A stretch of 55,929 nucleotides of DNA from Deltaproteobacteria bacterium. GTDB lineage: Bacteria; Myxococcota_A; UBA796; UBA9615. The notes below the pieces were generated by a model. It was not told the origin of the DNA. It saw only the letters and a program-made list of their open reading frames with translations, and did no database searches. Made by a program: the position numbers and the translations under genes. Location: assembly GCA_023954745.1 (NCBI GenBank), contig JAGSHC010000010.1:1-55929 (forward strand). The letters are read 5' to 3'. This document shows, piece by piece, positions 1-55,929 of this stretch; within the stretch, counting starts at the first letter, position 1; each line of letters begins with the position of its first letter.

Positions 1-84
1 TCGCCGGTTGCGTCGTCGTCATCGCCGGTTGCGTCGTCGTCATCGCCGGTTGCGTCGTCGTCATCGCCGGTTGCGTCGTCGTCA
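1..84 (-). repeat. 21-bp tandem repeat encoding an Asp-rich linker
   Basis: Four head-to-tail copies of a 21-bp unit run from the window edge. On the minus strand each unit reads as a D-D-D-D-A-T-G block. A fifth, diverged unit at about 85-105 reads D-D-D-D-S-V-S. The period is a multiple of three, so copy-number change keeps the reading frame. The array is the linker of the lipoprotein at 1-227 and probably continues beyond the window. Confidence 0.9.
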
Positions 85-227
85 TCGCTCACGGAGTCGT
101 CGTCATCGGCTGGGGTCGTTGGACACCCGGTAGCGAGGGCGAGGAACGCCATGAGAATCAGCACCCGGAGGGGCCGGACAAATGAAGACGGGGACGCAGC
201 CCCCGCGGTAAGGCGCATCGTGTGCAT
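1..227 (-). CDS. lipoprotein with Asp-rich repeat linker (3' end outside window)
   Basis: This is the N-terminal part of a lipoprotein whose body lies beyond the window start. The ATG at 227 has a GGAGGAG ribosome-binding site about six bases upstream. A second ATG three codons later (218) is possible. About 17 residues of leader precede a hydrophobic stretch that ends in L-A-T-G-C, a lipobox with Cys35 as the lipidated residue. The mature protein begins C-P-T-T-P and then enters the D-D-D-D-A-T-G repeats. The functional domain is not visible. It is the first of seven lipoproteins in this window with an acidic repeat tether right after the lipid-anchored Cys. Confidence 0.85.
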   Translation of the reverse strand, partial: MHTMRLTAGAASPSSFVRPLRVLILMAFLALATGCPTTPADDDDSVSDDDDATGDDDDATGDDDDATGDDDDATG

Positions 228-310
228 TGCTGTCTCCTCCACCCAGGGGTGAAGGTACCAAGGGGCGCGCGCCAGCTTCGAGGCTCCCGGGTCAGCCCAG
301 TTCCCCCGGC

Positions 311-1345
311 TCAGGCCTGTCCGTGTTCCTTCCAGTACGCAGCCATGGACGCGAACAGCTCCACCGCGTCGGGTAGGCCGAGGGTCGCGTCCAGCTCGTA
401 GTAGGCCATCCGCACGTTGGCCATGATCCGCTCGGACTCGGTCCAGTGGGAGAAGCCGTCCAGCGCGATGTCTCGCGCGGCGTCCTGCCAGCCCATGCCG
501 GCGGCGTGCCGCCTCGTGGACTCGTCGAGCACGTACTGCATGTAGTCCCGGCACTCGGTCACGTGCTTCACGGTGGCCAGCGGGCCGTGCCCGGGCACGA
601 CGGTCTCGGGCTCCCAGGCGAGGATGCGGTCGCAGGCGTCGATCCAGTTCGAGAAAGGCCCGGCCCACAAGATGGGATGCGCGTCAGCGAAGAGGATGTC
701 CCCGGTAAACACCGTCTTGCTGTCGGGCACGTGGATGAGCACGTCACCCTTGGTGTGCGCGGGACCCACATCGACCAGCTCGACCGCGCGCCCGCCTACA
801 TCGAGGGTGAGAGAGCCCTCGAAGGTGCGAGTGGGGGTGCGCAGCTCGACACTGTCGAAGTCGTAGGCGCCAAAGGCGTGCACCACGAACGCCGCCGCGT
901 CGGGGATGCCCTTGAGCTCGGGCTTGCCCAAGGAGCCCAGCAGCTTCAGCAGCAGATTGACCGGCGCGCCGTACTTCAGGGATGCCTTGGACGCCTTCAC
1001 CAGCTTGCCCAGCTGCGCCGGCGGCAGCTCCTCCATCTCCGCCGCCCCGCTGGCCGAGGCGATGATCTCGGTGCTGTCGGGCAGCACGCCGTTGCCCCAG
1101 CAGTGGTCGCCGTTGGCGTGGGTGTTCACCACCGAGTCGATGGCTACGCCAGGGGCTGCCTTGTGGATGGCCGCGAGCAGCGCCTCCGTGCGGGGGCGGT
1201 CGTACAGCGTGTCCACGAGGAGGGACGCGCCGTCGCCCACCACGAACCCGGCGTTGGAGAGGCCCCAAGCCCCCATGGGCTGGAGGTAGGCGTGCAGGCC
1301 ATCGCCGACCTCGACGAGGCCACCTTCGTAAGGAGTCTTGCTCAT
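311..1345 (-). CDS. metallo-beta-lactamase-fold hydrolase
   Basis: A 344-residue MBL-fold protein, probably a cytosolic metal-dependent hydrolase of unknown substrate. The first metal motif is T-H-A-N-G-D-H at residues 75-81: His76, Asp80 and His81 are present, but the usual second His is Asn78. The later ligands are present: the His in G-P-A-H-T-K-G-D, the Asp in F-T-G-D-I-L-F and the final P-G-H-G. I chose the ATG at 1345 because homology begins there and an upstream start at 1402 would overlap the divergent MAPEG gene. No strong ribosome-binding site is seen. The Asn variant suggests altered or single-metal binding; H-A-N-G-D-H is, as far as I recall, a recurring subfamily variant rather than damage. 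Confidence 0.85.
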   Translation of the reverse strand: MSKTPYEGGLVEVGDGLHAYLQPMGAWGLSNAGFVVGDGASLLVDTLYDRPRTEALLAAIHKAAPGVAIDSVVNTHANGDHCWGNGVLPDSTEIIASASGAAEMEELPPAQLGKLVKASKASLKYGAPVNLLLKLLGSLGKPELKGIPDAAAFVVHAFGAYDFDSVELRTPTRTFEGSLTLDVGGRAVELVDVGPAHTKGDVLIHVPDSKTVFTGDILFADAHPILWAGPFSNWIDACDRILAWEPETVVPGHGPLATVKHVTECRDYMQYVLDESTRRHAAGMGWQDAARDIALDGFSHWTESERIMANVRMAYYELDATLGLPDAVELFASMAAYWKEHGQA

Positions 1346-1400
1346 GGAGACGGTGTAGCAGGGGGAAGGCCCCGCGGCGTCACAGCGGTACCCTTGTCCC

Positions 1401-1814
1401 ATGTCCGACTCCGCTCTCGCCTTGCTCGCCTACTGCTCCTGGACTCTGCTGCTCGTCGCCACGATTGGAGGGATGCGCGCCGTCCTCACCCTGCGTGGGC
1501 GTCGGGCCAACAGCTTCGACCCGTCGGGCACCGACGTCTCGGCGTTCTCGGGGCGCCTCTGCCGTGCGCACGCCAACTGCTACGAGAACTTCCCGGTCAT
1601 CGGGGGGCTGCTCATCGTCGCGCTGCTGACCGACAACGCCGCCATCACCGATGGCCTGGCGTTCTGGATGGTCGCGGCGCGTCTCGGCCAGTCCCTGGTG
1701 CACCTCGCCTCCACCCGCGCCCGCTGGGTGGTCGTTCGGTTCCACTTCTTCCTGGCGCAGGTGGTGATCGGCGGGTTGTGGGCCGTGCAGCTCATGATGG
1801 AGGCGGTGGGCTGA
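1401..1814 (+). CDS. MAPEG-family membrane protein
   Basis: A 137-residue polytopic protein with about four hydrophobic segments (near residues 5-30, 64-80, 85-100 and 112-130). The family signature is R-A-H-A-N-C-Y-E-N-F-P at residues 55-65, the conserved Arg/His/Asn/Glu loop of the MAPEG superfamily (membrane-associated proteins in eicosanoid and glutathione metabolism). Bacterial members are small trimeric inner-membrane proteins, some with glutathione-transferase-like activity; the substrate here is unknown. It is divergent from the MBL-fold gene, with 55 bases between the starts, and convergent with the next gene. Confidence 0.85.
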   Translation: MSDSALALLAYCSWTLLLVATIGGMRAVLTLRGRRANSFDPSGTDVSAFSGRLCRAHANCYENFPVIGGLLIVALLTDNAAITDGLAFWMVAARLGQSLVHLASTRARWVVVRFHFFLAQVVIGGLWAVQLMMEAVG

Positions 1815-1883
1815 GCGCCATGTGGTCGCGAGGCCGTGTGGTCGCGCGGGGGGTGCGCACCGGCTCTGTCAGGGTGGTCGGGC

Positions 1884-2192
1884 TTACGCAGCCAGCGAGT
1901 CGTTGGGTCCGCCCTCGGGAATGGTGGCGATCTCGCCGGTCATCACCACGATGTCGCCAGTGTTGATGTCCAGGGTGATCTCCGCAGGAACGGGCCTGGC
2001 GATCGGGATGACCGCCGGAGAAGCCAGCTCCGGCTCGGGGAGTCCCATGGGCAGAGCCGAGGGGTGACGGTTCACGTAGCGGCGGAGGACCGCGCCGGCG
2101 AGGCCGGCGACCACGACGGCTGCGGCCACGGCGACCGGCCAGAAGGCGAAGAGCCAGACGGAGGCGGGAATGGTGGTGAGGGGCATGTGCAT
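1884..2192 (-). CDS. small single-pass membrane protein, unknown function
   Basis: A 102-residue protein with one clear transmembrane segment at about residues 10-36 and a short basic stretch (R-R-Y-V-N-R) at its end, so the C-terminal tail is probably cytoplasmic. The tail is Pro-rich and then acidic. The start is the ATG at 2192, preceded by GAAGGAGA at good spacing; a longer reading to 2450 has no such site. I do not recognise a family. It is divergent from the cytochrome gene at 2396 and could share its upstream region. Confidence 0.7.
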   Translation of the reverse strand: MHMPLTTIPASVWLFAFWPVAVAAAVVVAGLAGAVLRRYVNRHPSALPMGLPEPELASPAVIPIARPVPAEITLDINTGDIVVMTGEIATIPEGGPNDSLAA

Positions 2193-2395
2193 GGCGTTCT
2201 CCTTCGCCGTGCGGTCACGGCGTCTCTGTCCTCTACACGAAGCAACTGGCGTGCCAGATCGGGAGGGGGCGCGACGTCGTGCGATCACGCTCTGCGCTGG
2301 GTGTGGCAGCGCCTTCGGACGGGATGTCCGGACGTCCGCGGACATGCGGTGAGGAGGAGGTTCCAGCAGGGGTTTCTCCGCTACCCTGCGGCAGA

Positions 2396-4468
2396 ATGTC
2401 GCACCCCCTCCGATTCCTTCTCTGCGTCGCTCTGGTCGCCGGCTGCCCATCAGCCAACGACGACGACTTGACCGCCAATGACGACGACGTCTCCAACGAC
2501 GACGACTCGGTCACGGACGTGGTCCAGGTGGCGGTGCTGGTGACTCTGGATGGGGAGCCATCGCCCGACACCACCGTGCTCCAAGGCGGGATGCCCACGC
2601 GCTGGACGACGGACGCCGACGGCATGGCCACAGTGGATGTGGACCGGACGTTGGACGCGGAGCTCTGGGTGCTCGCGAGCCATCCCGACGCGCGCCAGTG
2701 GGGAGCCGAGATCGACCGGGATGCCCCCGAGGAGAGCGTGACCATCGCCCTCGACAGTTTCCGTCCCGACGACAATCCTGCCTACTCGTTCAAGGACCCC
2801 GGCACGCCGGAGCGGTTCGAGGACACGAGCATGTGCTCGCACTGCCACACCACGATGATCGCCGACTGGTTCGAGAGCGCGCATCGCGAGTCCGCCAGCG
2901 ACCCTCAGGTGCAGGACCTCTACGCGGGTGCCGCGGCCGCCATCGCCAACGAGGCCGACTGCACCGCGGCGGGGGGCGTCTGGACGGCGGGGCATGTGCC
3001 GGGAACCCAGGCAGACGAAGCGGCGCGTTGCTTCATCGGTGACGGAGTCCTGCCCGCGCTGAACGGCTGTGACACCGGCCCGTGCGAAGACTCCCCGGAC
3101 GAGTTCGGTGCCTGCGCGGACTGTCACGCTCCGGGCATCGACGGGCAGCTCGGCGGCAGGGACCTGCACGACGCCGTTGGCCATGCCTACGACTACGGCG
3201 TGCACTGCGATGTGTGCCACCGCGTGGAGTCCGTGGACCTGGAGGCGGAGCCGGGCACCGCGGGGCGTCTCGGGATGCTTCGGCCGTGGCCACCGGGGGC
3301 GTTCGCTTTTCCGGAACGGCCCCTCACCTTCGGTCCGTACGACGACGTGATGGTCGGGGTGATGGGGGCGGTGCAGCGGGACGTCTATCAATCGGCGGAC
3401 TTCTGCGCCGGGTGCCATCAGCTCAACCAGGAGGTGCTGGTGCCGGGGGCGCAGATCGACACCACCCGGTGGCCCAGCAGTCGCCTGCCCATTCACGATA
3501 CCTACGCCGAGTGGCTGGACATCTCGCAAGGGGTGGGGCTGCCCTGTCAGGACTGCCACATGCCGCCCGACGAGACGGTGACCAACGCGGCGGATCTCCA
3601 GCTGTTGTCTGTGCGCGCGGGGATGGTGACGGGTTGGGTCCGGGAGCAGGGGACCGTGCGCCACCACAGCTTCGAAGGGCCGGTGGGAGCGAACGAGCTC
3701 CTGCGCAACGCCGCCTTCGTCAACGTGCAGGACAGCGTGGAGGATGGAGTGCTCACCGCCGCCGTGAGCGTCACCAACACGAGCTTCGGGCATGCGCTGC
3801 CCACCGGTGAGCCCATGCGGTCGATGTTGCTCGAGGTGCGGGCCTTTTGTGGGGACGACGAGCTCGCGGCGTCGGGGCCTGCGCTGTCCGATGTCGCGGG
3901 GGCGCTGGACATCAAGGAGGCAAGCGAGGACTGGTCGCTCTGGCCCGGCGCCGAGGTCGGCCAGGTGGTGCGGGTGGTTTCGCGGACGGGGGGCTTCTGG
4001 GATGACGACGGCACCGGGCCCTTCGGCGACGGCACCTTCTCTCCTGAAGACAAGGGCCTCCCCATCGAGGAGCTCGTCGGCTTCTCCACCATCACCGCCG
4101 TCGACGGAGACGTCGCCACCTTCGACGCGCCCCTCCCCACGGGGGACATCGCGCTCCTCGGAGAGCCGCCCCTGGACGGAAGCGCCGAGCGCGCCTCGCG
4201 GGCCCTCGCCGGAGCGGCGGGTCACGCGTTCAGCAAGGTCCTGACGGGGCCTGATGGCGCGCGGCAGGTGCCGCACTTCCTCGCCGTGGACGTCGCTGCC
4301 GACAATCGACTGCCGCCGCAGCGGCAGTGGTCCGGCAGCTGGACCTTCCCCACGTCCTGCGCGGAGCCCAGCGTGCGCGCCTCGCTGCTCTACCGCGCCT
4401 GGCCCCTGGGCCTCGCTCGAGAGCGCGCCTGGGCCGGGGTCGACGTGGTGATGGTGGAGGCGGAGTAG
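2396..4468 (+). CDS. pentaheme cytochrome c lipoprotein
   Basis: A 690-residue predicted lipoprotein. The signal peptide ends in V-A-G-C (Cys17), followed by an N/D linker (repeated N-D-D-D at about 21-37). Five C-x-x-C-H heme-attachment motifs start at Cys147, Cys240, Cys271, Cys337 and Cys384. Four further Cys (189, 212, 225, 230) may form disulfides. The C-terminal 300 residues carry no heme motif and look beta-rich. The organisation resembles multiheme electron carriers of the cytochrome c554 type. It is probably anchored at the outer membrane or cell surface and moves electrons; the partner is unknown and there is no obvious redox operon around it. The start at 2396 is chosen because it gives a complete lipoprotein signal, although its ribosome-binding site is weak. 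Confidence 0.9.
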   Translation: MSHPLRFLLCVALVAGCPSANDDDLTANDDDVSNDDDSVTDVVQVAVLVTLDGEPSPDTTVLQGGMPTRWTTDADGMATVDVDRTLDAELWVLASHPDARQWGAEIDRDAPEESVTIALDSFRPDDNPAYSFKDPGTPERFEDTSMCSHCHTTMIADWFESAHRESASDPQVQDLYAGAAAAIANEADCTAAGGVWTAGHVPGTQADEAARCFIGDGVLPALNGCDTGPCEDSPDEFGACADCHAPGIDGQLGGRDLHDAVGHAYDYGVHCDVCHRVESVDLEAEPGTAGRLGMLRPWPPGAFAFPERPLTFGPYDDVMVGVMGAVQRDVYQSADFCAGCHQLNQEVLVPGAQIDTTRWPSSRLPIHDTYAEWLDISQGVGLPCQDCHMPPDETVTNAADLQLLSVRAGMVTGWVREQGTVRHHSFEGPVGANELLRNAAFVNVQDSVEDGVLTAAVSVTNTSFGHALPTGEPMRSMLLEVRAFCGDDELAASGPALSDVAGALDIKEASEDWSLWPGAEVGQVVRVVSRTGGFWDDDGTGPFGDGTFSPEDKGLPIEELVGFSTITAVDGDVATFDAPLPTGDIALLGEPPLDGSAERASRALAGAAGHAFSKVLTGPDGARQVPHFLAVDVAADNRLPPQRQWSGSWTFPTSCAEPSVRASLLYRAWPLGLARERAWAGVDVVMVEAE

Positions 4469-4484
4469 GGGAGGAGCTCGAGCT

Positions 4485-4504
4485 CGGCTTCGTCGGCGAA
4501 GCTG
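4485..4504. terminator. hairpin between convergent genes (candidate bidirectional terminator)
   Basis: A six-base perfect stem, GCTTCG (4487-4492) with CGAAGC (4497-4502), closes a TCGG loop; a wobble and a C-G pair extend it. It lies between the stop of the cytochrome gene (4468) and the stop of the convergent small secreted protein (4509). No T-tract follows, so it is only a candidate. Confidence 0.5.
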
Positions 4505-4508
4505 GTGG

Positions 4509-4784
4509 CTACTGCTTCACGCAGAGCAGGTCGGCGTCGCCCTTGTCCCACTTCGTGGGCACCACCGTGCCTGACGGGGCGTGGCCCGCCACGGTGTTGA
4601 GCCCCTCGGAGACAGACCTGGCAGCCTTCCAGCCCGCGGCCTTCTCGGCGTCGGGGAACTCGTTGACCCGATAGCAGGCCCAGGTGGTGTTGGCGTGGGC
4701 TTCCGGCACGGAGAGCGTGCTCCCGAGGAGGGCGCCCGTGAGGAGGAGGCAGAGGGCAGCGAGGAGGAGGGATGTGCGGTTCAT
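4509..4784 (-). CDS. small secreted protein, unknown function
   Basis: A 91-residue protein with a classical Sec signal peptide: M-N-R-T start, a Leu-rich core, and a likely cut after A-H-A at about residue 31. The mature product is only about 60 residues with two Cys, one near each end, that could form one disulfide. The ATG at 4784 is chosen over an upstream frame to 4841 because the signal peptide begins there and GGAGC lies just upstream. I recognise no family. It is convergent with the cytochrome gene. Confidence 0.7.
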   Translation of the reverse strand: MNRTSLLLAALCLLLTGALLGSTLSVPEAHANTTWACYRVNEFPDAEKAAGWKAARSVSEGLNTVAGHAPSGTVVPTKWDKGDADLLCVKQ

Positions 4785-4880
4785 GAGTGCTCCATGGGGA
4801 CTGGCGCCCCGGTGAATGGGAGCGCACAGGACCACGGGCACGGAGCGAGCGCAACGGGCAGAGGAAGCCGGCCGGTCTGC

Positions 4881-5588
4881 CTACAGCCGAACTCCCTGCA
4901 CGACGCGGGGGATGTCCCCTCCGAAGATGGCGCGAATGGCGCGCGGGGCGTCGTAGTCGTGGCGCTCCAGCATCTCCTGGAGCACCTCGATCTCCACTGG
5001 CACGTTGCACACCTCGCGGAGGTACCTCGCGAGGGACGACAGCTCCCCCCGAGTCTCGGCGTGCATGGAGTGTTCGAGGCGCTGGAGCTGCGAGGCGAAC
5101 CCGATGTTTGGGAGGACCTTTGGGCGGCCCGCCCGCACGGAGCGGTAGGCGTCGAGGAAGGTCAGTGCCTGGCGCTGCATCACCAGCGCGGTGGCCACCG
5201 TCGCCGAGCGACTTACTCCCACGGCGCAATGGACGAGGAGGCCAGCCTTCGAGGGGCTGGCCTGGGCGCGCGAAGCGAAGGCAAAGGCCTCGGGGAACGA
5301 CGCGGCGATGTCGCTGTCGATGCTGTCCCGGACGGGAATGAAGACGGTCTCGAACCGCTCTCTGAGGAACGCGACGCTGCCTCGCTCGGTCTCCTCGAGG
5401 CAGCTGATGACGTGGGTGATGCCTGCCTCCTCGAGCGCCTGGAGGCCGGCGGGCTGAGGCCGGGCACCCACGTAGACGCCGTCGGCGACGCGGTTGAACG
5501 GTGCGTCGGTCAAGTCGATGGAGAAGTCGAACGTGCGATCGATCATGTCGCGGAAGGGAGCGGTGAGTCTGTCGAGAATCCACGACAT
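4881..5588 (-). CDS. dual-specificity protein phosphatase
   Basis: A 235-residue cysteine-based phosphatase. The signature H-C-A-V-G-V-S-R-S at residues 120-128 gives catalytic Cys121 and phosphate-binding Arg127, matching the H-C-x5-R-S/T loop of dual-specificity phosphatases. The stretch R-D-S-I-D-S-D-I near residues 87-94 is where the general-acid Asp is expected. No signal peptide or membrane segment is seen, so it should act in the cytosol. The ATG follows the stop of the upstream kinase gene by two bases, so the two are almost certainly translationally coupled. It may reverse phosphorylation made by that kinase; this is inferred from position alone. Confidence 0.9.
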   Translation of the reverse strand: MSWILDRLTAPFRDMIDRTFDFSIDLTDAPFNRVADGVYVGARPQPAGLQALEEAGITHVISCLEETERGSVAFLRERFETVFIPVRDSIDSDIAASFPEAFAFASRAQASPSKAGLLVHCAVGVSRSATVATALVMQRQALTFLDAYRSVRAGRPKVLPNIGFASQLQRLEHSMHAETRGELSSLARYLREVCNVPVEIEVLQEMLERHDYDAPRAIRAIFGGDIPRVVQGVRL

Positions 5589-5590
5589 GG

Positions 5591-8500
5591 TCAGCGTGGC
5601 CCTCCGTCTGCGAGAAGCACCCCACGGAGCGCTGCGAGATCGGACTGCACCGCCGACGACTGGGGAGCCTGGGTCGTGGCGAGAATCGACTCGGCCTCCT
5701 CCAGCTTGGTGAGGGCGAGGGCTCGGTCGCCAGAGGCCAGGTGCAGCTGGGCCAAGCTCAGCAGGGGATCGGGCAGGAGCCACCGGAACGTGTCGGTCCC
5801 CAGGACCGTCTCAGCCTCCTGGGCGGCGGCGAGGGCCTCGTCCGGCCGTCCGACCGCGCGCTCGAGTCGGGCGAGCAGGCTGGTCGACAGGCCCAGGTTT
5901 CCCCGGTCCTCGTTGGCGCGGTGGATGAGCAAGGCGTCGTCGAGCCAGGTGCGGGCCTCGTCGTGCTCGCCTGCCTCCAGGGCGACCCGACCGAGCATGT
6001 AGCGCACGTACCCCTCGTGGCGGCGATCCCCCGTCTCCACCTGGATCGCGAGGCTCTCCCTCAGCAGGTCGCGCGCGCCCTCGCCGTCGCCCCGCGTGGC
6101 GCGCAGCTCTCCCATGAAGCCCAGGACCCGGCCTTCGCGGCCGCGGCGGCCGATCAACCGCTCTGCCCTCAGAGCCTTCTCGTACTGGGCCTCGGCTTCG
6201 TCGTACTCGCCAGCCTCGCGAAGGCCGGAGGCCAGGTTGCTCTGCCAGAGCGCCACTGCGGCCACGTTGCCCAGTTCTCGGTGCACGCCCAGCGCTTGGC
6301 GGAACCGCTTGCGGGCGCGCTCCTTGTCACCCCGGTCTGCCTCGGCCACCCCGACCAGGCCGAGGATTGACGCTTCGCGGGAGCGGTCGCCGAGGGCGCG
6401 GTACAGATGCAGGGCTTCGGTCCACATGGCGTGGGCCACGGCGGTCTCCCCGAGGTCTCGTTGCATCCCCCCGTAGGCCCAGAGGACCCTGGCGAGAAGC
6501 GGGCGGTCCGCCCCGGGCCTGGCGAGGGAGAGCGCCTCGACGAACCCCTCGAGAGCCTCCGCTCGAGCCCCGCGGCGCTGAAGAACCTTGGCTTGCTCGT
6601 TGAGCGTGTTCGAGAGCAACCCCGCGTCGTCGAGTCCGCGGGCGGTGGAGACGGCGTCCGCGAGCAGGGTCCCCGCTTGCTCGAATCGTCCCAAGGGCAC
6701 CAGGGACGAGGCGAGCGCCCCCTGGAGCCAGACCTGGTCCTCGGGCGAGAGGCCTTGCAGGTCCAGCGCACGCTCGGCCAGCTCCGCAAAGAGGGCGTGT
6801 GGCCCCGTCCTTTCCACCAGCTCCTTCACTGCGTTCAGGAGGGCGACTGCCACCTCGGGCTCGCCGCGGTCCAGGGCTCGCTGGAGGGCGACGACGAGGT
6901 TGTCGCGCTCGGCGGCGAGTGCCTTGCGCAAGGTGGGCCCGCCTCGGCGGCTGAGGGCGGCGATGGCTTCCGGCCTGCCGTACTCGGCGTAGTGGAGGCC
7001 GTGTCGTCGTGCGGTGTCTCGTTCCATTGCGAGACCGCTGTCCTCGAAGGAGCCAGCGGTGCGCAGTCGTTGGGCGGCATAGGCCTGCACGCTCACCAGG
7101 AGATCGAAGCGGTCGTCTGGCAGCGCCTGCACGAGCGACTTGTCGACGAGGCTCTGTAGGGCGTCGAGGGGCCAGGGGGCGTCGGAGAAGCCGTCGAGGT
7201 CGAGCACGGTCTCCGCGGCTTCGAGGAAGAAGGAGCCTTCGAAGATCGAGAGCTGGGCCAGGGCCGCCCGCTCCCACGGGTCGAGCAGGTCCCACGACCA
7301 GTCGAGGGTCGCTTTGAGGGTGGTCTGGCGTTGGGTCGTGCCCCCGCCTCGGCGGGCGAGCAGGGAGAACCGGTCGGCCATGCGGGCGAGCAGCTTGTCG
7401 ACGGACAGCATTCTGGACCGGGCCGCCGCGAGCTCGATGGCGAGAGGCAAGCGATCGAGGAGCCTCACCAGCTCGCGGACCGGGGCGTCGCCCGACGTGC
7501 TGTCGAACCCTCGGTGGGAGGACTTCGCGCGGTCCACGAACAAGGTGGCCGCGTCGTCCTCGGTGAGGGGGGCAAGGGACAGGGTGTCCTCCCCGGCCAG
7601 CCCGAGGACCTCTCGACTGGTGACCACGAACGCCGCCTCGCGAGCCCGGTCGACCCACCGCCCCACGGTGGCGCCGGCGAAGGCGGTCAGTTGCTCGAAG
7701 TTGTCCAGGACGAAGAGCGCGCGGCCCCGTCCGGCGAGGGAGTGCCCCAGGGCAGCGACGGGGTCGGCGTTCCCGGGCATCGCGCCGAGCATCGCAGCGA
7801 CTGCGGCGCAGATCCCCGCCTGGTCCCGGGCCTCGCTCAGGTCGCAGAGCCAGACGCCGCCTGGCCACTCGGGCGCGTGAAGAGTCCCAAAGCGGAGGGC
7901 GAAGCGCGTCTTTCCGGTGCCGCCGGTGCCGAGCACCGTGACGAGCCTCGCACCTTGATGGAGGAGGTCCTGGAGGTGCTGGAGGTCGGAGAGGCGTCCG
8001 ACGAAGGAGTCCCGCTCGGCTGGGAGGTTTCCGCCGCCCAGGGCCGCCGTGGTGTTGAGGCCGCTGGATGGGGGGAGGACGTCGACGGTGTCGAGGTTCG
8101 CGAGGCTGTCCTCCGCCGGGAGGGTTCGACGGGCGAAGAGGTCTGAGGCGCGCTCGAGATCGGCGACGGCCCAAGCGACGCCGGGGGGAGGGGCAGCCCA
8201 CAGGCGGGCGAGGTCGGTGCAGTTGGCGGCGCGACGAGCGGGCTCCACCTGGAGCGCGGCGCCGATCGCCTCGATCCACCGGGATGGGGCGTCGGGCGCG
8301 AGGGTGTGGGGCGGGGGGACGGCGGCTCGGCTGATGGCGTCCAGGAGGACGAAGGCGTCTTCGCTCCCAAAGGCCCTTTGCCCGGTGACCAGCTCGTAGA
8401 GCACGCACCCCAGGGACCAGACGTCCGCGCGAGCGTCCACGGAGTGCGTGTCTCTGACCTGTTCGGGCGCCATGTACGCCGGTGTCCCCACGGCGACGCC

Positions 8501-9028
8501 CGTACGGGTCAGCCGCACGTCGTCGGACGCGAGGTGTCGCGCGATGCCGAAGTCCGCGATCTTGGGAACCAGCGATCCCTCGCGGGGAGCGAGCAGCACG
8601 TTGGCGGGCTTCACGTCGCGATGTACGAGACCTGCGTCGTGAGCGGCACCGAGCCCGGCGAAGAGGCCCGGGGCGATGGCGTCGATCTGCGGTGGGGTCG
8701 GTCGTGCGATGGCGAGCCACTCGTGGAGGGCGGGGCCGCGGACCAGCTCCAACACGAGCGAGGGCTGACCCTGCACTTCGAGGGCGTCGACCGCGCCCAC
8801 GATGTTGGGGTGCGCCACTGCGCCGTGAAGTTGGACTTCCCGAAGCATGCGGCGCCGAAGGTCGGGGTGGGGGGTATGCAGGACCTTGAGGGCGTACTCG
8901 GCGCCGGTCCTGGCGTGACGGACGCGATACACCTGGGCCATGCCGCCTGCCCCGAGGAGGGCTTCGACGACATACCTCGCGGCGACGACGGTGCCCACGC
9001 GCAGATGCATGGGGGGAGGGTAGGTCAC
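5591..9028 (-). CDS. Ser/Thr protein kinase fused to AAA/NB-ARC-like ATPase and TPR array
   Basis: A 1145-residue multidomain signalling protein. Residues 10-270 are a Hanks-type kinase that looks active: Gly-rich loop near 26, Lys48, H-R-D 136-138, D-F-G 159-161 and A-P-E 187-189. Residues 340-700 form a regulator-type NTPase: Walker A G-T-G-G-T-G-K-T at 367-374 and a Walker B-like L-F-V-L-D-N-F-E-Q at about 438-446, as in AfsR/LuxR-LAL and NB-ARC STAND proteins. Residues 700 to 1140 are tetratricopeptide-like helical repeats. No membrane segment is seen. The frame opens with GTG at 9028; an ATG at 9010 is an alternative, and neither has a good ribosome-binding site. The likely model is TPR ligand sensing, NTPase switching, then kinase output, reversed by the coupled phosphatase. 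Confidence 0.93.
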   Translation of the reverse strand: MTYPPPMHLRVGTVVAARYVVEALLGAGGMAQVYRVRHARTGAEYALKVLHTPHPDLRRRMLREVQLHGAVAHPNIVGAVDALEVQGQPSLVLELVRGPALHEWLAIARPTPPQIDAIAPGLFAGLGAAHDAGLVHRDVKPANVLLAPREGSLVPKIADFGIARHLASDDVRLTRTGVAVGTPAYMAPEQVRDTHSVDARADVWSLGCVLYELVTGQRAFGSEDAFVLLDAISRAAVPPPHTLAPDAPSRWIEAIGAALQVEPARRAANCTDLARLWAAPPPGVAWAVADLERASDLFARRTLPAEDSLANLDTVDVLPPSSGLNTTAALGGGNLPAERDSFVGRLSDLQHLQDLLHQGARLVTVLGTGGTGKTRFALRFGTLHAPEWPGGVWLCDLSEARDQAGICAAVAAMLGAMPGNADPVAALGHSLAGRGRALFVLDNFEQLTAFAGATVGRWVDRAREAAFVVTSREVLGLAGEDTLSLAPLTEDDAATLFVDRAKSSHRGFDSTSGDAPVRELVRLLDRLPLAIELAAARSRMLSVDKLLARMADRFSLLARRGGGTTQRQTTLKATLDWSWDLLDPWERAALAQLSIFEGSFFLEAAETVLDLDGFSDAPWPLDALQSLVDKSLVQALPDDRFDLLVSVQAYAAQRLRTAGSFEDSGLAMERDTARRHGLHYAEYGRPEAIAALSRRGGPTLRKALAAERDNLVVALQRALDRGEPEVAVALLNAVKELVERTGPHALFAELAERALDLQGLSPEDQVWLQGALASSLVPLGRFEQAGTLLADAVSTARGLDDAGLLSNTLNEQAKVLQRRGARAEALEGFVEALSLARPGADRPLLARVLWAYGGMQRDLGETAVAHAMWTEALHLYRALGDRSREASILGLVGVAEADRGDKERARKRFRQALGVHRELGNVAAVALWQSNLASGLREAGEYDEAEAQYEKALRAERLIGRRGREGRVLGFMGELRATRGDGEGARDLLRESLAIQVETGDRRHEGYVRYMLGRVALEAGEHDEARTWLDDALLIHRANEDRGNLGLSTSLLARLERAVGRPDEALAAAQEAETVLGTDTFRWLLPDPLLSLAQLHLASGDRALALTKLEEAESILATTQAPQSSAVQSDLAALRGVLLADGGPR

Positions 9029-9072
9029 CTGGGGGTCGACGTCCCTGCGACCAGGGGGCGTAGAGTGCCGGG

Positions 9073-9963
9073 ATGCGACGCTTCTCGTGCCTTCTCGTCC
9101 TCCTCGTCAGCTTTGCCATCGCTCCCTCCGCGGGGGCGTCCGAGGCGGTCCTCACGCTCGAGAGCGCGGGGAGCGAGCCTCGGCAGGTGCTTCGCGTGAC
9201 GCCTGTGGTTGGGCAGACGGAGAGCTCGAAGGTCACGATGGCGGTGGCCATGCGCATGAGCATGAGCGGGATGGAGATGCCGGAGGTCAGGATGCCGCTG
9301 ATGCTCATCAGCGGGACGAGCAAGGTGGAGTCCGTCGGCGCGAACGGGGACATTGTCTACCGCCTCGCCTTCACCAAGGCGGATGTGCAGACCGGCGGAA
9401 ACCTGCCCGAGGAGATGAGGCAGCAGCTGAGTCTGGACCTGCAGGCGCTGGTCGGGGTGACTGGGTCGGTGACCATGACGTCGCGCGGCTTCTCGACGAA
9501 GGCGAAGATGACCGTGCCCAAGGGGACCCCGAAGGACGCACGAGAGCTGATCAACGACATGTCGGAGACGTTGTCGGACGAGGACACGCCGCTGCCAGCG
9601 GAGGCCGTGGGAGTGGGGGCCAGCTGGACGGTGGTGTCCACGATCACCTCGGACGAGGGTCTGCAGATCGAGGAGACCACGCGCTACGAGTTGGCGTCGA
9701 TCAGTGGTTCGACGGTGCAGTTGACCTCGGCCATCAGCCACGAGCCGACCTCCACGAAGGTGGACCTCGACGGCATGAAGCTGCAGCTCGCGAAGTACAG
9801 CGGCAGCGGGGTGGGCGCCGTCACCCTGGACCTCACGCGGGTGACCCCCGTGGTCTCCCAGGAGAACCTGAGCACGGCGCTCGAGGCCTCTGGAACCGAG
9901 GGCACGTTCACGATTGCGACGGACGTCTCGCTCGTGGAGCAGTCCGAGGTGGTGAAGCCCTGA
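9073..9963 (+). CDS. exported protein, unknown function
   Basis: A 296-residue protein with a clear Sec signal peptide (Arg-Arg, hydrophobic core, cut near G-A-S at about residue 23). The mature part is beta-rich with Met-rich patches around residues 55-80. It has no membrane segment, no Cys in the mature region and no catalytic motif I can name. The overall look recalls DUF6263-type exported proteins, but I would not assign it. It is divergent from the kinase gene, with 44 bases between the starts. Confidence 0.7.
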   Translation: MRRFSCLLVLLVSFAIAPSAGASEAVLTLESAGSEPRQVLRVTPVVGQTESSKVTMAVAMRMSMSGMEMPEVRMPLMLISGTSKVESVGANGDIVYRLAFTKADVQTGGNLPEEMRQQLSLDLQALVGVTGSVTMTSRGFSTKAKMTVPKGTPKDARELINDMSETLSDEDTPLPAEAVGVGASWTVVSTITSDEGLQIEETTRYELASISGSTVQLTSAISHEPTSTKVDLDGMKLQLAKYSGSGVGAVTLDLTRVTPVVSQENLSTALEASGTEGTFTIATDVSLVEQSEVVKP

Positions 9964-10054
9964 GGGAGGATGTGGTCGCGGGCGCGGGGCGCCGGGCCGC
10001 GGGGTGGACTCGGGCGTGCGTCCCCCTCGCGCGCAGAGAAGGTAGCGTTCCCCC

Positions 10055-11026
10055 ATGGAACCGAACACCCTCCGTCCCCGCCTCCCTGAGGCCATGGGCC
10101 TGCTCCCGGTCCGCGAGCGCTGGGCTCAGGCGAAGATCGCCCTGCGCGGCGAGGAGGATGTGCCGCCGTCCAAGTTCGGACTGTCGAGCCTGGCGATGCT
10201 GAGGCCCCGGATCGGGATTCGACTCTGGCGCGGTCGGCCCTGGATCGAACGGGCGGTCCTCCTCACGAACCTCTTCAACCACCGCCAGACGCCGACGGAG
10301 CTCGGTTGGTCGGTCCTCCGCACCCAGGTGGAGGACTTCCGCGGCGGCGACATGACCTACGACAGCCACAACGGCACGGACCTCTCGATCCCCGTGGGCA
10401 CGACGGTGACGACGGCTGCGCCGGGCCAGGTCGTGCAGGTCATCTCCGAGTTCAATCGCGGGGGGCTCAAGATCTTCATCGACCACGGCCGGGGCCTGAT
10501 GACCTGCTACGCCCACCTCGCGCGGGCCCTCGTGGAGCCCGGCCAGGTGCTCGAGCGAGGGCAGCCCATCGCCGTCTCCGGCTACAGCGGACTCGATGGA
10601 TTCGTGACGTTCCCCTTCGGCGTCCCCCACGTGCACTTCAACACCTGGCTGAACGGCGTGCCGGTGGACCCCTTTGCTCGCGAAGGCGAGGAGTCCTTGT
10701 GGCGCGGCGGCGTGCCCCTCCCGCCCGACAGCGCCCAGGGCGAGCGGTTCGAGCCCTCGACCTACGATGCAGAGGCGGTGCACGAGGTCGTGGCGGCCTG
10801 CAAGACGGAGTCGGTGCGCGCGAAGCTCGAGGCGGTCGAGTCCCCAGACCAGCGCGCGGCCCTCACCGTCATCGAGATGAACTACTACCCCACCCGCTTC
10901 CCGGCGCAGCCCAATGTCTACGGCACCGCCTGGGACCGGGCTCCGCGCCTCGACCTGCCGTTCCTGGCGAGCGCCTTCGACCGCGCCGTCTTTGTAGACG
11001 AGCCAGGAGGCGCCACTCCGAGCTAG
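10055..11026 (+). CDS. M23-family (LytM-like) peptidase domain protein
   Basis: A 323-residue protein with a central lysostaphin/LytM-type metallopeptidase domain at about residues 100-205. The zinc and catalytic set can be read: H105-x3-D109 in S-H-N-G-T-D, His154 in Y-A-H-L, and H-V-H at 192-194. Family members cut peptide bridges of peptidoglycan in the periplasm. No signal peptide or membrane segment is visible at the N-terminus, which is unusual for such an enzyme. Either export uses another route or the substrate is not peptidoglycan. The gene ends inside a perfect palindrome shared with the convergent cupin gene. Confidence 0.88.
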   Translation: MEPNTLRPRLPEAMGLLPVRERWAQAKIALRGEEDVPPSKFGLSSLAMLRPRIGIRLWRGRPWIERAVLLTNLFNHRQTPTELGWSVLRTQVEDFRGGDMTYDSHNGTDLSIPVGTTVTTAAPGQVVQVISEFNRGGLKIFIDHGRGLMTCYAHLARALVEPGQVLERGQPIAVSGYSGLDGFVTFPFGVPHVHFNTWLNGVPVDPFAREGEESLWRGGVPLPPDSAQGERFEPSTYDAEAVHEVVAACKTESVRAKLEAVESPDQRAALTVIEMNYYPTRFPAQPNVYGTAWDRAPRLDLPFLASAFDRAVFVDEPGGATPS

Positions 11027-11046
11027 GAGCCCGTACGGGCTCCTAG
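11023..11046. terminator. 24-bp perfect palindrome holding both convergent stop codons
   Basis: Arms CTAGGAGCCC (11023-11032) and GGGCTCCTAG (11037-11046) flank GTAC, giving a perfect 24-bp palindrome. The TAG of the M23 gene (11024-11026) lies in one arm and the TAG of the minus-strand cupin gene (11043-11045) in the other. The transcript hairpin would be strong on both strands, so a shared bidirectional terminator is likely, although no T-run follows. Confidence 0.7.
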
Positions 11047-11408
11047 AGCTTCGGTAGCTCCGCTCGGGTGAGCTCGCCGGCTTCGTTTGCCCCGGTGTTC
11101 ACTGTGCTGGCGGGCTCGAAGAGGACGACCTCGCACTCCTCCGGGGCCACGGGCTTGTGCTCGACGCCGCGAGGGACGACCACGAACTCCCCGGTGCGCA
11201 CCGTCACCATCCGGTCGCGGTAGTGCATGTCGAAGGAGCCCTTCGCCACCAGGAACATCTCGTCCTCGTGCTCGTGGTGATGCCACTCGAACTCCCCGAG
11301 CAGCTTCACGACCTTGACGTGCTGCCCGTTGAGCTCGGCGACGATGGCGGGAGACCAGTGGGCGTCGACCTGAGCCAGCTTGTCGGCGAGGTTTATGGGG
11401 GCGGTCAC
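11043..11408 (-). CDS. cupin-domain protein coupled to formate dehydrogenase alpha
   Basis: A 121-residue single-domain cupin. The first motif is W-H-H-H-E-H-E-D-E at about residues 42-50, which supplies the His/Glu metal ligands; the second is the P-R-G-V-E-H region near 80-86. Small cupins of this kind bind one divalent metal; the reaction is unknown. The start is GTG at 11408, sharing one base with the TAG stop of the formate dehydrogenase gene (TAGTG), so translation is almost certainly coupled. That suggests a role tied to formate dehydrogenase or C1 metabolism, but this is inferred from linkage only. Confidence 0.85.
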   Translation of the reverse strand: MTAPINLADKLAQVDAHWSPAIVAELNGQHVKVVKLLGEFEWHHHEHEDEMFLVAKGSFDMHYRDRMVTVRTGEFVVVPRGVEHKPVAPEECEVVLFEPASTVNTGANEAGELTRAELPKL

Positions 11409-14119
11409 TAGACCGGCGCCACCTTCACTGCGCAGACCTTGTACTCCCCCGTGCCCGTGACGCTGTCGCCCGCGTCGTTGGTCAGGTAGTTCGTCAGCGA
11501 GTCGGGGAAGTGCAGCGGCATCCACACGCAGCCGTACCGCATGCGCGGGGAGACGTTCACCACCGCCTCGATGGCGCCTCGGCGTGAGGTGACGCGGACC
11601 CGTTGGCCGTCACTGAGCCCGCGACGCTTGGCGTCCTTGCGGTGCATCTCGATGAAGTTCTCGGGCTGCTTCGCCATGGCGCCGCTCGCCCGCAGGGTCT
11701 GGGTGGCGCAGTTGTAGTGATACAGCGTGCGCCCCGTGCTGAGCAGCAGCGGGTAGTCGTCGTCGGGCAGCTCCGCGCTGGGTCGGTAGAAGACCGGCTG
11801 GAAGTGGCCCTTGTCCGTGGGCAGGCCGTCCTGATGCAGGGTGGGCGTGCCTGGGTGGTCCGGGGTGGTGCATGGCCACTGCAGGCCGCCCTCGGCGTCG
11901 ATGCGGTCGTGACTGATGCCCGTGAACTTGTCCGTCAGGGCTGCCATCTCGGCGTAGACAGCATCTGGGCCCGCGTAGTGCGGCATGGGGTAGCCGCAGG
12001 CGCGGGCGAGGTCGCACACGATCTCCCAGTCGGCGCGGGCCTCTCCGGGAGGGCTCACGGCCTTGCGGACACGCTGCACGCGGCGGTCGGAGTTGGTGAA
12101 CACCCCGTCCTTCTCGGCGAAGCAGGCGGCAGGGAGGATGACGTCGGCGAAGCGGGCCGTCTCGTTCAGGAAGATGTCCTGCACGACGAGGAACTCGCAC
12201 TGGTTGAGACCCAGCTCGACCTGGCTGGCGTTGGGCTCGCTGAGGACGATGTCCTCGCCCATGACGTACAGCCCCTTGATGCCGCCCTTGGGGAGCTGCT
12301 TCATCATCACGTTGAGGTTCATGCCGTCGTCGGGCGACAGCGGAACCCCCCACGCCTGCTCGAAACGCTCCCGGGCCGCAGGGTCGGACACGCGCTGGTA
12401 GCCGGGATAGAAGACCGGGCTCGCGCCGGCGTCGTTGGCGCCCTGCACGTTGTTCTGGCCACGCAGCGGGTTCATGCCGGAGCTGCGCTTGCCCAGGTGC
12501 CCCGTCATCAGCACGAGGTTGGCCAGGGAGTACACGTTGTCGGTGCCGTGGGTGTGCTCGGTGATGCCCAGGGTGTAGTAGATGCCGGCCTTGTCGGTGG
12601 TGGCGTACATGCGCGCCGCCTCGCGGATCAGGTCCGCCGGCACCGTCGTGATGCTCTCGCCCCACTCGGGGGTGGCGTCCTTGACCGCCTCAGCGAGGGT
12701 GTCGAAGTCCTTGGTGTGCTTGGCGATGAAGGCGTGGTCGACGAGGTCCTCGTCGATGATCACGTGGGCCATGGCCGTCAGCAGGGCCACGTCCGTGCCC
12801 GGCTTGAGCTGCATGTAGACGTCAGCGACGTCGGCGAGCCAGATGCGGCGCGGGTCCGCGACGATGAGCTTGCTGCCGTTCTTCTTCGCCCGCTTCATCT
12901 CCATCGCGATGATGGGATGCGCCTCCGTCGTGTTGGAGCCAATGACGAACATGAGCTCGGTGTCCCGGATCTCCGGAATCGAGTTCGTCATGGCGCCTGC
13001 GCCGAACATGGTCACCAGACCGGCGACCGTAGGAGCGTGTCAGGTCGCGGCGCATTGATGGCAGTTGTTCGTGCCGAAGGCGGCGCGACTGAGCTTCTGG
13101 ACGAGGTAGTTCTCCTCGCCCGTGCAGCGGCTGCTGCTCACGAAGCCCAGGGCGTCGGCGCCGTGTCGGTCGCGCACCCCCATCAAGCCCTTCGCGGCGT
13201 ACTCGATGGCCTCGTCCCAGGACGCGGGCTCGAGCACGCCGTCGCGGCGAATCATCGGCGTGGTCAGCCGATCCTCGTGGTGGATGAACTCGTAGGAGAA
13301 CCGGCCCTTGATGCACAGGTTCCCGTCGTTGAGCGTCGTCCCCGGCTCGGGAGACGTGATGCGCACGACCTGGTCGTCGGCCACGTGCAGGTCGAGCTGG
13401 CAGCCCACGCCGCAGAAGTTGCATGTGGAACGTACGACCTTCTCGGGCTCCGGCGCCTTCAGCGACGGCTTCTCGGTCATCGCGCCGGTGGGGCAGGTGT
13501 CGATGCAGCCGCCGCACATCTCGCAGGTGGAGTCGAGCAGGCCGATCTGGTCGGCGGTGGCGATGGTGGTCTTCGCGCCGCGGCCCGCCAGGGTGATGGC
13601 GGAGACGGCTTCGACCTCGTCGCAGTAGCGCACGCAGCGGGCGCAGGCGATGCAGGCCTCGGGGTCGAAGTGGATGTAGGGGTTGTTGTCCTCGCGGCCT
13701 TCGCGCGGGGTTCCGATGTGGGTCAGCTCGGGACCGGTGCCGTGCTTGAGGACGAGGTCCAGCAGCTCGTTGCCCACCCCGCGCTGCTGCGGCAGCTTCG
13801 TGGCCTCGTCGATGGCGTGGTCGGCCATGTACATGGAGAGCAGCGTCTGACGGTGCCGCTCGATGCGGTCCGACTCGGTGGTGACGTCCATGCCGTCGGT
13901 GACGTGCCATGCGCAGGCGGGCTGGAGTCGCCGCTGGCCCTCAATCTCCACCAGGCACATGCGGCACGAGCCCATGGGGTCGAGGCGCGGGTCGTGGCAG
14001 AGGGTCGGGACGTCGGCCCCAGCGCGGGCCGCCACGTGAATGAGGAGCTCGCCGGGCGCGGCGTCCACCTCGGTGCCGTTCACCGTGACAATCACGGTGT
14101 TCTGGGTCTTCGCATTCAA
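11408..14119 (-). CDS. fdhA: selenocysteine-containing formate dehydrogenase, alpha subunit
   Basis: A single frame of 904 codons interrupted only by TGA at 13040-13042 (residue 360), read here as selenocysteine. The context is C-A-A-T-U-H-A-P-T-V-A-G, matching the active-site C/U-H-x-P/S-x-V-A-G of formate dehydrogenases; a SECIS hairpin follows. Domains in order: NuoG-like [2Fe-2S] domain (C-x11-C-x2-C in the P-T-L-C-H-D region), His-ligated cluster segment, two [4Fe-4S] motifs (C-I-A-C-A-R-C and C-E-M-C-G-G-C), the molybdopterin-domain cluster (C-N-F-C-G-V-G-C), the Mo/W-bis-pterin body and a C-terminal dinucleotide-binding domain. It oxidises formate (or reduces CO2) and passes electrons to the NuoEF-type beta subunit at 15966-17474. 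The start is uncertain: TTG at 14119 is my choice; the frame is open to 14224. The cupin gene overlaps its stop. Confidence 0.93.
13010..13028 (-). promoter_or_regulatory. bacterial SECIS hairpin after the fdhA UGA codon
   Basis: On the minus strand, 11 bases after the UGA, the seven-base arm GGTCGCC (13028-13022) pairs with GGTGACC (13016-13010): six Watson-Crick pairs and one G-U. The loop is GGTCT (13021-13017). From established knowledge, the E. coli fdhF SECIS has the same GGUCU apical loop and the same 11-base spacing, and its loop binds SelB. This supports decoding of 13040-13042 as selenocysteine rather than a stop or a sequencing error. Confidence 0.9.
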
Positions 14120-14316
14120 GGTGGATCGAGCGTACTCGATCAATGGAGAGGTGGGGGCCCGATGGCGTCTGGTGCGGGATTCACGACAAAGCTGCGCGAA
14201 TGCAGTTTCGGCCTGCAAACACACCGCAAAATGCCGCGATTACGCCGCGTAGTGTTCTGTCATCGGAACGCGGCGCCCACGGGAACGGGAGCCGGTTCCA
14301 CAACGGAGACACCACC

Positions 14317-14736
14317 ATGAACAGCACTCTCGGACGCATTCTTCTCGGCCTGCCCGGTCTCTTCATCGCACTCTCGGGTCTGATGTTCCTGCTGAACCCC
14401 GGTGGCGGCGCCGCCAAGCTCCTGTTGACCCCCGAAGGAGCCGAGGGGCTCTCGAATCTGCGCGGCTTCACCGGAGCGTCGGTGTTCGCGGTGGGCGCGG
14501 GCATCATCATCGGCGCAGTGACCAGGAACCTCGCCAACGCGCGCCCTGGCGCCATCTTCGTGCTCGTCCTCATCGGCGCGCGGGTGCTCTCCTACTTCGT
14601 CGACGGTCCCAACCCCAACGTGGGCCTCTACATCGCGATTCCGTCCGTGGCCTTCGCGTTCATGGTCGCGGGGCACAAGCTCATCGAGCGTGACCACACC
14701 GCCGGCGCACGGGCGGGCCAGGCCGTCAGCGCCTGA
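14317..14736 (+). CDS. DUF4345-like small polytopic membrane protein
   Basis: A 139-residue protein with four hydrophobic segments (about residues 7-27, 48-68, 74-92 and 100-118). Length, the N-L-R-G-F-T-G-A-S segment and the overall layout resemble DUF4345-type membrane proteins, whose function is unknown. The ATG at 14317 follows a GGAG element; an upstream frame to 14143 has no membrane character. It starts about 200 bases from formate dehydrogenase alpha on the opposite strand, so the two promoters must share that intergenic segment. Confidence 0.7.
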   Translation: MNSTLGRILLGLPGLFIALSGLMFLLNPGGGAAKLLLTPEGAEGLSNLRGFTGASVFAVGAGIIIGAVTRNLANARPGAIFVLVLIGARVLSYFVDGPNPNVGLYIAIPSVAFAFMVAGHKLIERDHTAGARAGQAVSA

Positions 14737-14879
14737 GCGCTCTGCCCGCCGTGGTGCGCCGACGGCCGGACACGCTCCGACGAGCAGGGCCAGGAGAACG
14801 AGAAGGTCGGTCTGGACACGCATGGCCGGTGCCCAGGGGCGTTGTGGAGAGCGCGGGGGGTGGTGGGTATCCTGCCTCG

Positions 14880-15803
14880 ATGCCTCTTCTCCTCCGGCTG
14901 CTCGCCCCGACCACAGTCGGCTCCCTCATCGCCCTCTCCGGTGGCTGCATCACGACGCTGCCCCTCCCTGACGGCTTCAACCCGGCGGAGGCCACCGAGT
15001 TCGCCGAGCTCGCAGTGAGCGCCTACGACATGCGGGCCACCCTCCAGGCGGGGGACGACTGGCTCGGCCCCGATGGGTACGCCATGCACGGGGTACACAC
15101 GACGGAGCAGAACTGGAACGACCTCTCGGACGAGCCCGAGACGGTGCCGGTGGCCTGGCTCGGGTCCCGAGACGAGACCGTGTTTGTCGTCTTCCGCGGG
15201 ACCTCCACGAGCACGGAGGCGCTGCTCGATCTGGACATCACCCAGGTGGACTTCCCCCTGCTCTCGGGCGACGGCGGTGGGACCCACGAGGGCTTCACTG
15301 AGCGCTACGTCGAGCTGCATCCGGGGCTGCGCGCGGACATCGATGGCCTGCTCCAGACCGGCGACTTCGCCAGGCTGGCCTTCACTGGGCACTCCTTGGG
15401 GGGGAGCATCGCGACCCTGGCCGCTGCGACCTTCGCCGACGAGGGCGAACTGCCGGTCCTCGTGTACAGCTTCGCCTCACCCCGGACCGGCGATCGGGAC
15501 TTCGCGGCCCGATACAACGGGCTCGTGGACCAGAGCTGGCGGGTCACGAACCCGCGGGACCTCGTGCCAGGCTTCCCCGAGGAGAGCCCCGACGGACTCA
15601 CGGGCAACGCCGAGCAGCTGTTCTACGAGCACGTCGAGGTGCGGACCGACCTTCCCTTCGACGACGCGAACGGCAGGGTCGAGACCGACCTCGGCGTCGG
15701 CGCCAACCACAGCTCGTGCCGCTATCTGCGCGAGACCTGCGAGCTCGCCGAGTCCGACGAGGTCTGCGCCGCGGTGGTGGCGGACCACGTCTCCTGTCAG
15801 TGA
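14880..15803 (+). CDS. class 3 lipase-like alpha/beta hydrolase, probable lipoprotein
   Basis: A 307-residue exported hydrolase. The nucleophile elbow G-H-S-L-G-G puts Ser172 at the active site; Asp227 (N-P-R-D-L-V-P) and His277 (A-N-H-S-S-C) complete a plausible triad. R-G-T-S-T at 106-110 and T-H-E-G-F near 135 match the Lipase_3 fold. The N-terminus is a hydrophobic leader ending in S-G-G-C, a weak lipobox with Cys23. It lacks the Asp-repeat linker of other lipoproteins here. Probably a triacylglycerol or phospholipid esterase at the cell envelope. It sits between the two formate dehydrogenase subunit genes on the opposite strand. Confidence 0.88.
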   Translation: MPLLLRLLAPTTVGSLIALSGGCITTLPLPDGFNPAEATEFAELAVSAYDMRATLQAGDDWLGPDGYAMHGVHTTEQNWNDLSDEPETVPVAWLGSRDETVFVVFRGTSTSTEALLDLDITQVDFPLLSGDGGGTHEGFTERYVELHPGLRADIDGLLQTGDFARLAFTGHSLGGSIATLAAATFADEGELPVLVYSFASPRTGDRDFAARYNGLVDQSWRVTNPRDLVPGFPEESPDGLTGNAEQLFYEHVEVRTDLPFDDANGRVETDLGVGANHSSCRYLRETCELAESDEVCAAVVADHVSCQ

Positions 15804-15965
15804 CGAGCCTCGCGCCCTGGCGTGAGCACGCACGGTTCCAATACGCCCGTCAGCCGAAGGAGCCCTGGGCGGCCTGCGGGAGCCTCGGCGTCCGCGTCGG
15901 CGTCCGCCTGGGCCAGGTTGGCGCCGGGCGTGCGCCAATGACGCCCCTATGACGCCCAGTCGCGG

Positions 15966-17474
15966 CTATCCCCCGAACTCTTTCGGAAAGTGCTTCATCG
16001 CCGTCGTGAGCGGCCAACTCGCCACCTGCCCAAGCCCGCAGATGCTGCCCTCCTCCATCTCCCACGCGACATCCTCGGTGTGAGACAGCGCGTCCGCGTC
16101 CCCGTCGATGAAGCGCTCCAGCGCTTGCCGCTGGACCTTGCATCCCACGCGGCAGGGAGTGCACTGCCCGCAGCTCTCGTCCTCGAAGAAGATCAAGCCC
16201 CACAGGGCCGCCTTCGTCATGGGGATGGTGTCGTTGAGCACCACGAGGCCGCTACTCCCCATCATCGAACCGGCCGCCTGCAGCGACTTGAAGTCCAAGG
16301 GGGTGTCCCGGAACGACATGGGCAAGAAGCCCGCGCTCGCCCCTCCGGGCGAGAAGGCGATGGGCGTGCCGACATAACCCCCAGCAGCCTCGACGAGCTC
16401 ATCGAGTGTCACCCCCAAGGGAAGCTCGTACACCCCGGGGTTCTGGATGTGGCCCGAGATGGAGAACAGCTTGCTGCCCGCTTCGGTCTTGCCCTGGGCC
16501 TTGAACCACTCCCCGCCGCGCAGAACGATGGACGGCACGCACGCCAGGGTCTCCACGTTGTTCATCAGGGTCGGCTGACCGAAGAGCCCCACCTGCGTGG
16601 GGTAGGGCGGCTTGAGCCGTGGCATGCCGCGCTTGCCCTCCAGGGCTTCGAGGAGGGCCGTCTCCTCCCCGCAGATGTAGGCGCCGTGGCCTTCGACGAT
16701 GCGCACGTCGAGCCAGGACGACAGGGTCTCCCCCGCCTCCTCCAACGCCCGCTCCATGGACTGCTTCGCTTCCTGGTACTCGCCGCGAACGTAGATGTAG
16801 GCGACATCCGCGCCGGCCACCTTGGCCGCGATTGCCATGCCCTCCAGCATCAGGTGGGGGCGACGCTCCATGACCATGCGGTCCTTGAAGGTGCCGGGCT
16901 CGCTCTCGTCCGCATTGACGACGACGTACTTCGTGGGCGACGTCTCGCGCCGCACCGCGCCCCACTTGAAGCCAGCGGGGAATCCGGCGCCACCGCGGCC
17001 TTGCAGGCCTGACGCGTTGATGGCCGCGAGGACGGCGTCCACACCCACCTCCTCCAGCTTGGCGAGGGCGGCGTAGTCCGCAGAGTCGCGCCCGGCCAGG
17101 TTCATGGGGAGTTCGGGGTCGTTCGGCGTGAGCTCTCCGGGAGGTGCGATGGAGATCGGCAGCAGCTTCTCGTCCACCGCCGCCGGGGCTCGGTCGCACT
17201 GGCCCAGGCAGCTCACCTGCTCGTGCTTGACCCCTCGGGCCTCCAGGTCCGCGACGAGGTCATCGCTGCCCTTCATCTTGCAGGTCAGGCCCTGGCACAC
17301 CCGCACTCCGGCGTCGGGTCGGGAGACCAGGGTGTAGAAGGTGGCGACGCCGTAGACGTCCGCGGCGGGAACGCCGGTCTCTCGGGAGATCTGCTCGGCC
17401 ACGCCAGGCTTGAGGCCGCCGTGATGCTCCAGGAGCTCGAGGACCCTGCTCCGCTGTGCGCCTGTTTTCTCCAT
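15966..17474 (-). CDS. fdhB: formate dehydrogenase beta subunit (NuoE-NuoF fusion)
   Basis: A 502-residue NADH-dehydrogenase-type subunit. Residues 1-140 are NuoE-like with the [2Fe-2S] Cys set C60-x4-C65 and C89-x3-C93. Residues 150-500 are NuoF-like: the NAD/FMN-binding G-R-G-G-A-G-F-P segment, G-A-Y-I-C-G-E-E-T-A, and the [4Fe-4S] motif E-S-C-G-Q-C-T-P-C with the distal C in G-S-I-C-G. It takes electrons from the alpha subunit and passes them through FMN to NAD+. The fused form is known from two-subunit NAD-dependent formate dehydrogenases such as Methylobacterium FDH1. The start ATG is at 17474; the upstream frame to 17711 is antisense to the lipoprotein Asp repeats and is not coding. Two unrelated genes separate it from fdhA. 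Confidence 0.93.
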   Translation of the reverse strand: MEKTGAQRSRVLELLEHHGGLKPGVAEQISRETGVPAADVYGVATFYTLVSRPDAGVRVCQGLTCKMKGSDDLVADLEARGVKHEQVSCLGQCDRAPAAVDEKLLPISIAPPGELTPNDPELPMNLAGRDSADYAALAKLEEVGVDAVLAAINASGLQGRGGAGFPAGFKWGAVRRETSPTKYVVVNADESEPGTFKDRMVMERRPHLMLEGMAIAAKVAGADVAYIYVRGEYQEAKQSMERALEEAGETLSSWLDVRIVEGHGAYICGEETALLEALEGKRGMPRLKPPYPTQVGLFGQPTLMNNVETLACVPSIVLRGGEWFKAQGKTEAGSKLFSISGHIQNPGVYELPLGVTLDELVEAAGGYVGTPIAFSPGGASAGFLPMSFRDTPLDFKSLQAAGSMMGSSGLVVLNDTIPMTKAALWGLIFFEDESCGQCTPCRVGCKVQRQALERFIDGDADALSHTEDVAWEMEEGSICGLGQVASWPLTTAMKHFPKEFGG

Positions 17475-17513
17475 GAAACGAGAGTATCCCAGCGCGCCAG
17501 CTACGGTCTCAGC

Positions 17514-18158
17514 ATGAAGAATCTCGCTCTGTGGGTCGCCCTCCTGGTCTGTGTCGGCTGTCCAACAACCCCGTCGAACGACGACGACGTAGCGAACGAC
17601 GACGACGCAGCGAACGACGACGACTCGGCGAACGACGACGATGCAGCGAACGACGACGACTCGGCCGACCAGCGCACCGAGACGCGCGTCTTCGTCAGTT
17701 CCACCAAACACGACGGGGCCCTGGGAGGTCTCGTGGGCGGGGATGCCGTCTGTCAGGGGTTGGCTGATGCCGAGGACCTCGGTGGGACCTGGATGGCCTG
17801 GCTCGGTGATGGAACCGACGGCCCCGCGACTCGCTTCGTGGTCTCCGAGCGTCCCTATGTCCGGGTGGGTGGCGGCGTCGTCGCCGAGAACTTCGCCGAC
17901 CTCATCGACGGAACCATCGCCGTGCCCCTCAACCAGGACGAGACCGGCAGCCCTCTTCCATCAGACGACGACATGATCGTGTGGACGGCGGTGTTCCACA
18001 CGGGCGGAGAGCCCACCCCCGTGAACTGCTCCGGCTGGACGGCTGCCGAGCCGACCCTCGTGCCGACGGGCCTCGCGACCGCTACGGACACAGGATGGAC
18101 GGTGACCGCGCCCTACAACTGCGATGAGCTGCATCGGTTCTATTGCTTCGAGCAGTAG
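17514..18158 (+). CDS. DUF1554-type lipoprotein with Asp-repeat linker
   Basis: A 214-residue lipoprotein. The signal peptide ends C-V-G-C (Cys16), then C-P-T-T-P-S and five N-D-D-D-x-A units as an acidic tether. The body, from about residue 55, begins V-F-V-S-S-T and continues G-G-L-V-G-G-D-A-V-C-Q-G-L-A, then W-M-A-W-L-G-D: the pattern of the DUF1554 fold seen in surface lipoproteins of Leptospira and other bacteria. Cys in D-A-V-C, N-C-S-G-W, Y-N-C-D and F-Y-C-F probably form disulfides. Function is unknown. It is divergent from formate dehydrogenase beta, with 39 bases between the starts. Confidence 0.85.
   Translation: MKNLALWVALLVCVGCPTTPSNDDDVANDDDAANDDDSANDDDAANDDDSADQRTETRVFVSSTKHDGALGGLVGGDAVCQGLADAEDLGGTWMAWLGDGTDGPATRFVVSERPYVRVGGGVVAENFADLIDGTIAVPLNQDETGSPLPSDDDMIVWTAVFHTGGEPTPVNCSGWTAAEPTLVPTGLATATDTGWTVTAPYNCDELHRFYCFEQ
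17577..17666 (+). repeat. 18-bp tandem repeat encoding the N-D-D-D-x-A linker
   Basis: Five 18-bp units (AACGACGACGAC followed by two variable codons) lie within the lipoprotein gene. The fifth and sixth codons alternate among V-A, A-A and S-A. The units are nearly identical, so slippage or recent expansion is likely. Confidence 0.9.
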
Positions 18159-18208
18159 GGCACGAAAGGCCAGGCGAGCTTCCCTCGCCTGCGTGCGACA
18201 ATCACCGC

Positions 18209-18781
18209 ATGAGGTTCCTGACCTGCACTCTGCTCGCCCTCCTCGTCACCTCGCTCGTGGGCTGCTCGCCGCGCGGAGGCCGCGGAGGCGGGGGTGGGGC
18301 GGATGACGACGACGACACGTCGGACCTGCCCGAGGACGACTCCCAGGTCAGTATCGAGCTGTTCGGGGCGCTTGCCTTCGACGAAGGCTTCTGTGACCCG
18401 GACACCGACCGACGCTGCGCCGACTATGAGATTGCGCTGCATCTCGACCACGACGGCATCGACCCCCTGGCCTACCTCGACTTCATCGCCATCCGCTCGG
18501 GCGCGATGGAGTTCACGAACACGCTCGACTGCGCCGCGAGCCCCTGGCGCGTCGACCCCGAAGGCGGCTCGGAGAACACCGAGTTGTTGATTCGCTACGA
18601 CGGCGAGGGCGGGCAGCCCACCATGTATCACCGCTGCGGAAACGAGCTCGTCTCGCGCACCAACTCCGCCGTGGGCGACGCTCCTATTACCGGGATGATC
18701 GAGGTGGAGGTCCACATCGCAGGCGACGAGTTCCTGCATGTGGCCACTGCGTCGCGGCCGCTGGAGCCGGCGCTTCCCTGA
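18209..18781 (+). CDS. lipoprotein with Gly-rich/Asp-rich linker, unknown function
   Basis: A 190-residue lipoprotein. The signal peptide ends S-L-V-G-C (Cys19); a Gly/Arg stretch and five Asp follow. The mature domain has four Cys after the linker (F-C-D-P, R-C-A-D, D-C-A-A, R-C-G-N), suggesting two disulfides, and looks beta-rich. No family is recognised. The ATG at 18209 gives a complete lipoprotein signal. It lies 50 bases downstream of the DUF1554 lipoprotein on the same strand and could be co-transcribed with it. Confidence 0.78.
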   Translation: MRFLTCTLLALLVTSLVGCSPRGGRGGGGGADDDDDTSDLPEDDSQVSIELFGALAFDEGFCDPDTDRRCADYEIALHLDHDGIDPLAYLDFIAIRSGAMEFTNTLDCAASPWRVDPEGGSENTELLIRYDGEGGQPTMYHRCGNELVSRTNSAVGDAPITGMIEVEVHIAGDEFLHVATASRPLEPALP

Positions 18782-18799
18782 GGCCCCGACCGGTCCCGC

Positions 18800-19021
18800 T
18801 CAGCCTCGGGCGACGACCTGGAACCCGGCGGCCTCGATGCGCCGCTGCACTTCGTCACCGTCCAAGACTCCGTCCACGGTCAGGACGACGGAGTCCGCGG
18901 CGTGATCGGCCTTCACCGCCCCTACTCCGGGCGCGTCCTTGAGTACGCGCTCCACGCTGCCGGAGCAGCCTCCGCAGGTCATTCCGGTCACGTTCCAGGT
19001 CTGGGTGTGTGCGTCGCTCAT
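18800..19021 (-). CDS. heavy-metal-associated domain protein (copper chaperone-like)
   Basis: A 73-residue single HMA domain. M-T-C-G-G-C at residues 14-19 is the metal-binding loop of CopZ/Atx1-type proteins, which hold Cu(I) between the two Cys. The length and ferredoxin-like beta-alpha-beta-beta-alpha-beta pattern match the family. It should act in the cytosol as a copper carrier, but no copper ATPase is nearby. The start at 19021 lacks a clear ribosome-binding site. Confidence 0.88.
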   Translation of the reverse strand: MSDAHTQTWNVTGMTCGGCSGSVERVLKDAPGVGAVKADHAADSVVLTVDGVLDGDEVQRRIEAAGFQVVARG

Positions 19022-19124
19022 GGGGGGACGGTAGCCCTCTTCTCCGCACACTTCTTGCCCCACGGTCCTTACGCGGGCGCCCGCGTGCCTTGACCCTGTA
19101 GGGGGCCGACGCCATTCTCCCGCG

Positions 19125-20513
19125 ATGAAGCCGTTCCCTACTTGCTTGGCGCCTCTTCTCTTCGGCGCCCTGCTGCTGCTGGGGGCTCCTACCCCGCCCG
19201 CCCACGCCGCCGACCTCCAGTCGGCCATCCTCAAGGTGCAACGAGACGCGCAGACCGCGCTCGTGAACATCCAGCCCGTCACTGAGACGTTCAATCGGGG
19301 CGAGAAGCGCAAGCGCAGCAGCGTCGGCTCGGGCTTCCTCGTGGACTACGACGGCAACATCGTCACGAACTATCACGTGGCCGGCCGAGCGAAGCGGGTG
19401 ATGGTGACGCTCTTCAACAAGGAGCGGGTCGAGGCCGAGCTGGTGGGTGAGGATCCCTCGACGGACCTCGCGGTCATTCGCATCCCCAAGGAGCTGGTCA
19501 CCGAGTACGGCATGAAGCCGCTGTCCTTCGGCGACTCCGAGTCGCTCGAGGTGGGCGAGTTCGTGATGGCCCTGGGGTCGCCCCTCGCTCTCGCGCGCAC
19601 CATGACCTTCGGGGTCGTCTCCAACAAGGACCGCTACCTGCCCGAGGGGATGAGCCTGCCCACGGGCGAGCGCACCGGCGACTTCAACACCTGGATCCAG
19701 ACGGACGCGGCCATCAATCCCGGCAACTCGGGTGGGCCGCTCATCAACCTCACGGGGCAGGTCATCGGCGTGAACGCGCGCGGCGCCATGTTCGCGGACA
19801 ACATCGGCTTCGCCATCCCCGCCGCCACCGCCACCGCCGTCAGTCGCGACCTCATCGACGCCGGCGAGGTGAAGCGCAGCTGGGCGGGCATCAGCTTCCA
19901 GTCGCTTCAGGACTGGGAGGCGCTCTTCGGCATGGACACGAAGACGGGCGTGCTCGTCGCGAGCGTGGAGCCCGGCGGACCGGCGCAGATGGCGGGACTT
20001 CAGGCCGGTGACATCGTGCTCACCTACGGCGGCGAGACCATCACGGCCCGCTTCGATGAGGAGCTGCCCGGCATCTACCAGCTCATCGCGTCGACACCCA
20101 TTGGGGCCAAGGTGCCGTTGACGGTGCTCCGCCGCGACGGCGAGATCGACGTGACCCTGGAGCCCATCGAGACCGGCAAGCTCTCCGGTGACGAGTTCGA
20201 AGCCAGCGAGTGGGGCTTCACGGTGCGAGGCATCACGGACCAGATGGTGTTCAGCCTCGAGCTCGAGTCGGGGGAAGGGGTCCTCGTCGAAGGCGTGCGC
20301 ACCGGCGGACCCGCAGCGCGAGGCCGTCTGCGACGCGGCCAGGTGGTCGTCTCCATCGCCGATGAACCCATCACCGACCTCGCTGGCTTCGAGGCGCGCT
20401 ACGAAGAGCTGGCGGCGAAGGGCGAAGACATCCTGCTGCACGTGCTCGAGGCCGAACGGCAACGCTACGTCCTTGTGAGACGGGCCGAGACCGCGCCGGA
20501 GGGCACCCGATGA
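19125..20513 (+). CDS. HtrA/DegP-type serine protease with two PDZ domains
   Basis: A 462-residue periplasmic protease. The signal peptide is cut near A-H-A (about residue 28). The trypsin-like domain has a full triad: His84 (T-N-Y-H-V), Asp114 (S-T-D-L-A-V) and Ser202 (G-N-S-G-G-P). Two PDZ-like domains follow at about 245-345 and 360-455. Family members degrade or hold misfolded envelope proteins. It overlaps the next gene by four bases (ATGA), so translation is coupled to a paralogue that has lost the active-site His and Ser. Confidence 0.93.
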   Translation: MKPFPTCLAPLLFGALLLLGAPTPPAHAADLQSAILKVQRDAQTALVNIQPVTETFNRGEKRKRSSVGSGFLVDYDGNIVTNYHVAGRAKRVMVTLFNKERVEAELVGEDPSTDLAVIRIPKELVTEYGMKPLSFGDSESLEVGEFVMALGSPLALARTMTFGVVSNKDRYLPEGMSLPTGERTGDFNTWIQTDAAINPGNSGGPLINLTGQVIGVNARGAMFADNIGFAIPAATATAVSRDLIDAGEVKRSWAGISFQSLQDWEALFGMDTKTGVLVASVEPGGPAQMAGLQAGDIVLTYGGETITARFDEELPGIYQLIASTPIGAKVPLTVLRRDGEIDVTLEPIETGKLSGDEFEASEWGFTVRGITDQMVFSLELESGEGVLVEGVRTGGPAARGRLRRGQVVVSIADEPITDLAGFEARYEELAAKGEDILLHVLEAERQRYVLVRRAETAPEGTR

Positions 20514-21967
20514 AGCGCGCTCTCCTCCTCCTCGCAGCTCTCGCGCTCCTGATCCCGGCCGCCGCCGATGCGAAGCCGAAGAAGAAACGGGGCAAGGGCC
20601 AGACGGCCACCGAGTTCTACGACGCTGCGCGGCTGACCCTGGCCACCGTGAACTTCTCCCAGGAGTTCGTGGCCGGCGGCTCACCCCAGCAGACGACGTC
20701 GGCCACCGACGGCGTCGTGATCAGCCCGGACGGGCTCGTCCTCATCTCAGGCACCGTGCGCTTCCCCCAGAGCGGTCCGGGGCGGCTGCGCGGCGGTTCC
20801 CTTCCCGAGCTCAGCAGCTTCCGGCTGCACTTCTCCGACGGTCGGCAGCACGAGGCCGAGGTCGTCACCTTCGACACCGACCTCAACCTGGGGCTCCTGC
20901 GCATCACGGACGGAGACCCCGAGAAGCCCTTCGAGCATGTCAGCTTCGGTGACGACTTCGAGCCCGCCATCGGGTCTGGGCTTCGCTCGATGACGCTCTA
21001 CACGCAGGAGTACGGGCGCGAGCCGGTGTACTCGCCGGTGTCGATCAACTCGCTCCTCTCCACCCCGCAGGACGTGTGGTCGCTCTCCGGGGCCGGCCTG
21101 AACATGCTCGGGGCGCCGCTTTGGAGCGGCGCTGGCAAGGTCGTGGGAGTCGTGGCCCAGGTCCCCATGAGCCCCGGCGGCGGGCGGCAGGTGATGCCGC
21201 AGCTCTCGGGACCGGTGGGCTTGTCGTACGGGCGGTTCGCGGAGTGGTTGTCGGGTGCCGTCGAGCAGGCGCAGGCGGTGGCTGAAGTTGTCGAGGAAGA
21301 GCCCGAGGAGGCCGGATGGCTGGGCATCGAGTTCCAGGCGCTGGAGCGTCCGCTGGCGAAGCACCTGGGCATCAGCGAAGGCGGCGGCATCTTCGTGACG
21401 CGGGTCATCCCGGGCTCGCCGGCCGCCAAGGGTGGGCTGGAGCCCCTGGACATCCTGGTGACCTTTGACGGCGAACGCATCGCGGTGAACCAGAACAGCG
21501 ACCTCAACAAGTTCATCGAGAAGGTGCGGGCCGGAAAGCCCGGCGCTGTCGTGCGGTTCGGCAAGGAGTCTCGCGGTGATGGCGCGGTGGAGGAGGTGGC
21601 TATCACCTTGATGAACTCGCCGAAGACGGAGCTCCAGGCCGATCGCCGTGAGGATGACCGGTTCGACATCACGGTGCGCGAGATCACAATGGACGCACTG
21701 CTCGGCCAGCGACTGGACCCGGAGACGGCTGGCGTCATCGTCGATGGCGTGACGCGCGCTGGTTGGGCCGGGCTCGCCGGCTTGAGCCGTGGGATGATCA
21801 TCCAGCGAATCAACGAGCACGACGTCACCGACCTCGACTCCTTCAGTGAAGGCGTCGACAAGGTCCTCGAGGAGCGGCCCGACAAGGTCCTCTTCTTCGT
21901 GCGCTTCCGGCGCGACACCCGATTCTTCGTGGCCGAGCCGGACTGGACCGAGCTGGACGAGCCCTAG
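20510..21967 (+). CDS. catalytically dead HtrA paralogue with two PDZ domains
   Basis: A 485-residue exported protein (signal peptide cut near A-D-A, residue 21) with the same domain order as the preceding HtrA. The Asp region survives (D-T-D-L-N-L), but the position of the active-site His reads L-I-S-G-T-V instead of T-N-Y-H-V, and the Ser loop reads N-M-L-G-A-P-L instead of G-N-S-G-G-P-L, so Ser is Leu. Both changes abolish proteolysis. Two PDZ domains are kept (about 262-365 and 380-480), so peptide binding is probably retained. It may be an adaptor, inhibitor or hetero-oligomer partner of the active protease. The ATG is at 20510; the next gene begins on the base after its stop. Confidence 0.9.
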   Translation: MKRALLLLAALALLIPAAADAKPKKKRGKGQTATEFYDAARLTLATVNFSQEFVAGGSPQQTTSATDGVVISPDGLVLISGTVRFPQSGPGRLRGGSLPELSSFRLHFSDGRQHEAEVVTFDTDLNLGLLRITDGDPEKPFEHVSFGDDFEPAIGSGLRSMTLYTQEYGREPVYSPVSINSLLSTPQDVWSLSGAGLNMLGAPLWSGAGKVVGVVAQVPMSPGGGRQVMPQLSGPVGLSYGRFAEWLSGAVEQAQAVAEVVEEEPEEAGWLGIEFQALERPLAKHLGISEGGGIFVTRVIPGSPAAKGGLEPLDILVTFDGERIAVNQNSDLNKFIEKVRAGKPGAVVRFGKESRGDGAVEEVAITLMNSPKTELQADRREDDRFDITVREITMDALLGQRLDPETAGVIVDGVTRAGWAGLAGLSRGMIIQRINEHDVTDLDSFSEGVDKVLEERPDKVLFFVRFRRDTRFFVAEPDWTELDEP

Positions 21968-23563
21968 GTGAGCTTCCCTGTCGACGACCCGCGGGCGTTC
22001 GTCGCGGCCTACGAGTCCACGCTCCGCCCCATGCGGCAGCGCCACGGCGATGTGTACTGGCGGTTCGCACTGTCGGGAGACACCGCGCACCAGGCCGAGC
22101 TGGAGACCATCGAGGGCGAGATGTCCCAGCTGCATGCTGACGAAGCGGCCTACGGGGCCCTCGACCGATGGGCGGCCCAGGGCACCGACGATGCGCTGCT
22201 CGCCCGGCAGATCGCCCTGCTGCTCCCGGAGTTTCGCCGCGGACAGGCCCCCGAGGCGCTGCGGTTGCGCATCATCAAGCTCGGCTTGGAGACGGAGGAG
22301 ACCTTCACCACGTTCCGCCCGGTCGTGGGCGGCCGCCGCATGGCGTCCAACGAGATGGACCGGGAGCTGCTCGTCAGCAACTCGGACGCTCGGCGCCGCG
22401 AGGTGTGGGAGGCCACGAGGGCCATCGGTCGCCACGCGAGAGGGTCCGTCGTCGAGCTCGCGCAACTGCGCAACGAGGTAGCCAGCTTCCTGGGGTACTC
22501 CGACTACTTCACCATGGAGCTCGCGGATCAGGAGATGGAGCCCGAGGAGCTGTTCGGTGTGCTCGACGACCTGCGTCGTGACACGGACGGCCCCTGGGCG
22601 CGCCACAAGGCCGAGCTGGACGCGGAGATGGCGGAGGCGCGGGGCAAGCGTGCCGAAGACCTGATGCCCTGGGACTACACCGACCGCTTCTTGCAGTCGG
22701 TGCCTCGGCGGGACCCGGGACGTGGAACCGACGCGTGGTTCCCTCTGGCCGCCATCAAGAAGAACACCCACGGCTTCTTTCGGGGGGTGGGTCTGCCCGT
22801 CGAGAGACTGTGGCGCGCCGCGGACCTGCTGCCTCGGGATGGCAAGAGCCCGCACGCCTTCTGCATCGGCATCGACAACCCAGGCGACGTCAGGGTGCTC
22901 TGCAACCTCGACTCGACGGCTCGGTGGATGGAGACGACGCTGCACGAGTTCGGCCACGCGGTCTACAACGCGGGGATCGACGACGGGCTCCCGTGGCTGC
23001 TGCGTGACGCAGCCCACACCTTCATCACCGAGGCCGTGGCGATGTTCTTCGGGCGCATGGTCAAGACCGCCCCGTGGCTGCGCGAGGTGGCTGGGGTCCC
23101 CCATGAGCTCGCGGCGAAGGCTCAGGAAGACCTGCGCGAAGCCCAGCTCGTGTTCGCGCGGTGGGCGCTGCTCGTGACCTACTTCGAGCGCGCGATGTAC
23201 GCCGACCCGACCCAGGACCTGGAGTCACGGTGGTGGGAGTTGGCGAGCCGGCTCCAGGGCCTCACGCGACCGCCGGGATGGGACGGGCCCGACTGGGCCA
23301 GCAAGGTGCATGTCGCCTGCTACCCCGCCTACTACCAGAACTACCTCCTGGGGGAGCTCCTGGCGTCGCAGTTCCAGGCCGCTCTGGTGCAACGCACCGG
23401 GCAGGACATGGCCGACCCGTCTTTCGTGGGGCGGAAGGAAGTCGGAGACTTCTTCGGGGGCTTGTTTGCGGCAGGGCAGCGCCAGCGATGGGACGACACG
23501 GTCGTGGCTCACACCGGACAGGCCTTGACGTCGCGTCACTGGGTCCAACAGTTCGCGAGCTAG
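21968..23563 (+). CDS. M2-like (ACE-type) zinc metallopeptidase
   Basis: A 531-residue helical metallopeptidase. The zinc motif H-E-F-G-H is at 326-330 and the third ligand Glu355 lies in F-I-T-E-A-V, the H-E-x-x-H ... E-A arrangement of gluzincins such as peptidase families M2 and M3. Length and the helical N-terminal half fit M2. No signal peptide is seen, so it may act in the cytosol, unlike its two exported neighbours. The start is GTG at 21968, directly after the TAG of the pseudo-HtrA gene, with no gap. Probably an oligopeptidase that acts on short peptides. Confidence 0.85.
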   Translation: MSFPVDDPRAFVAAYESTLRPMRQRHGDVYWRFALSGDTAHQAELETIEGEMSQLHADEAAYGALDRWAAQGTDDALLARQIALLLPEFRRGQAPEALRLRIIKLGLETEETFTTFRPVVGGRRMASNEMDRELLVSNSDARRREVWEATRAIGRHARGSVVELAQLRNEVASFLGYSDYFTMELADQEMEPEELFGVLDDLRRDTDGPWARHKAELDAEMAEARGKRAEDLMPWDYTDRFLQSVPRRDPGRGTDAWFPLAAIKKNTHGFFRGVGLPVERLWRAADLLPRDGKSPHAFCIGIDNPGDVRVLCNLDSTARWMETTLHEFGHAVYNAGIDDGLPWLLRDAAHTFITEAVAMFFGRMVKTAPWLREVAGVPHELAAKAQEDLREAQLVFARWALLVTYFERAMYADPTQDLESRWWELASRLQGLTRPPGWDGPDWASKVHVACYPAYYQNYLLGELLASQFQAALVQRTGQDMADPSFVGRKEVGDFFGGLFAAGQRQRWDDTVVAHTGQALTSRHWVQQFAS

Positions 23564-23576
23564 ACGGAGGCGAGCG

Positions 23577-23951
23577 ATGGAACTAGGCGGATATACGGGA
23601 GATCGGGTGTGGCTCATCGCCCTGGTGGCGGCGTTCAACCTCGCCTGCATCATGCTTTGGTTCATTGTCGGTGCCCTCAAGCGGGCCCAGGGTTCGACCC
23701 TGACCGAGGCCCAGACCTTCATCGAGCTGATGCGCCGCAAGCGCGACGACGGATCGGTCACGTTGACGTCCGCCCGCAAGGACGAGCTGGAGGCATCCCT
23801 CGTCGAAGCGGAGGGCATGCTCGCCGAGGGCGAAGGCCTCGGGCCGCTCTGGGGCCGGCGCCACATGACCAACGCCAACATCGTGCTGCACGGCGTGGCG
23901 GACCGCTTCCCGGAGCTGTCGGACTCGGTGAACGAGCAGATGGTGCGCTGA
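23577..23951 (+). CDS. small single-pass membrane protein, unknown function
   Basis: A 124-residue protein with one transmembrane segment at about residues 11-34, then a basic region (K-R-A, R-R-K-R) and a helical cytoplasmic tail. GGAGGCGAGCG precedes the ATG at 23577. No family is recognised. It follows the metallopeptidase by 13 bases and probably ends the HtrA operon. From 23952 to 24096 I see no convincing gene. Confidence 0.68.
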   Translation: MELGGYTGDRVWLIALVAAFNLACIMLWFIVGALKRAQGSTLTEAQTFIELMRRKRDDGSVTLTSARKDELEASLVEAEGMLAEGEGLGPLWGRRHMTNANIVLHGVADRFPELSDSVNEQMVR

Positions 23952-24096
23952 TGGCAGGGTTGTCGCGCTAGCTGAGCTGTCCGCCTCGCCCGTTGACTAC
24001 TCTCGGCGGGTGTCGGTGCTCGCTGATACGGACGCCTGGTTCGAGCGACGCGAAGCGGCCGGGCGCGAGCACTCAGGGAGCGCTCCTCCCCCATGA

Positions 24097-25680
24097 TCAG
24101 ACGACGCGATGGCGTCCCGTGTGGCGCGCGGATGGGGGGAGGCGGTCCTCCACGTCGATGACATCGACCACCTTGTTGAGACGGTCGGCGACCCAGCATC
24201 CGATGAGGGCGTTGGCGGACCAGATGGCAGCGAGCATGACGGCGGTCTGGGGGCCCGCGTCGAGGCTGCCCCCGAGGTTGGTCACGTCCAGCAGCCAGCC
24301 GCCGCCGAAGAGGACGGCGATGGAGACGAAGGGGCTGACGATGGCGCGGGGCACGACGGAGAAGTCCACCGCCCGACGGTCGCGCAGTCCCGACTTCAGT
24401 CCGAGAGACGCCCCCAGGAAGTAGAACAGGACCGCGGGTCCCACGAAGACGAGCCAGTCCTCGGGCACGGGGATCCGGACGCCGGCTGCGATGAGCAGCC
24501 CCAGGATCGCCATCAGGATGGGTCCCGACAGCGCCGAGATGGCGTAGGCCCAGGCCCGCGCGGCTCCACGGTTTGCGCGCTTCGCCCAGTTCTCCCGGGC
24601 GTGGGCGATGCGCGCCACCTCGACGGGGTTGGCATCGCCAGTGTGGATGGCCTCGATCTCGTGCGAGGACACGCTCACGGCCTCAATGGCCCGAATCGAG
24701 GCGGAGCTCCGGGTGCGCGGTTCGTTGCGGCGCGAGAGCGCCTCCTCGAGGCGCTGGGCGACGAACTGCTTCTCCCGCGTGATGGTCTTGCCAGGGCCGA
24801 CCCACTGCCCGATGGCCGGCTCCACGGCCTGGGTGAGGGCCCTCGACAACTCGACGACCGAGCGCACGCGCCTCTCCAGGTCGAGATCCATCGCGGCCGC
24901 GACCACGCTGGCGAGGGCCGGCGGCACCGTGGGGTTGAGGTCGTCGACCCGGGGGAAGTCGCCGTCGAGCTTCGCCTCGACGATCTCTCGAGGCCGGGTA
25001 GTGCCTCCCCACGGGAAGTTGCCAGTGAGCATCACGTAGAGCAGCAGGCCGACGGAGTAGATGTCGGACTGCTCGCTGGGGGGGCTGGCCGCTCTCACCG
25101 CCATCAAGAGCGCTCTGGGCCCGATGGGCAGGAGCTCGGGGGCCATGTACGCGAGACCGGGGCCCAGCTCCGCCGCCTCGACGCCGTAGTCGAGCAGCAT
25201 CACCTGCTCGTCGTGGGTGCGGATGAGCACGTTCGTCGGATTGATGGCGCCATGCACCATCTGGCGAGCCTGGGCGTGGGCCATGGCCCCGAGCATCGGC
25301 TGGATGATGGTGAGAGCGCGAGACCAGGGCATCGGAGCGCCGTGGCCCATGAGGTGATCGATGGGCGTGCCTTCGACGAACTCCTCGATCAGGGCCAGTT
25401 GGCCGTCTGGTAGCTCGAGGGCGTCGATGTGGCGCACGATCCCCGGGTGGTCGAGGGTGGCGACGATCGGGAGGAGGAGGTTGAAGCTGGCTCGGAACTC
25501 GGTGCGCTCACAGAGCTGTTCGCGGATGGCGCGGAAGATGACGTCGCCACCCTGGGCCTGGGCGGTGGCCTCGTCCTGCGCACGCGCGCGGAACACCAGT
25601 CCCAGGCGACCTTCCCCCAGAAGAGCCTTGATCCGGTACCCGCCGACATATGAGCCGACATGCGCTTCGCCCACTCCCAT
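24097..25680 (-). CDS. membrane-anchored pseudokinase
   Basis: A 527-residue protein with an N-terminal Hanks-kinase fold (residues 10-300) and about four transmembrane segments in the C-terminal 150 residues. The Gly-rich loop (L-G-E-G-R-L-G) and D-Y-G (164-166, for D-F-G) are present. The ATP-anchoring Lys position appears to be Arg50 in V-I-F-R-A-I, and the catalytic loop reads H-G-A-I-N-P-T-N (143-150): the H-R-D Asp is Ala145 and the Lys is Asn147. Phosphotransfer is therefore unlikely; nucleotide or partner binding may remain. The start ATG at 25680 is where the fold begins. It lies 55 bases after the TPR gene and may belong to the 2-oxoacid dehydrogenase transcription unit. Confidence 0.85.
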   Translation of the reverse strand: MGVGEAHVGSYVGGYRIKALLGEGRLGLVFRARAQDEATAQAQGGDVIFRAIREQLCERTEFRASFNLLLPIVATLDHPGIVRHIDALELPDGQLALIEEFVEGTPIDHLMGHGAPMPWSRALTIIQPMLGAMAHAQARQMVHGAINPTNVLIRTHDEQVMLLDYGVEAAELGPGLAYMAPELLPIGPRALLMAVRAASPPSEQSDIYSVGLLLYVMLTGNFPWGGTTRPREIVEAKLDGDFPRVDDLNPTVPPALASVVAAAMDLDLERRVRSVVELSRALTQAVEPAIGQWVGPGKTITREKQFVAQRLEEALSRRNEPRTRSSASIRAIEAVSVSSHEIEAIHTGDANPVEVARIAHARENWAKRANRGAARAWAYAISALSGPILMAILGLLIAAGVRIPVPEDWLVFVGPAVLFYFLGASLGLKSGLRDRRAVDFSVVPRAIVSPFVSIAVLFGGGWLLDVTNLGGSLDAGPQTAVMLAAIWSANALIGCWVADRLNKVVDVIDVEDRLPPSARHTGRHRVV

Positions 25681-25735
25681 GGGCGCACTGTAGATCGGAC
25701 CTGGGCGGCGCGTCGGGTCGTCCCCTGGTGGAAGG

Positions 25736-26425
25736 CTAGTTCTCGCCCTCGAGGGCCTGGACCGCCGCCGCGCGGTTGGCGGCAAAGATCCGCTTCTCCT
25801 TGGGGTCGAAGCCCTCACGCAGCACCTGGCCCCCGAGGATGATCGAGGCCTTGATCTCCAGGGCGTCGCGGCGATCGAAGCACTCCAATGCGTCGGCGGC
25901 CCGATGGCGGGACTTCAGCAAGAAGATGCCGAGCTGGTCGAGGGCCTGGGCGTACCAGCGGACCTCGTTGGTGTCTGCCAGGCCCTCCGCGGCGGCGCGC
26001 AGGTCAGCCTCCGCTGCGTCCAGGTCTCCCAGAGCGACATGGGACCAGGCGCGGTCGGCGGTCGCGCGAAGGACCTTGGGATGGTCGGCGCCGCGCCGGG
26101 CGACGGACAGGGCGAGGGCGCGATTCCTGGCTTCGAGCGCCCCGGCGTACTCCTTGAGGTGGTGCAGCACGAAGGAGAGGTTGTTCCACCAGGACGCGTG
26201 GTCGTCGCGGAGGGCGAGGGCTTCTTCGAGATCGGCGCGGGCGGCGACCCACTCTCCGCGATGGATCAGGATCTCCGTGCGAAGCGCGAGCAGCGGCGCC
26301 CGGTCGGCGTCCGGGTCCTCGAGCGCAGCGGTGAGGACGGACCAGGCGCGGTCGCGGTTCCCCAGGAGGATGGCCGCGCGCGCTTCGCGAACGGGGCCAG
26401 GCGGCGATGGCTGCTTGGGACCCAC
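25736..26425 (-). CDS. TPR-repeat protein in the 2-oxoacid dehydrogenase cluster
   Basis: A 229-residue soluble protein made of helical repeats with TPR spacing: A-x-x-x-x-L and A-L-A-L patterns recur about every 34-40 residues. No catalytic motif, signal peptide or membrane segment is seen. GTG at 26425 is used because it follows the E2 stop (26436-26438) by 10 bases; an ATG at 26515 would overlap E2 deeply. The gene is probably co-transcribed with E1alpha-E1beta-E2 upstream and the pseudokinase downstream. A scaffold role is plausible but unproven. Confidence 0.75.
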   Translation of the reverse strand: MGPKQPSPPGPVREARAAILLGNRDRAWSVLTAALEDPDADRAPLLALRTEILIHRGEWVAARADLEEALALRDDHASWWNNLSFVLHHLKEYAGALEARNRALALSVARRGADHPKVLRATADRAWSHVALGDLDAAEADLRAAAEGLADTNEVRWYAQALDQLGIFLLKSRHRAADALECFDRRDALEIKASIILGGQVLREGFDPKEKRIFAANRAAAVQALEGEN

Positions 26426-26435
26426 GAGGCGGCCC

Positions 26436-27761
26436 CTAGAGGGACGCCAGCAGCAACCCGGGGTTCTCCAGAAGCTCCTTGAGACGCGACGTGAACCGGG
26501 CGGCGTTGGCGCCATCCACGACGCGATGGTCGAAGCTTGGAGAGAGGTGCGTCATGTGGCGCACCACGACCTCGCCGTCTCGCACGACGGGACGCTCGAT
26601 GATCTTGTTCACCCCCAGAATCGCGACCTCGGGGTAGTTGATGATCGGCGTGGCGAAGAGGCCGCCGATGTTCCCGATGGACGTGATGGTGAAGGTGCCG
26701 TCGGTGAGGTCGGCGCGCGTCGCCTTGCCCGCGCGCACGCGCCCGGTGACATCGCGAATCTCCTGGGCGAGCTCCACGATGGACTTGTTGGGCACATCGC
26801 GGATGACGGAGACGTAGAGCCCCTGCGGGGTGTCGGTGGCCAGGCCGCAGTTGAAGTAGTGCTTGTAGACGATCTCCTCGGTGGTGGCGTCGTACAGGGC
26901 GTTCACCTCCGGGAAGTCGTCGAAGGCGAGGAAACAGGCCTTCATGATGAAGGGGAGGTAGCTGACCTTGTCTTCGCCACGGGCGACGAGGCTGGCGTTG
27001 ACGCGCTTGCGCATCAGCACGAGCTCGGTCATGTCCACCTCGTCCACGTAGGAGAAGTGGGGGATGGACATCGACGACCGAGTCATCGCCTCGGAGATCT
27101 TGCGACGCAAGCCGCGCACCTTCACCCGATGCTCCTCGCCGCTGCCTGGAGGCACGGGAGTGTGGGTGAAGGGCATCCCGGTGCCGCCGCGGGCGCCGGC
27201 CGTGGGGGCGCTGCGCCCTTCGGAGAACGCGATGACGTCGGACTTCGTGATGCGGCCGGCCGGGCCGGTTCCGGTCACCGCGGACAGGTCGATGTCGAAC
27301 TCGCGTGCCACGCGACGCGTCGCCGGGGTGGCGAGCACCTTGCCGCCCTTGGCTCGGGCCGCGGGGAGGCTGTAGCTGGCTGCTCCGGCGCCGTTCACCT
27401 TGGCGGCGGGCTTGGGAGCAGGGGCTGCGGGAGCCGCGGGGGCCGGAGCCGCCGCGACGGGTGCAGCCGCAGGGGCGGGGGTGCTGGCAGCTGCCGGGGC
27501 GGGAACTGCTGCGGCTGAATCACCGCCGACGTCGAGCACCACGAGCACGGCGCCCACCTCGACCACGTCGCCTTCGCCGCCGTTGAGGGCGGTGACCTTG
27601 CCGGCCTTGGGGCTCGGGATCTCGACGGTCGCCTTGTCGGTCATGACCTCGACGAGGGGCTGGTCTTCGGCGACGTCGTCTCCAAGGGAGACCTTCCAGG
27701 AGACGATCTCCCCTTCGACGACGCCTTCTCCGATGTCGGGCAACTTGAACTCGAATGCCAT
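26436..27761 (-). CDS. 2-oxoacid dehydrogenase E2 (dihydrolipoamide acyltransferase)
   Basis: A 441-residue E2 core protein. Residues 1-78 form one lipoyl domain with the lipoylated Lys43 in T-D-K-A-T. An Ala/Pro-rich swinging linker spans about 82-125. The E3/E1-binding domain is at about 133-170 (R-R-V-A-R-E). The acyltransferase domain ends with the active-site D-H-R-V-V-D-G near residue 414. It moves the acyl group from E1 to CoA. Sequence alone does not separate pyruvate from branched-chain specificity; the E1alpha/E1beta pair favours a branched-chain-like complex. Confidence 0.9.
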   Translation of the reverse strand: MAFEFKLPDIGEGVVEGEIVSWKVSLGDDVAEDQPLVEVMTDKATVEIPSPKAGKVTALNGGEGDVVEVGAVLVVLDVGGDSAAAVPAPAAASTPAPAAAPVAAAPAPAAPAAPAPKPAAKVNGAGAASYSLPAARAKGGKVLATPATRRVAREFDIDLSAVTGTGPAGRITKSDVIAFSEGRSAPTAGARGGTGMPFTHTPVPPGSGEEHRVKVRGLRRKISEAMTRSSMSIPHFSYVDEVDMTELVLMRKRVNASLVARGEDKVSYLPFIMKACFLAFDDFPEVNALYDATTEEIVYKHYFNCGLATDTPQGLYVSVIRDVPNKSIVELAQEIRDVTGRVRAGKATRADLTDGTFTITSIGNIGGLFATPIINYPEVAILGVNKIIERPVVRDGEVVVRHMTHLSPSFDHRVVDGANAARFTSRLKELLENPGLLLASL

Positions 27762-27801
27762 GTTCGGCTCCGCTGTCTGTTCGCTGAAACTCTTGGAATC
27801 T

Positions 27802-28773
27802 CTAGAAGTCGACCGTGGTCTCGCACGCCTCGAAGATCTTGAGGGCGTCGGGCAGGTACTGCTGCTCGAGCGTGTACGGGAACGGCGTGTCGTAGCCGGT
27901 CACCCGGAGGATGGGGGCCTCCAGGTGCATCAGGGCCTTCTCGGCGATGAGGGCGGCGAGCTCGGCGCCGTACCCACACGTGCGCGCGGCCTCGTGCACG
28001 ATCACGACGCGGCCGGTCTTGCGCACCGAGGCGAGGATGGTCTCCTCGTCCAAGGGCACCAGGCTGCGGACGTCGATGATCTCGGCGCTGATGTCGTTCT
28101 CGGCCAGCAGGTCCGCTGCCTCTCGTGCCTCGTGCAGCACCGCCCCGTAGGTGATGATGCTGACGTGCTCGCCCTCACGGTCCACGGCCGCGGCGAAGGG
28201 AAGCCGGTAAGGCTCCTCGGGGACCTCGGCGCGGGCCGCGCGGTAGATGCGCTTCGGCTCGAGGAAGATGACGGGGTCGGGGTCGTCGATGGCCGTCAGG
28301 AGCAAGCCCTTGGCGGTGTACGGGTCCGACGGCACCACGACCTTGAGGCCCGCGGTGTGGGCGAAGTACGCCTCAGGGCTCTGGGAGTGGTAGTGCCCAC
28401 CGCGGATGCCGCCACCGAAGGGCGTGCGTACCGTGACGCCACAGGGGTACTGGCCCCCGCTGCGGTACCGGAACTTCGCCATCTCGTTCACGATCTGGTC
28501 GAACGCGGGGTAGATGAAGTCGCTGAACTGAATCTCGGGCACCGGCTTGAGGCCGTAGATCGCCATGCCGATGGCGGTGCCGATGATCCCTGCTTCGCTG
28601 AGCGGGGTGTCGAAGACGCGGTTCTCGCCGTGCTTGGCCTGCAGACCGTCCGTGGCGCGGAAGACGCCTCCGAAGCGGCCGACGTCCTCTCCGAAGACGA
28701 AGACGTCTTCGTCTGCGGCGAGGGCGCCGTCGAGGGCGGAGTTGACCGCCTGGATGATGTTCATCACGGGCAT
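27802..28773 (-). CDS. 2-oxoacid dehydrogenase E1 beta subunit
   Basis: A 323-residue transketolase-like beta subunit. Conserved segments are intact: F-G-E-D-V-G near 27-32, the D-T-P-L-S-E-A loop whose Glu activates the thiamine ring, and G-G-H-Y-H-S-Q-S-P-E around residue 126-135. It normally forms the ThDP site with E1alpha. The start at 28773 follows the E1alpha stop by 12 bases with GGGGGTGA upstream. The beta subunit looks fully functional, which contrasts with the altered alpha subunit. Confidence 0.92.
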   Translation of the reverse strand: MPVMNIIQAVNSALDGALAADEDVFVFGEDVGRFGGVFRATDGLQAKHGENRVFDTPLSEAGIIGTAIGMAIYGLKPVPEIQFSDFIYPAFDQIVNEMAKFRYRSGGQYPCGVTVRTPFGGGIRGGHYHSQSPEAYFAHTAGLKVVVPSDPYTAKGLLLTAIDDPDPVIFLEPKRIYRAARAEVPEEPYRLPFAAAVDREGEHVSIITYGAVLHEAREAADLLAENDISAEIIDVRSLVPLDEETILASVRKTGRVVIVHEAARTCGYGAELAALIAEKALMHLEAPILRVTGYDTPFPYTLEQQYLPDALKIFEACETTVDF

Positions 28774-28785
28774 CGAATCACCCCC

Positions 28786-29811
28786 TCAGTCGATCACCCC
28801 GCCGGCGAACCGGCGGCGATGGGTTTCGAGGCCAGCGCGCTGCTCGCTCAACTGGCTCGTGGGAGAGGCGAAGACATCGTCGAACATGGACGCCGTCTCG
28901 GGCGGCCCTTCGGCGAGGAGGTCGTCGATGTGGCCTCGGATCTCAGCTTCGAAGTTGGACTCGATTGTGCGTCGCAGTCCCTCAGCGTCCTCGCCGCGGG
29001 CAGTGAGGTAGCCCTCGAGTCGGGCGACGGGGTCGGCGGTGCCGTCGGGGCCGCCGGTGATGCCCTCGATGAGGGTGGGGCCGTGACCCTGGCGGGCCTT
29101 CGCGATGGCGTCGGACACGGCGGCGTACACCGCGAAGACGTCGCTGCCATCGACGCGCACGGCGCGGATGCCGTAGCCCTCGCCGCGGTCGGCGAACACT
29201 CCGGGACCGAGACGGGCCTCGTCGGCGGCGGGGTCGCCGCTGCTGGCGTAGTAGAAGACGGCGGGGACCTTGTAGACGCCGGCGAAGTTCAGGCCGACGT
29301 GGCAGTCGCCAGAGGCGGCGGCTGCGGGGCCGAACCACACGAAGGAGCAGTCCTGGGTGCCCTTGACCTTCATGCCCTGGGCGGTGCCCGAGGCATGGAT
29401 GATCTGCGTGCCGACGGGGGACGACACGGAGACGAAGTTCACGGCGCGGGCCGTGAACTCGGTGGGGTGGGCGTGCCCGGAGTGGGCGGAGGACGAGGCG
29501 CCGAGCAGCTGGGCGAGCCAGCCGCGCAGGTCGAAGCCGCGGTAGAGGGCGGCGGCACCTTGTCGGACGTCGGCGAACAGCCAGTCGGTCTGGCGCAGGG
29601 CGATGAGGGCGCCGTAGATGTGGGCCTCGTGGCCCTGGGCGGGCGCGAAGACGCTGACGAGGCCACGACGCTGAAGGTCACCCATGACCCGGTCGAGCAC
29701 GCGGGAACGAACCATCGCCCGGTGCAGGCTGGTGACACGCTCGATGCTCCAGGCTGGGTCGGCGTCCTCGCGGGGGGCGCCCGAGGGGCTCAGGATCGAC
29801 AGGGGATTCAT
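28786..29811 (-). CDS. E1 alpha-like subunit lacking canonical ThDP-site residues
   Basis: A 341-residue homologue of branched-chain/pyruvate dehydrogenase E1alpha. The fold is recognisable throughout (Q-G-H-E-A-H near 59-64, G-L-N-F-A-G-V-Y-K at 173-181). However, the ThDP/Mg motif G-D-G ... N-N is G-P-A at 161-163 and S-S at 190-191. The active-site loop that normally carries G-P-H-T-T-A-D-D reads G-P-D-G-T-A-D-P, with His replaced, and the Y-R-E-H-G region is V-R-Q-G-A. Metal and cofactor binding in the usual way is not expected. It is the first gene of the operon, with a sigma70-like promoter upstream. It may be an inactive structural partner of E1beta or may use another cofactor geometry. 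Confidence 0.88.
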   Translation of the reverse strand: MNPLSILSPSGAPREDADPAWSIERVTSLHRAMVRSRVLDRVMGDLQRRGLVSVFAPAQGHEAHIYGALIALRQTDWLFADVRQGAAALYRGFDLRGWLAQLLGASSSAHSGHAHPTEFTARAVNFVSVSSPVGTQIIHASGTAQGMKVKGTQDCSFVWFGPAAAASGDCHVGLNFAGVYKVPAVFYYASSGDPAADEARLGPGVFADRGEGYGIRAVRVDGSDVFAVYAAVSDAIAKARQGHGPTLIEGITGGPDGTADPVARLEGYLTARGEDAEGLRRTIESNFEAEIRGHIDDLLAEGPPETASMFDDVFASPTSQLSEQRAGLETHRRRFAGGVID

Positions 29812-29860
29812 GAGGGGGACCTCGAGGGATCGACAAGGGGGGCGTGCAGGTGGGCGCGCT

Positions 29861-29889
29861 CTTATATGTCGCGTGCGCGTGAGCGGCAA
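29861..29889 (-). promoter_or_regulatory. sigma70-like promoter of the 2-oxoacid dehydrogenase operon
   Basis: On the minus strand TTGCCG (29889-29884, -35, four of six consensus bases) and TATAAG (29866-29861, -10, five of six) are separated by 17 bases. Transcription would begin near 29853, about 40 bases before the E1alpha ATG. The AT-rich -10 stands out in very GC-rich surroundings. The operon would therefore not depend on lipA read-through. Confidence 0.65.
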
Positions 29890-30024
29890 GGATCGAGAGA
29901 GGAGGGGGAAACGTGGCGCGGGGCGACTCGCCCGGGCGCTGCGTCGTGCGGCGCACCCTCGGGTTCTTTCGTCGGTTTGGTGTCGAAGACGAGTCTCGAG
30001 AGAGGCTCGTCGCACCCACCCCCT

Positions 30025-31002
30025 CTACCCCAGGACCTTCAACCGCCTCCGCGCCGCGTCGCTGTGCCCTGGAGGGACGACCGTCGCCGGGGCTGGCGTC
30101 CACACCTCGCCTCGCGCCTTGGCGTCGAGCAAGTTGCTGATGAAGTACTCGCCTGCCTTGTACGAGCTGCGGACCAGCGGGCCGCTCGCCACGTACAGGA
30201 AGCCCAGCTCACGTCCCACTCGCTCGTACTCGGCGAACTGGTCGGGGTGCACGAACTCCTCCAGCGCGATGTGCTTCTTGCTGGGCCGCAGGTACTGCCC
30301 GATGGTCAGGAAGTCCACGCCCACCGAGCGCAGGTCGCGCATCGTCTCGATGACGTCCTCCTCCGGCTCGCCCAGCCCCACCATGATCGAGCTCTTGCTG
30401 AAGGCTTCGGGGTCGACCTCCTTGATGGTCTGCAGGACCGAGAGGCTCTGGTCGTAGCCACAGCGCCCGTCACGCACCTTCTTCGTCAGCGCGCGGGTCA
30501 CCTCGATGTTGTGCGCCAACACCTCCGCCCCCGAGTTCACGCAGATGGCCACGAGGTCCTTGTCCCCCCGGAAGTCCGGGAAGAGGATCTCCACCTTCGT
30601 CTTCGGCGAGTGCGCCTTCACCGCCTTCACGCAGTCCGCGAAGTGCTGAGCGCCCTGCCCCTCGAGGTCGTCTCGGTCCACGGAGGTGATGACGATGTAG
30701 TCGAGGTCCATGGCCGCGATGGTGCGACCGAGCTTCGCTGGCTCCTCAGGGTCGAGCGGGAGCCCGTTCCGGTTGGTGTTGACGTTGCAGAACCGGCAGC
30801 CGCGGGTGCAGATGCTGCCCATCACCATGAACGTGGCGGTCCCGCCGCCCCAGCACTCTCCGATGTTGGGGCAGGACGCCTCCTCGCACACCGTCGACAG
30901 CTCCAGCGTCTTGCGCTGCTGCTTGATCCACGCGTAGCGCTCCCCCGACGGGGCACGCACCTTCAGCCAGGCGGGCTTGCGAGCTTTGATGTCCAGCGGC
31001 AT
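30025..31002 (-). CDS. lipA: lipoyl synthase
   Basis: A 325-residue radical-SAM enzyme that inserts two sulfurs into protein-bound octanoyl groups to make lipoyl cofactors. The auxiliary cluster motif C39-x4-C44-x5-C50 and the radical-SAM motif C65-x3-C69-x2-C72 (C-T-R-G-C-R-F-C) are both present, with the conserved C-terminal R-S-S-Y. The length is typical. It lies directly upstream of the lipoyl-dependent E1/E2 genes on the same strand, which fits supply of the E2 cofactor. The ATG at 31002 is used; the frame continues upstream without coding character. Confidence 0.96.
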   Translation of the reverse strand: MPLDIKARKPAWLKVRAPSGERYAWIKQQRKTLELSTVCEEASCPNIGECWGGGTATFMVMGSICTRGCRFCNVNTNRNGLPLDPEEPAKLGRTIAAMDLDYIVITSVDRDDLEGQGAQHFADCVKAVKAHSPKTKVEILFPDFRGDKDLVAICVNSGAEVLAHNIEVTRALTKKVRDGRCGYDQSLSVLQTIKEVDPEAFSKSSIMVGLGEPEEDVIETMRDLRSVGVDFLTIGQYLRPSKKHIALEEFVHPDQFAEYERVGRELGFLYVASGPLVRSSYKAGEYFISNLLDAKARGEVWTPAPATVVPPGHSDAARRRLKVLG

Positions 31003-31096
31003 GCAGCGAGGTATAGCCCGCTGGCCCGCGCGAGCAAGCCCCGGTCGCCTGGGAGCGATCTCCGGTCGCGACCAGCGCCCCGTCTCCCCCGGACCG

Positions 31097-32122
31097 CTAG
31101 GGCAGCGCCTCCAGCCCCTCAGACGTGCACTCGTCCGACGCCCGCAAGGGGTTGCATCGCGAGGGAGTCCCGTCCGGCATGTCGAGCCAGTAGCTCTGCC
31201 CATCGACCGGCGCGGGGAAGTCGTCGCACAGCATGTTGGCGCCGCTCTGCAGAGCCGTGCTGCGCTTCGCCGCGTTCTCCTCATCGGTGTCCCCGGCGCT
31301 GCCGATGTTGCTCGCCACGAGGATGCGCCGGTTCACCGTGTCGGGGATCTCGATGCTGCCGGCGTTGTTGATCTTCGCCACCGCGGCGATGGGCACGTCG
31401 AAGTCGACCTGGTCCACCTGCACGAAGATCGGCTTGCCCGCCAGCGACTGGTAGCTGTCGCTGTAGTTCTCGGCGTGCTCGCCGCCCTCGAGGAGCAGGA
31501 ACATCGTCTGGCCCCGCACGGTGTCGACGAGGGGCCAGCCCTCCTCCGTCAGGGCTTCCCGAAGCGACGCGTGCTCTCCACGTACATCGTCCGGCTCCAG
31601 CAGCCGGTCGGGCGGGAACACCGACCGGATGACGTCGTCCAGGGCGTCGTAGTCGGTGATCTTGTTGACGTCGATGTCGTCCTTGAGCTCCATCCACACG
31701 AAGATCGGGTGGTGCTGGAGGTTGTCGTCCGACCAGTCCTTGATGGTCTGGAGGCAGTCCACGAACAGCTCGCAGGTCGTCTCGGCATCGATGATGGGGA
31801 TGTGGAACACCCGCAGCTGATCGTCGTCGCCCAGGTGCAGGTCCAACTCGAAGCCCCGCACGCCCTGTTCGCCCAGCTGCACATCCAGCGGGGCATGGGT
31901 GTAGCGATGGCTGTCGTCGAAGGGCAGGTTCGGCTCGACGTGGTAGCTGTTGTGCGTGCAGCGAGCCTGGATCTCGTCGAGGCGCAGCGGGCCCGGAGGG
32001 GCGCTGTCGTCGTCGTCGACCACGTCGTCGTCGTCGACCACGTCGTCGTCGTTGGCGTCGTCGTCGTCGGACACGACGCAGCCCGGGAGCAGCAGGAGGA
32101 GGAGGAGCGGAAACGCGCGCAT
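31097..32122 (-). CDS. PI-PLC-like phosphodiesterase lipoprotein with Asp-repeat linker
   Basis: A 341-residue lipoprotein. The signal peptide ends L-P-G-C (Cys15). The mature N-terminus has D-D-D-D-A-N-D-D-D and V-V-D-D-D-D repeats to about residue 39. The body matches the bacterial Ca2+-dependent phosphoinositide phospholipase C-like fold: T-H-N-S-Y at 56-60 with His57, and G-V-R-G-F-E-L-D-L-H at 87-96 with acidic metal ligands. It probably cleaves a phosphodiester head group at the cell surface or outside it. The ATG at 32122 is fixed by the signal peptide; the same frame runs open to 34195 antisense to the next gene, which is not coding. Confidence 0.87.
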   Translation of the reverse strand: MRAFPLLLLLLLPGCVVSDDDDANDDDVVDDDDVVDDDDSAPPGPLRLDEIQARCTHNSYHVEPNLPFDDSHRYTHAPLDVQLGEQGVRGFELDLHLGDDDQLRVFHIPIIDAETTCELFVDCLQTIKDWSDDNLQHHPIFVWMELKDDIDVNKITDYDALDDVIRSVFPPDRLLEPDDVRGEHASLREALTEEGWPLVDTVRGQTMFLLLEGGEHAENYSDSYQSLAGKPIFVQVDQVDFDVPIAAVAKINNAGSIEIPDTVNRRILVASNIGSAGDTDEENAAKRSTALQSGANMLCDDFPAPVDGQSYWLDMPDGTPSRCNPLRASDECTSEGLEALP

Positions 32123-32146
32123 CGCGTTCCATCCTATGCTCTCCGC

Positions 32147-34264
32147 GTGACGGAGGAGACGAGCACCAGGCGCCTCCCTTGGATACTGGCCGCCCTGGTG
32201 CTGGTGTTCTGCGTCCCCATGTTCGCGAACCCCGACGGCTTCCTCAGCGGGGACGCCTACCGCGACAACGACTGGCTCACCGACCGCTTCTTCGACCTCG
32301 CCGCGCGCCAGACCCTCCTGGAGGAAGGGGCGTTCCCCATGAGGAGCCACCTCATCGGAGGCGGCTACCCCACCCTGGGCCAGCCGTTCGACGGCTCCTG
32401 GGCTCCGACCCTGCTCGCCGTCCTCCTCCTCGGGCCGGTGTGGGGCGTGAAGCTCAACCTGATCCTGCTCCTGGGGCTCGGCGCCTGGGGCGTCTGGCGT
32501 CTCAGTCGCCACTGGCTGCACCTCGACCCCCGGGCCGCCGCCTTCGCCACCGCCGCGTTCATCGTGTCGGGCTGGCTCCCGTCGATGATGCTGGTGGGCT
32601 TCTACCCGCAGGTCTTCTATCTCCTCACCCCTGCCGTACTCGCCCTCCTGCTCGCCCCGAGGAGCGCCTGGCGGGACCGCATCCTCGCCGGGGCGCTGCT
32701 GTTCCTCGTCCTCCAGCAAGGCGGCAACGCCTTCGTCGCCATCTTGGGCTTCCTCTTCGTCACCGTGTGGGTCGAGGCCGCCGAGCGTGAAGGCACCTGG
32801 CGGGGCGGCCTCCCCCTCCTCCCCCTGCTCGGCACCACCGCCGGCCTCGCCTTCGCCCATCGCTACGGCCAGCCCGCCTTCCTCGCTCTGCCCCCCATCG
32901 CCATCGCGCTGTGGTGGCGACTCTCCCCCACATCGCGGCAATTCGTCGGCGAGCTGAAGCCCCTCTTCCTCAGCTTCGGTGTGGTGCTCCTGGTCGCCGT
33001 CACGCTCGGCATCGGCAAGGTCACCGCCCTGGCCCCTCTCCTCGCCGACGCCCGCTACGAGCACGCCGACAACATCCCCCCGAGCGCCTGGCCCGCTCCC
33101 CCCGCAGACCGAGGCGAAGGCGCCGTCCTCGACCCCGAGCGCCACGACGAGCACTTCTACGCCAGCGCTGGAGAGCTGCTCGCCGGGCTCGTGGGTCGAG
33201 CGCCAGCCGAAGGGGAGTACCTCCCACCGCCCGACCCCCCGCGGGGACGCGAGCTGATGGACGAGGTGGACCGCCGCTCCGCGACCCGGGAGTACGGCTA
33301 CCTCGGCCTCACTCCAGGCCTTCTCCTGCTCGCGCTGCTCGGCACGATGATGGCCGCTGGTCCGCGGGAGCCCTTCACGACCGCTCCTCGACGCACCGCG
33401 ATGCTGTTGTTCATTGGCTCCACTGCGGTGTGCATGGGCCCGCATCTCCTGCCGGACATGCACTTCCTGCTCGCCGGAGGCCTCCCCCGTTTCCGCTCCC
33501 TCTCCCAGCCCATCAAGTACTACAACTTCTTCATCCTGCTGCCCGCCACTCTGCTCGCCGGCGTGGCCGCCCACGAGGGGTTGCGCCTCGCAGGAGACCG
33601 GTCTCGCTTCGTGGTCGGAGGACTCGCGCTGCTCATCGCCTGGCCTCTGATGCAGAACGCGCCCATCTGGGCCGACCGCTTCGCCGAGCCCATGCCGGAG
33701 TGGGACTGCGATGGATGCGCGCAGGTCAAGCAGATCGGCCACGCCTCCTGGGTCGACGAAGACGCGGAGACCATCCAGGAGTGGTCCCATCGCCATCGCC
33801 TGCGCGAGCGCCGCCGGCCCACCGAAGCGAGGGAGTACGACAACGCTCTGCACGGGGTCGGCACCATCGATTGGTACGGCACCCTCGAGCTGCCCGAGCC
33901 CACAGTGCCGAGCCACTGGGTGACCTCCCTCGGCGTCGTGCTCCCCAACGAGGACTACCCGGGCGCCGAAGCCTGGTTCGAAGGGGAGGGACGCGTCACC
34001 CGCGTCGACATCGGGGCCAGCTTCATCGACGCGGACGTGGCAGGACCTGGCGGACGGCTCGTCATCAACCAGGCCCATCTGCCCGGATTCGTCTCGAGCG
34101 TCGGCACCGTTGCCCGTGATGTGGGCGGCCTCCTCGCCATCGACCTCCCAGCCGGCGAGCACGAGGTCCGGGTCCGCTACCGCCCATGGACGCAACTCCT
34201 CGGCCTCCTCGCGTCCCTGTGTGCCGCCGTGGGGTGGGGCGTCGTCTGGTGGCGTCGCCCATGA
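32147..34264 (+). CDS. YfhO-like polytopic membrane protein
   Basis: A 705-residue integral membrane protein with about 12 hydrophobic segments. The C-terminus has a soluble beta region followed by L-P-A-G-E-H-E-V-R-V-R-Y-R-P-W and a last membrane span, the hallmark ending of YfhO-type GT-C-like proteins involved in glycosylation of envelope polymers. The early loop with D-N-D-W and the M-R-S-H-L-I-G-G-G-Y-P segment resembles the donor/acceptor region of these proteins. The start is GTG at 32147, only 24 bases from the divergent lipoprotein start. It ends in ATGA, overlapping the next gene. Confidence 0.82.
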   Translation: MTEETSTRRLPWILAALVLVFCVPMFANPDGFLSGDAYRDNDWLTDRFFDLAARQTLLEEGAFPMRSHLIGGGYPTLGQPFDGSWAPTLLAVLLLGPVWGVKLNLILLLGLGAWGVWRLSRHWLHLDPRAAAFATAAFIVSGWLPSMMLVGFYPQVFYLLTPAVLALLLAPRSAWRDRILAGALLFLVLQQGGNAFVAILGFLFVTVWVEAAEREGTWRGGLPLLPLLGTTAGLAFAHRYGQPAFLALPPIAIALWWRLSPTSRQFVGELKPLFLSFGVVLLVAVTLGIGKVTALAPLLADARYEHADNIPPSAWPAPPADRGEGAVLDPERHDEHFYASAGELLAGLVGRAPAEGEYLPPPDPPRGRELMDEVDRRSATREYGYLGLTPGLLLLALLGTMMAAGPREPFTTAPRRTAMLLFIGSTAVCMGPHLLPDMHFLLAGGLPRFRSLSQPIKYYNFFILLPATLLAGVAAHEGLRLAGDRSRFVVGGLALLIAWPLMQNAPIWADRFAEPMPEWDCDGCAQVKQIGHASWVDEDAETIQEWSHRHRLRERRRPTEAREYDNALHGVGTIDWYGTLELPEPTVPSHWVTSLGVVLPNEDYPGAEAWFEGEGRVTRVDIGASFIDADVAGPGGRLVINQAHLPGFVSSVGTVARDVGGLLAIDLPAGEHEVRVRYRPWTQLLGLLASLCAAVGWGVVWWRRP

Positions 34265-35766
34265 GCCTCGCGCGCCGCATCGCCCTCCACGCCGCTCTCG
34301 CGCTCCTGACCCTCGTGGTGTTTGCGCCCCACCACGGTCGCGGCTTGATGCTCTACGACCTGGGCGAGCTGCTCCTCTACACCCAGGCCTTCCTGGACGG
34401 GAAGACGCCCGGCCTCGACTTCATCGTCAACGGGTACGGACCCGGTCGCTACCTGCTGATCGCGGCGCTGAGCGTCCTCACCAGAGCCGCGCCCATGGCG
34501 GTGGCCTTCGGCGTGTTCATCGCTTTGCGGGTGGTCATCTCCTCCCTGGCGCTGGAGGTGGGCCTGCGTTTCGTTCCCGACGGGGTCGCCGGGAGACTGG
34601 GCTGGCTTCTCTTCGCTCCCCTCTCGCTCCTGCTCCTTCCGGGCCCGCTGCACAAGGGCTTCTTCCTCGCCGGGAGTCTGGCGCTGCTCCTTGGGGCGAC
34701 GTCGCTGGCGGAGCGGCCCACGAGCCGGCGCGCTCTCCGGTACGGAGCGCTCATCGCTGTGTGCGCGGTGTTCCGCGTCGACCTGGGCTTGTACGGAGCG
34801 CTTGCGCTTGCCCTCGTCGCCTGGCGCACCCGTTCAGCGAGGACGTTCGCGATGGGGTCCGCTGCGCCACTTCTGGGTTGGCTGCTGCTCGGTGTCTCGC
34901 TCCTGATCAGCGGGACCGGAGTGCTCTCAGCCGTCGCCGGGCAGGTGTGGTTCGACGTCGCCGTGAACCACACCGTGGTCTTTCCTACGTTCCCGAGCCC
35001 TCGGGAGCTGATCACCCAGCCCTCCCTCGACCGCACCCTGCTTTGGCTTCCACTGCTGGTCTACGGCGCGCTCTTCGGGACGCTCGTCCGCTCTCTGCAC
35101 CGCGACCAGGACGGGGTCGGCTGGCTGCTGCTCCTGTTGGGCGTGCTCACCTGCAATCAGGTGCGGATGAAGCCCGAGTTTGGACACCTCCTCCAGGCGG
35201 GTCCGCTGATGTGGCTGGCCCTGGCGTTCATGGTGTCGCGGGTCTGGGAGCGCTCACCGGGGCGGAGACCGCTCGCGCTCGTCATCCTGCTGGTGCCGCT
35301 CCTCCTCGTCGTGAACACCCTGAGCAGCCACCGGGGCTCGGTGTACACGGGCTCCTTCACGATCCTCGATGACCGCGACGAGGTCGTGGTGACGGCTGCG
35401 GGACCCCTCCGCCTCGCGGACTACGAGGAGGAACGTCTGGTTCCCGTGCTTCGCACCATCGACCGCGCTCCTCCCGGCTCGCTCTGGGTGCCGTCGAACC
35501 AGCCGCTCCTGCACGCGCTCTCCGGCCGGGAGAACACCACGGGCTATGTCGGAGCTCTGTACGTGGCGAACTCTCCGGAGCGGGAGGCGGACCTCATCCG
35601 GCGGTTGGAGGCAGCTCCTCCGCCCGTCGCTGTCTTCGTGGACGACTCCATGGAGGGGCCGGAGCGCAGCCTGCGGATGGGCGCGCCGACGGTCTTCGAC
35701 TACCTGCAGGAGCACTACACCGCGGTGGGGACCTTCGGGGAGTTCGTGGTGATGCAGCGGCGCTGA
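34261..35766 (+). CDS. GT-C-like polytopic membrane protein
   Basis: A 501-residue membrane protein with about 10 hydrophobic segments in the first 370 residues and a soluble C-terminal domain of about 130 residues. The first loop (L-Y-D-L-G-E-L-L-L-Y-T-Q) and G-Y-G-P-G-R-Y-L resemble lipid-linked-sugar glycosyltransferases of the GT-C class, but no diagnostic motif is complete. It overlaps the YfhO-like gene by four bases (ATGA), so the two are co-translated and probably act in one glycosylation step. Confidence 0.75.
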   Translation: MSLARRIALHAALALLTLVVFAPHHGRGLMLYDLGELLLYTQAFLDGKTPGLDFIVNGYGPGRYLLIAALSVLTRAAPMAVAFGVFIALRVVISSLALEVGLRFVPDGVAGRLGWLLFAPLSLLLLPGPLHKGFFLAGSLALLLGATSLAERPTSRRALRYGALIAVCAVFRVDLGLYGALALALVAWRTRSARTFAMGSAAPLLGWLLLGVSLLISGTGVLSAVAGQVWFDVAVNHTVVFPTFPSPRELITQPSLDRTLLWLPLLVYGALFGTLVRSLHRDQDGVGWLLLLLGVLTCNQVRMKPEFGHLLQAGPLMWLALAFMVSRVWERSPGRRPLALVILLVPLLLVVNTLSSHRGSVYTGSFTILDDRDEVVVTAAGPLRLADYEEERLVPVLRTIDRAPPGSLWVPSNQPLLHALSGRENTTGYVGALYVANSPEREADLIRRLEAAPPPVAVFVDDSMEGPERSLRMGAPTVFDYLQEHYTAVGTFGEFVVMQRR

Positions 35767-35808
35767 GTTGCGCTCTGGATGGTGGGTCGCGGACCGTCGC
35801 CGCCCAGC

Positions 35809-36522
35809 TCAGGGAGCGATCGAGTGGCGCCCGTCCTCGACGTGGTGCAGTCGTTCGCCGTGCTCCGGCGCCTCGAAGCGCCCCTCCCGCAGGAAGGTCG
35901 CCGTCTGCTCGATGACGCGGGGTCGCGCCATGATGAACGTGTGGCCGAAAGGCACGACGAGGAAGTCGCGTGCGTGGCTCCAGCGCGCCTCCTCCACGAA
36001 GACCTTGCCGTCATCTCGCTTGCCGGGCTGCACACCCGCGATGACGCCAAACTCCGCGTCCGGGTCGCCGGCGGTGGCGCACTGCCCGCGCTCCCCTGGC
36101 AGGAGCTTGTGGAGTGGGTCGAAGCCTCCCCAGGGGAAGCGGAGCACGTTGTCGTACCAATGGGCTGCGATGCGGCTTCCCTGATTGGGAGGAGCCAGCA
36201 TCACCACGCGGTTGGGGCCGGTGATCTCGTGCCGATTCAGCATCGACCGGACGACGATGCCCCCCATGGAGTGGGTCACGAAGTGCGCGTCGGGCACCGT
36301 TCCGGTGGCGAGACGCACCTCGTCGCGGGCCCGCTCGACCCGTCCCCACAGCTGGTCCGCCAGGGTGGGGATGTCGCGGTGGAGGTTCAGCTGAGTCACC
36401 ACCCGCACATCGAAGCCCACGCGACGCAGGGCCACCGCCATCGGGATCATCGAGGCTCCGGTGCGCATGAAACCGTGAACCAGAAAGACGAGCCTACTCA
36501 ACGGGTTCCTCGGCAGCTTCAC
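35809..36522 (-). CDS. alpha/beta hydrolase (lipase/esterase-like)
   Basis: A 237-residue alpha/beta hydrolase. V-F-L-V-H-G-F near residues 12-18 forms the oxyanion region and T-H-S-M-G-G around 83-88 carries the nucleophile Ser. The catalytic His is probably in the V-P-F-G-H-T-F segment. The fold resembles triacylglycerol lipases or PGAP1-like hydrolases; the substrate is unknown. The GTG at 36522 overlaps the upstream gene by 29 bases; a TTG at 36501 with GAGGA upstream is an equally good start and gives a more typical N-terminus. Confidence 0.82.
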   Translation of the reverse strand: MKLPRNPLSRLVFLVHGFMRTGASMIPMAVALRRVGFDVRVVTQLNLHRDIPTLADQLWGRVERARDEVRLATGTVPDAHFVTHSMGGIVVRSMLNRHEITGPNRVVMLAPPNQGSRIAAHWYDNVLRFPWGGFDPLHKLLPGERGQCATAGDPDAEFGVIAGVQPGKRDDGKVFVEEARWSHARDFLVVPFGHTFIMARPRVIEQTATFLREGRFEAPEHGERLHHVEDGRHSIAP

Positions 36523-38050
36523 CCTCCAGCATCGCCTGGTCGAGCTCGTCCAGGGTGAGATACTCGAGCAGGTTGTAGTAGCGATTGGGACGGTCCGCTC
36601 GCTTGCCGACGCGGACTCGCGCGACGCTGGCGAATCCGGCCATGAAGGCGCCCGCGCCGATCCCGTGGGCGGCGAAGGGGCTCGCGACCAGGAAGCCTTC
36701 CTCGCCGGTGTTCCCCCAGGCAGCGGACAGGGCGACCGTGGCTACGCCCGAGACAATGGCCGCCCCGATGCTGGCGCCCATCACGGCCGTCCACTGGTTC
36801 TTCAGCCGGTAGTTGTGTTCGCGCCATTCCTCGAGCCGCAGGTTCACGTACTCGTTTCCCATGCCTGCGGCGAAGCTGGACCAGCTCAAGCGGTAGCGCT
36901 TCCAGCGCCTGTCTCCCAGCCGGCCCATACGCACCGCGTAGACGGTGTCGAGCTCTGGTCCGAGGAGGTCGAGCTGCTTGCCGCGACGGTCGACGTACAC
37001 GATGGCTGAGTCCATGGGACGCTCGGCGGTCGGGCGTCGGACCTTGCTGGAGTCGCCAACCACCACCCCGTTGATCGCTCCGCTCGGTCGCCGAGAGCTC
37101 GACGTGGGGGTCCCGCTCGGTCGTCCGCTGGTGGTTCCGGGGACGTCGCAGGTGGGAGCGCCACCGGCCCAGAAGCCCTGCACCAGGCCGCTGTCGGTTG
37201 CACTGAAGCGGCGGGCTCCATCCAGAGTGCGAATCACGACTTCGTTGGCTCGGCCCCCGGGCAGCGTGCGCCCGCCGACCCAAGTGCCGTCTTCGGCGCT
37301 GAGCACCGCCCATCCATCCCCGCGCTGCGCCCCGATGAGCGGGACGTCGACCACCCGTACGTCGACGATCTCCTCGAGGGGCACGAGCTGCTCGGCGCCC
37401 TGAGCCCCTTGAACGCACAGGCCGGAAGAGGTGTCGCCAAGGGCGCCGGAGAGTCGGGTCCCGTCCGCGGTCTCGATCCAGCCGAAGCGAAGGCCGGGGT
37501 GACTCACACCGTCGAGGTCGGGGCCCTCTCCGAGGCCGACGTCGTTCTGGGCGCGGGCCAGCTCGAGGAGGACCATCTCGCTGAGGGCCTCGCGCATCTC
37601 CGACCAGGAGCCGGGCTCGTCGACCTCGAGGGTGACCGACGTCTCCGAGTCCAGGGGGCCGGAGATTGTGGTCAGGACCTCTGCGCTGCAGAACGACCAC
37701 TCCGCTGTGTCGTCGCACCAGAAGCTGAGGACATCGGCCTGCACGTGGTGCACCTCGGAGCCCTCGGGCCCGCGGTACAGCGGGATCCCCAGCTCGTGGC
37801 CAGCATCCATGAAGGCGGAGCTCACTTCGCGCTGGAGCGAGAAGCCGTCCCCAGGACCTGAGGCGACGGGGTCACCGCGGTCGTCGTAGAGGTATCCGAG
37901 GAGCTCGTCGGCGCGCTGGTCCGAGGGGCGTCGGTCCTTGACGTGCAAGGTCGCTGGGGCTCCCAGTCGGTCGACGGCGCTCGGCTCCGCGCCCCACGCT
38001 GGAAGGGCGACTGCGAGGCAGGCAACGAGAACGATGGGGGTGGGCCGCAC
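36494..38050 (-). CDS. exported protein with YajG-like N-terminus and C-terminal membrane segments
   Basis: A 518-residue protein with a Sec signal peptide cut near A-W-G (residue 20). Residues 34-60 (L-H-V-K-D-R-R ... L-L-G-Y) resemble the start of YajG-like envelope lipoproteins. The middle (170-330) contains beta-rich repeats and a Ser/Pro/Arg-rich linker. Two hydrophobic segments near 425-485 suggest membrane insertion. No enzymatic motif is seen. It ends inside the start region of the hydrolase, so the pair forms an operon and may act together on the envelope. Confidence 0.72.
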   Translation of the reverse strand: MRPTPIVLVACLAVALPAWGAEPSAVDRLGAPATLHVKDRRPSDQRADELLGYLYDDRGDPVASGPGDGFSLQREVSSAFMDAGHELGIPLYRGPEGSEVHHVQADVLSFWCDDTAEWSFCSAEVLTTISGPLDSETSVTLEVDEPGSWSEMREALSEMVLLELARAQNDVGLGEGPDLDGVSHPGLRFGWIETADGTRLSGALGDTSSGLCVQGAQGAEQLVPLEEIVDVRVVDVPLIGAQRGDGWAVLSAEDGTWVGGRTLPGGRANEVVIRTLDGARRFSATDSGLVQGFWAGGAPTCDVPGTTSGRPSGTPTSSSRRPSGAINGVVVGDSSKVRRPTAERPMDSAIVYVDRRGKQLDLLGPELDTVYAVRMGRLGDRRWKRYRLSWSSFAAGMGNEYVNLRLEEWREHNYRLKNQWTAVMGASIGAAIVSGVATVALSAAWGNTGEEGFLVASPFAAHGIGAGAFMAGFASVARVRVGKRADRPNRYYNLLEYLTLDELDQAMLEGEAAEEPVE

Positions 38051-38081
38051 GCGGGAACCCTACACCCGGGAGCCAAATACA

Positions 38082-38149
38082 GGACCCGGGAGACAAGCCG
38101 GACGCGCTGGGGAGGAGGAGGACGCGCATCCGACCCGAATCCCGGGTCC
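38082..38149. repeat. 10-bp inverted repeat in a divergent promoter region
   Basis: GGACCCGGGA at 38082-38091 is matched by its exact reverse complement TCCCGGGTCC at 38140-38149, with 48 bases between. Both arms are flanked on their outer side by AT-rich ATACA-type sequence. The element lies in the 236-base gap between the divergent genes starting at 38050 and 38287, a place where a regulator or looping site would be expected. Confidence 0.5.
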
Positions 38150-38286
38150 TTTCCTTGTATAGAGCCGAAAACGGCCAGTACCAGGGGCTTGGGCGGGTTC
38201 AACACTGCCCGACCTTCTCGGTGGCCAGGGCCGGTCACCGGGAACTACGCGCGCGCCAGAGCACTCGGCTGTGGTAGTTCCATCGG

Positions 38287-39537
38287 ATGGCCCGTGTCGA
38301 CGCCGACTACCTGCGCTTCCTCGCCCGATGGGATCGGGATGCCGACGCATTGCGCCGCGCCCTCAGTGAGCGCGCGGGTCACGAGGTGCACTTCGCCGAT
38401 CGTCCGCCCCCCAGTGAGGCTGGCGCCATCTTCGGGCTCTTCTCACGCGACCCGCTGGCGGTGGTGACCGAGCGCCCGGATGGGTCCCGGGAGCTTCCCT
38501 ACAACCCGTACCAAGCCTGGCGCGCCATCGTCGAGGAGCGCTACCTGGGCGAGCCAAAGGCGCCGCTCCACGCACGGATCCCGTTGCCGTACCACGTAGT
38601 GCCTGGTGCTCTGAGGATGGCGCTCTATCCGCTGGTGGCGGGGCGCGCGTCCCATCAACCCGAGGACTCGCCTCCCGATCCTGCGTGGCCCATCGAGTCG
38701 CGCCTGGACGGATTCCGGGCCGAGCTCTACGCGGGCCTCGACTCCGCGAAGGCCGTGGAGAACGGTGGAGGGTGGCCCGGAGGGAAGCGCTTCCCGTTGT
38801 TGGTCACCCACGACGTGGACACCCGGGAGGGCATGGCAAAGGCGGGGCCCGTGCTCGATGAGATGGTGGCCATGGGGCTCAAGCCGTGCTTCTTCCTCGT
38901 GGGGCGCGGCTACAAGTGGGACAAGGGCTTCATCGAGGCGGTGCGCCAGGCCGGCGGTGAGATCGGGCTGCACGGCGATCTGCACGACAACCGCATCGCG
39001 TTCACCTCGGCTGACAAGGCTGCCGAGCGCCTCGACACCTGCAAGGAGATGATGGAGGAGTACGGCATCCGTGGGTTCCGGTCTCCCTCGCTGCTGGTCA
39101 GTGACGCCCTCTACGACGCAGTGGGCCCCCGGTTTGCGTGGGACTCCTCGGTGCCCGACACCGACACGCACACCCTGCTCGGCGCGCGGCGCGGCTGCGG
39201 GACTGTGTTCCCCTTCCGGCGGCGCGGATGTCTGGTGCTCCCGATCACGATGCCGGCGGACGACCGTCTCCTGCTCCTTGGCTACAAGGGGCTCGGCCTG
39301 GTCGATGTCCTGCGGCGCAAAGCGAAGCATGTGCGGGAGCTGGGCGGGCTCTGCCACTTCTTGACGCACCCGGAGCCCCACTTGTTCGGCAAGCGCGTTC
39401 TGCGGGACCTCTTCCGGGCCGTGTTCTCGGAGATTCTGGACAGCGGAGAGGCCTGGGTGGCGACCCCGTCCATGGTCGCCGAGTACTGGGAGTCGCTCAC
39501 CGCGGCGGGGGCGAGCAACGGATCGGCCGCCACGTGA
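38287..39537 (+). CDS. polysaccharide deacetylase-like (NodB-homology) protein
   Basis: A 416-residue protein with a NodB-type domain in its C-terminal two thirds. T-H-D-V-D-T at 174-179 gives the catalytic Asp pair (176 and 178); G-L-H-G-D-L-H at 227-233 gives metal His229 and His233; G-F-R-S-P follows as motif 3. The first 160 residues are a separate conserved region. No signal peptide is present, so a cytosolic sugar or lipid-linked substrate is likely. Its stop overlaps the start of the SDR epimerase (GTGA), pointing to a shared carbohydrate pathway. Confidence 0.85.
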   Translation: MARVDADYLRFLARWDRDADALRRALSERAGHEVHFADRPPPSEAGAIFGLFSRDPLAVVTERPDGSRELPYNPYQAWRAIVEERYLGEPKAPLHARIPLPYHVVPGALRMALYPLVAGRASHQPEDSPPDPAWPIESRLDGFRAELYAGLDSAKAVENGGGWPGGKRFPLLVTHDVDTREGMAKAGPVLDEMVAMGLKPCFFLVGRGYKWDKGFIEAVRQAGGEIGLHGDLHDNRIAFTSADKAAERLDTCKEMMEEYGIRGFRSPSLLVSDALYDAVGPRFAWDSSVPDTDTHTLLGARRGCGTVFPFRRRGCLVLPITMPADDRLLLLGYKGLGLVDVLRRKAKHVRELGGLCHFLTHPEPHLFGKRVLRDLFRAVFSEILDSGEAWVATPSMVAEYWESLTAAGASNGSAAT

Positions 39538-40466
39538 AGCCCATGCCCGGGGATCCACGCAGCCGACCGGCGCGGGGTACGGGCGAGATCCTGGTCACCG
39601 GAGCCACGGGCCTCCTGGGACGCTCCGTGTGTCGCGCCCTCGGGGCCCGGAGGGTGCATCACCGCGCTCTCGTTCGACCGACCTCGGACCGCGGAGCCAT
39701 CGAGGGCTCTGGTGCCTACACGTGGATGATCGAGGGGGACCTGCTCCGCCCCGAGACCCTCTCCGGGCCTCTCGAAGGTGTGCGAATCATTCTCCATCTG
39801 GCGGGGCTGGTGCGCTCCAGCGACGTGGTTGCGTGCGCTGCTCTGCACGTGGGTGGCACCCAGGCTCTCCTCGACGCGGCCAGTCCGGGCACGCGCCTCG
39901 TGGCCATGTCGTCGGACACGGTGTCGCGGTCGCATCGCGGGGCCTACGCCCAGAGCAAGGCAGACATGGAGGCGCTGCTCGCGGGGCGAGCCGCGGTGGT
40001 CCTGCGGCCTCCGATGATGCTTGGACCAGGCTCTCCGCACCTGGCCTCCCTCGAGAAGGCCGCGCGCTTGCCGGTCGTGCCGGTGCCTGACGGTGTGGCC
40101 CGTCGCGCACCGGTTCATGCCGATGATGTCGCCGGGGCCGTCCTCGCGGCCATGGAGCTACCCGACGAGGCCTGGGATGGCAGGGCCTTCGATCTGCCGG
40201 GGGCAGACGACCTTCCCTTCGGCGAGGTCGTGCAGGAGCTGGCGAGAGCCCGGGGCTGGCGAGTGCCGCGGGTCATGGAGATGCCGGCGCCGCTCTCCTC
40301 GGGCGCGCTCCGAATGATCGAGCGTCTCGGCCGCAAGGAGCGGGCTGACAAGCTCCGGCAGCGCGTGCGAGGGATGCAGGAGACCGTGCACGCCGACGGA
40401 GCTGCGGCGAGGAGCGAACTGGACTGGAGCCCGCGACCGCTGAGGCAGGTGCTGGTGGACTCGTAG
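39534..40466 (+). CDS. NAD-dependent epimerase/dehydratase (extended SDR)
   Basis: A 310-residue extended short-chain dehydrogenase. The NAD-binding G-A-T-G-L-L-G is at residues 23-29 and the active-site Tyr138-x3-Lys142 in Y-A-Q-S-K. Members act on nucleotide sugars or sterol-like substrates. The start is GTG at 39534, four bases inside the preceding deacetylase gene (GTGA), so it is translationally coupled. It probably supplies or modifies the sugar that the deacetylase acts on; this is inferred from linkage. Confidence 0.87.
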   Translation: MKPMPGDPRSRPARGTGEILVTGATGLLGRSVCRALGARRVHHRALVRPTSDRGAIEGSGAYTWMIEGDLLRPETLSGPLEGVRIILHLAGLVRSSDVVACAALHVGGTQALLDAASPGTRLVAMSSDTVSRSHRGAYAQSKADMEALLAGRAAVVLRPPMMLGPGSPHLASLEKAARLPVVPVPDGVARRAPVHADDVAGAVLAAMELPDEAWDGRAFDLPGADDLPFGEVVQELARARGWRVPRVMEMPAPLSSGALRMIERLGRKERADKLRQRVRGMQETVHADGAAARSELDWSPRPLRQVLVDS

Positions 40467-40474
40467 CGTGCCGG

Positions 40475-40488
40475 CGGGCGCGAGCCCG
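40475..40488. terminator. GNRA-loop hairpin between convergent genes (candidate terminator)
   Basis: CGGGC (40475-40479) pairs with GCCCG (40484-40488) around a GCGA loop, a GNRA tetraloop. It sits nine bases after the SDR stop codon (40464-40466) and ahead of the convergent Rieske gene. No T-tract is present. Confidence 0.45.
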
Positions 40489-40517
40489 TGGTCGCGAGTT
40501 CGGACCCGCCCCGGCGA

Positions 40518-40847
40518 CTACTCCTCTTCGTCGTCCCAGAACCCGACGAAGACCGTGCCGTTCTTCCGCCCGACGGGGAAGCGCTTCAGGGGGAAGCCCT
40601 CGTCTTCGAGGCAATCCCCCGTGCGCACGTTGAAGCACCAGCGGTGGGCGCCGCACGTGAGCAACTCCCCATCGAGAGAGCCGCCGTCGGCGAGGGAGAC
40701 CCGCTCGTGGGGGCAGTAGTCCCCGCTCGCGTAGAGCGTGCCATCGACGTTGTAGATGGCTACCGGGTAGCCCTCGACCATCGCCTTGATCTTGCCGCCG
40801 ACGGGGACGTCGTCCTCGTGGCAGGCCTCGTAGAAGAGCCATCCCAT
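40518..40847 (-). CDS. Rieske-type [2Fe-2S] ferredoxin
   Basis: A 109-residue single-domain Rieske protein. Cys45-x-His47 (Y-C-P-H) and Cys65-x2-His68 (T-C-G-A-H) are the two halves of the cluster-binding motif. The lack of further domains and of a membrane anchor indicates a soluble ferredoxin of the NirD/biphenyl-ferredoxin kind that feeds an oxygenase or reductase. No partner oxygenase lies next to it. It ends with an acidic tail (D-D-E-E-E). Bases 40848-41120 upstream hold no gene. Confidence 0.92.
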   Translation of the reverse strand: MGWLFYEACHEDDVPVGGKIKAMVEGYPVAIYNVDGTLYASGDYCPHERVSLADGGSLDGELLTCGAHRWCFNVRTGDCLEDEGFPLKRFPVGRKNGTVFVGFWDDEEE

Positions 40848-41074
40848 GGGGCGGGAATCTACTGGATCGCGGGTGCTCTGCGCGAGGGGGGCTCCGCCCG
40901 GAGCGTCGTGGGAGGGGGCGCCGTGAGCTCCGAGCGAGCCCGCTCCTCCCCTGGCTCCGCCCCGCCGATTCCCTGTCCCAACCCCTCCATCGCAGGCCGC
41001 GGCTCCCTACCTCTCCCCCCTCAATCGCAAGCCTGTTTCCCCATCTGGCGCGAGTTCTGGTAAAAACCGCCTTA

Positions 41075-41093
41075 GTAGTCATCTCATGAGTAC
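41075..41093. promoter_or_regulatory. inverted repeat in the AT-rich leader of the Dam-type gene
   Basis: GTAGTCAT (41075-41082) and ATGAGTAC (41086-41093) form an inverted repeat around CTC with one mismatch per arm. It overlaps a direct repeat of TTAGTA (41072-41077 and 41095-41100). It lies 28 bases before the methylase ATG in a segment (about 41050-41125) markedly richer in A/T than its surroundings. It could be an operator or promoter, possibly for autoregulation. Confidence 0.45.
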
Positions 41094-41120
41094 GTTAGTA
41101 ACGCGGTCTCTACGACAGTA

Positions 41121-41996
41121 ATGGTAAAGATGCTCGCCAAGAACCTGCCCCAGACGAGCGCCCCAGCACGGCGGCGCCGAAGCAGCCGCGCCGTCCCCCG
41201 CCCCTTTTTGAAGTGGGTTGGAGGCAAGACTCAGCTGCTCTCGACCTTCGAGAGTTTCATGCCCGACACGTGGGGCCGCTACTTCGAGCCCTTCGTGGGA
41301 GGTGGCGCCATGTATTGGCGCAACGGGCAGGGCGAGTCGGTGTTGAACGACTTCAACAGCGAGCTCGCGACGACCTACCGCGTGGTGCGGGACGAGGTGG
41401 AGGGGCTCATCGAGGCCCTCGCCGAGCACTACTACGACAAGGACTACTACTACGAGGTCCGCGCCTGGGACACGAGCCGCATGTCGGACGTGAAGCGCGC
41501 GGCGCGCATGATCTTCTTGAATCGGACGGGCTTCAACGGTCTGTACCGCGTCAACCGATCCGGGCGCTTCAACGTGCCGTTCGGCCGCTACACCGACCCG
41601 TTGATCTGCGACGAAGAGAACCTGCGCGCATGCAGCAAGCGCCTGGGAGAGACCGAGCTTCGCAACGAAGACTTCGAGGTCGCGCTGGCGGACGCCGATG
41701 ACGGCGACTTCGTCTATCTGGACCCGCCCTACGCGCCGGTGTCCCGCAGCTCGAACTTCACCGCCTACGTGGCCGGGGGCTTCGGCACCGACCAGCAGGA
41801 TCGTCTGCGGCTTACCCTGAAGGCCCTGGACCACCGCAAGGTGCGCTTCATGCTGAGCAACAGCGACGCGCCAGGACTGGCGGAGCTCTACGCCGCCGAT
41901 GGCTGGCGCGTGGACCGGGTCATGGCGTCCCGGTCGGTGAACAGCAAGGCGAGCCGCCGCGGCAAGGTCGGCGAGCTGGTGGTGCGGAACTACTGA
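41121..41996 (+). CDS. dam: DNA adenine methylase (Dam/D12 class)
   Basis: A 291-residue N6-adenine methyltransferase. K-W-V-G-G-K at 31-36 and F-V-G-G-G at 58-62 form the SAM site, and D-P-P-Y at 200-203 is the catalytic motif, in the alpha (D12) order typical of Dam, whose target is GATC. About 28 basic residues precede the domain. No restriction endonuclease is nearby, so it looks solitary and regulatory. There is no clear ribosome-binding site before the ATG at 41121; the ATG at 41130 is an alternative. The AT-rich leader contrasts with a normal GC-rich body, which argues against a very recent transfer of the gene itself. Confidence 0.92.
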   Translation: MVKMLAKNLPQTSAPARRRRSSRAVPRPFLKWVGGKTQLLSTFESFMPDTWGRYFEPFVGGGAMYWRNGQGESVLNDFNSELATTYRVVRDEVEGLIEALAEHYYDKDYYYEVRAWDTSRMSDVKRAARMIFLNRTGFNGLYRVNRSGRFNVPFGRYTDPLICDEENLRACSKRLGETELRNEDFEVALADADDGDFVYLDPPYAPVSRSSNFTAYVAGGFGTDQQDRLRLTLKALDHRKVRFMLSNSDAPGLAELYAADGWRVDRVMASRSVNSKASRRGKVGELVVRNY

Positions 41997-42014
41997 TCTC
42001 GGGAGCCGTGGGCG

Positions 42015-43853
42015 TCAGCCCTGCTTCCGAAACCTCATCATCGGGACGGGGTGCTCGAACCCCTTCACCCGCGCGTCGAACGCGTCGGGTTCCCACCCGC
42101 GCGCCTCGAGCAACTCCAGGGCCTGCGCCTCGGACGCTGCCACCAGGGTGATGACGATGTCGTCGCCTTCCGATTGCCCTTCGGTCCGGGCGGCGAGGTT
42201 GACGGTGGTGCCGAAGTAGTCGATGCGCTCGTTCAGCGTCACCGCGATCGCGGGGCCGGTGTGCATGCCCACCTTGAGGGCTGCGGGGTAGTCGTGCCCG
42301 TGCTCCGTGAGGTGGGGCGGCAGGCGCTCATGCAGGTCTGCCGCCGCGTGGAGGGCGTCCCGCGGGTCCATGAAGATGGCCATGATGGCGTCGCCGATGG
42401 TCTTGACGAGGGCCCCGCGCCGCGCTGCGACCACGTCCCTCAGCACATCGAAGTGGGTCCACACCAGGTTGAACGCCTTCGCGTCCCCGAGGGCGCCGTA
42501 CATGGCCGTGCTGCCCACGAGATCCGTGAACATGATGGTCACGCTCTCGACCGCGAGGCGCACACCGGGGGCCAGCATCTCGTTGGCGAAGAGCTCCCGG
42601 AACCGCTGATCAGCGACCAGTCGTCCGGCGGGGAGAGCGTCCTTGGCCCACGAGGTCTCCTCGAGGACTGCGAGGACTGGCCTGTCGCTTCGGTTGCGGA
42701 GCGCGAACGAGGCGGCGGTGGCGGCCGGGAGGACCGGGTCGTCTCCGTCGACGTCGGCGTTGTTCACCGTGAGGCTGGACGGAGCGGAGTGGTGGGGAGC
42801 GGACTCACCGACGAGCGGGCTGCGGTCCTCCACCGAGAGCCAGCGGAACTCCGGACTGCCCGAGAAGCGGAGGCGGTATCTCCCCTCCGGGAGCTTGAGG
42901 GTCGGGGTCCACTGCGTCCCAGGTGCGAGGAGGTGCTGGGCTCGGATGTGCGGGGTCATGCCGGGGCCGCCCAGGCAGTACTTCGCGATCTCCACTGCGC
43001 GGGCGGAGGGGTGCGGGACAAAGACGGCCTCGATGGCCCGGTCGAGGTCCACGTCGAAGTCGATGTTGCAGGATGGGCAGAACGCGGTCTCACCAAGGCC
43101 GGCGAGGGAGTCGAGGTTCTGCTTGTCGCCGCGGCAGTGGGGGCAGATGACGTCCCAGCGCAGACGGGTGAGCCCGACCTGGGTCATGGCGAGCAGGCTG
43201 TTGAGGACCTCCTCCAAGTCGTGACCGAGCACCCGGGCGAGCTCGATGGGGCGGAGCCGCTCGATGTCGATGTCCGGGCTTTCGGCGATGAGGCGGGCGA
43301 TGTCGTCGATGGCTGGGGCATCGAACACCCTGTGCGCTTGATCGCGCAGGGCCTCGATGCGGTGGGGGCGGACGGCGGACCGAGTCCCTCCCACGGACGC
43401 CGCGGGGGTCTCCGAGCCGCTGCTGTCGGCGGCGTCTTGCTCGTGGAACCACGCGGTCATGGTGGGCAGCACGTCGCGGCCGAAGCCCCAGGCGAAGATG
43501 CGGCCCAGAAGGCCGCGAGGCTCGAGGACGAAGGTATGCACGGCGTGGCAGCCGGTCGCTGTGGCCTCGATCACGCACTCGTGCACGTTGCGGGTGAACG
43601 GGCCGCGGCTGTAGGTCCGTTCCACGCGGAACCTCAGCGGGTACTCCCACGTGAACGGCATCTCCTCGCCCTCGACGGCGAGACCCTTGAGGCGGTAGCT
43701 GAAGAAGCGACGTGAGGTGCCGTCTGGCTGCGGTTCGTCGCGATAGGCGATCGCGGGGAGCCCCGCGGCTGCGTCAGCCGTGTTGGTGTCCGCCAGGAAT
43801 GCCCAGGCCTCCTCTGGCGAGGAGCGCAGGCTCAGCTCGAGCGTGTGTTGCAA
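42015..43853 (-). CDS. SRPBCC-DUF5939-adenylate cyclase
   Basis: A 612-residue three-part signalling protein. Residues 1-145 look like an SRPBCC (START-like) ligand-binding domain. The middle (about 160-400) has two C-x2-C pairs (C-P-H-C and C-P-S-C), consistent with the zinc-ribbon-like DUF5939 region often found before cyclases. The C-terminal class III cyclase domain has the first metal Asp in M-F-T-D-L-V-G-S-T, the second in K-T-I-G-D-A, and the transition-state Asn/Arg in V-N-L-A-A-R; the Lys in K-T-I-G-D suggests ATP. No membrane segment is seen, so a soluble hydrophobic ligand is probably sensed to make cAMP. Confidence 0.9.
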   Translation of the reverse strand: MQHTLELSLRSSPEEAWAFLADTNTADAAAGLPAIAYRDEPQPDGTSRRFFSYRLKGLAVEGEEMPFTWEYPLRFRVERTYSRGPFTRNVHECVIEATATGCHAVHTFVLEPRGLLGRIFAWGFGRDVLPTMTAWFHEQDAADSSGSETPAASVGGTRSAVRPHRIEALRDQAHRVFDAPAIDDIARLIAESPDIDIERLRPIELARVLGHDLEEVLNSLLAMTQVGLTRLRWDVICPHCRGDKQNLDSLAGLGETAFCPSCNIDFDVDLDRAIEAVFVPHPSARAVEIAKYCLGGPGMTPHIRAQHLLAPGTQWTPTLKLPEGRYRLRFSGSPEFRWLSVEDRSPLVGESAPHHSAPSSLTVNNADVDGDDPVLPAATAASFALRNRSDRPVLAVLEETSWAKDALPAGRLVADQRFRELFANEMLAPGVRLAVESVTIMFTDLVGSTAMYGALGDAKAFNLVWTHFDVLRDVVAARRGALVKTIGDAIMAIFMDPRDALHAAADLHERLPPHLTEHGHDYPAALKVGMHTGPAIAVTLNERIDYFGTTVNLAARTEGQSEGDDIVITLVAASEAQALELLEARGWEPDAFDARVKGFEHPVPMMRFRKQG

Positions 43854-43916
43854 CCGCCTCCCCTCGTCGTCCAGCGTCGCGGGATTCTACCGCGTGGCGG
43901 AGAGGGGACGAGCCGC

Positions 43917-44228
43917 TCAGCTGCCGGGAGTCCAGTTCTCGGCGACGGCGCCGGGGCCGTCGACGGTCTTGCCGGTACCTTCGAGATCGAGGAAGTCGGT
44001 CATGAACTTCTTGAGCATCTGGCGGTGCTCGCGCTCGAGCATGTTGAGCCGGTACTCGTTGATGATCTTGACCTCCATGTCCTTCCACTCTGCCCAGCAG
44101 CGCTGGCAGGTGACGGCCATGACCTTGTCCCAGTACTTGTTTTGGACCGGGGGGTTCGACATGGCGACGCAGGGCTTGCCATCCGAGCACTTGGTGCCAG
44201 AGCAGCGGTTGCAGTGAAAGTCGGACAT
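43917..44228 (-). CDS. Fe(2+)-trafficking (YggX-type) protein with Cys-rich N-terminus
   Basis: A 103-residue small protein. The core W-A-E-W ... I-I-N-E-Y-R-L-N ... R-Q-M-L-K-K-F-M at about 45-80 matches YggX, which protects Fe-S proteins and handles iron. Unlike E. coli YggX it has an N-terminal Cys cluster (Cys6, 9, 14, 20) and a C-x-x-C at 41-44, which could bind iron or zinc; such Cys-rich versions occur in related bacteria. The ATG at 44228 begins the Cys-rich region. It lies 63 bases downstream of the cyclase start on the same strand and is not clearly coupled to it. Confidence 0.87.
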   Translation of the reverse strand: MSDFHCNRCSGTKCSDGKPCVAMSNPPVQNKYWDKVMAVTCQRCWAEWKDMEVKIINEYRLNMLEREHRQMLKKFMTDFLDLEGTGKTVDGPGAVAENWTPGS

Positions 44229-44372
44229 GGGGGGTACTCCGGGGACGCCGCGGAGGCGGCGGGCCGGATGGTAGTCCACGGATGACAGGGTCGCTCACTC
44301 GCGAGGCTGTGGAGGGCGGAGGCGGCGATCCGTGCCCTGGCAGCGGCGGGCCCACGGTGCCATGGTGCGCGC

Positions 44373-44789
44373 GTGCCGAATGCCCTACGCAGCGCTTGCC
44401 TCCTCTGCCTGATGTCGGTCCTGCTCGGGGGGTGCTTCCCTCCGCTTCCGACTGTGCCGCTGATCGAGCGGGTCGACGCGTTTTGCGACACCGACGGCAA
44501 CTGGAACTTGTTCGCGGAGGTGACCCACGAAGATGGGCCCGAGGCAGTGGAGGCGGTCTTCGTCGAGGTGGGGCTCGCCTTTCGCGATGACAACGACCAG
44601 CCCTACAGCGAGGGCCAGATCGGTCCGGCGGTGGACTTGATCCGGCTCGACGGCACCGAGGACGAGTGGGGAGCGCAAGTAGGCAGCAATGCCGCGTTTC
44701 TCGACTGTGAGGCGGAGTTTGAGTACTTCTTCGTGTTCATCGCTGAGGACGACGAAGGCGACCAGGCCGGCCGCAACTTCGTGAACTGA
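44373..44789 (+). CDS. small lipoprotein, unknown function
   Basis: A 138-residue lipoprotein. The signal peptide ends L-L-G-G-C (Cys21). The mature part is acidic and beta-rich, with two further Cys (A-F-C-D and L-D-C-E) likely forming a disulfide. It lacks the Asp-repeat tether seen in seven other lipoproteins here. No family is recognised. The frame opens with GTG at 44373 and has no strong ribosome-binding site. Confidence 0.7.
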   Translation: MPNALRSACLLCLMSVLLGGCFPPLPTVPLIERVDAFCDTDGNWNLFAEVTHEDGPEAVEAVFVEVGLAFRDDNDQPYSEGQIGPAVDLIRLDGTEDEWGAQVGSNAAFLDCEAEFEYFFVFIAEDDEGDQAGRNFVN

Positions 44790-44891
44790 ACCCGACGAGG
44801 GAGCGAGCGAGCCGGTGCCTGGGCACGCTCACGCCTCTGTCGTCGCGGGCTGGCCCTGCGCCTCACCCCCGCGCCAGGCGGGTACCCTCGC

Positions 44892-46652
44892 ATGATGGGG
44901 AACACAGCAACCGACGCGATTCGACGCGAGCTCGCTCGAGGTGAGTCTCTGCGCGCAGCAGAGCTGGGGACCGACGCGTTGGGGGACGACGTCACCTCGG
45001 CGGACGTCGAGCTGATCTGGCTGACCGCCCTCGCCCTTGCCCGCTCTGGAGCCGTCGAGCGCGCGGAGCGACTGGCTGGGCTGCCAGGGCTCGATGCGCG
45101 CCTGTCGAACGAGCCCGCGAGGCTGCGGTCGGACATGACTGCTCTGCGAGCCCGCCTCATCAAAGACCGCGCTCTGGTCGCCGACGACGAAGCGGCGCCG
45201 GGACTCGCCCTTCGCGCCGCGGAGGCCTACGCCGCGTGCGCCGAGGAGTTTGGCGGCTACTACGCCCTCATCAACGCGGCCACGATGTTCCTGTTCGCAG
45301 GCGATGGGGCGCGCTCCGAACATGCCGCCCGTGAGGTCCTCTCGCTGACTGACTCGCTGCCCTCCCCGCTCGACTACTGGGCGCAGGTTTCCAAGGCGGA
45401 GGCCCACCTGCTTCTTCGGGATGTCGCCGGCGTCGCCCAGTCCCTCCGCGAAGCCGAGGAGACCGACCCGGGCTGGGGGATGCGGTCGACGACCAGGAAG
45501 CAGCTTCAGAGGATTTGCGAGGTCCTGGGGATTGGAGTCGATGTACTGGCGGCTCTGAGAAGCAAGAGGGTCGTGCACTACACCGGACACATGTTCGCGT
45601 CCGGGCCCGAGGAGCACATCGCGGAGCAGATCCGCGACCTTCTGCGGGAGCTCGACGTAGGCGCGGTTTACGGCTCGCTCGCTTGCGGGGCGGATCTACT
45701 GATGGCGGAGACTGCGCTCGCGCTGGGCGTCGAAGTGCATGCGTTCCTGCCGTGCCCCGTGGACGAGTTCCTCACCCAGTCTGTGATCGGCGGCGGGGAG
45801 GAGTGGACTCGGCGCTTCGCGTCCGTCCGTGAGCGAGCGCAGACAGTCCAGGTGGAGCCCACGCGCGCCGTCCCCGACGAGGTCATGTTCGCCTACTGCG
45901 ACGAACTGGCGATGGGGCACGCGAAGCTGCGGGCCAACCGACTCGGCTGTGAGATGACGCAGATCGCAATGTGGGACGGCGTCCCGAGCACCGGTCTCGC
46001 TGGAACCGGCGCGGCGGTGCGTCGATGGCGCGGGCTCGGGGGGAAGACGGAGGTAGTGCCCCTCGATCGGAGTCGCTTCGTGCGCGCCGCGGCTGCCGAC
46101 CGACCCGAGCCGACGGACTCGCCCACGCGCACTCGGCAGGTTCGGGGAATCGTCTTCCTTGATGTGAAGGGCTTCAGCCAGCTCCAGGAAGACCAGCTCC
46201 CCGCCTTCTTCGAGCTGGTGATGGGGGCGCTCGCGAAGGTCATCGCCGGCTACGACTCCGTCACCTACCGCAACACGTGGGGTGACGCGCTGTACCTGGT
46301 GTTCGCCACGCCCCTCTCGGCGGCCCAGTGCGCTCTCGCCATTCAGCGGCGGATGGCCACGTTGGCGGAGGAGCTGGGGTGGCCAGGACTCACTGCCCGC
46401 ATCGGGGGGCACGCCGGGCCCGTCTACGACGGGTTCGACCCCGTCTGCGACGAGCCCACGCACTACGGGACCCATGTGACCCGCGCGGCGCGCATCGAGC
46501 CCCGGACGCCTCCCGGGCAGGTCTACATCACGTCCGACTTTGCGGCGCTCCTCGCGCTGGACCCCGAATGCCGCCTCAGAGCGGAGTACGTAGGGCGCAT
46601 TCCGACGGCAAAGGCGTATGGCGCCTTTCCGATGTACGTCCTGGGGGGCTGA
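44892..46652 (+). CDS. TPR-SLOG-class III nucleotide cyclase
   Basis: A 586-residue signalling protein. Residues 1-215 are helical TPR/TRAFs-binding-like repeats. Residues 225-395 form a Rossmannoid SLOG-type domain: H-Y-T-G-H-M at 229-234 and G-S-L-A-C-G-A-D-L-L-M-A-E at 261-273, the nucleotide-binding signature of that superfamily. Residues 415-585 are a class III cyclase domain with metal Asp424 (F-L-D-V-K-G-F-S) and Asp465 (W-G-D-A). In V-T-R-A-A-R (529-534) Thr530 replaces the usual transition-state Asn while the Arg is kept. I recall the T/S-R-A-A-R-I-E-P form as recurring in TPR-linked cyclases. The SLOG domain may sense a nucleotide or its derivative and gate cyclase output. It is monocistronic as far as seen. 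Confidence 0.85.
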   Translation: MMGNTATDAIRRELARGESLRAAELGTDALGDDVTSADVELIWLTALALARSGAVERAERLAGLPGLDARLSNEPARLRSDMTALRARLIKDRALVADDEAAPGLALRAAEAYAACAEEFGGYYALINAATMFLFAGDGARSEHAAREVLSLTDSLPSPLDYWAQVSKAEAHLLLRDVAGVAQSLREAEETDPGWGMRSTTRKQLQRICEVLGIGVDVLAALRSKRVVHYTGHMFASGPEEHIAEQIRDLLRELDVGAVYGSLACGADLLMAETALALGVEVHAFLPCPVDEFLTQSVIGGGEEWTRRFASVRERAQTVQVEPTRAVPDEVMFAYCDELAMGHAKLRANRLGCEMTQIAMWDGVPSTGLAGTGAAVRRWRGLGGKTEVVPLDRSRFVRAAAADRPEPTDSPTRTRQVRGIVFLDVKGFSQLQEDQLPAFFELVMGALAKVIAGYDSVTYRNTWGDALYLVFATPLSAAQCALAIQRRMATLAEELGWPGLTARIGGHAGPVYDGFDPVCDEPTHYGTHVTRAARIEPRTPPGQVYITSDFAALLALDPECRLRAEYVGRIPTAKAYGAFPMYVLGG

Positions 46653-46816
46653 GAGGGCGTCGGCTGGGAAGGGCCCTCCGCGCCAGTCCCCTGACCCCGT
46701 CGCCGCGCGCCCTCCCTCTCGCCTTCCGCGACCGCCGGCCAGTCCCAGGTCGCAAGCTCCAGCCCGGTCTCGCCGGCGGTGCCTTCGAGCGGTCGCCGAG
46801 GAACCGTATGAGGTGG

Positions 46817-47920
46817 CTATCCCCGGAGCCGCCCGGCCCCGAAGGCGTCGAGCGACACCGCCGGCGTCTCTCCGCAGATCGTGTCCGCAAGGCATGCGGC
46901 GGACGCCGGGGCCAGCAGGATTCCGTTGCGGTAGTGCCCCGTGGCCAGCCAGAGACCCTCGTACGCACCGGCGCCGATGAGGGGAAGATGGTCGTCGGTG
47001 TAGGGCCGAAAGCCGGCCCAGCTCTCGCTCACCACCGCGCCGGCCGCCGCGGGCACCAGCTCGATGGCGAGGTCGAGGATCGAGCGAAGGCCGCTGGCAG
47101 TGACTTCCTTGCGGTATCCCTCGAACTCGAGAGTCGAACCACACAGCACACGGCCGTCGTCGCGAGGTACGACGTACCCGCGCTCGCTGAACACCACCGC
47201 CTTGATCGGCGGAGTGGGGAACTGGAGCAGCACCATCTGGCCCCTCGCGGGCTTCACGCTGCCCGACGGGAGCCCCGCTCCGGGAACGCCGCTGGACCAG
47301 GCGCCGGCCGCGAGCACCACGTCCGACGCGCTCCAGACCCCGCGGGTGGTACGCACCGAGACGCCCGCCTCGACGGACTCCATCGACAGCACTGTGTCTG
47401 CAGCAAACTCCACCCCCGCTGCTCGGGCGGCGATGGCGAGCGCCCGCATGATGGACCGGGGCTCGACTCGAGCTTCGGCGGGCAGCGCGAGACCCGCGAC
47501 GACGTGGGGTGAGAGTCCAGGCTCTCGCGCCCTGACAGCTTCGCCCTCCAACCACTCGTGCGGCAGGTCCAGGCTCCGAAGCACTTCAGCCCGCTCTCGC
47601 AGTCGACCCGTCTCCTCCTCATCGAAGGCGACCAGCAGACCTCCGCACGGGACGAGCTCCAGATCGATCTTCGAGACCGCCTCGAGCTTCGCGACCCACT
47701 CGGGGTAGACGGCGAGGCTGTGCCGGCAGAAGTCGAGGAACGGCCCAGCTGACTCACACTCGAGGTGTGGCCCGAGGATGCCCCCCGCGGCGCTCGATGC
47801 TTCGGCGCCAGGCACGCTCTTCTCGAGCACGGTGACGTTGCGACCACGCTCCGCGAGCTCTAGCGCGACGGCGCACCCATGGATCCCGCCCCCGACCACG
47901 AGGACGTCCGCTTCCCACAT
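46817..47920 (-). CDS. thiO: glycine oxidase/FAD-dependent amino acid oxidase
   Basis: A 367-residue FAD oxidoreductase of the DAO family. The FAD-binding G-G-G-I-H-G is near residues 9-14, A-A-G-G-I-L-G follows near 44-50, and the C-terminal G-H-Y-R-N-G-I-L-L-A-P is typical of ThiO. It oxidises glycine to the imine used for the thiazole of thiamine, or other amino acids. No other thiamine gene is nearby, so the pathway is inferred from homology. The ATG at 47920 has GGAG seven bases upstream. Confidence 0.87.
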   Translation of the reverse strand: MWEADVLVVGGGIHGCAVALELAERGRNVTVLEKSVPGAEASSAAGGILGPHLECESAGPFLDFCRHSLAVYPEWVAKLEAVSKIDLELVPCGGLLVAFDEEETGRLRERAEVLRSLDLPHEWLEGEAVRAREPGLSPHVVAGLALPAEARVEPRSIMRALAIAARAAGVEFAADTVLSMESVEAGVSVRTTRGVWSASDVVLAAGAWSSGVPGAGLPSGSVKPARGQMVLLQFPTPPIKAVVFSERGYVVPRDDGRVLCGSTLEFEGYRKEVTASGLRSILDLAIELVPAAAGAVVSESWAGFRPYTDDHLPLIGAGAYEGLWLATGHYRNGILLAPASAACLADTICGETPAVSLDAFGAGRLRG

Positions 47921-47942
47921 GGGGCTCTCCAACCTAGAGGGG

Positions 47943-48596
47943 CTATTCGCCGCCGGTCTGCTGCTCGTACCAGTCATCGGGCAGGACGAACTCGAAGTCG
48001 AAGTCCATCATGTAGGTGCCCTCGAAGCGGCAGGGGCTGCACCCGGCGCCGAAGTCGAAGTGGCTGTTCCCGGTGAAGCCGCCGTTCTGGGGGTCGTCCC
48101 AGGAGTAGACGAAGTCGAGCACCGAGGTGTCGAAGTCCTGCTCCAGGGTGCCGGTGCCGAGCTCGGTCCACTCGTCGTCGCTGAACCAGCCGCCTTCCTG
48201 GAACCACCACATGACCGCGTCGCCCTCGACCTGGCGCAGGTCGAAGCCCGCCTGACCCGCATCCGCGAGGTCGTCGTCGCCAGCGCAGTCCTCGACCCGG
48301 GTCACGAAGACCTGGTGGACGATGTCGCACGCGACACACTCCTGCGGCGTGACCGAGAGCGGGCTGCCGTTCACATTGAAGACCTCCGTGCAGGAGGTGC
48401 CTTCGAGGTCGCCGGAGGTGAAGGTCTTCTCGTAGGTGATTGTGCCCACGAGGTCGCCGATCCACTCCGTGTTCACCACCTCGGGGACATCGGGGATGTC
48501 CGGCGTGGAGTCGTCGTCGTCCGCGGGGGTGACGGGGCAGCCAGCGAGGGCGAGGGCCGCGAGCGCAGGCAGGAGCAGGAGGGCGCGAGTCGTCAT
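47943..48596 (-). CDS. lipoprotein with Asp-rich linker, unknown function
   Basis: A 217-residue lipoprotein. The signal peptide ends A-L-A-G-C (Cys20). The mature start is C-P-V-T-P-A-D-D-D-D, almost identical to the start of the lipoprotein at 1-227, then a Pro/Asp linker. The body has six Cys, including C-V-A-C and C-S-P-C pairs, consistent with disulfides, and is rich in Trp, Asp and Phe. No family is recognised. The ATG at 48596 is chosen for the signal peptide. It lies downstream of the PhyH gene on the same strand, 77 bases away. Confidence 0.8.
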   Translation of the reverse strand: MTTRALLLLPALAALALAGCPVTPADDDDSTPDIPDVPEVVNTEWIGDLVGTITYEKTFTSGDLEGTSCTEVFNVNGSPLSVTPQECVACDIVHQVFVTRVEDCAGDDDLADAGQAGFDLRQVEGDAVMWWFQEGGWFSDDEWTELGTGTLEQDFDTSVLDFVYSWDDPQNGGFTGNSHFDFGAGCSPCRFEGTYMMDFDFEFVLPDDWYEQQTGGE

Positions 48597-48673
48597 GGCC
48601 GCAAGCGTCCCGCTCCCGCCGCCCCCCGTCAAGGGTGGTCGCCGGGACAAACTGAGAACGGCTCGCTTCTTGT

Positions 48674-49504
48674 TCAGCCAACCCACGATTGGGTGATCCG
48701 CTCCAGCGGAGACCGCGCAGCGCTGCCGGGCGCGAAGGACAGCGTGTCACTGACCTGAAGCATGGGGTTGGCGAGTACGCGCAGTCGGCGCCTGCGGTTG
48801 GTGGTCGGGCTGTGCAGGAGGAACGGGTGGAGAATCATCACGTCGCCAGCCTGCCCGGTGACCTCGTGGAGGTCGGTGCACTCGCGAACGATGGCGGAGC
48901 AGTCGTCGTCGCCTACGAAGTCGGCCCCTCCCAAGGCGAGGCGGCGTGCAACCCGCGCCGGTGAGTCACACGCGAGGATGGGCCCTCCACCTCCGGGGGC
49001 GATGTCCGAGAACAGGACCACGAGGAGGACTGCGTTCCGCCAGCCCTCGAGCCCCATTGAAGGGCCGGGATCGTCGAGGTGGTAGCTCCCCGGACCTGGC
49101 GTCCGTCCTCCGAGGGCCTCTCCCGTGGCGACGAGCCGACGGACCCCACGCGCGGGAAAGCTCATGATCAGGTAGTTCGAGATGGACTGATGGCGAAGGC
49201 GCCCGACTCCCCCGACGAGCTGGGCCACACCGTCGAGGACGGCGGGTGCGGCCTTGGCGAGCGGCGCGGACGCGGTGCCACGCAGGGTCGCCCTCTTCCA
49301 CTTCCAGGTCCGAGGCCGTGCTGGGTCGAGGGTCGCGAAGTCCCGCGGCTCGGACCGCGGAACGGAGTCCTTCAACTCCTCGCTGGCTCGGTCGCGGAGC
49401 CGGATCAGGGCCCCGTCGCGCCATGCAGTGACGAGATCGGGGTCCACCGCTGCGGGAATCGTCACGAATCCGCGCTGCGCGAACTGCTCGAGGTCAACGG
49501 CCAT
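48674..49504 (-). CDS. phytanoyl-CoA dioxygenase (PhyH)-like protein
   Basis: A 276-residue predicted Fe(II)/2-oxoglutarate dioxygenase. H-L-D-D near the middle (S-Y-H-L-D-D-P) gives the His-x-Asp iron ligands and H-P-F-L-L-H-S-P the distal His; an Arg in the following region would bind 2-oxoglutarate. The PhyH group hydroxylates lipids or small molecules; the substrate is unknown. It is divergent from the pterin dehydratase gene with only 33 bases between the starts. Confidence 0.85.
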
Positions 49505-49537
49505 GGAGGCACTCTATCCTCCCGCTCTGGAGGTTCC

Positions 49538-49822
49538 ATGCCCGCACTGCTCACGCCCGATGCTGTCCGTTCCGCCCTCGAGTCCCTGCCTCGATGGTCC
49601 AAGGACGGGGACTCCATCAAGAAGACCTACGTCTTCGAGGACTTTGTGCAGGCATTCGGCTGGATGAGCTCCGTGGCCCTTGTCGCGGAGCGCATGAATC
49701 ACCACCCCGAGTGGTTCAACGTCTACAAGACCGTCAAGGTCACCCTGAGCACCCACGACGCTGGTGGAATCACGCAGCTGGACATGGACCTCGCCGCGGC
49801 GATGGATCGTCTGGCCGGCTGA
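49538..49822 (+). CDS. phhB: 4a-hydroxytetrahydrobiopterin dehydratase
   Basis: A 94-residue pterin-4a-carbinolamine dehydratase. The signature E-R-M-N-H-H-P-E-W is at about residues 51-59, with the catalytic His pair, and the later T-H-D-A-G-G-I-T and M-D segments match the family. It recycles the pterin of aromatic amino acid hydroxylases. A perfect GGAGG lies five bases before the ATG. No hydroxylase is in the window. Confidence 0.94.
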
Positions 49823-49871
49823 CCCTATCCTCCGCGCCCCGCGTGTACCCCACGCGCTCGGAGGCTCCTCG

Positions 49872-51278
49872 ATGTCCGACAGCAGCTACGACGTTCTCGT
49901 GATCGGGGCCGGCCCCGGCGGCTACCCCGCAGCCATTCGTGCCTCCCAGTTGGGGCTCAAGACCCTCATCGTCGAGAAGAGCATGTGGGGCGGCACGTGC
50001 CTCAACATCGGCTGCATCCCCAGCAAGGCGCTCATCGAGGCCGGCAAGACCTTCGAGAAGATCGACAAGGCCGCGGCCATGGGGATCTCCGTCTCCGAGA
50101 AGTCCCTCGACATGGGCAAGCTCCAGGAGTGGAAGGGCGGCATCGTCAACAAGATGACGAGCGGAGTGCGTGGACTGTGCAAGGGCAACGGCGCGGAGCT
50201 GGCCAACGGCACCGCGTGCTTCACGTCCGCGACCACGGCCGAGGTGACCCCCGCGGACGGCTCTGCGGCGTACACCGTGACCTTCAAGCAGGCGGTCATC
50301 GCCACCGGCTCGGTCCCCATCGAGCTGCCCATGTTCCCCTTCGACGAGGAGACCATTCTCTCCAGCACCGGCGTCCTGGACCTCCCCGAGGTCCCTGGCC
50401 ACGTCGTCGTGGTGGGCGGGGGGTACATCGGTCTCGAGTGCGGGCAGATGCTGCGCAAGCTCGGCGCGGAGGTGACGGTCATCGAGCTCGCCGACCAGAT
50501 CCTGCCGGGCTTCGATCCCGAGATCGTGCGCTTCGTCTCTCGCAAGATGAAGAAGAGCGGGATTCGCACCCTGCTCAACGCCAAGGCCGGAGGCGCGAAG
50601 AAGGACGGACAGGGGCTCATCGTCTCCGTCGACGGGAAGAACGGGCCCGAGGAGATCGCCTGCGACAAGCTCGTGGTGACGGTCGGTCGCAAGCCCTACA
50701 CGAACGGCCTGGGGCTCGAGGCGGCAGGCCTCAGCACCGACGAGCGCGGCTTCCTCAGCGTCGACAACCAGCTCCGTACCGCGGTGCCCAACATCTTCGC
50801 CGTAGGGGACGTCACCGGAGACCCGATGCTCGCCCACCGCGCCACGATGCAGGGGGAGATCGTGGGCGAGGTGCTGGCCGGCAAGGACGTGGCGTGTGAC
50901 TACAAGACCGTGCCGGCGGTGGTGTTCACCGACCCCGAGATCGCGACGGCGGGGCTGATGGAGAACGAGGCCAAGGAAGCTGGCTTCGACATCAAGGTGG
51001 GCAAGTTCCCCTGGGGAGCGAACGGCCGCGCGCTGACGCTGCAGAGCACCGACGGCTTCGTGAAGATCATCGCCGATGCGACGGACAACCAGGTGTTGGG
51101 CGTCGCCATCTGCGGGCCGCACGCCAGCGACCTCATCAGCGAAGCCGCCCTGGCGGTGGAGATGGACGCGTTCGTCGAAGACCTCGGCCTCACCATCCAC
51201 CCGCACCCGACCCTGGGTGAGGCGGTGATGGAGGCAGCCAACAAGGTGCTGGGTCACGCGATCCACGTGATGAACTAG
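49872..51278 (+). CDS. lpdA: dihydrolipoamide dehydrogenase (E3)
   Basis: A 468-residue flavoprotein. FAD-binding G-A-G-P-G-G at 12-17, redox-active disulfide Cys43/Cys48 in G-G-T-C-L-N-I-G-C, NAD-binding G-G-G-Y-I-G, and the C-terminal catalytic His in H-P-H-P-T-L are all present. It re-oxidises lipoyl groups of 2-oxoacid dehydrogenases. It is probably the E3 for the E1/E2 genes at 26-30 kb, although it is 20 kb away and not in that operon. The ATG at 49872 lies 49 bases after the pterin dehydratase stop. Confidence 0.95.
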   Translation: MSDSSYDVLVIGAGPGGYPAAIRASQLGLKTLIVEKSMWGGTCLNIGCIPSKALIEAGKTFEKIDKAAAMGISVSEKSLDMGKLQEWKGGIVNKMTSGVRGLCKGNGAELANGTACFTSATTAEVTPADGSAAYTVTFKQAVIATGSVPIELPMFPFDEETILSSTGVLDLPEVPGHVVVVGGGYIGLECGQMLRKLGAEVTVIELADQILPGFDPEIVRFVSRKMKKSGIRTLLNAKAGGAKKDGQGLIVSVDGKNGPEEIACDKLVVTVGRKPYTNGLGLEAAGLSTDERGFLSVDNQLRTAVPNIFAVGDVTGDPMLAHRATMQGEIVGEVLAGKDVACDYKTVPAVVFTDPEIATAGLMENEAKEAGFDIKVGKFPWGANGRALTLQSTDGFVKIIADATDNQVLGVAICGPHASDLISEAALAVEMDAFVEDLGLTIHPHPTLGEAVMEAANKVLGHAIHVMN

Positions 51279-51383
51279 ACGCTGCAGCTCAAAGGCGGCG
51301 TCCCCGGCTGAGGGACACGTCTGGCGGCAGTTCCCCAGGAACCGGGGAACGATGTCCTCGCGCTGCACGCGCTGGGTCGAGCC

Positions 51384-52142
51384 TCAGGCGGCGGCTCCCA
51401 GCACCCGACGGCGCAGCCACTCGGGCATGAGCCTCGCGAGGGTCATCAGCCACGCGATTCGCTTCGGGAACATGCGATGGGACGTGCCGCGCTCGATGGC
51501 GCGCAGCATCTCCTTCACCGCGCGCTCCGGCTGGATGACGAGGGCCTTGATCGGGACGTCGTCGGGGTCGAGACCTGGGGTCTCGGTGAACCCGGGGTAC
51601 AGCGCGACGAAGTCGATCTTGCGGTTCGCCACCTCGATGCGGCAGGTGTCGAGGAGGATGCGGCCGGCGGCCTTCGCGGCGGAGTAGGGCCCCGACTTCG
51701 GCAAGCCGAAAAACCCAGCGGGTGAGCCCGTGTGCGCGATGGTCCCTCCCATGTCGCGCATGTGGGCGATCATCGGGCAGAGGAAGTTCACGAAGGTGTC
51801 GTAGTTGACCCGCATCGTGTGGAGCACGGTGGCCGCGTCCACCTCGGCCATGTGCACCGGCTTGCCGCCGCCGGCGTTGAGGATGGCGACGTCGATGCGC
51901 TCGTAGGCGTCGAGGCCCGCTCTGATGACCGCCTCACAGGCGTGGGGGTCGATGGCGTCCGCGGCCACGGGGGTACACCGGCTGCCGTTTGCCTCCACCT
52001 GCTTCGCCAGCTCCTGCAGCAGCCCTTCGCGCCGTGCGGTGACCACGAGGTTGTTGTTGCCGTGGCTGAGGGAGAGCGCGAGCGCGTGCCCGAGGCCGGA
52101 GGAGGCCCCAGTGATGAGAATCGTCTTGCCGGTGATCGCCAT
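51384..52142 (-). CDS. short-chain dehydrogenase/reductase
   Basis: A 252-residue classical SDR. T-G-A-S-S-G-L-G at 10-17 binds NAD(P), N-A-G-G stabilises the sheet, and Y-S-A-A-K carries the catalytic Tyr and Lys. The G-S-P-A-G-F-F-G segment holds the Ser. Basic residues after beta-2 (A-R-R) favour NADP. The substrate is unknown. It is convergent with lpdA. Confidence 0.9.
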   Translation of the reverse strand: MAITGKTILITGASSGLGHALALSLSHGNNNLVVTARREGLLQELAKQVEANGSRCTPVAADAIDPHACEAVIRAGLDAYERIDVAILNAGGGKPVHMAEVDAATVLHTMRVNYDTFVNFLCPMIAHMRDMGGTIAHTGSPAGFFGLPKSGPYSAAKAAGRILLDTCRIEVANRKIDFVALYPGFTETPGLDPDDVPIKALVIQPERAVKEMLRAIERGTSHRMFPKRIAWLMTLARLMPEWLRRRVLGAAA

Positions 52143-52212
52143 GGCGGCAGGGTAGCGACGCGGGGGGCGTGACCTCGCCGCGACCCTGCGGAGCCGTGGC
52201 TAGATGAGGGGT

Positions 52213-52668
52213 CTAGCCAGCCGCGGCCACTGCTTCGGCGAGACGCTCCAGGGACGAGCGCCAGCCCATCATCGCGCCACCCAGCATCTCGGGCTTCGTC
52301 GCGTCGACGGTGAGGACGAGCTTCACGCCGCCCTCCACCTCGGAGAACTCCGCGGCCGTGGTCATCGTCTCGGGGCCATAGGGAGAGTCGTAGACCACGC
52401 GGTGGGGGCGCTCGACCTCGGTGAACTTGGACTCCACGGTGAAGCTGGCGGGTCGGCCGCGCTTCTCCATGGCGGCGGCGGTCGCTGGGTCCGCGGCGCG
52501 CATGGTGTAGACGAAGGCGCCGCCTACGCGCAGGTCGCAGGTGGTGACCTCGACTTCGAAGCCCTTGGGCCCGAACCAGGAGGCGATGCCCTCGGCCGTC
52601 GTCCACAGCTCCCACACCAGCTGAATGTCTGTGGCCCACACTCGCTCGATCACCTGCGCACTGCCCAT
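52213..52668 (-). CDS. SRPBCC (AHSA1-like) protein
   Basis: A 151-residue START-like domain of the AHSA1 group. The opening V-W-A-T-D-I-Q-L-V-W-E-L-W and W-F-G-P-K-G segments match the family, which folds as a cavity-forming helix-grip and binds hydrophobic ligands. It lies nine bases after the ArsR regulator stop, the common ArsR-SRPBCC two-gene arrangement in which the regulator controls the ligand-binding partner. GGAGACGACG precedes the ATG at 52668. Confidence 0.9.
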   Translation of the reverse strand: MGSAQVIERVWATDIQLVWELWTTAEGIASWFGPKGFEVEVTTCDLRVGGAFVYTMRAADPATAAAMEKRGRPASFTVESKFTEVERPHRVVYDSPYGPETMTTAAEFSEVEGGVKLVLTVDATKPEMLGGAMMGWRSSLERLAEAVAAAG

Positions 52669-52677
52669 CGTCGTCTC

Positions 52678-53004
52678 CTACTCGTGTTCGGTGCGAGCGG
52701 CCATCCGCCGCTCCAGTTCGGTCTCGAAGTTGTCCAGGCGGTGCTCCCACACGGCGCGCATCTCCTCCAGCCAATCGGAGAGCTCCTCGAAGGGCTCCGG
52801 GCGCAGGGAGTAGAAGCGCTTCTGGCCCGCGGCGCGCACCGTCACCAGGCCCGTCTCGCGCAGGATCCGCAGATGGCGGGAGACGCCGGACTGGGCGATA
52901 GGCAGCTTCGCGACGAGGTCGCTGACGGGCTGCTCGCCGCTGCGGAGCAGCTCGACGATGGCGCGTCGGCGAGGGTCAGCGAGGGCTTGGAGTGATGCAT
53001 CCAC
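52678..53004 (-). CDS. ArsR-family winged-helix regulator
   Basis: A 108-residue regulator. The helix-turn-helix Q-S-G-V-S-R-H-L-R-I-L is near residues 38-48, followed by the wing (V-R-A-A-G-Q-K-R-F-Y). No Cys metal site is visible, so it is probably not metal-responsive. The start is GTG at 53004; no closer ATG is in frame. A perfect TGTATATACA palindrome lies just upstream. It heads an operon with the SRPBCC gene and probably represses itself. Confidence 0.88.
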   Translation of the reverse strand: MDASLQALADPRRRAIVELLRSGEQPVSDLVAKLPIAQSGVSRHLRILRETGLVTVRAAGQKRFYSLRPEPFEELSDWLEEMRAVWEHRLDNFETELERRMAARTEHE

Positions 53005-53009
53005 TGATA

Positions 53010-53019
53010 TGTATATACA
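53010..53019. promoter_or_regulatory. palindromic operator candidate upstream of arsR-type gene
   Basis: TGTATATACA is a perfect 10-bp palindrome five bases upstream of the GTG start of the ArsR-family gene, in a short AT-rich island within GC-rich sequence. Its position at the start of translation fits an autoregulatory binding site overlapping a promoter. Confidence 0.55.
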
Positions 53020-53262
53020 CTGAAATGGATGATGATGGAATCCCGAACTACTCGGGACCGTCGCTCTCCTCGCCGCGCCAGGGGGGAGCGGCATTGCCCA
53101 CCTCGCCCGGACACCCCGTGGGCGATGGGGACCTCACGGTCACGGGCCACGGCCCGCTCCGCTCGTCCCTCGTTGCGATCCAGCCCCTCGTCTCACCCCG
53201 AGTTGCGCCTCATCTTCATGAGAAGCCGTTTAGGCTGCCGGGTGAATCCTCGGAGATGTTCG

Positions 53263-54867
53263 GTGTCCAATCACTTCACGTGTTGCCTTCTTCCCCTCGC
53301 GCTGCTTCTGGGCTGCGGCACCGAGGGGGTCGCCGACGACCCACCGGGGGGCGCCGACGACCCACCGGGGGTCGCGTTCGAGGGTTGGCGACCGATGCCG
53401 GCTCCTGCCTTTCGCTCCGAAGGGCCTCCCGGCGGACCGGCCAGCATCGAGCAGGGTGAGGACCGCACCAACGGCGGCGGCGCCGCGCTGATGGACTTCA
53501 CCGGAGACGCCATCCCCGACCTCGTCCTGACTGCCCCCTGGAGCGGCTCCGAGGTGTTTGTCGGCGACGGCGTTGGGGGGTTCGCGCCCGTCCCCAATCC
53601 GACTCTGAGCGCGGTGCCCATGAGCGCGTGTGCGATCGGTCTTCACATGGACAACGACGGCTTGCGCGACCTGCTGCTCTGCGGGGACAACAGGGTCAGC
53701 GCCTGGCGCAACCTCGGTGGCGCGGTCTTCGAGCACGTGATGGACGTGCTCGACTTCAACGACGTCCCGGCACGCGCCGAGGACATCGCGGTCACCGATC
53801 TGTACGGGGATGGTTCGCTCTACCTCTACGTGGGCACCCAGTCCCTGGCCGGCCCCGACGGGACGGCTCCGGCGGCCCACGCCGACCGGCTGCTGGTCCT
53901 TCGGGAGGGCTTCGACTTCGAGGACGTCTCGGAGCTCATGCCAGTGGAGGGGCGCATCGGCCAGACCTATGCGTCGAGCTGGATCGACATCGACGAGGAC
54001 GGGGATCTCGACCTCTTCACGGTGCGCGACCGAGGCGAGGTCCTGTGGCCTGCCGCCCTGTTCGTCAATCCGGGCCCCACCGGCGACTGGACCGAGGAGT
54101 CGGTGTCGTGGGGCCTCGACCTCCCCATCGACGGGATGGGGCTCGCCCAGGGCGACATCGACGGGGACGGGACCACCGAGATCGTCGTCAGCGACAACTT
54201 CTCCCGCCTCCACGTCCTCAGTGTGGGAGACGGAGTGGTCACCCCGAGGGCGGCGGAGCTAGGCGCCGTCGTGCAGAACCCCGAGCGCCAGCGCGCGTCC
54301 TGGGCAGTGGAGCTGATCGACGCGGAGAACGACGGGGACCTGGACCTCGTGCTGGCCTTCGGCCGGGCGGACCCCCTCTACGACGAGCTCCAGCAGGACG
54401 TCGACGTCTTCACCTGGGATGGCGACTCCTACAGCAGCTCGACTGACTTCGAGCAGACGCTCCCGCCCCTGGGCGACGCGTGGCGGACGGTCCTGCCGGA
54501 CGACATCGACGGGGACGGCGCCCTCGAGCTCATCTTCACCTCGCACGTGGGCGATGTGATGGTTCAGGACCCCACTCCGAGCGGAAACCACTTCCTGCGG
54601 GTCGAGGCGGTGGGACCCGGATGGAACCGGGACGGTCTCGGGGCGCGGGTGACCCTGCGGCGAGGGAGCGACCGGCCACAGTGGCGTCTCGTGGGCATCG
54701 GGAGCACCGGGATCCACAGCTCGGTCTCGCCCGTCGCGCACTTCGGTCTCGGGCGCGACCCTGGCATCGACCAGGTGGAGGTCCGGTGGAGCGATGGGAG
54801 CGTCACCACGGTCGACGCGCCCTCCGCCGACGCGGTCATCGAAGTGAGGCATCCCCTGGCGGACTGA
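53263..54867 (+). CDS. FG-GAP/VCBS repeat lipoprotein with ASPIC/UnbV C-terminal domain
   Basis: A 534-residue lipoprotein. The signal peptide ends L-L-L-G-C (Cys18), followed by two A-D-D-P-P-G units as tether. The body carries repeated Asp-rich calcium-binding loops of the FG-GAP/VCBS type (D-F-T-G-D-A-I-P-D-L, D-I-D-E-D-G-D-L-D-L, D-I-D-G-D-G, D-A-E-N-D-G-D-L-D-L), which build a beta-propeller. The last 90 residues (N-H-F-L-R-V, G-A-R-V, V-R-W-S-D-G) match the ASPIC/UnbV module of CRTAC1-like proteins. Probably surface-exposed adhesion or structure. GTG at 53263 with GGAG upstream is chosen for the signal peptide. Its 3' end overlaps the convergent membrane protein by 32 bases. Confidence 0.85.
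   Translation: MSNHFTCCLLPLALLLGCGTEGVADDPPGGADDPPGVAFEGWRPMPAPAFRSEGPPGGPASIEQGEDRTNGGGAALMDFTGDAIPDLVLTAPWSGSEVFVGDGVGGFAPVPNPTLSAVPMSACAIGLHMDNDGLRDLLLCGDNRVSAWRNLGGAVFEHVMDVLDFNDVPARAEDIAVTDLYGDGSLYLYVGTQSLAGPDGTAPAAHADRLLVLREGFDFEDVSELMPVEGRIGQTYASSWIDIDEDGDLDLFTVRDRGEVLWPAALFVNPGPTGDWTEESVSWGLDLPIDGMGLAQGDIDGDGTTEIVVSDNFSRLHVLSVGDGVVTPRAAELGAVVQNPERQRASWAVELIDAENDGDLDLVLAFGRADPLYDELQQDVDVFTWDGDSYSSSTDFEQTLPPLGDAWRTVLPDDIDGDGALELIFTSHVGDVMVQDPTPSGNHFLRVEAVGPGWNRDGLGARVTLRRGSDRPQWRLVGIGSTGIHSSVSPVAHFGLGRDPGIDQVEVRWSDGSVTTVDAPSADAVIEVRHPLAD
53332..53371 (+). repeat. two-copy 19-bp direct repeat in the lipoprotein linker
   Basis: GCCGACGACCCACCGGGGG occurs at 53332-53350 and 53353-53371, with a 21-base period, encoding A-D-D-P-P-G-G then A-D-D-P-P-G-V. 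It is another short acidic tether expansion right after a lipidated Cys. Confidence 0.9.
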
Positions 54868-55929
54868 CGCGCGAAGGCGTCGTATCCTTCGACTCGGGCC
54901 CTGGCTCGACCGCCCAGACGTCGGCCATCCAGCGGCCGCGCTCGTCGGCGACCACCTGGACTCGCCGCACCTGCACCCGGGCGGCGAGGGCGGCTCGCGC
55001 CATCTGCTCGCTCGAGCGGTACGAATCGGGTCGTCCTCCCTCCTCCTCCTTCATGCCCGCGACGATCACGACGTGCCCGCCGATGTGGGCTTCGAGGATC
55101 CGGGGCAGGAACTCTGGGTGGGCCCCTCCGAGGCACCCGCGGCGTCGGCTCACGGCAGCCCGCCCGTAGAGCCAGGGCCGCACCTCGCCCCCGCTCCAGG
55201 CTTCCATGAGCGACATGACGGTGTAGTCGAGCATCGCCGGCGCAAGGAACCCTCGGCCCTTCAGGGTCGCTGCGAGTCGTGCCTGTCCCCCCGCTGTGGC
55301 GAGTCGCCCGGCCGCGGAGGCTGTCTGCTCGTCGATCTCCCGTAGGGTCTGCACCCGGAGCGGGACCATGAGGGCGAGCGCGAACAAGATGGTCGGGAGC
55401 CAGCGGCGCTGCAGACCCGCGGCGGCCAAGGAGAGGCCCAGGGCCATCGCGACGACCGGGGTCCACAGCGCGAGGTGGTGGGGGTCTGGGCTCAGGATCC
55501 TCAGGGGGACGGGCAGTGCGATGGCGGAGGCGATGACTGCCAGAGCGAGGCGCGACTCCGCAGTCTCATGGCCGGACCACCGGCGCCGCGCCAGGGACCC
55601 GGCGCCCCACACGGCCACGACCACCAGGAGCAACGCGAGCGAGGAAGACGCCCACGACGCGAGCGAGCGAGGGGGCCTCAGGTTCGGCTCGGTCTGATCG
55701 GTCCGAGCTCCGACGAGGCTCCAATGGCGCGCCCAGAAGGTGTCTGGGTGCACGAGGACATCGAAGGCGGTCGTTCGCGTCTTGACGTCGTCGCGTCTCC
55801 GGTCCAGCCCATTGGCCAGGATCGCCCATCGAGTCGACGCGGACGCCTCGCCCTCGTAGTTCGTCTCTGTGGAGGTCAGGGCGGAGGAAGCGACCCAAGC
55901 GAGGGCCCCCGGCGCCGCGCCGAGCGACA
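54836..55929 (-). CDS. polytopic membrane protein, C-terminal part (5' end outside window)
   Basis: The reading frame is open from its stop at 54836 to the window edge, so the start lies beyond it. At least 364 residues are visible. The part nearest the edge (W-V-A-S-S-A-L-T, then S-T-R-W-A-I-L-A-N-G-L-D) is a membrane end plus external loop. Four or five hydrophobic segments follow, and then a soluble C-terminal domain of about 140 residues. A short V-x-P-D-T-F-W-A segment precedes the second membrane region. The layout suggests a GT-C-like glycosyltransferase, but no diagnostic motif is in view. Its end overlaps the convergent FG-GAP gene. Confidence 0.78.
   Translation of the reverse strand, partial: SLGAAPGALAWVASSALTSTETNYEGEASASTRWAILANGLDRRRDDVKTRTTAFDVLVHPDTFWARHWSLVGARTDQTEPNLRPPRSLASWASSSLALLLVVVAVWGAGSLARRRWSGHETAESRLALAVIASAIALPVPLRILSPDPHHLALWTPVVAMALGLSLAAAGLQRRWLPTILFALALMVPLRVQTLREIDEQTASAAGRLATAGGQARLAATLKGRGFLAPAMLDYTVMSLMEAWSGGEVRPWLYGRAAVSRRRGCLGGAHPEFLPRILEAHIGGHVVIVAGMKEEEGGRPDSYRSSEQMARAALAARVQVRRVQVVADERGRWMADVWAVEPGPESKDTTPSRVSPPGDASLR

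Follow-up and report, generated by a model that had tools for sequence, protein, structure and literature searches.

The formate dehydrogenase gene fdhA of a deltaproteobacterial genome carries an in-frame UGA that is almost certainly decoded as selenocysteine (Sec) in an FdsA-like soluble enzyme, with the hairpin behind the codon serving as its SECIS element. The gene occupies positions 11408 to 14119, on the minus strand, of the window, by which we mean the whole 55,929-nt stretch of contig JAGSHC010000010.1 that was analysed. This reading is based on a single UGA, its conservation in relatives, a following hairpin with synonymous constraint, the presence of the Sec machinery and of FdhD in the same genome, and a nearby gene for a partner subunit. 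A Sec formate dehydrogenase had been proposed in a preliminary description of the DNA, an interpretation that our results support.

Translated with TGA read as U, the minus-strand frame from 14224 to 11408 contains one internal TGA, at 13040-13042, and terminates with a TAG (11408-11410), confirming the claim that this codon alone breaks the frame (the strand had not been stated). The start list and the G+C content by codon position place the start of fdhA at TTG 14119 or a neighbouring GTG (14095, 14083). That is, positions 14120-14224 lack a coding pattern (0.57/0.63/0.60 for codon positions 1/2/3), which fits a start at or just downstream of TTG 14119. Counted from this TTG, the UGA is codon 360, as originally numbered. 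The product scores 812.6 bits against the formate dehydrogenase alpha model TIGR01591 (cut-off, 666.25), which places it in that family, and contains the Pfam domains Fer2_4, Fer4_Nqo3, Molybdop_Fe4S4, Molybdopterin, and Molydop_binding. According to Pfam and NCBIfam, its N-terminal part contains NuoG-type 2Fe-2S and Fe-S domains.

Under translation table 11, the gene indeed falls into two ORFs, one on either side of the TGA (13040-14224, 394 aa; 11408-13015, 535 aa), just as had been predicted for a standard gene caller. Taken at face value, these ORFs would make the UGA a true stop in a split or truncated gene pair, a reading that we regard as extremely unlikely. G+C contents at the three codon positions are similar before (0.65/0.48/0.94) and after (0.64/0.45/0.94) the TGA, which argues for a single coding frame running through it, and one frame is likewise conserved in the relatives. 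Moreover, the first start codon past the TGA is a GTG at 13015-13013, 24 bases on, a position inside the conserved domain and at the same time in the hairpin's 3′ arm.

The UGA falls on the active-site column of the family, as the preliminary description had held: it aligns with a Cys in FdsA of R. capsulatus, and U was found at this column in 24/24 distinct close loci, the window included (the others being 61 to 75% identical to it). Among the carriers of the Sec gene are Plesiocystis pacifica, two strains of Enhygromyxa salina, and metagenome-assembled genomes labelled Deltaproteobacteria, Myxococcota, Planctomycetota, Mariniblastus, and Verrucomicrobia. U also occupies the column in six shorter FdhF-like loci, while Cys does so in 10 more distant loci of the same taxonomic class (40 to 42% identity). 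In one close locus (L048), the BLAST reading has a second TGA upstream of the conserved part, where the genome search gives one TGA.

Within the 58 genomes searched, 28 gave a formate dehydrogenase match at 1e-100: nine with the Sec gene of the window (whose own genome is one of the nine), six with the shorter Sec FdhF-like gene, 12 with a stop-free match, and one with a fragment that stops short of the column. Cys could be read in 10 of the 12 stop-free cases; in the other two, the motif was not found by pattern. The counts leave out four loci that are sequence-identical to others (L049-L052), the distant loci L041-L046 (L041 lacking the motif, L042-L046 having no ORF match at 1e-15), L066 and L073, where the pattern found no motif, and the fragment L074. 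The shorter FdhF-like enzymes of six genomes (L067-L072) share the motif CNRTUHAPSVVG and have GGTCT at the same offset from the UGA.

The existence of Cys homologues at 40 to 42% identity in the same class gives some room to the idea that a sequencing or assembly mistake turned TGC or TGT into TGA and that the enzyme is a Cys formate dehydrogenase. However, the TGA recurs at the identical column in 23 further distinct loci, those of cultured strains from two genera, Plesiocystis and Enhygromyxa, among them, and the hairpin is missing from the Cys homologues. We therefore consider such an error exceedingly improbable. The same recurrence argues against a split gene.

The hairpin begins 11 nt past the UGA (13010 to 13028, minus strand) and consists of a 7-bp stem closing a GGUCU loop (GGUCGCC-GGUCU-GGUGACC), precisely as first noted. 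Its predicted energy is −12.4 kcal/mol, and equally good folds occurred in 3/200 shuffles; the 51 nt starting at the TGA were not more stable than their own shuffles (z = 0.15). A match to Rfam SECIS_3 (RF01989) spans 12987 to 13045 on the minus strand, scoring 39.2 bits (E = 2.9e-6), below the gathering score of 63.

Comparison across loci was more informative. The 24 distinct loci, the window among them, together have 168 stem pairs, of which 154 are standard. Synonymous redraws, in which codons were drawn anew from each gene's own usage and related rows were treated as independent, gave a mean of 128.4 standard pairs (sd, 4.0), with a maximum of 143 in 2,000 redraws. Summed over the same loci, the hairpin energy was −244 kcal/mol, as against −156 kcal/mol (sd, 11) in 300 redraws. 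Synonymous codon choices thus appear to preserve the stem across the 24 loci. For the window gene alone, all seven pairs formed in 11% of the synonymous redraws, and its energy was attained in 1.3%. The glycine codon in the loop is GGT in 22/24 loci, in genes where GGT makes up a mean of 13% of glycine codons; two relatives (L030, L034) have a GGGCU loop instead of GGUCU. In the ten Cys homologues, only 31 of 70 stem pairs are retained, and most of these sequences are unable to form the stem.

Individual stem positions vary. Pair 1 is non-standard in 14/24 loci; at pair 4, 15 loci have C-G and nine have G-C. The valine codons that contribute pair 4 are GTC with GTG in 14 loci and GTG with GTC in nine, and one locus has GTC opposite GCG. 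On the protein tree, two changes are needed on each side of this pair, and both sides switch together in two independent comparisons. These two coincident switches, too few for significance in an independence test of the C-G/G-C exchange, agree with pairing.

If the UGA is read as Sec, the genome should encode the corresponding machinery, and this expectation was borne out. Because control genomes also gave weak signals in several of the machinery searches, a match was counted only if it exceeded the cut-off. In the genome from which the window derives (7.13 Mb, 481 contigs), a tRNA-Sec scored 75.5 bits (cut-off, 47) and was also called as tRNA-SeC by ARAGORN, with anticodon tca. SelA (471 bits) and SelB (303.7 bits, with SelB-wing_2 and wing_3) exceeded their cut-offs, as did two SelD proteins and FdhD (234.5 bits). 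The absence of SelB or tRNA-Sec had been named beforehand as grounds for rejecting a Sec enzyme, and both are present. SelA was found in 15/15 genomes with a Sec formate dehydrogenase of any type, and the 7/58 genomes lacking a SelA match contained no Sec formate dehydrogenase at 1e-100; this co-occurrence is weak evidence, since SelA was matched in 51/58 genomes of the class.

The two SelD genes differ in kind. One, on contig C52 (L018:1477-2532), has an in-frame TGA in the motif QCAGUASK, and this SelD is apparently a selenoprotein itself. The other, on contig C322 (L019:1414-3606), is fused to a pyridine nucleotide-disulphide oxidoreductase domain and has no internal TGA.

DNA alone cannot name the residue inserted at the UGA, which leaves a third reading, namely readthrough with another amino acid by suppression or under a variant code. 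We judge this very unlikely: the Sec machinery, tRNA-Sec included, is present, a hairpin follows the UGA, and the position is that of the UGA codon in E. coli fdhF and of Cys in FdsA. Sequencing error, a split gene, and readthrough other than with Sec were all rejected, on account of the TGA in the relatives, the continuous frame, and the Sec machinery.

Upstream of fdhA, also on the minus strand, lies a gene (15966 to 17711) whose 581-aa product joins NuoE- and NuoF-like domains in one protein, with thioredoxin-like 2Fe-2S, FMN-binding 51K, SLBB, and 4Fe-4S domains (Pfam, NCBIfam). A nuoEF homologue sits directly upstream of fdhA in 20/23 of the other distinct Sec-fdhA loci, several of which are cut by contig ends. 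The fused protein is likely the partner subunit of FdhA, and its gene suggests a linkage to NAD(P). In the window, plus-strand ORFs at 14143-15803 separate nuoEF from fdhA, which are adjacent in most relatives; one of these ORFs encodes a class 3 lipase (14751 to 15803; Pfam Lipase_3). At the other end of fdhA, a minus-strand gene (11043 to 11408) encodes a 121-aa cupin protein (Pfam Cupin_2, detected on the longer ORF 11043-11525), and its GTG start shares one base with the fdhA stop. Neither the lipase nor the cupin gene had a tblastn match at 1e-8 in the flanks of relatives that were examined.

Taken together, these features suggest how the enzyme might be made and work. The hairpin would act as a SECIS element that recruits SelB, so that SelB, tRNA-Sec, SelA, and SelD decode UGA 13040-13042 as Sec in the molybdopterin-binding alpha subunit of a soluble formate dehydrogenase, an FdsA-like protein with NuoG-like N-terminal Fe-S domains. 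As a ligand of molybdenum or tungsten, the selenium would be involved in oxidizing formate or reducing CO2, and the Fe-S clusters would relay electrons to the fused NuoE-NuoF subunit, from which they would reach NAD(P). Within this scheme, Sec insertion itself, the identity of the metal, complex formation with NuoEF, and the nature of the electron acceptor are inferred. In annotation, fdhA should be treated as a single gene for a selenoprotein of about 900 residues instead of two fragments, and the organism should be counted with the Sec-decoding bacteria.

Outside the window, contig C52 holds a further in-frame TGA upstream of its Sec-type selD, in a lipoprotein-like gene with an FGE-sulfatase domain (PF03781, E = 8.4e-35; L075:2075-2986, corresponding to 22574-23485 of the contig). 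The TGA lies in FDWG-U-VGIRCC, part of a W-G-U-[VI]-G-[IM]-R-C-C motif about twelve codons ahead of the stop. All three homologues with more than 50% identity (51 to 76%), which belong to the same taxonomic family, share this UGA and have exactly one TGA each; the copy of G005 is partial. The coding sequence of the domain runs on past the UGA in 4/4 copies, and a nitroreductase-family gene follows in 4/4. At E 1e-30, 71 genomes of the class yielded no FGE copies beyond these four, that of the window genome included. Seven more distant matches (34 to 39% identity) have no stop, and in the three where the column is readable, Ser or Gly, not Cys, precedes the V/M-G motif.

The sequence GTGCTGC starts 11 nt past the UGA in each of the four copies and may form the 5′ arm of a predicted hairpin; the same nucleotides encode the conserved R-C-C, so their conservation is not independent evidence. 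The predicted folds vary in detail among the copies, and none has a GGUCU loop. The neighbourhood with selD was seen in the window genome only, no selD being found in the stretches of G001, G004, and G005 examined, which are short contigs. The inventory table of selenoproteins in a 2026 review (PMC13188914) has no FGE family, and our literature searches brought up nothing relevant by title and abstract. Judging by sequence, the genome probably uses Sec in this FGE-sulfatase domain protein not listed as a selenoprotein, which we offer as a lead, not as proof. If true, Sec near the C terminus of an FGE-like domain would define a new selenoprotein family, a finding that might outweigh that of fdhA.

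Returning to fdhA, alignment with the formate dehydrogenase families confirmed a Cys or Sec column at the UGA and showed the closest solved relative by sequence to be of the soluble FdsA type, not FdhF. Like the window gene, E. coli K-12 fdhF (NC_000913; FdhF structure 1aa6) has its UGA at a U-H-x-P motif, with GGUCU at the same offset. The enzyme itself is shorter, its 715-residue chain aligning to residues 263-938 and lacking the N-terminal NuoG-like extension. The proposed likeness of the two SECIS elements holds for the loop and its spacing, and less well for the stem: where the window has base pair 4, the fdhF stem carries an unpaired U with a role of its own.

FdsA of R. capsulatus (6tg9), from a soluble formate dehydrogenase, aligns over FdhA residues 43-936 with 783 bits and has the same layout, from the N-terminal 2Fe-2S to the molybdopterin-binding domains. 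It differs in having an active-site Cys where the window gene has Sec, and so does not require a SECIS. FdsG and FdsB are separate subunits of the R. capsulatus enzyme, and this separation belongs to the definition of FdsABG, the soluble NAD-dependent formate dehydrogenase. The window enzyme resembles FdsABG in its NuoG-like Fe-S domains at the N terminus and in having a NuoF-like partner, but its NuoE- and NuoF-like domains are fused; we therefore term it FdsA-like and not FdsABG.

In the collection of papers that we searched, none came up for selenocysteine and formate dehydrogenase together with Myxococcota or Enhygromyxa. The nearest published counterpart comes from the planctomycete P1, for which the passages of a 2016 paper dealing with this operon (PMC4807772) describe an operon of a Sec fdhA and nuoEF that is conserved in Plesiocystis pacifica as well and that, according to the authors' phylogeny, was horizontally transferred between the two lineages. 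The operon described there for P1 and P. pacifica SIR-1 resembles the window in that a Sec formate dehydrogenase alpha gene adjoins NuoEF genes, and the P. pacifica fdhA is 72% identical to the window copy, with U at the same column. In contrast to the operon as presented in those passages, the window has plus-strand ORFs between nuoEF and fdhA and a cupin gene after fdhA. The Sec fdhA of the window is thus an addition to an already published fdhA-nuoEF type, the kind itself being known, and the group gains loci from additional assemblies that carry myxobacterial, planctomycete, and verrucomicrobial labels.

Follow-up and report, generated by a model that had tools for sequence, protein, structure and literature searches.

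The window considered here, the whole stretch of DNA analysed, comprises 55,929 nucleotides (contig JAGSHC010000010.1 of a deltaproteobacterial assembly, genome G000 in the following) and carries on its minus strand the genes of a 2-oxoacid dehydrogenase complex. They begin with lipA for lipoyl synthase (30025..31002), the first gene of a conserved lipA-alpha1-beta-E2 order. It is followed by a gene of the E1alpha type (28786..29811, with its ATG at 29811), by a canonical E1beta (27802..28773) that is the only close beta of its type in the genome, and by an E2 acyltransferase (26436..27761) with one lipoyl domain, an E3/E1-binding domain and an HxxxDG catalytic domain. An E3-like dihydrolipoyl dehydrogenase, matching E. 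coli Lpd at 43%, lies outside the operon on the plus strand (49764..51278). The E1alpha-type gene encodes an E1alpha-fold subunit of 341 residues that lacks the Mg-ThDP site; we refer to it as psi-alpha1.

Several further features were observed in the window and its genome. A block that includes a small Rieske-like protein and one resembling alpha/beta-hydrolases occupies 35809-40847; the same block adjoins lipA-psi-alpha1 in two related genomes (L042 of G001 and L043 of G003), while in the window other genes intervene at 31097-35766. On the minus strand, 11408-14224 encodes a NuoG-like/formate dehydrogenase alpha subunit with one in-frame TGA (13040-13042) at NNCHQCAAT-U-HAPTVAGL; this is very probably a selenocysteine-containing formate dehydrogenase, which standard ORF calling breaks up into two genes. 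Lipoprotein-like N-termini followed by Asp-rich linkers (GCVVSDDDDANDDDVVDDDD...) occur at about 31097-32000 (minus strand), 18143-18781 (plus) and 47943-48686 (minus), as well as in L040 and L046, and represent a common surface-protein trait of the lineage. Finally, a single large protein encoded in G001 (L046, 8786-15481), built of DCDDxDP...CDGxDNDC repeats, has more than 100 DNA matches in G000; by eye these are MopE-like metal-binding repeats, and the family is large and expanded in G000.

The relationship of psi-alpha1 to E1alpha is supported at several levels. The PF00676 profile matches it with 145 bits (cut-off 22, E=2.5e-42), its AlphaFold2 model reaches pLDDT 85.8 and pTM 0.84, and the best PDB matches to this model are all E1alpha, with human BCKD and Geobacillus E1p alpha at the top of the Foldseek results; the sequence matches E1alpha chains in the PDB as well. 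The E1beta and E2 genes adjoin it. The reading of the initial annotation that the E1alpha fold is preserved is thus borne out. An error of annotation or frame was considered and ruled out by the third-position GC of 0.89, zero internal stops and full-length homology. Psi-alpha1 falls well under the curated PDH E1alpha equivalog TIGR03181 (211.7, with 411.35 required), and the E1alpha profile alone would mislabel it as an active dehydrogenase subunit.

The neighbouring E1beta contains the motifs DTPLSE and GHYHSQ, the latter with the retained catalytic His, and the catalytic Glu60 of the former confirms the earlier remark that E1beta keeps its catalytic Glu. It retains 119 of 141 conserved positions (84%), including both catalytic residues. 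This conservation, along with a low pN/pS, suggests that a working ThDP enzyme is still under selection. As E1beta, E2 (lipoyl domain and HxxxDG motif) and the neighbouring LipA are all canonical, the proposal that the complex uses a different chemistry is left without support. The alpha subunit resembles human BCKD alpha and the beta subunit that of Thermus 2-oxoacid dehydrogenase; the substrate may be pyruvate or a branched 2-oxo acid.

Loss of the cofactor site in psi-alpha1

Psi-alpha1 departs from canonical E1alphas at four places. Firstly, WFGPAAAASGDCH (residues 159-171, 29299..29337, minus strand as for all of these) replaces GDG...GDxH; the motif reads W-F-G-P162-A-A, with Pro162 at the position of the Mg-ligand Asp/Glu. 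Secondly, YASSGDPAAD (residues 188-197, 29221..29250) stands in place of xNNxxAISxP, so that the NN region becomes A-S-S191-G-D with Ser191 at the Mg-ligand Asn; the inner loop is shorter by two residues, and the Ile-Ser that follows NN is Asp-Pro in window-type proteins (Asp-Glu in G003). Thirdly, the outer loop YRxxxHSSSDDPxxYRxxxxxxxW, about 20-26 residues in alignments with intact relatives, is absent, and EGITGGPDGTADP (residues 249-261, 29029..29067) is the scar of this deleted His/phosphorylation loop; 'PDGTADP' is the stretch remaining around the deletion. Fourthly, GHAHPTE (residues 112-118, 29458..29478) replaces GRQMPxH, and the resulting GHAxxxE, with His for Arg, Ala for Gln and Glu for His, is common to the five window-type proteins. 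Psi-alpha1 still has the SSPxxTQ stretch and, on the diphosphate side, the Arg (R83).

Among the 89 intact alpha1 and alpha2 relatives compared, some of them near-identical, the Asp/Glu, the Asn and the His are each present in 89 of 89, against P, S and a deletion in five of five window-type proteins. The substitutions of GDG by GPA and of NN by SS noticed in the initial annotation stand; its third claim, that an Asp takes the place of the active-site His, does not, since the alignments show the His loop to be deleted. The three positions map to D173a, N202a and H271a of Geobacillus E1p. In that enzyme, coordination of Mg and the diphosphate network falls to D173a and N202a together with Q200a; residues 203-212 of the inner loop touch the diphosphate, and H271a and the outer loop contact the cofactor and the lipoyl group (PMC2663715). 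Only 1 of 14 conserved pocket positions is kept in psi-alpha1, compared with 28 of 45 elsewhere (Fisher p=0.0004), and such clustering of losses in the cofactor motifs is what one would predict for a protein that must keep its fold but no longer requires its site. Judged from these residues, psi-alpha1 would be unable to bind Mg-ThDP and would perform no decarboxylation.

The degenerate form is present in five of six genomes of the family, belonging to three genera, with 49-72% identity and no stops. Identity to the window gene is 72% in G001, 51% in G003, 57% in G004 and 52% in G005 (four family members among 58 relatives); the sixth genome, G002, has two intact E1alphas instead. Among the 379 genomes of the phylum, the motif pattern matched 5, each of them from this family, and a scan of 85k species for further degenerate forms returned only G001, G003 and G005, the remaining matches being canonical. 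The initial annotation had proposed a phylogeny as a check for a conserved clade, and the window form does constitute one, comprising the five family genomes, with support 100/100 and a long stem.

The long stem branch might be taken as a sign of a decaying pseudogene, all the more so as psi-alpha1 evolves faster than its neighbours: between the four psi-carrying genomes compared, pN/pS is 0.43-0.84 for psi-alpha1 and 0.16-0.28 for E1beta, synonymous sites being partly saturated. We regard this explanation as barely credible and have rejected it, for five genomes from three genera share an open frame and identical replacement residues, pN/pS stays below 1 (subject to the same saturation), and start, length and operon position are maintained. 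Having an open, constrained frame from which the catalytic residues are gone, psi-alpha1 appears to be a pseudoenzyme and not a pseudogene. The same intact frames and fixed replacements, next to a conserved E1beta, lend support to two suggestions already made for this gene, namely that its changes go beyond simple drift and that it is a non-catalytic scaffold.

Two E1alphas for one E1beta

Gene content shows that many genomes of Myxococcota and of a second bacterial group encode two paralogous E1alphas, alpha1 and alpha2, per single close E1beta. The gene order is either lipA-alpha1-E1beta-E2-alpha2-E3, or alpha2 (with or without E3) sits at a separate locus. Such alphas occur in 78 of 144 well-assembled Myxococcota, 43 of which carry two. 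Their alpha1 accompanies beta and E2, and in several genomes lipA precedes it; alpha1-beta-E2-alpha2 forms one operon in G002, G313, G108 and G326 (ending with E3 in G002), and a separate alpha2 locus, alone or with E3, is found in G340 (a two-contig genome), G153, G112, G116 and G307. Exactly one close beta (58-100%), located beside alpha1, was detected in 14 of 15 genomes tested, the contig of G004 stopping before beta; the remaining betas of these genomes reach at most 49% and are located in other E1s. In one two-alpha subgroup (L172-L174, L180-L183, L185 and L186), IDN or VDN replaces xNN in alpha2, with the Mg-ligating second Asn unchanged. A literature search gave nothing relevant on two-alpha E1s or E1alpha pseudoenzymes, subscription papers being mostly beyond its reach. 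The arrangement, a family assembled in this analysis and for which we found no name, seems to have been overlooked.

The window operon, lipA-psi-beta-E2, places psi-alpha1 in the alpha1 slot. SSP is typical of alpha1 (alpha2 has SSV or SSC) and is retained in G000 and G001. Gene order and, in part of the family, the SSP motif thus argue for descent of psi-alpha1 from alpha1, and protein trees alone do not decide the matter: in the densely sampled tree, joining psi-alpha1 with the alpha1 of G002 gives the best likelihood found and joining it to the alpha2 of the family is not rejected; recent duplication from the orphan alpha2 was disfavoured in the first tree (AU p=0.016) and is not rejected with denser sampling.

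A second degenerate alpha1 occurs in another bacterial group, in the operon lipA-alpha1-beta-E2-alpha2 of G379 (L062, JANSXC010000004.1), where alpha2 is intact. The same three sites are lost, reading V, A and deleted (DVQ, HA, outer loop gone), and conserved positions are kept in 4 of 14 cases in the pocket and in 36 of 45 elsewhere (p=0.0007). Among regions of G379 relatives, 19 of 20 show lipA-alpha1-beta-E2-alpha2(-E3) with both alphas intact; the twentieth starts at a contig start and reads alpha1-beta-E2-alpha2-E3, again with both intact. The degenerate protein of G379 sits within the alpha1 clade, next to the intact alpha1 of a sister genome, with a branch of 1.07 compared with 0.07. 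To derive it from one origin shared with the window clade lowers the fit by 15 log-likelihood units, although AU p is 0.157. The replacement residues, which differ between G379 and the window family, also point to two losses, and these are probably independent events.

Could the pocket have been rebuilt so that it still binds ThDP or some other phosphate compound as cofactor, with ligands newly supplied by the invariant SGD (Asp193), His113 and Glu118? His113, Glu118, Ser191, Gly192 and Asp193 are indeed invariant in window-type proteins, the diphosphate-side Arg83 and Ser130 are retained, and the inner-loop region is confident in the AlphaFold2 model. Still, both Mg ligands are gone together, the His loop required for the lipoyl step is deleted, and G379 lost the same sites with other residues, the Arg included, and acquired no matching new set. 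We therefore consider such binding highly unlikely.

A proposed one-site E1 and its relation to known systems

Canonical alpha2 is present in G001, G002, G004 and G005; in G001, G004 and G005 it is an orphan without its own beta, found in the same genome as psi-alpha1. We did not find it in the assembly of G003 or in that of G000, which is 100% complete by markers and consists of 481 contigs. A gene for a Gfo/Idh-type oxidoreductase lies near alpha2 in G001 and G005 (66% to each other), and G000 has only a 43% paralogue of it; for the tested neighbours of G001 alpha2, G000 yielded this paralogue and otherwise just a single weak match, away from alpha2. It is possible that an assembly gap explains the absence in G000: the 43% paralogue would fit a missing segment, and real loss is allowed as well. 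Other complete E1 systems do exist in G000: E1a-E1b-E2/E3 on C178, the fused C62/C155, C58, and the 2-oxoglutarate dehydrogenase-like C14. The search for other E1alphas proposed in the initial annotation was productive for complete systems and yielded no alpha2.

On balance, and with modest confidence, we favour the explanation that psi-alpha1 is a pseudoenzyme acting as structural or regulatory partner in a two-alpha, one-beta E1, in which catalysis would be carried out by E1beta with alpha2. The loss in psi-alpha1 would be tolerable because two paralogous E1alphas share one E1beta and canonical alpha2 can supply the missing half-site. As alpha2 is missing from the G000 and G003 assemblies, we infer the pairing of psi-alpha1 with alpha2 in trans.

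The same absence, together with the other complete E1 systems of G000, could instead mean that psi-alpha1 and beta are the sole E1 of the operon, that alpha2 was truly lost in G000 and G003, and that a non-catalytic structural or regulatory protein sits on the E2 core while other dehydrogenases accomplish the oxidation. This is unlikely: E1beta retains its catalytic residues, 84% of conserved positions and a low pN/pS, E2 retains lipoyl and catalytic motifs, and three relatives retain alpha2. Psi-alpha1 might also be a dominant regulator that competes with alpha2 for the common E1beta and sets the amount of active E1, as its co-transcription (by position) with the single beta and the encoding of alpha2 elsewhere would permit. 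We find this quite unlikely, because in G379 psi-alpha1, beta and alpha2 belong to one operon, which a stoichiometric partner fits better than a competitor.

The mechanism we propose for psi-alpha1 as a partner subunit is as follows. In each site, the pyrimidine half would come from beta, and alpha would contribute the diphosphate/Mg half together with a loop to accept lipoyl domains. Psi-alpha1 presumably still folds and docks onto E1beta and alpha2. Gene content suggests that the product is probably a psi-alpha1/alpha2/beta2 heterotetramer with ThDP held only at the alpha2-beta interface; at the alpha1-beta site, psi-alpha1 would allow neither Mg-ThDP binding nor loop closure. Psi-alpha1 would make the tetramer complete, with a possible further role in adjusting assembly, E2 docking or activity.

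E1s of this class are regarded as symmetric alpha2beta2 enzymes with two linked sites, which show half-of-the-sites reactivity and for which a proton-wire model was formulated (PMC2663715). We tentatively suggest, at somewhat less than an even chance, that natural asymmetric psi-alpha1/alpha2/beta2 E1s with one competent site per heterotetramer arose at least twice from the widespread alpha1/alpha2/beta2 E1. If this is true, the asymmetric E1 eliminates the second site on which the alternating-site/proton-wire model relies. Two-alpha E1s with one dead alpha would then be natural one-site E1s and offer a direct test of site-to-site communication.

Among known systems, a comparable deletion is found in transketolase-like 1 (TKTL1), which some claim to be active and whose activity is disputed (PMC6334435); this claim is a point against our reading of psi-alpha1. 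Like psi-alpha1, it is a paralogue within the ThDP superfamily with a deletion and lost histidines at the cofactor site; unlike it, TKTL1 is a mammalian transketolase homologue and no E1 subunit, and was modelled with other ThDP contacts kept (PMC6334435). With BCKD/PDH E1alpha (PF00676; human BCKDHA 1dtw/1v16, Thermus 1um9, Geobacillus E1p 1w85/3dva), psi-alpha1 shares fold, length, the operon with E1beta and E2, the diphosphate-side Arg and Ser, and the SSPxxTQ stretch, but it is without the Mg ligands, the inner-loop Ile-Ser and the His/outer loop, and its GRQMPxH is replaced. The alpha1 subunits of two-alpha E1s (G002, G313, G108, G340 and others) have the same lipA-alpha1-beta-E2 slot, SSP and the single common beta, but they still carry the His loop as well as G[DE]G and NN. 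The degenerate alpha1 of G379 agrees with that of the window in its slot, in the three lost sites and in the deletion of the His loop, and differs in its DVQ and HA residues, in the kept GRQ, in the lost Arg and in having an intact alpha2 within its own operon.
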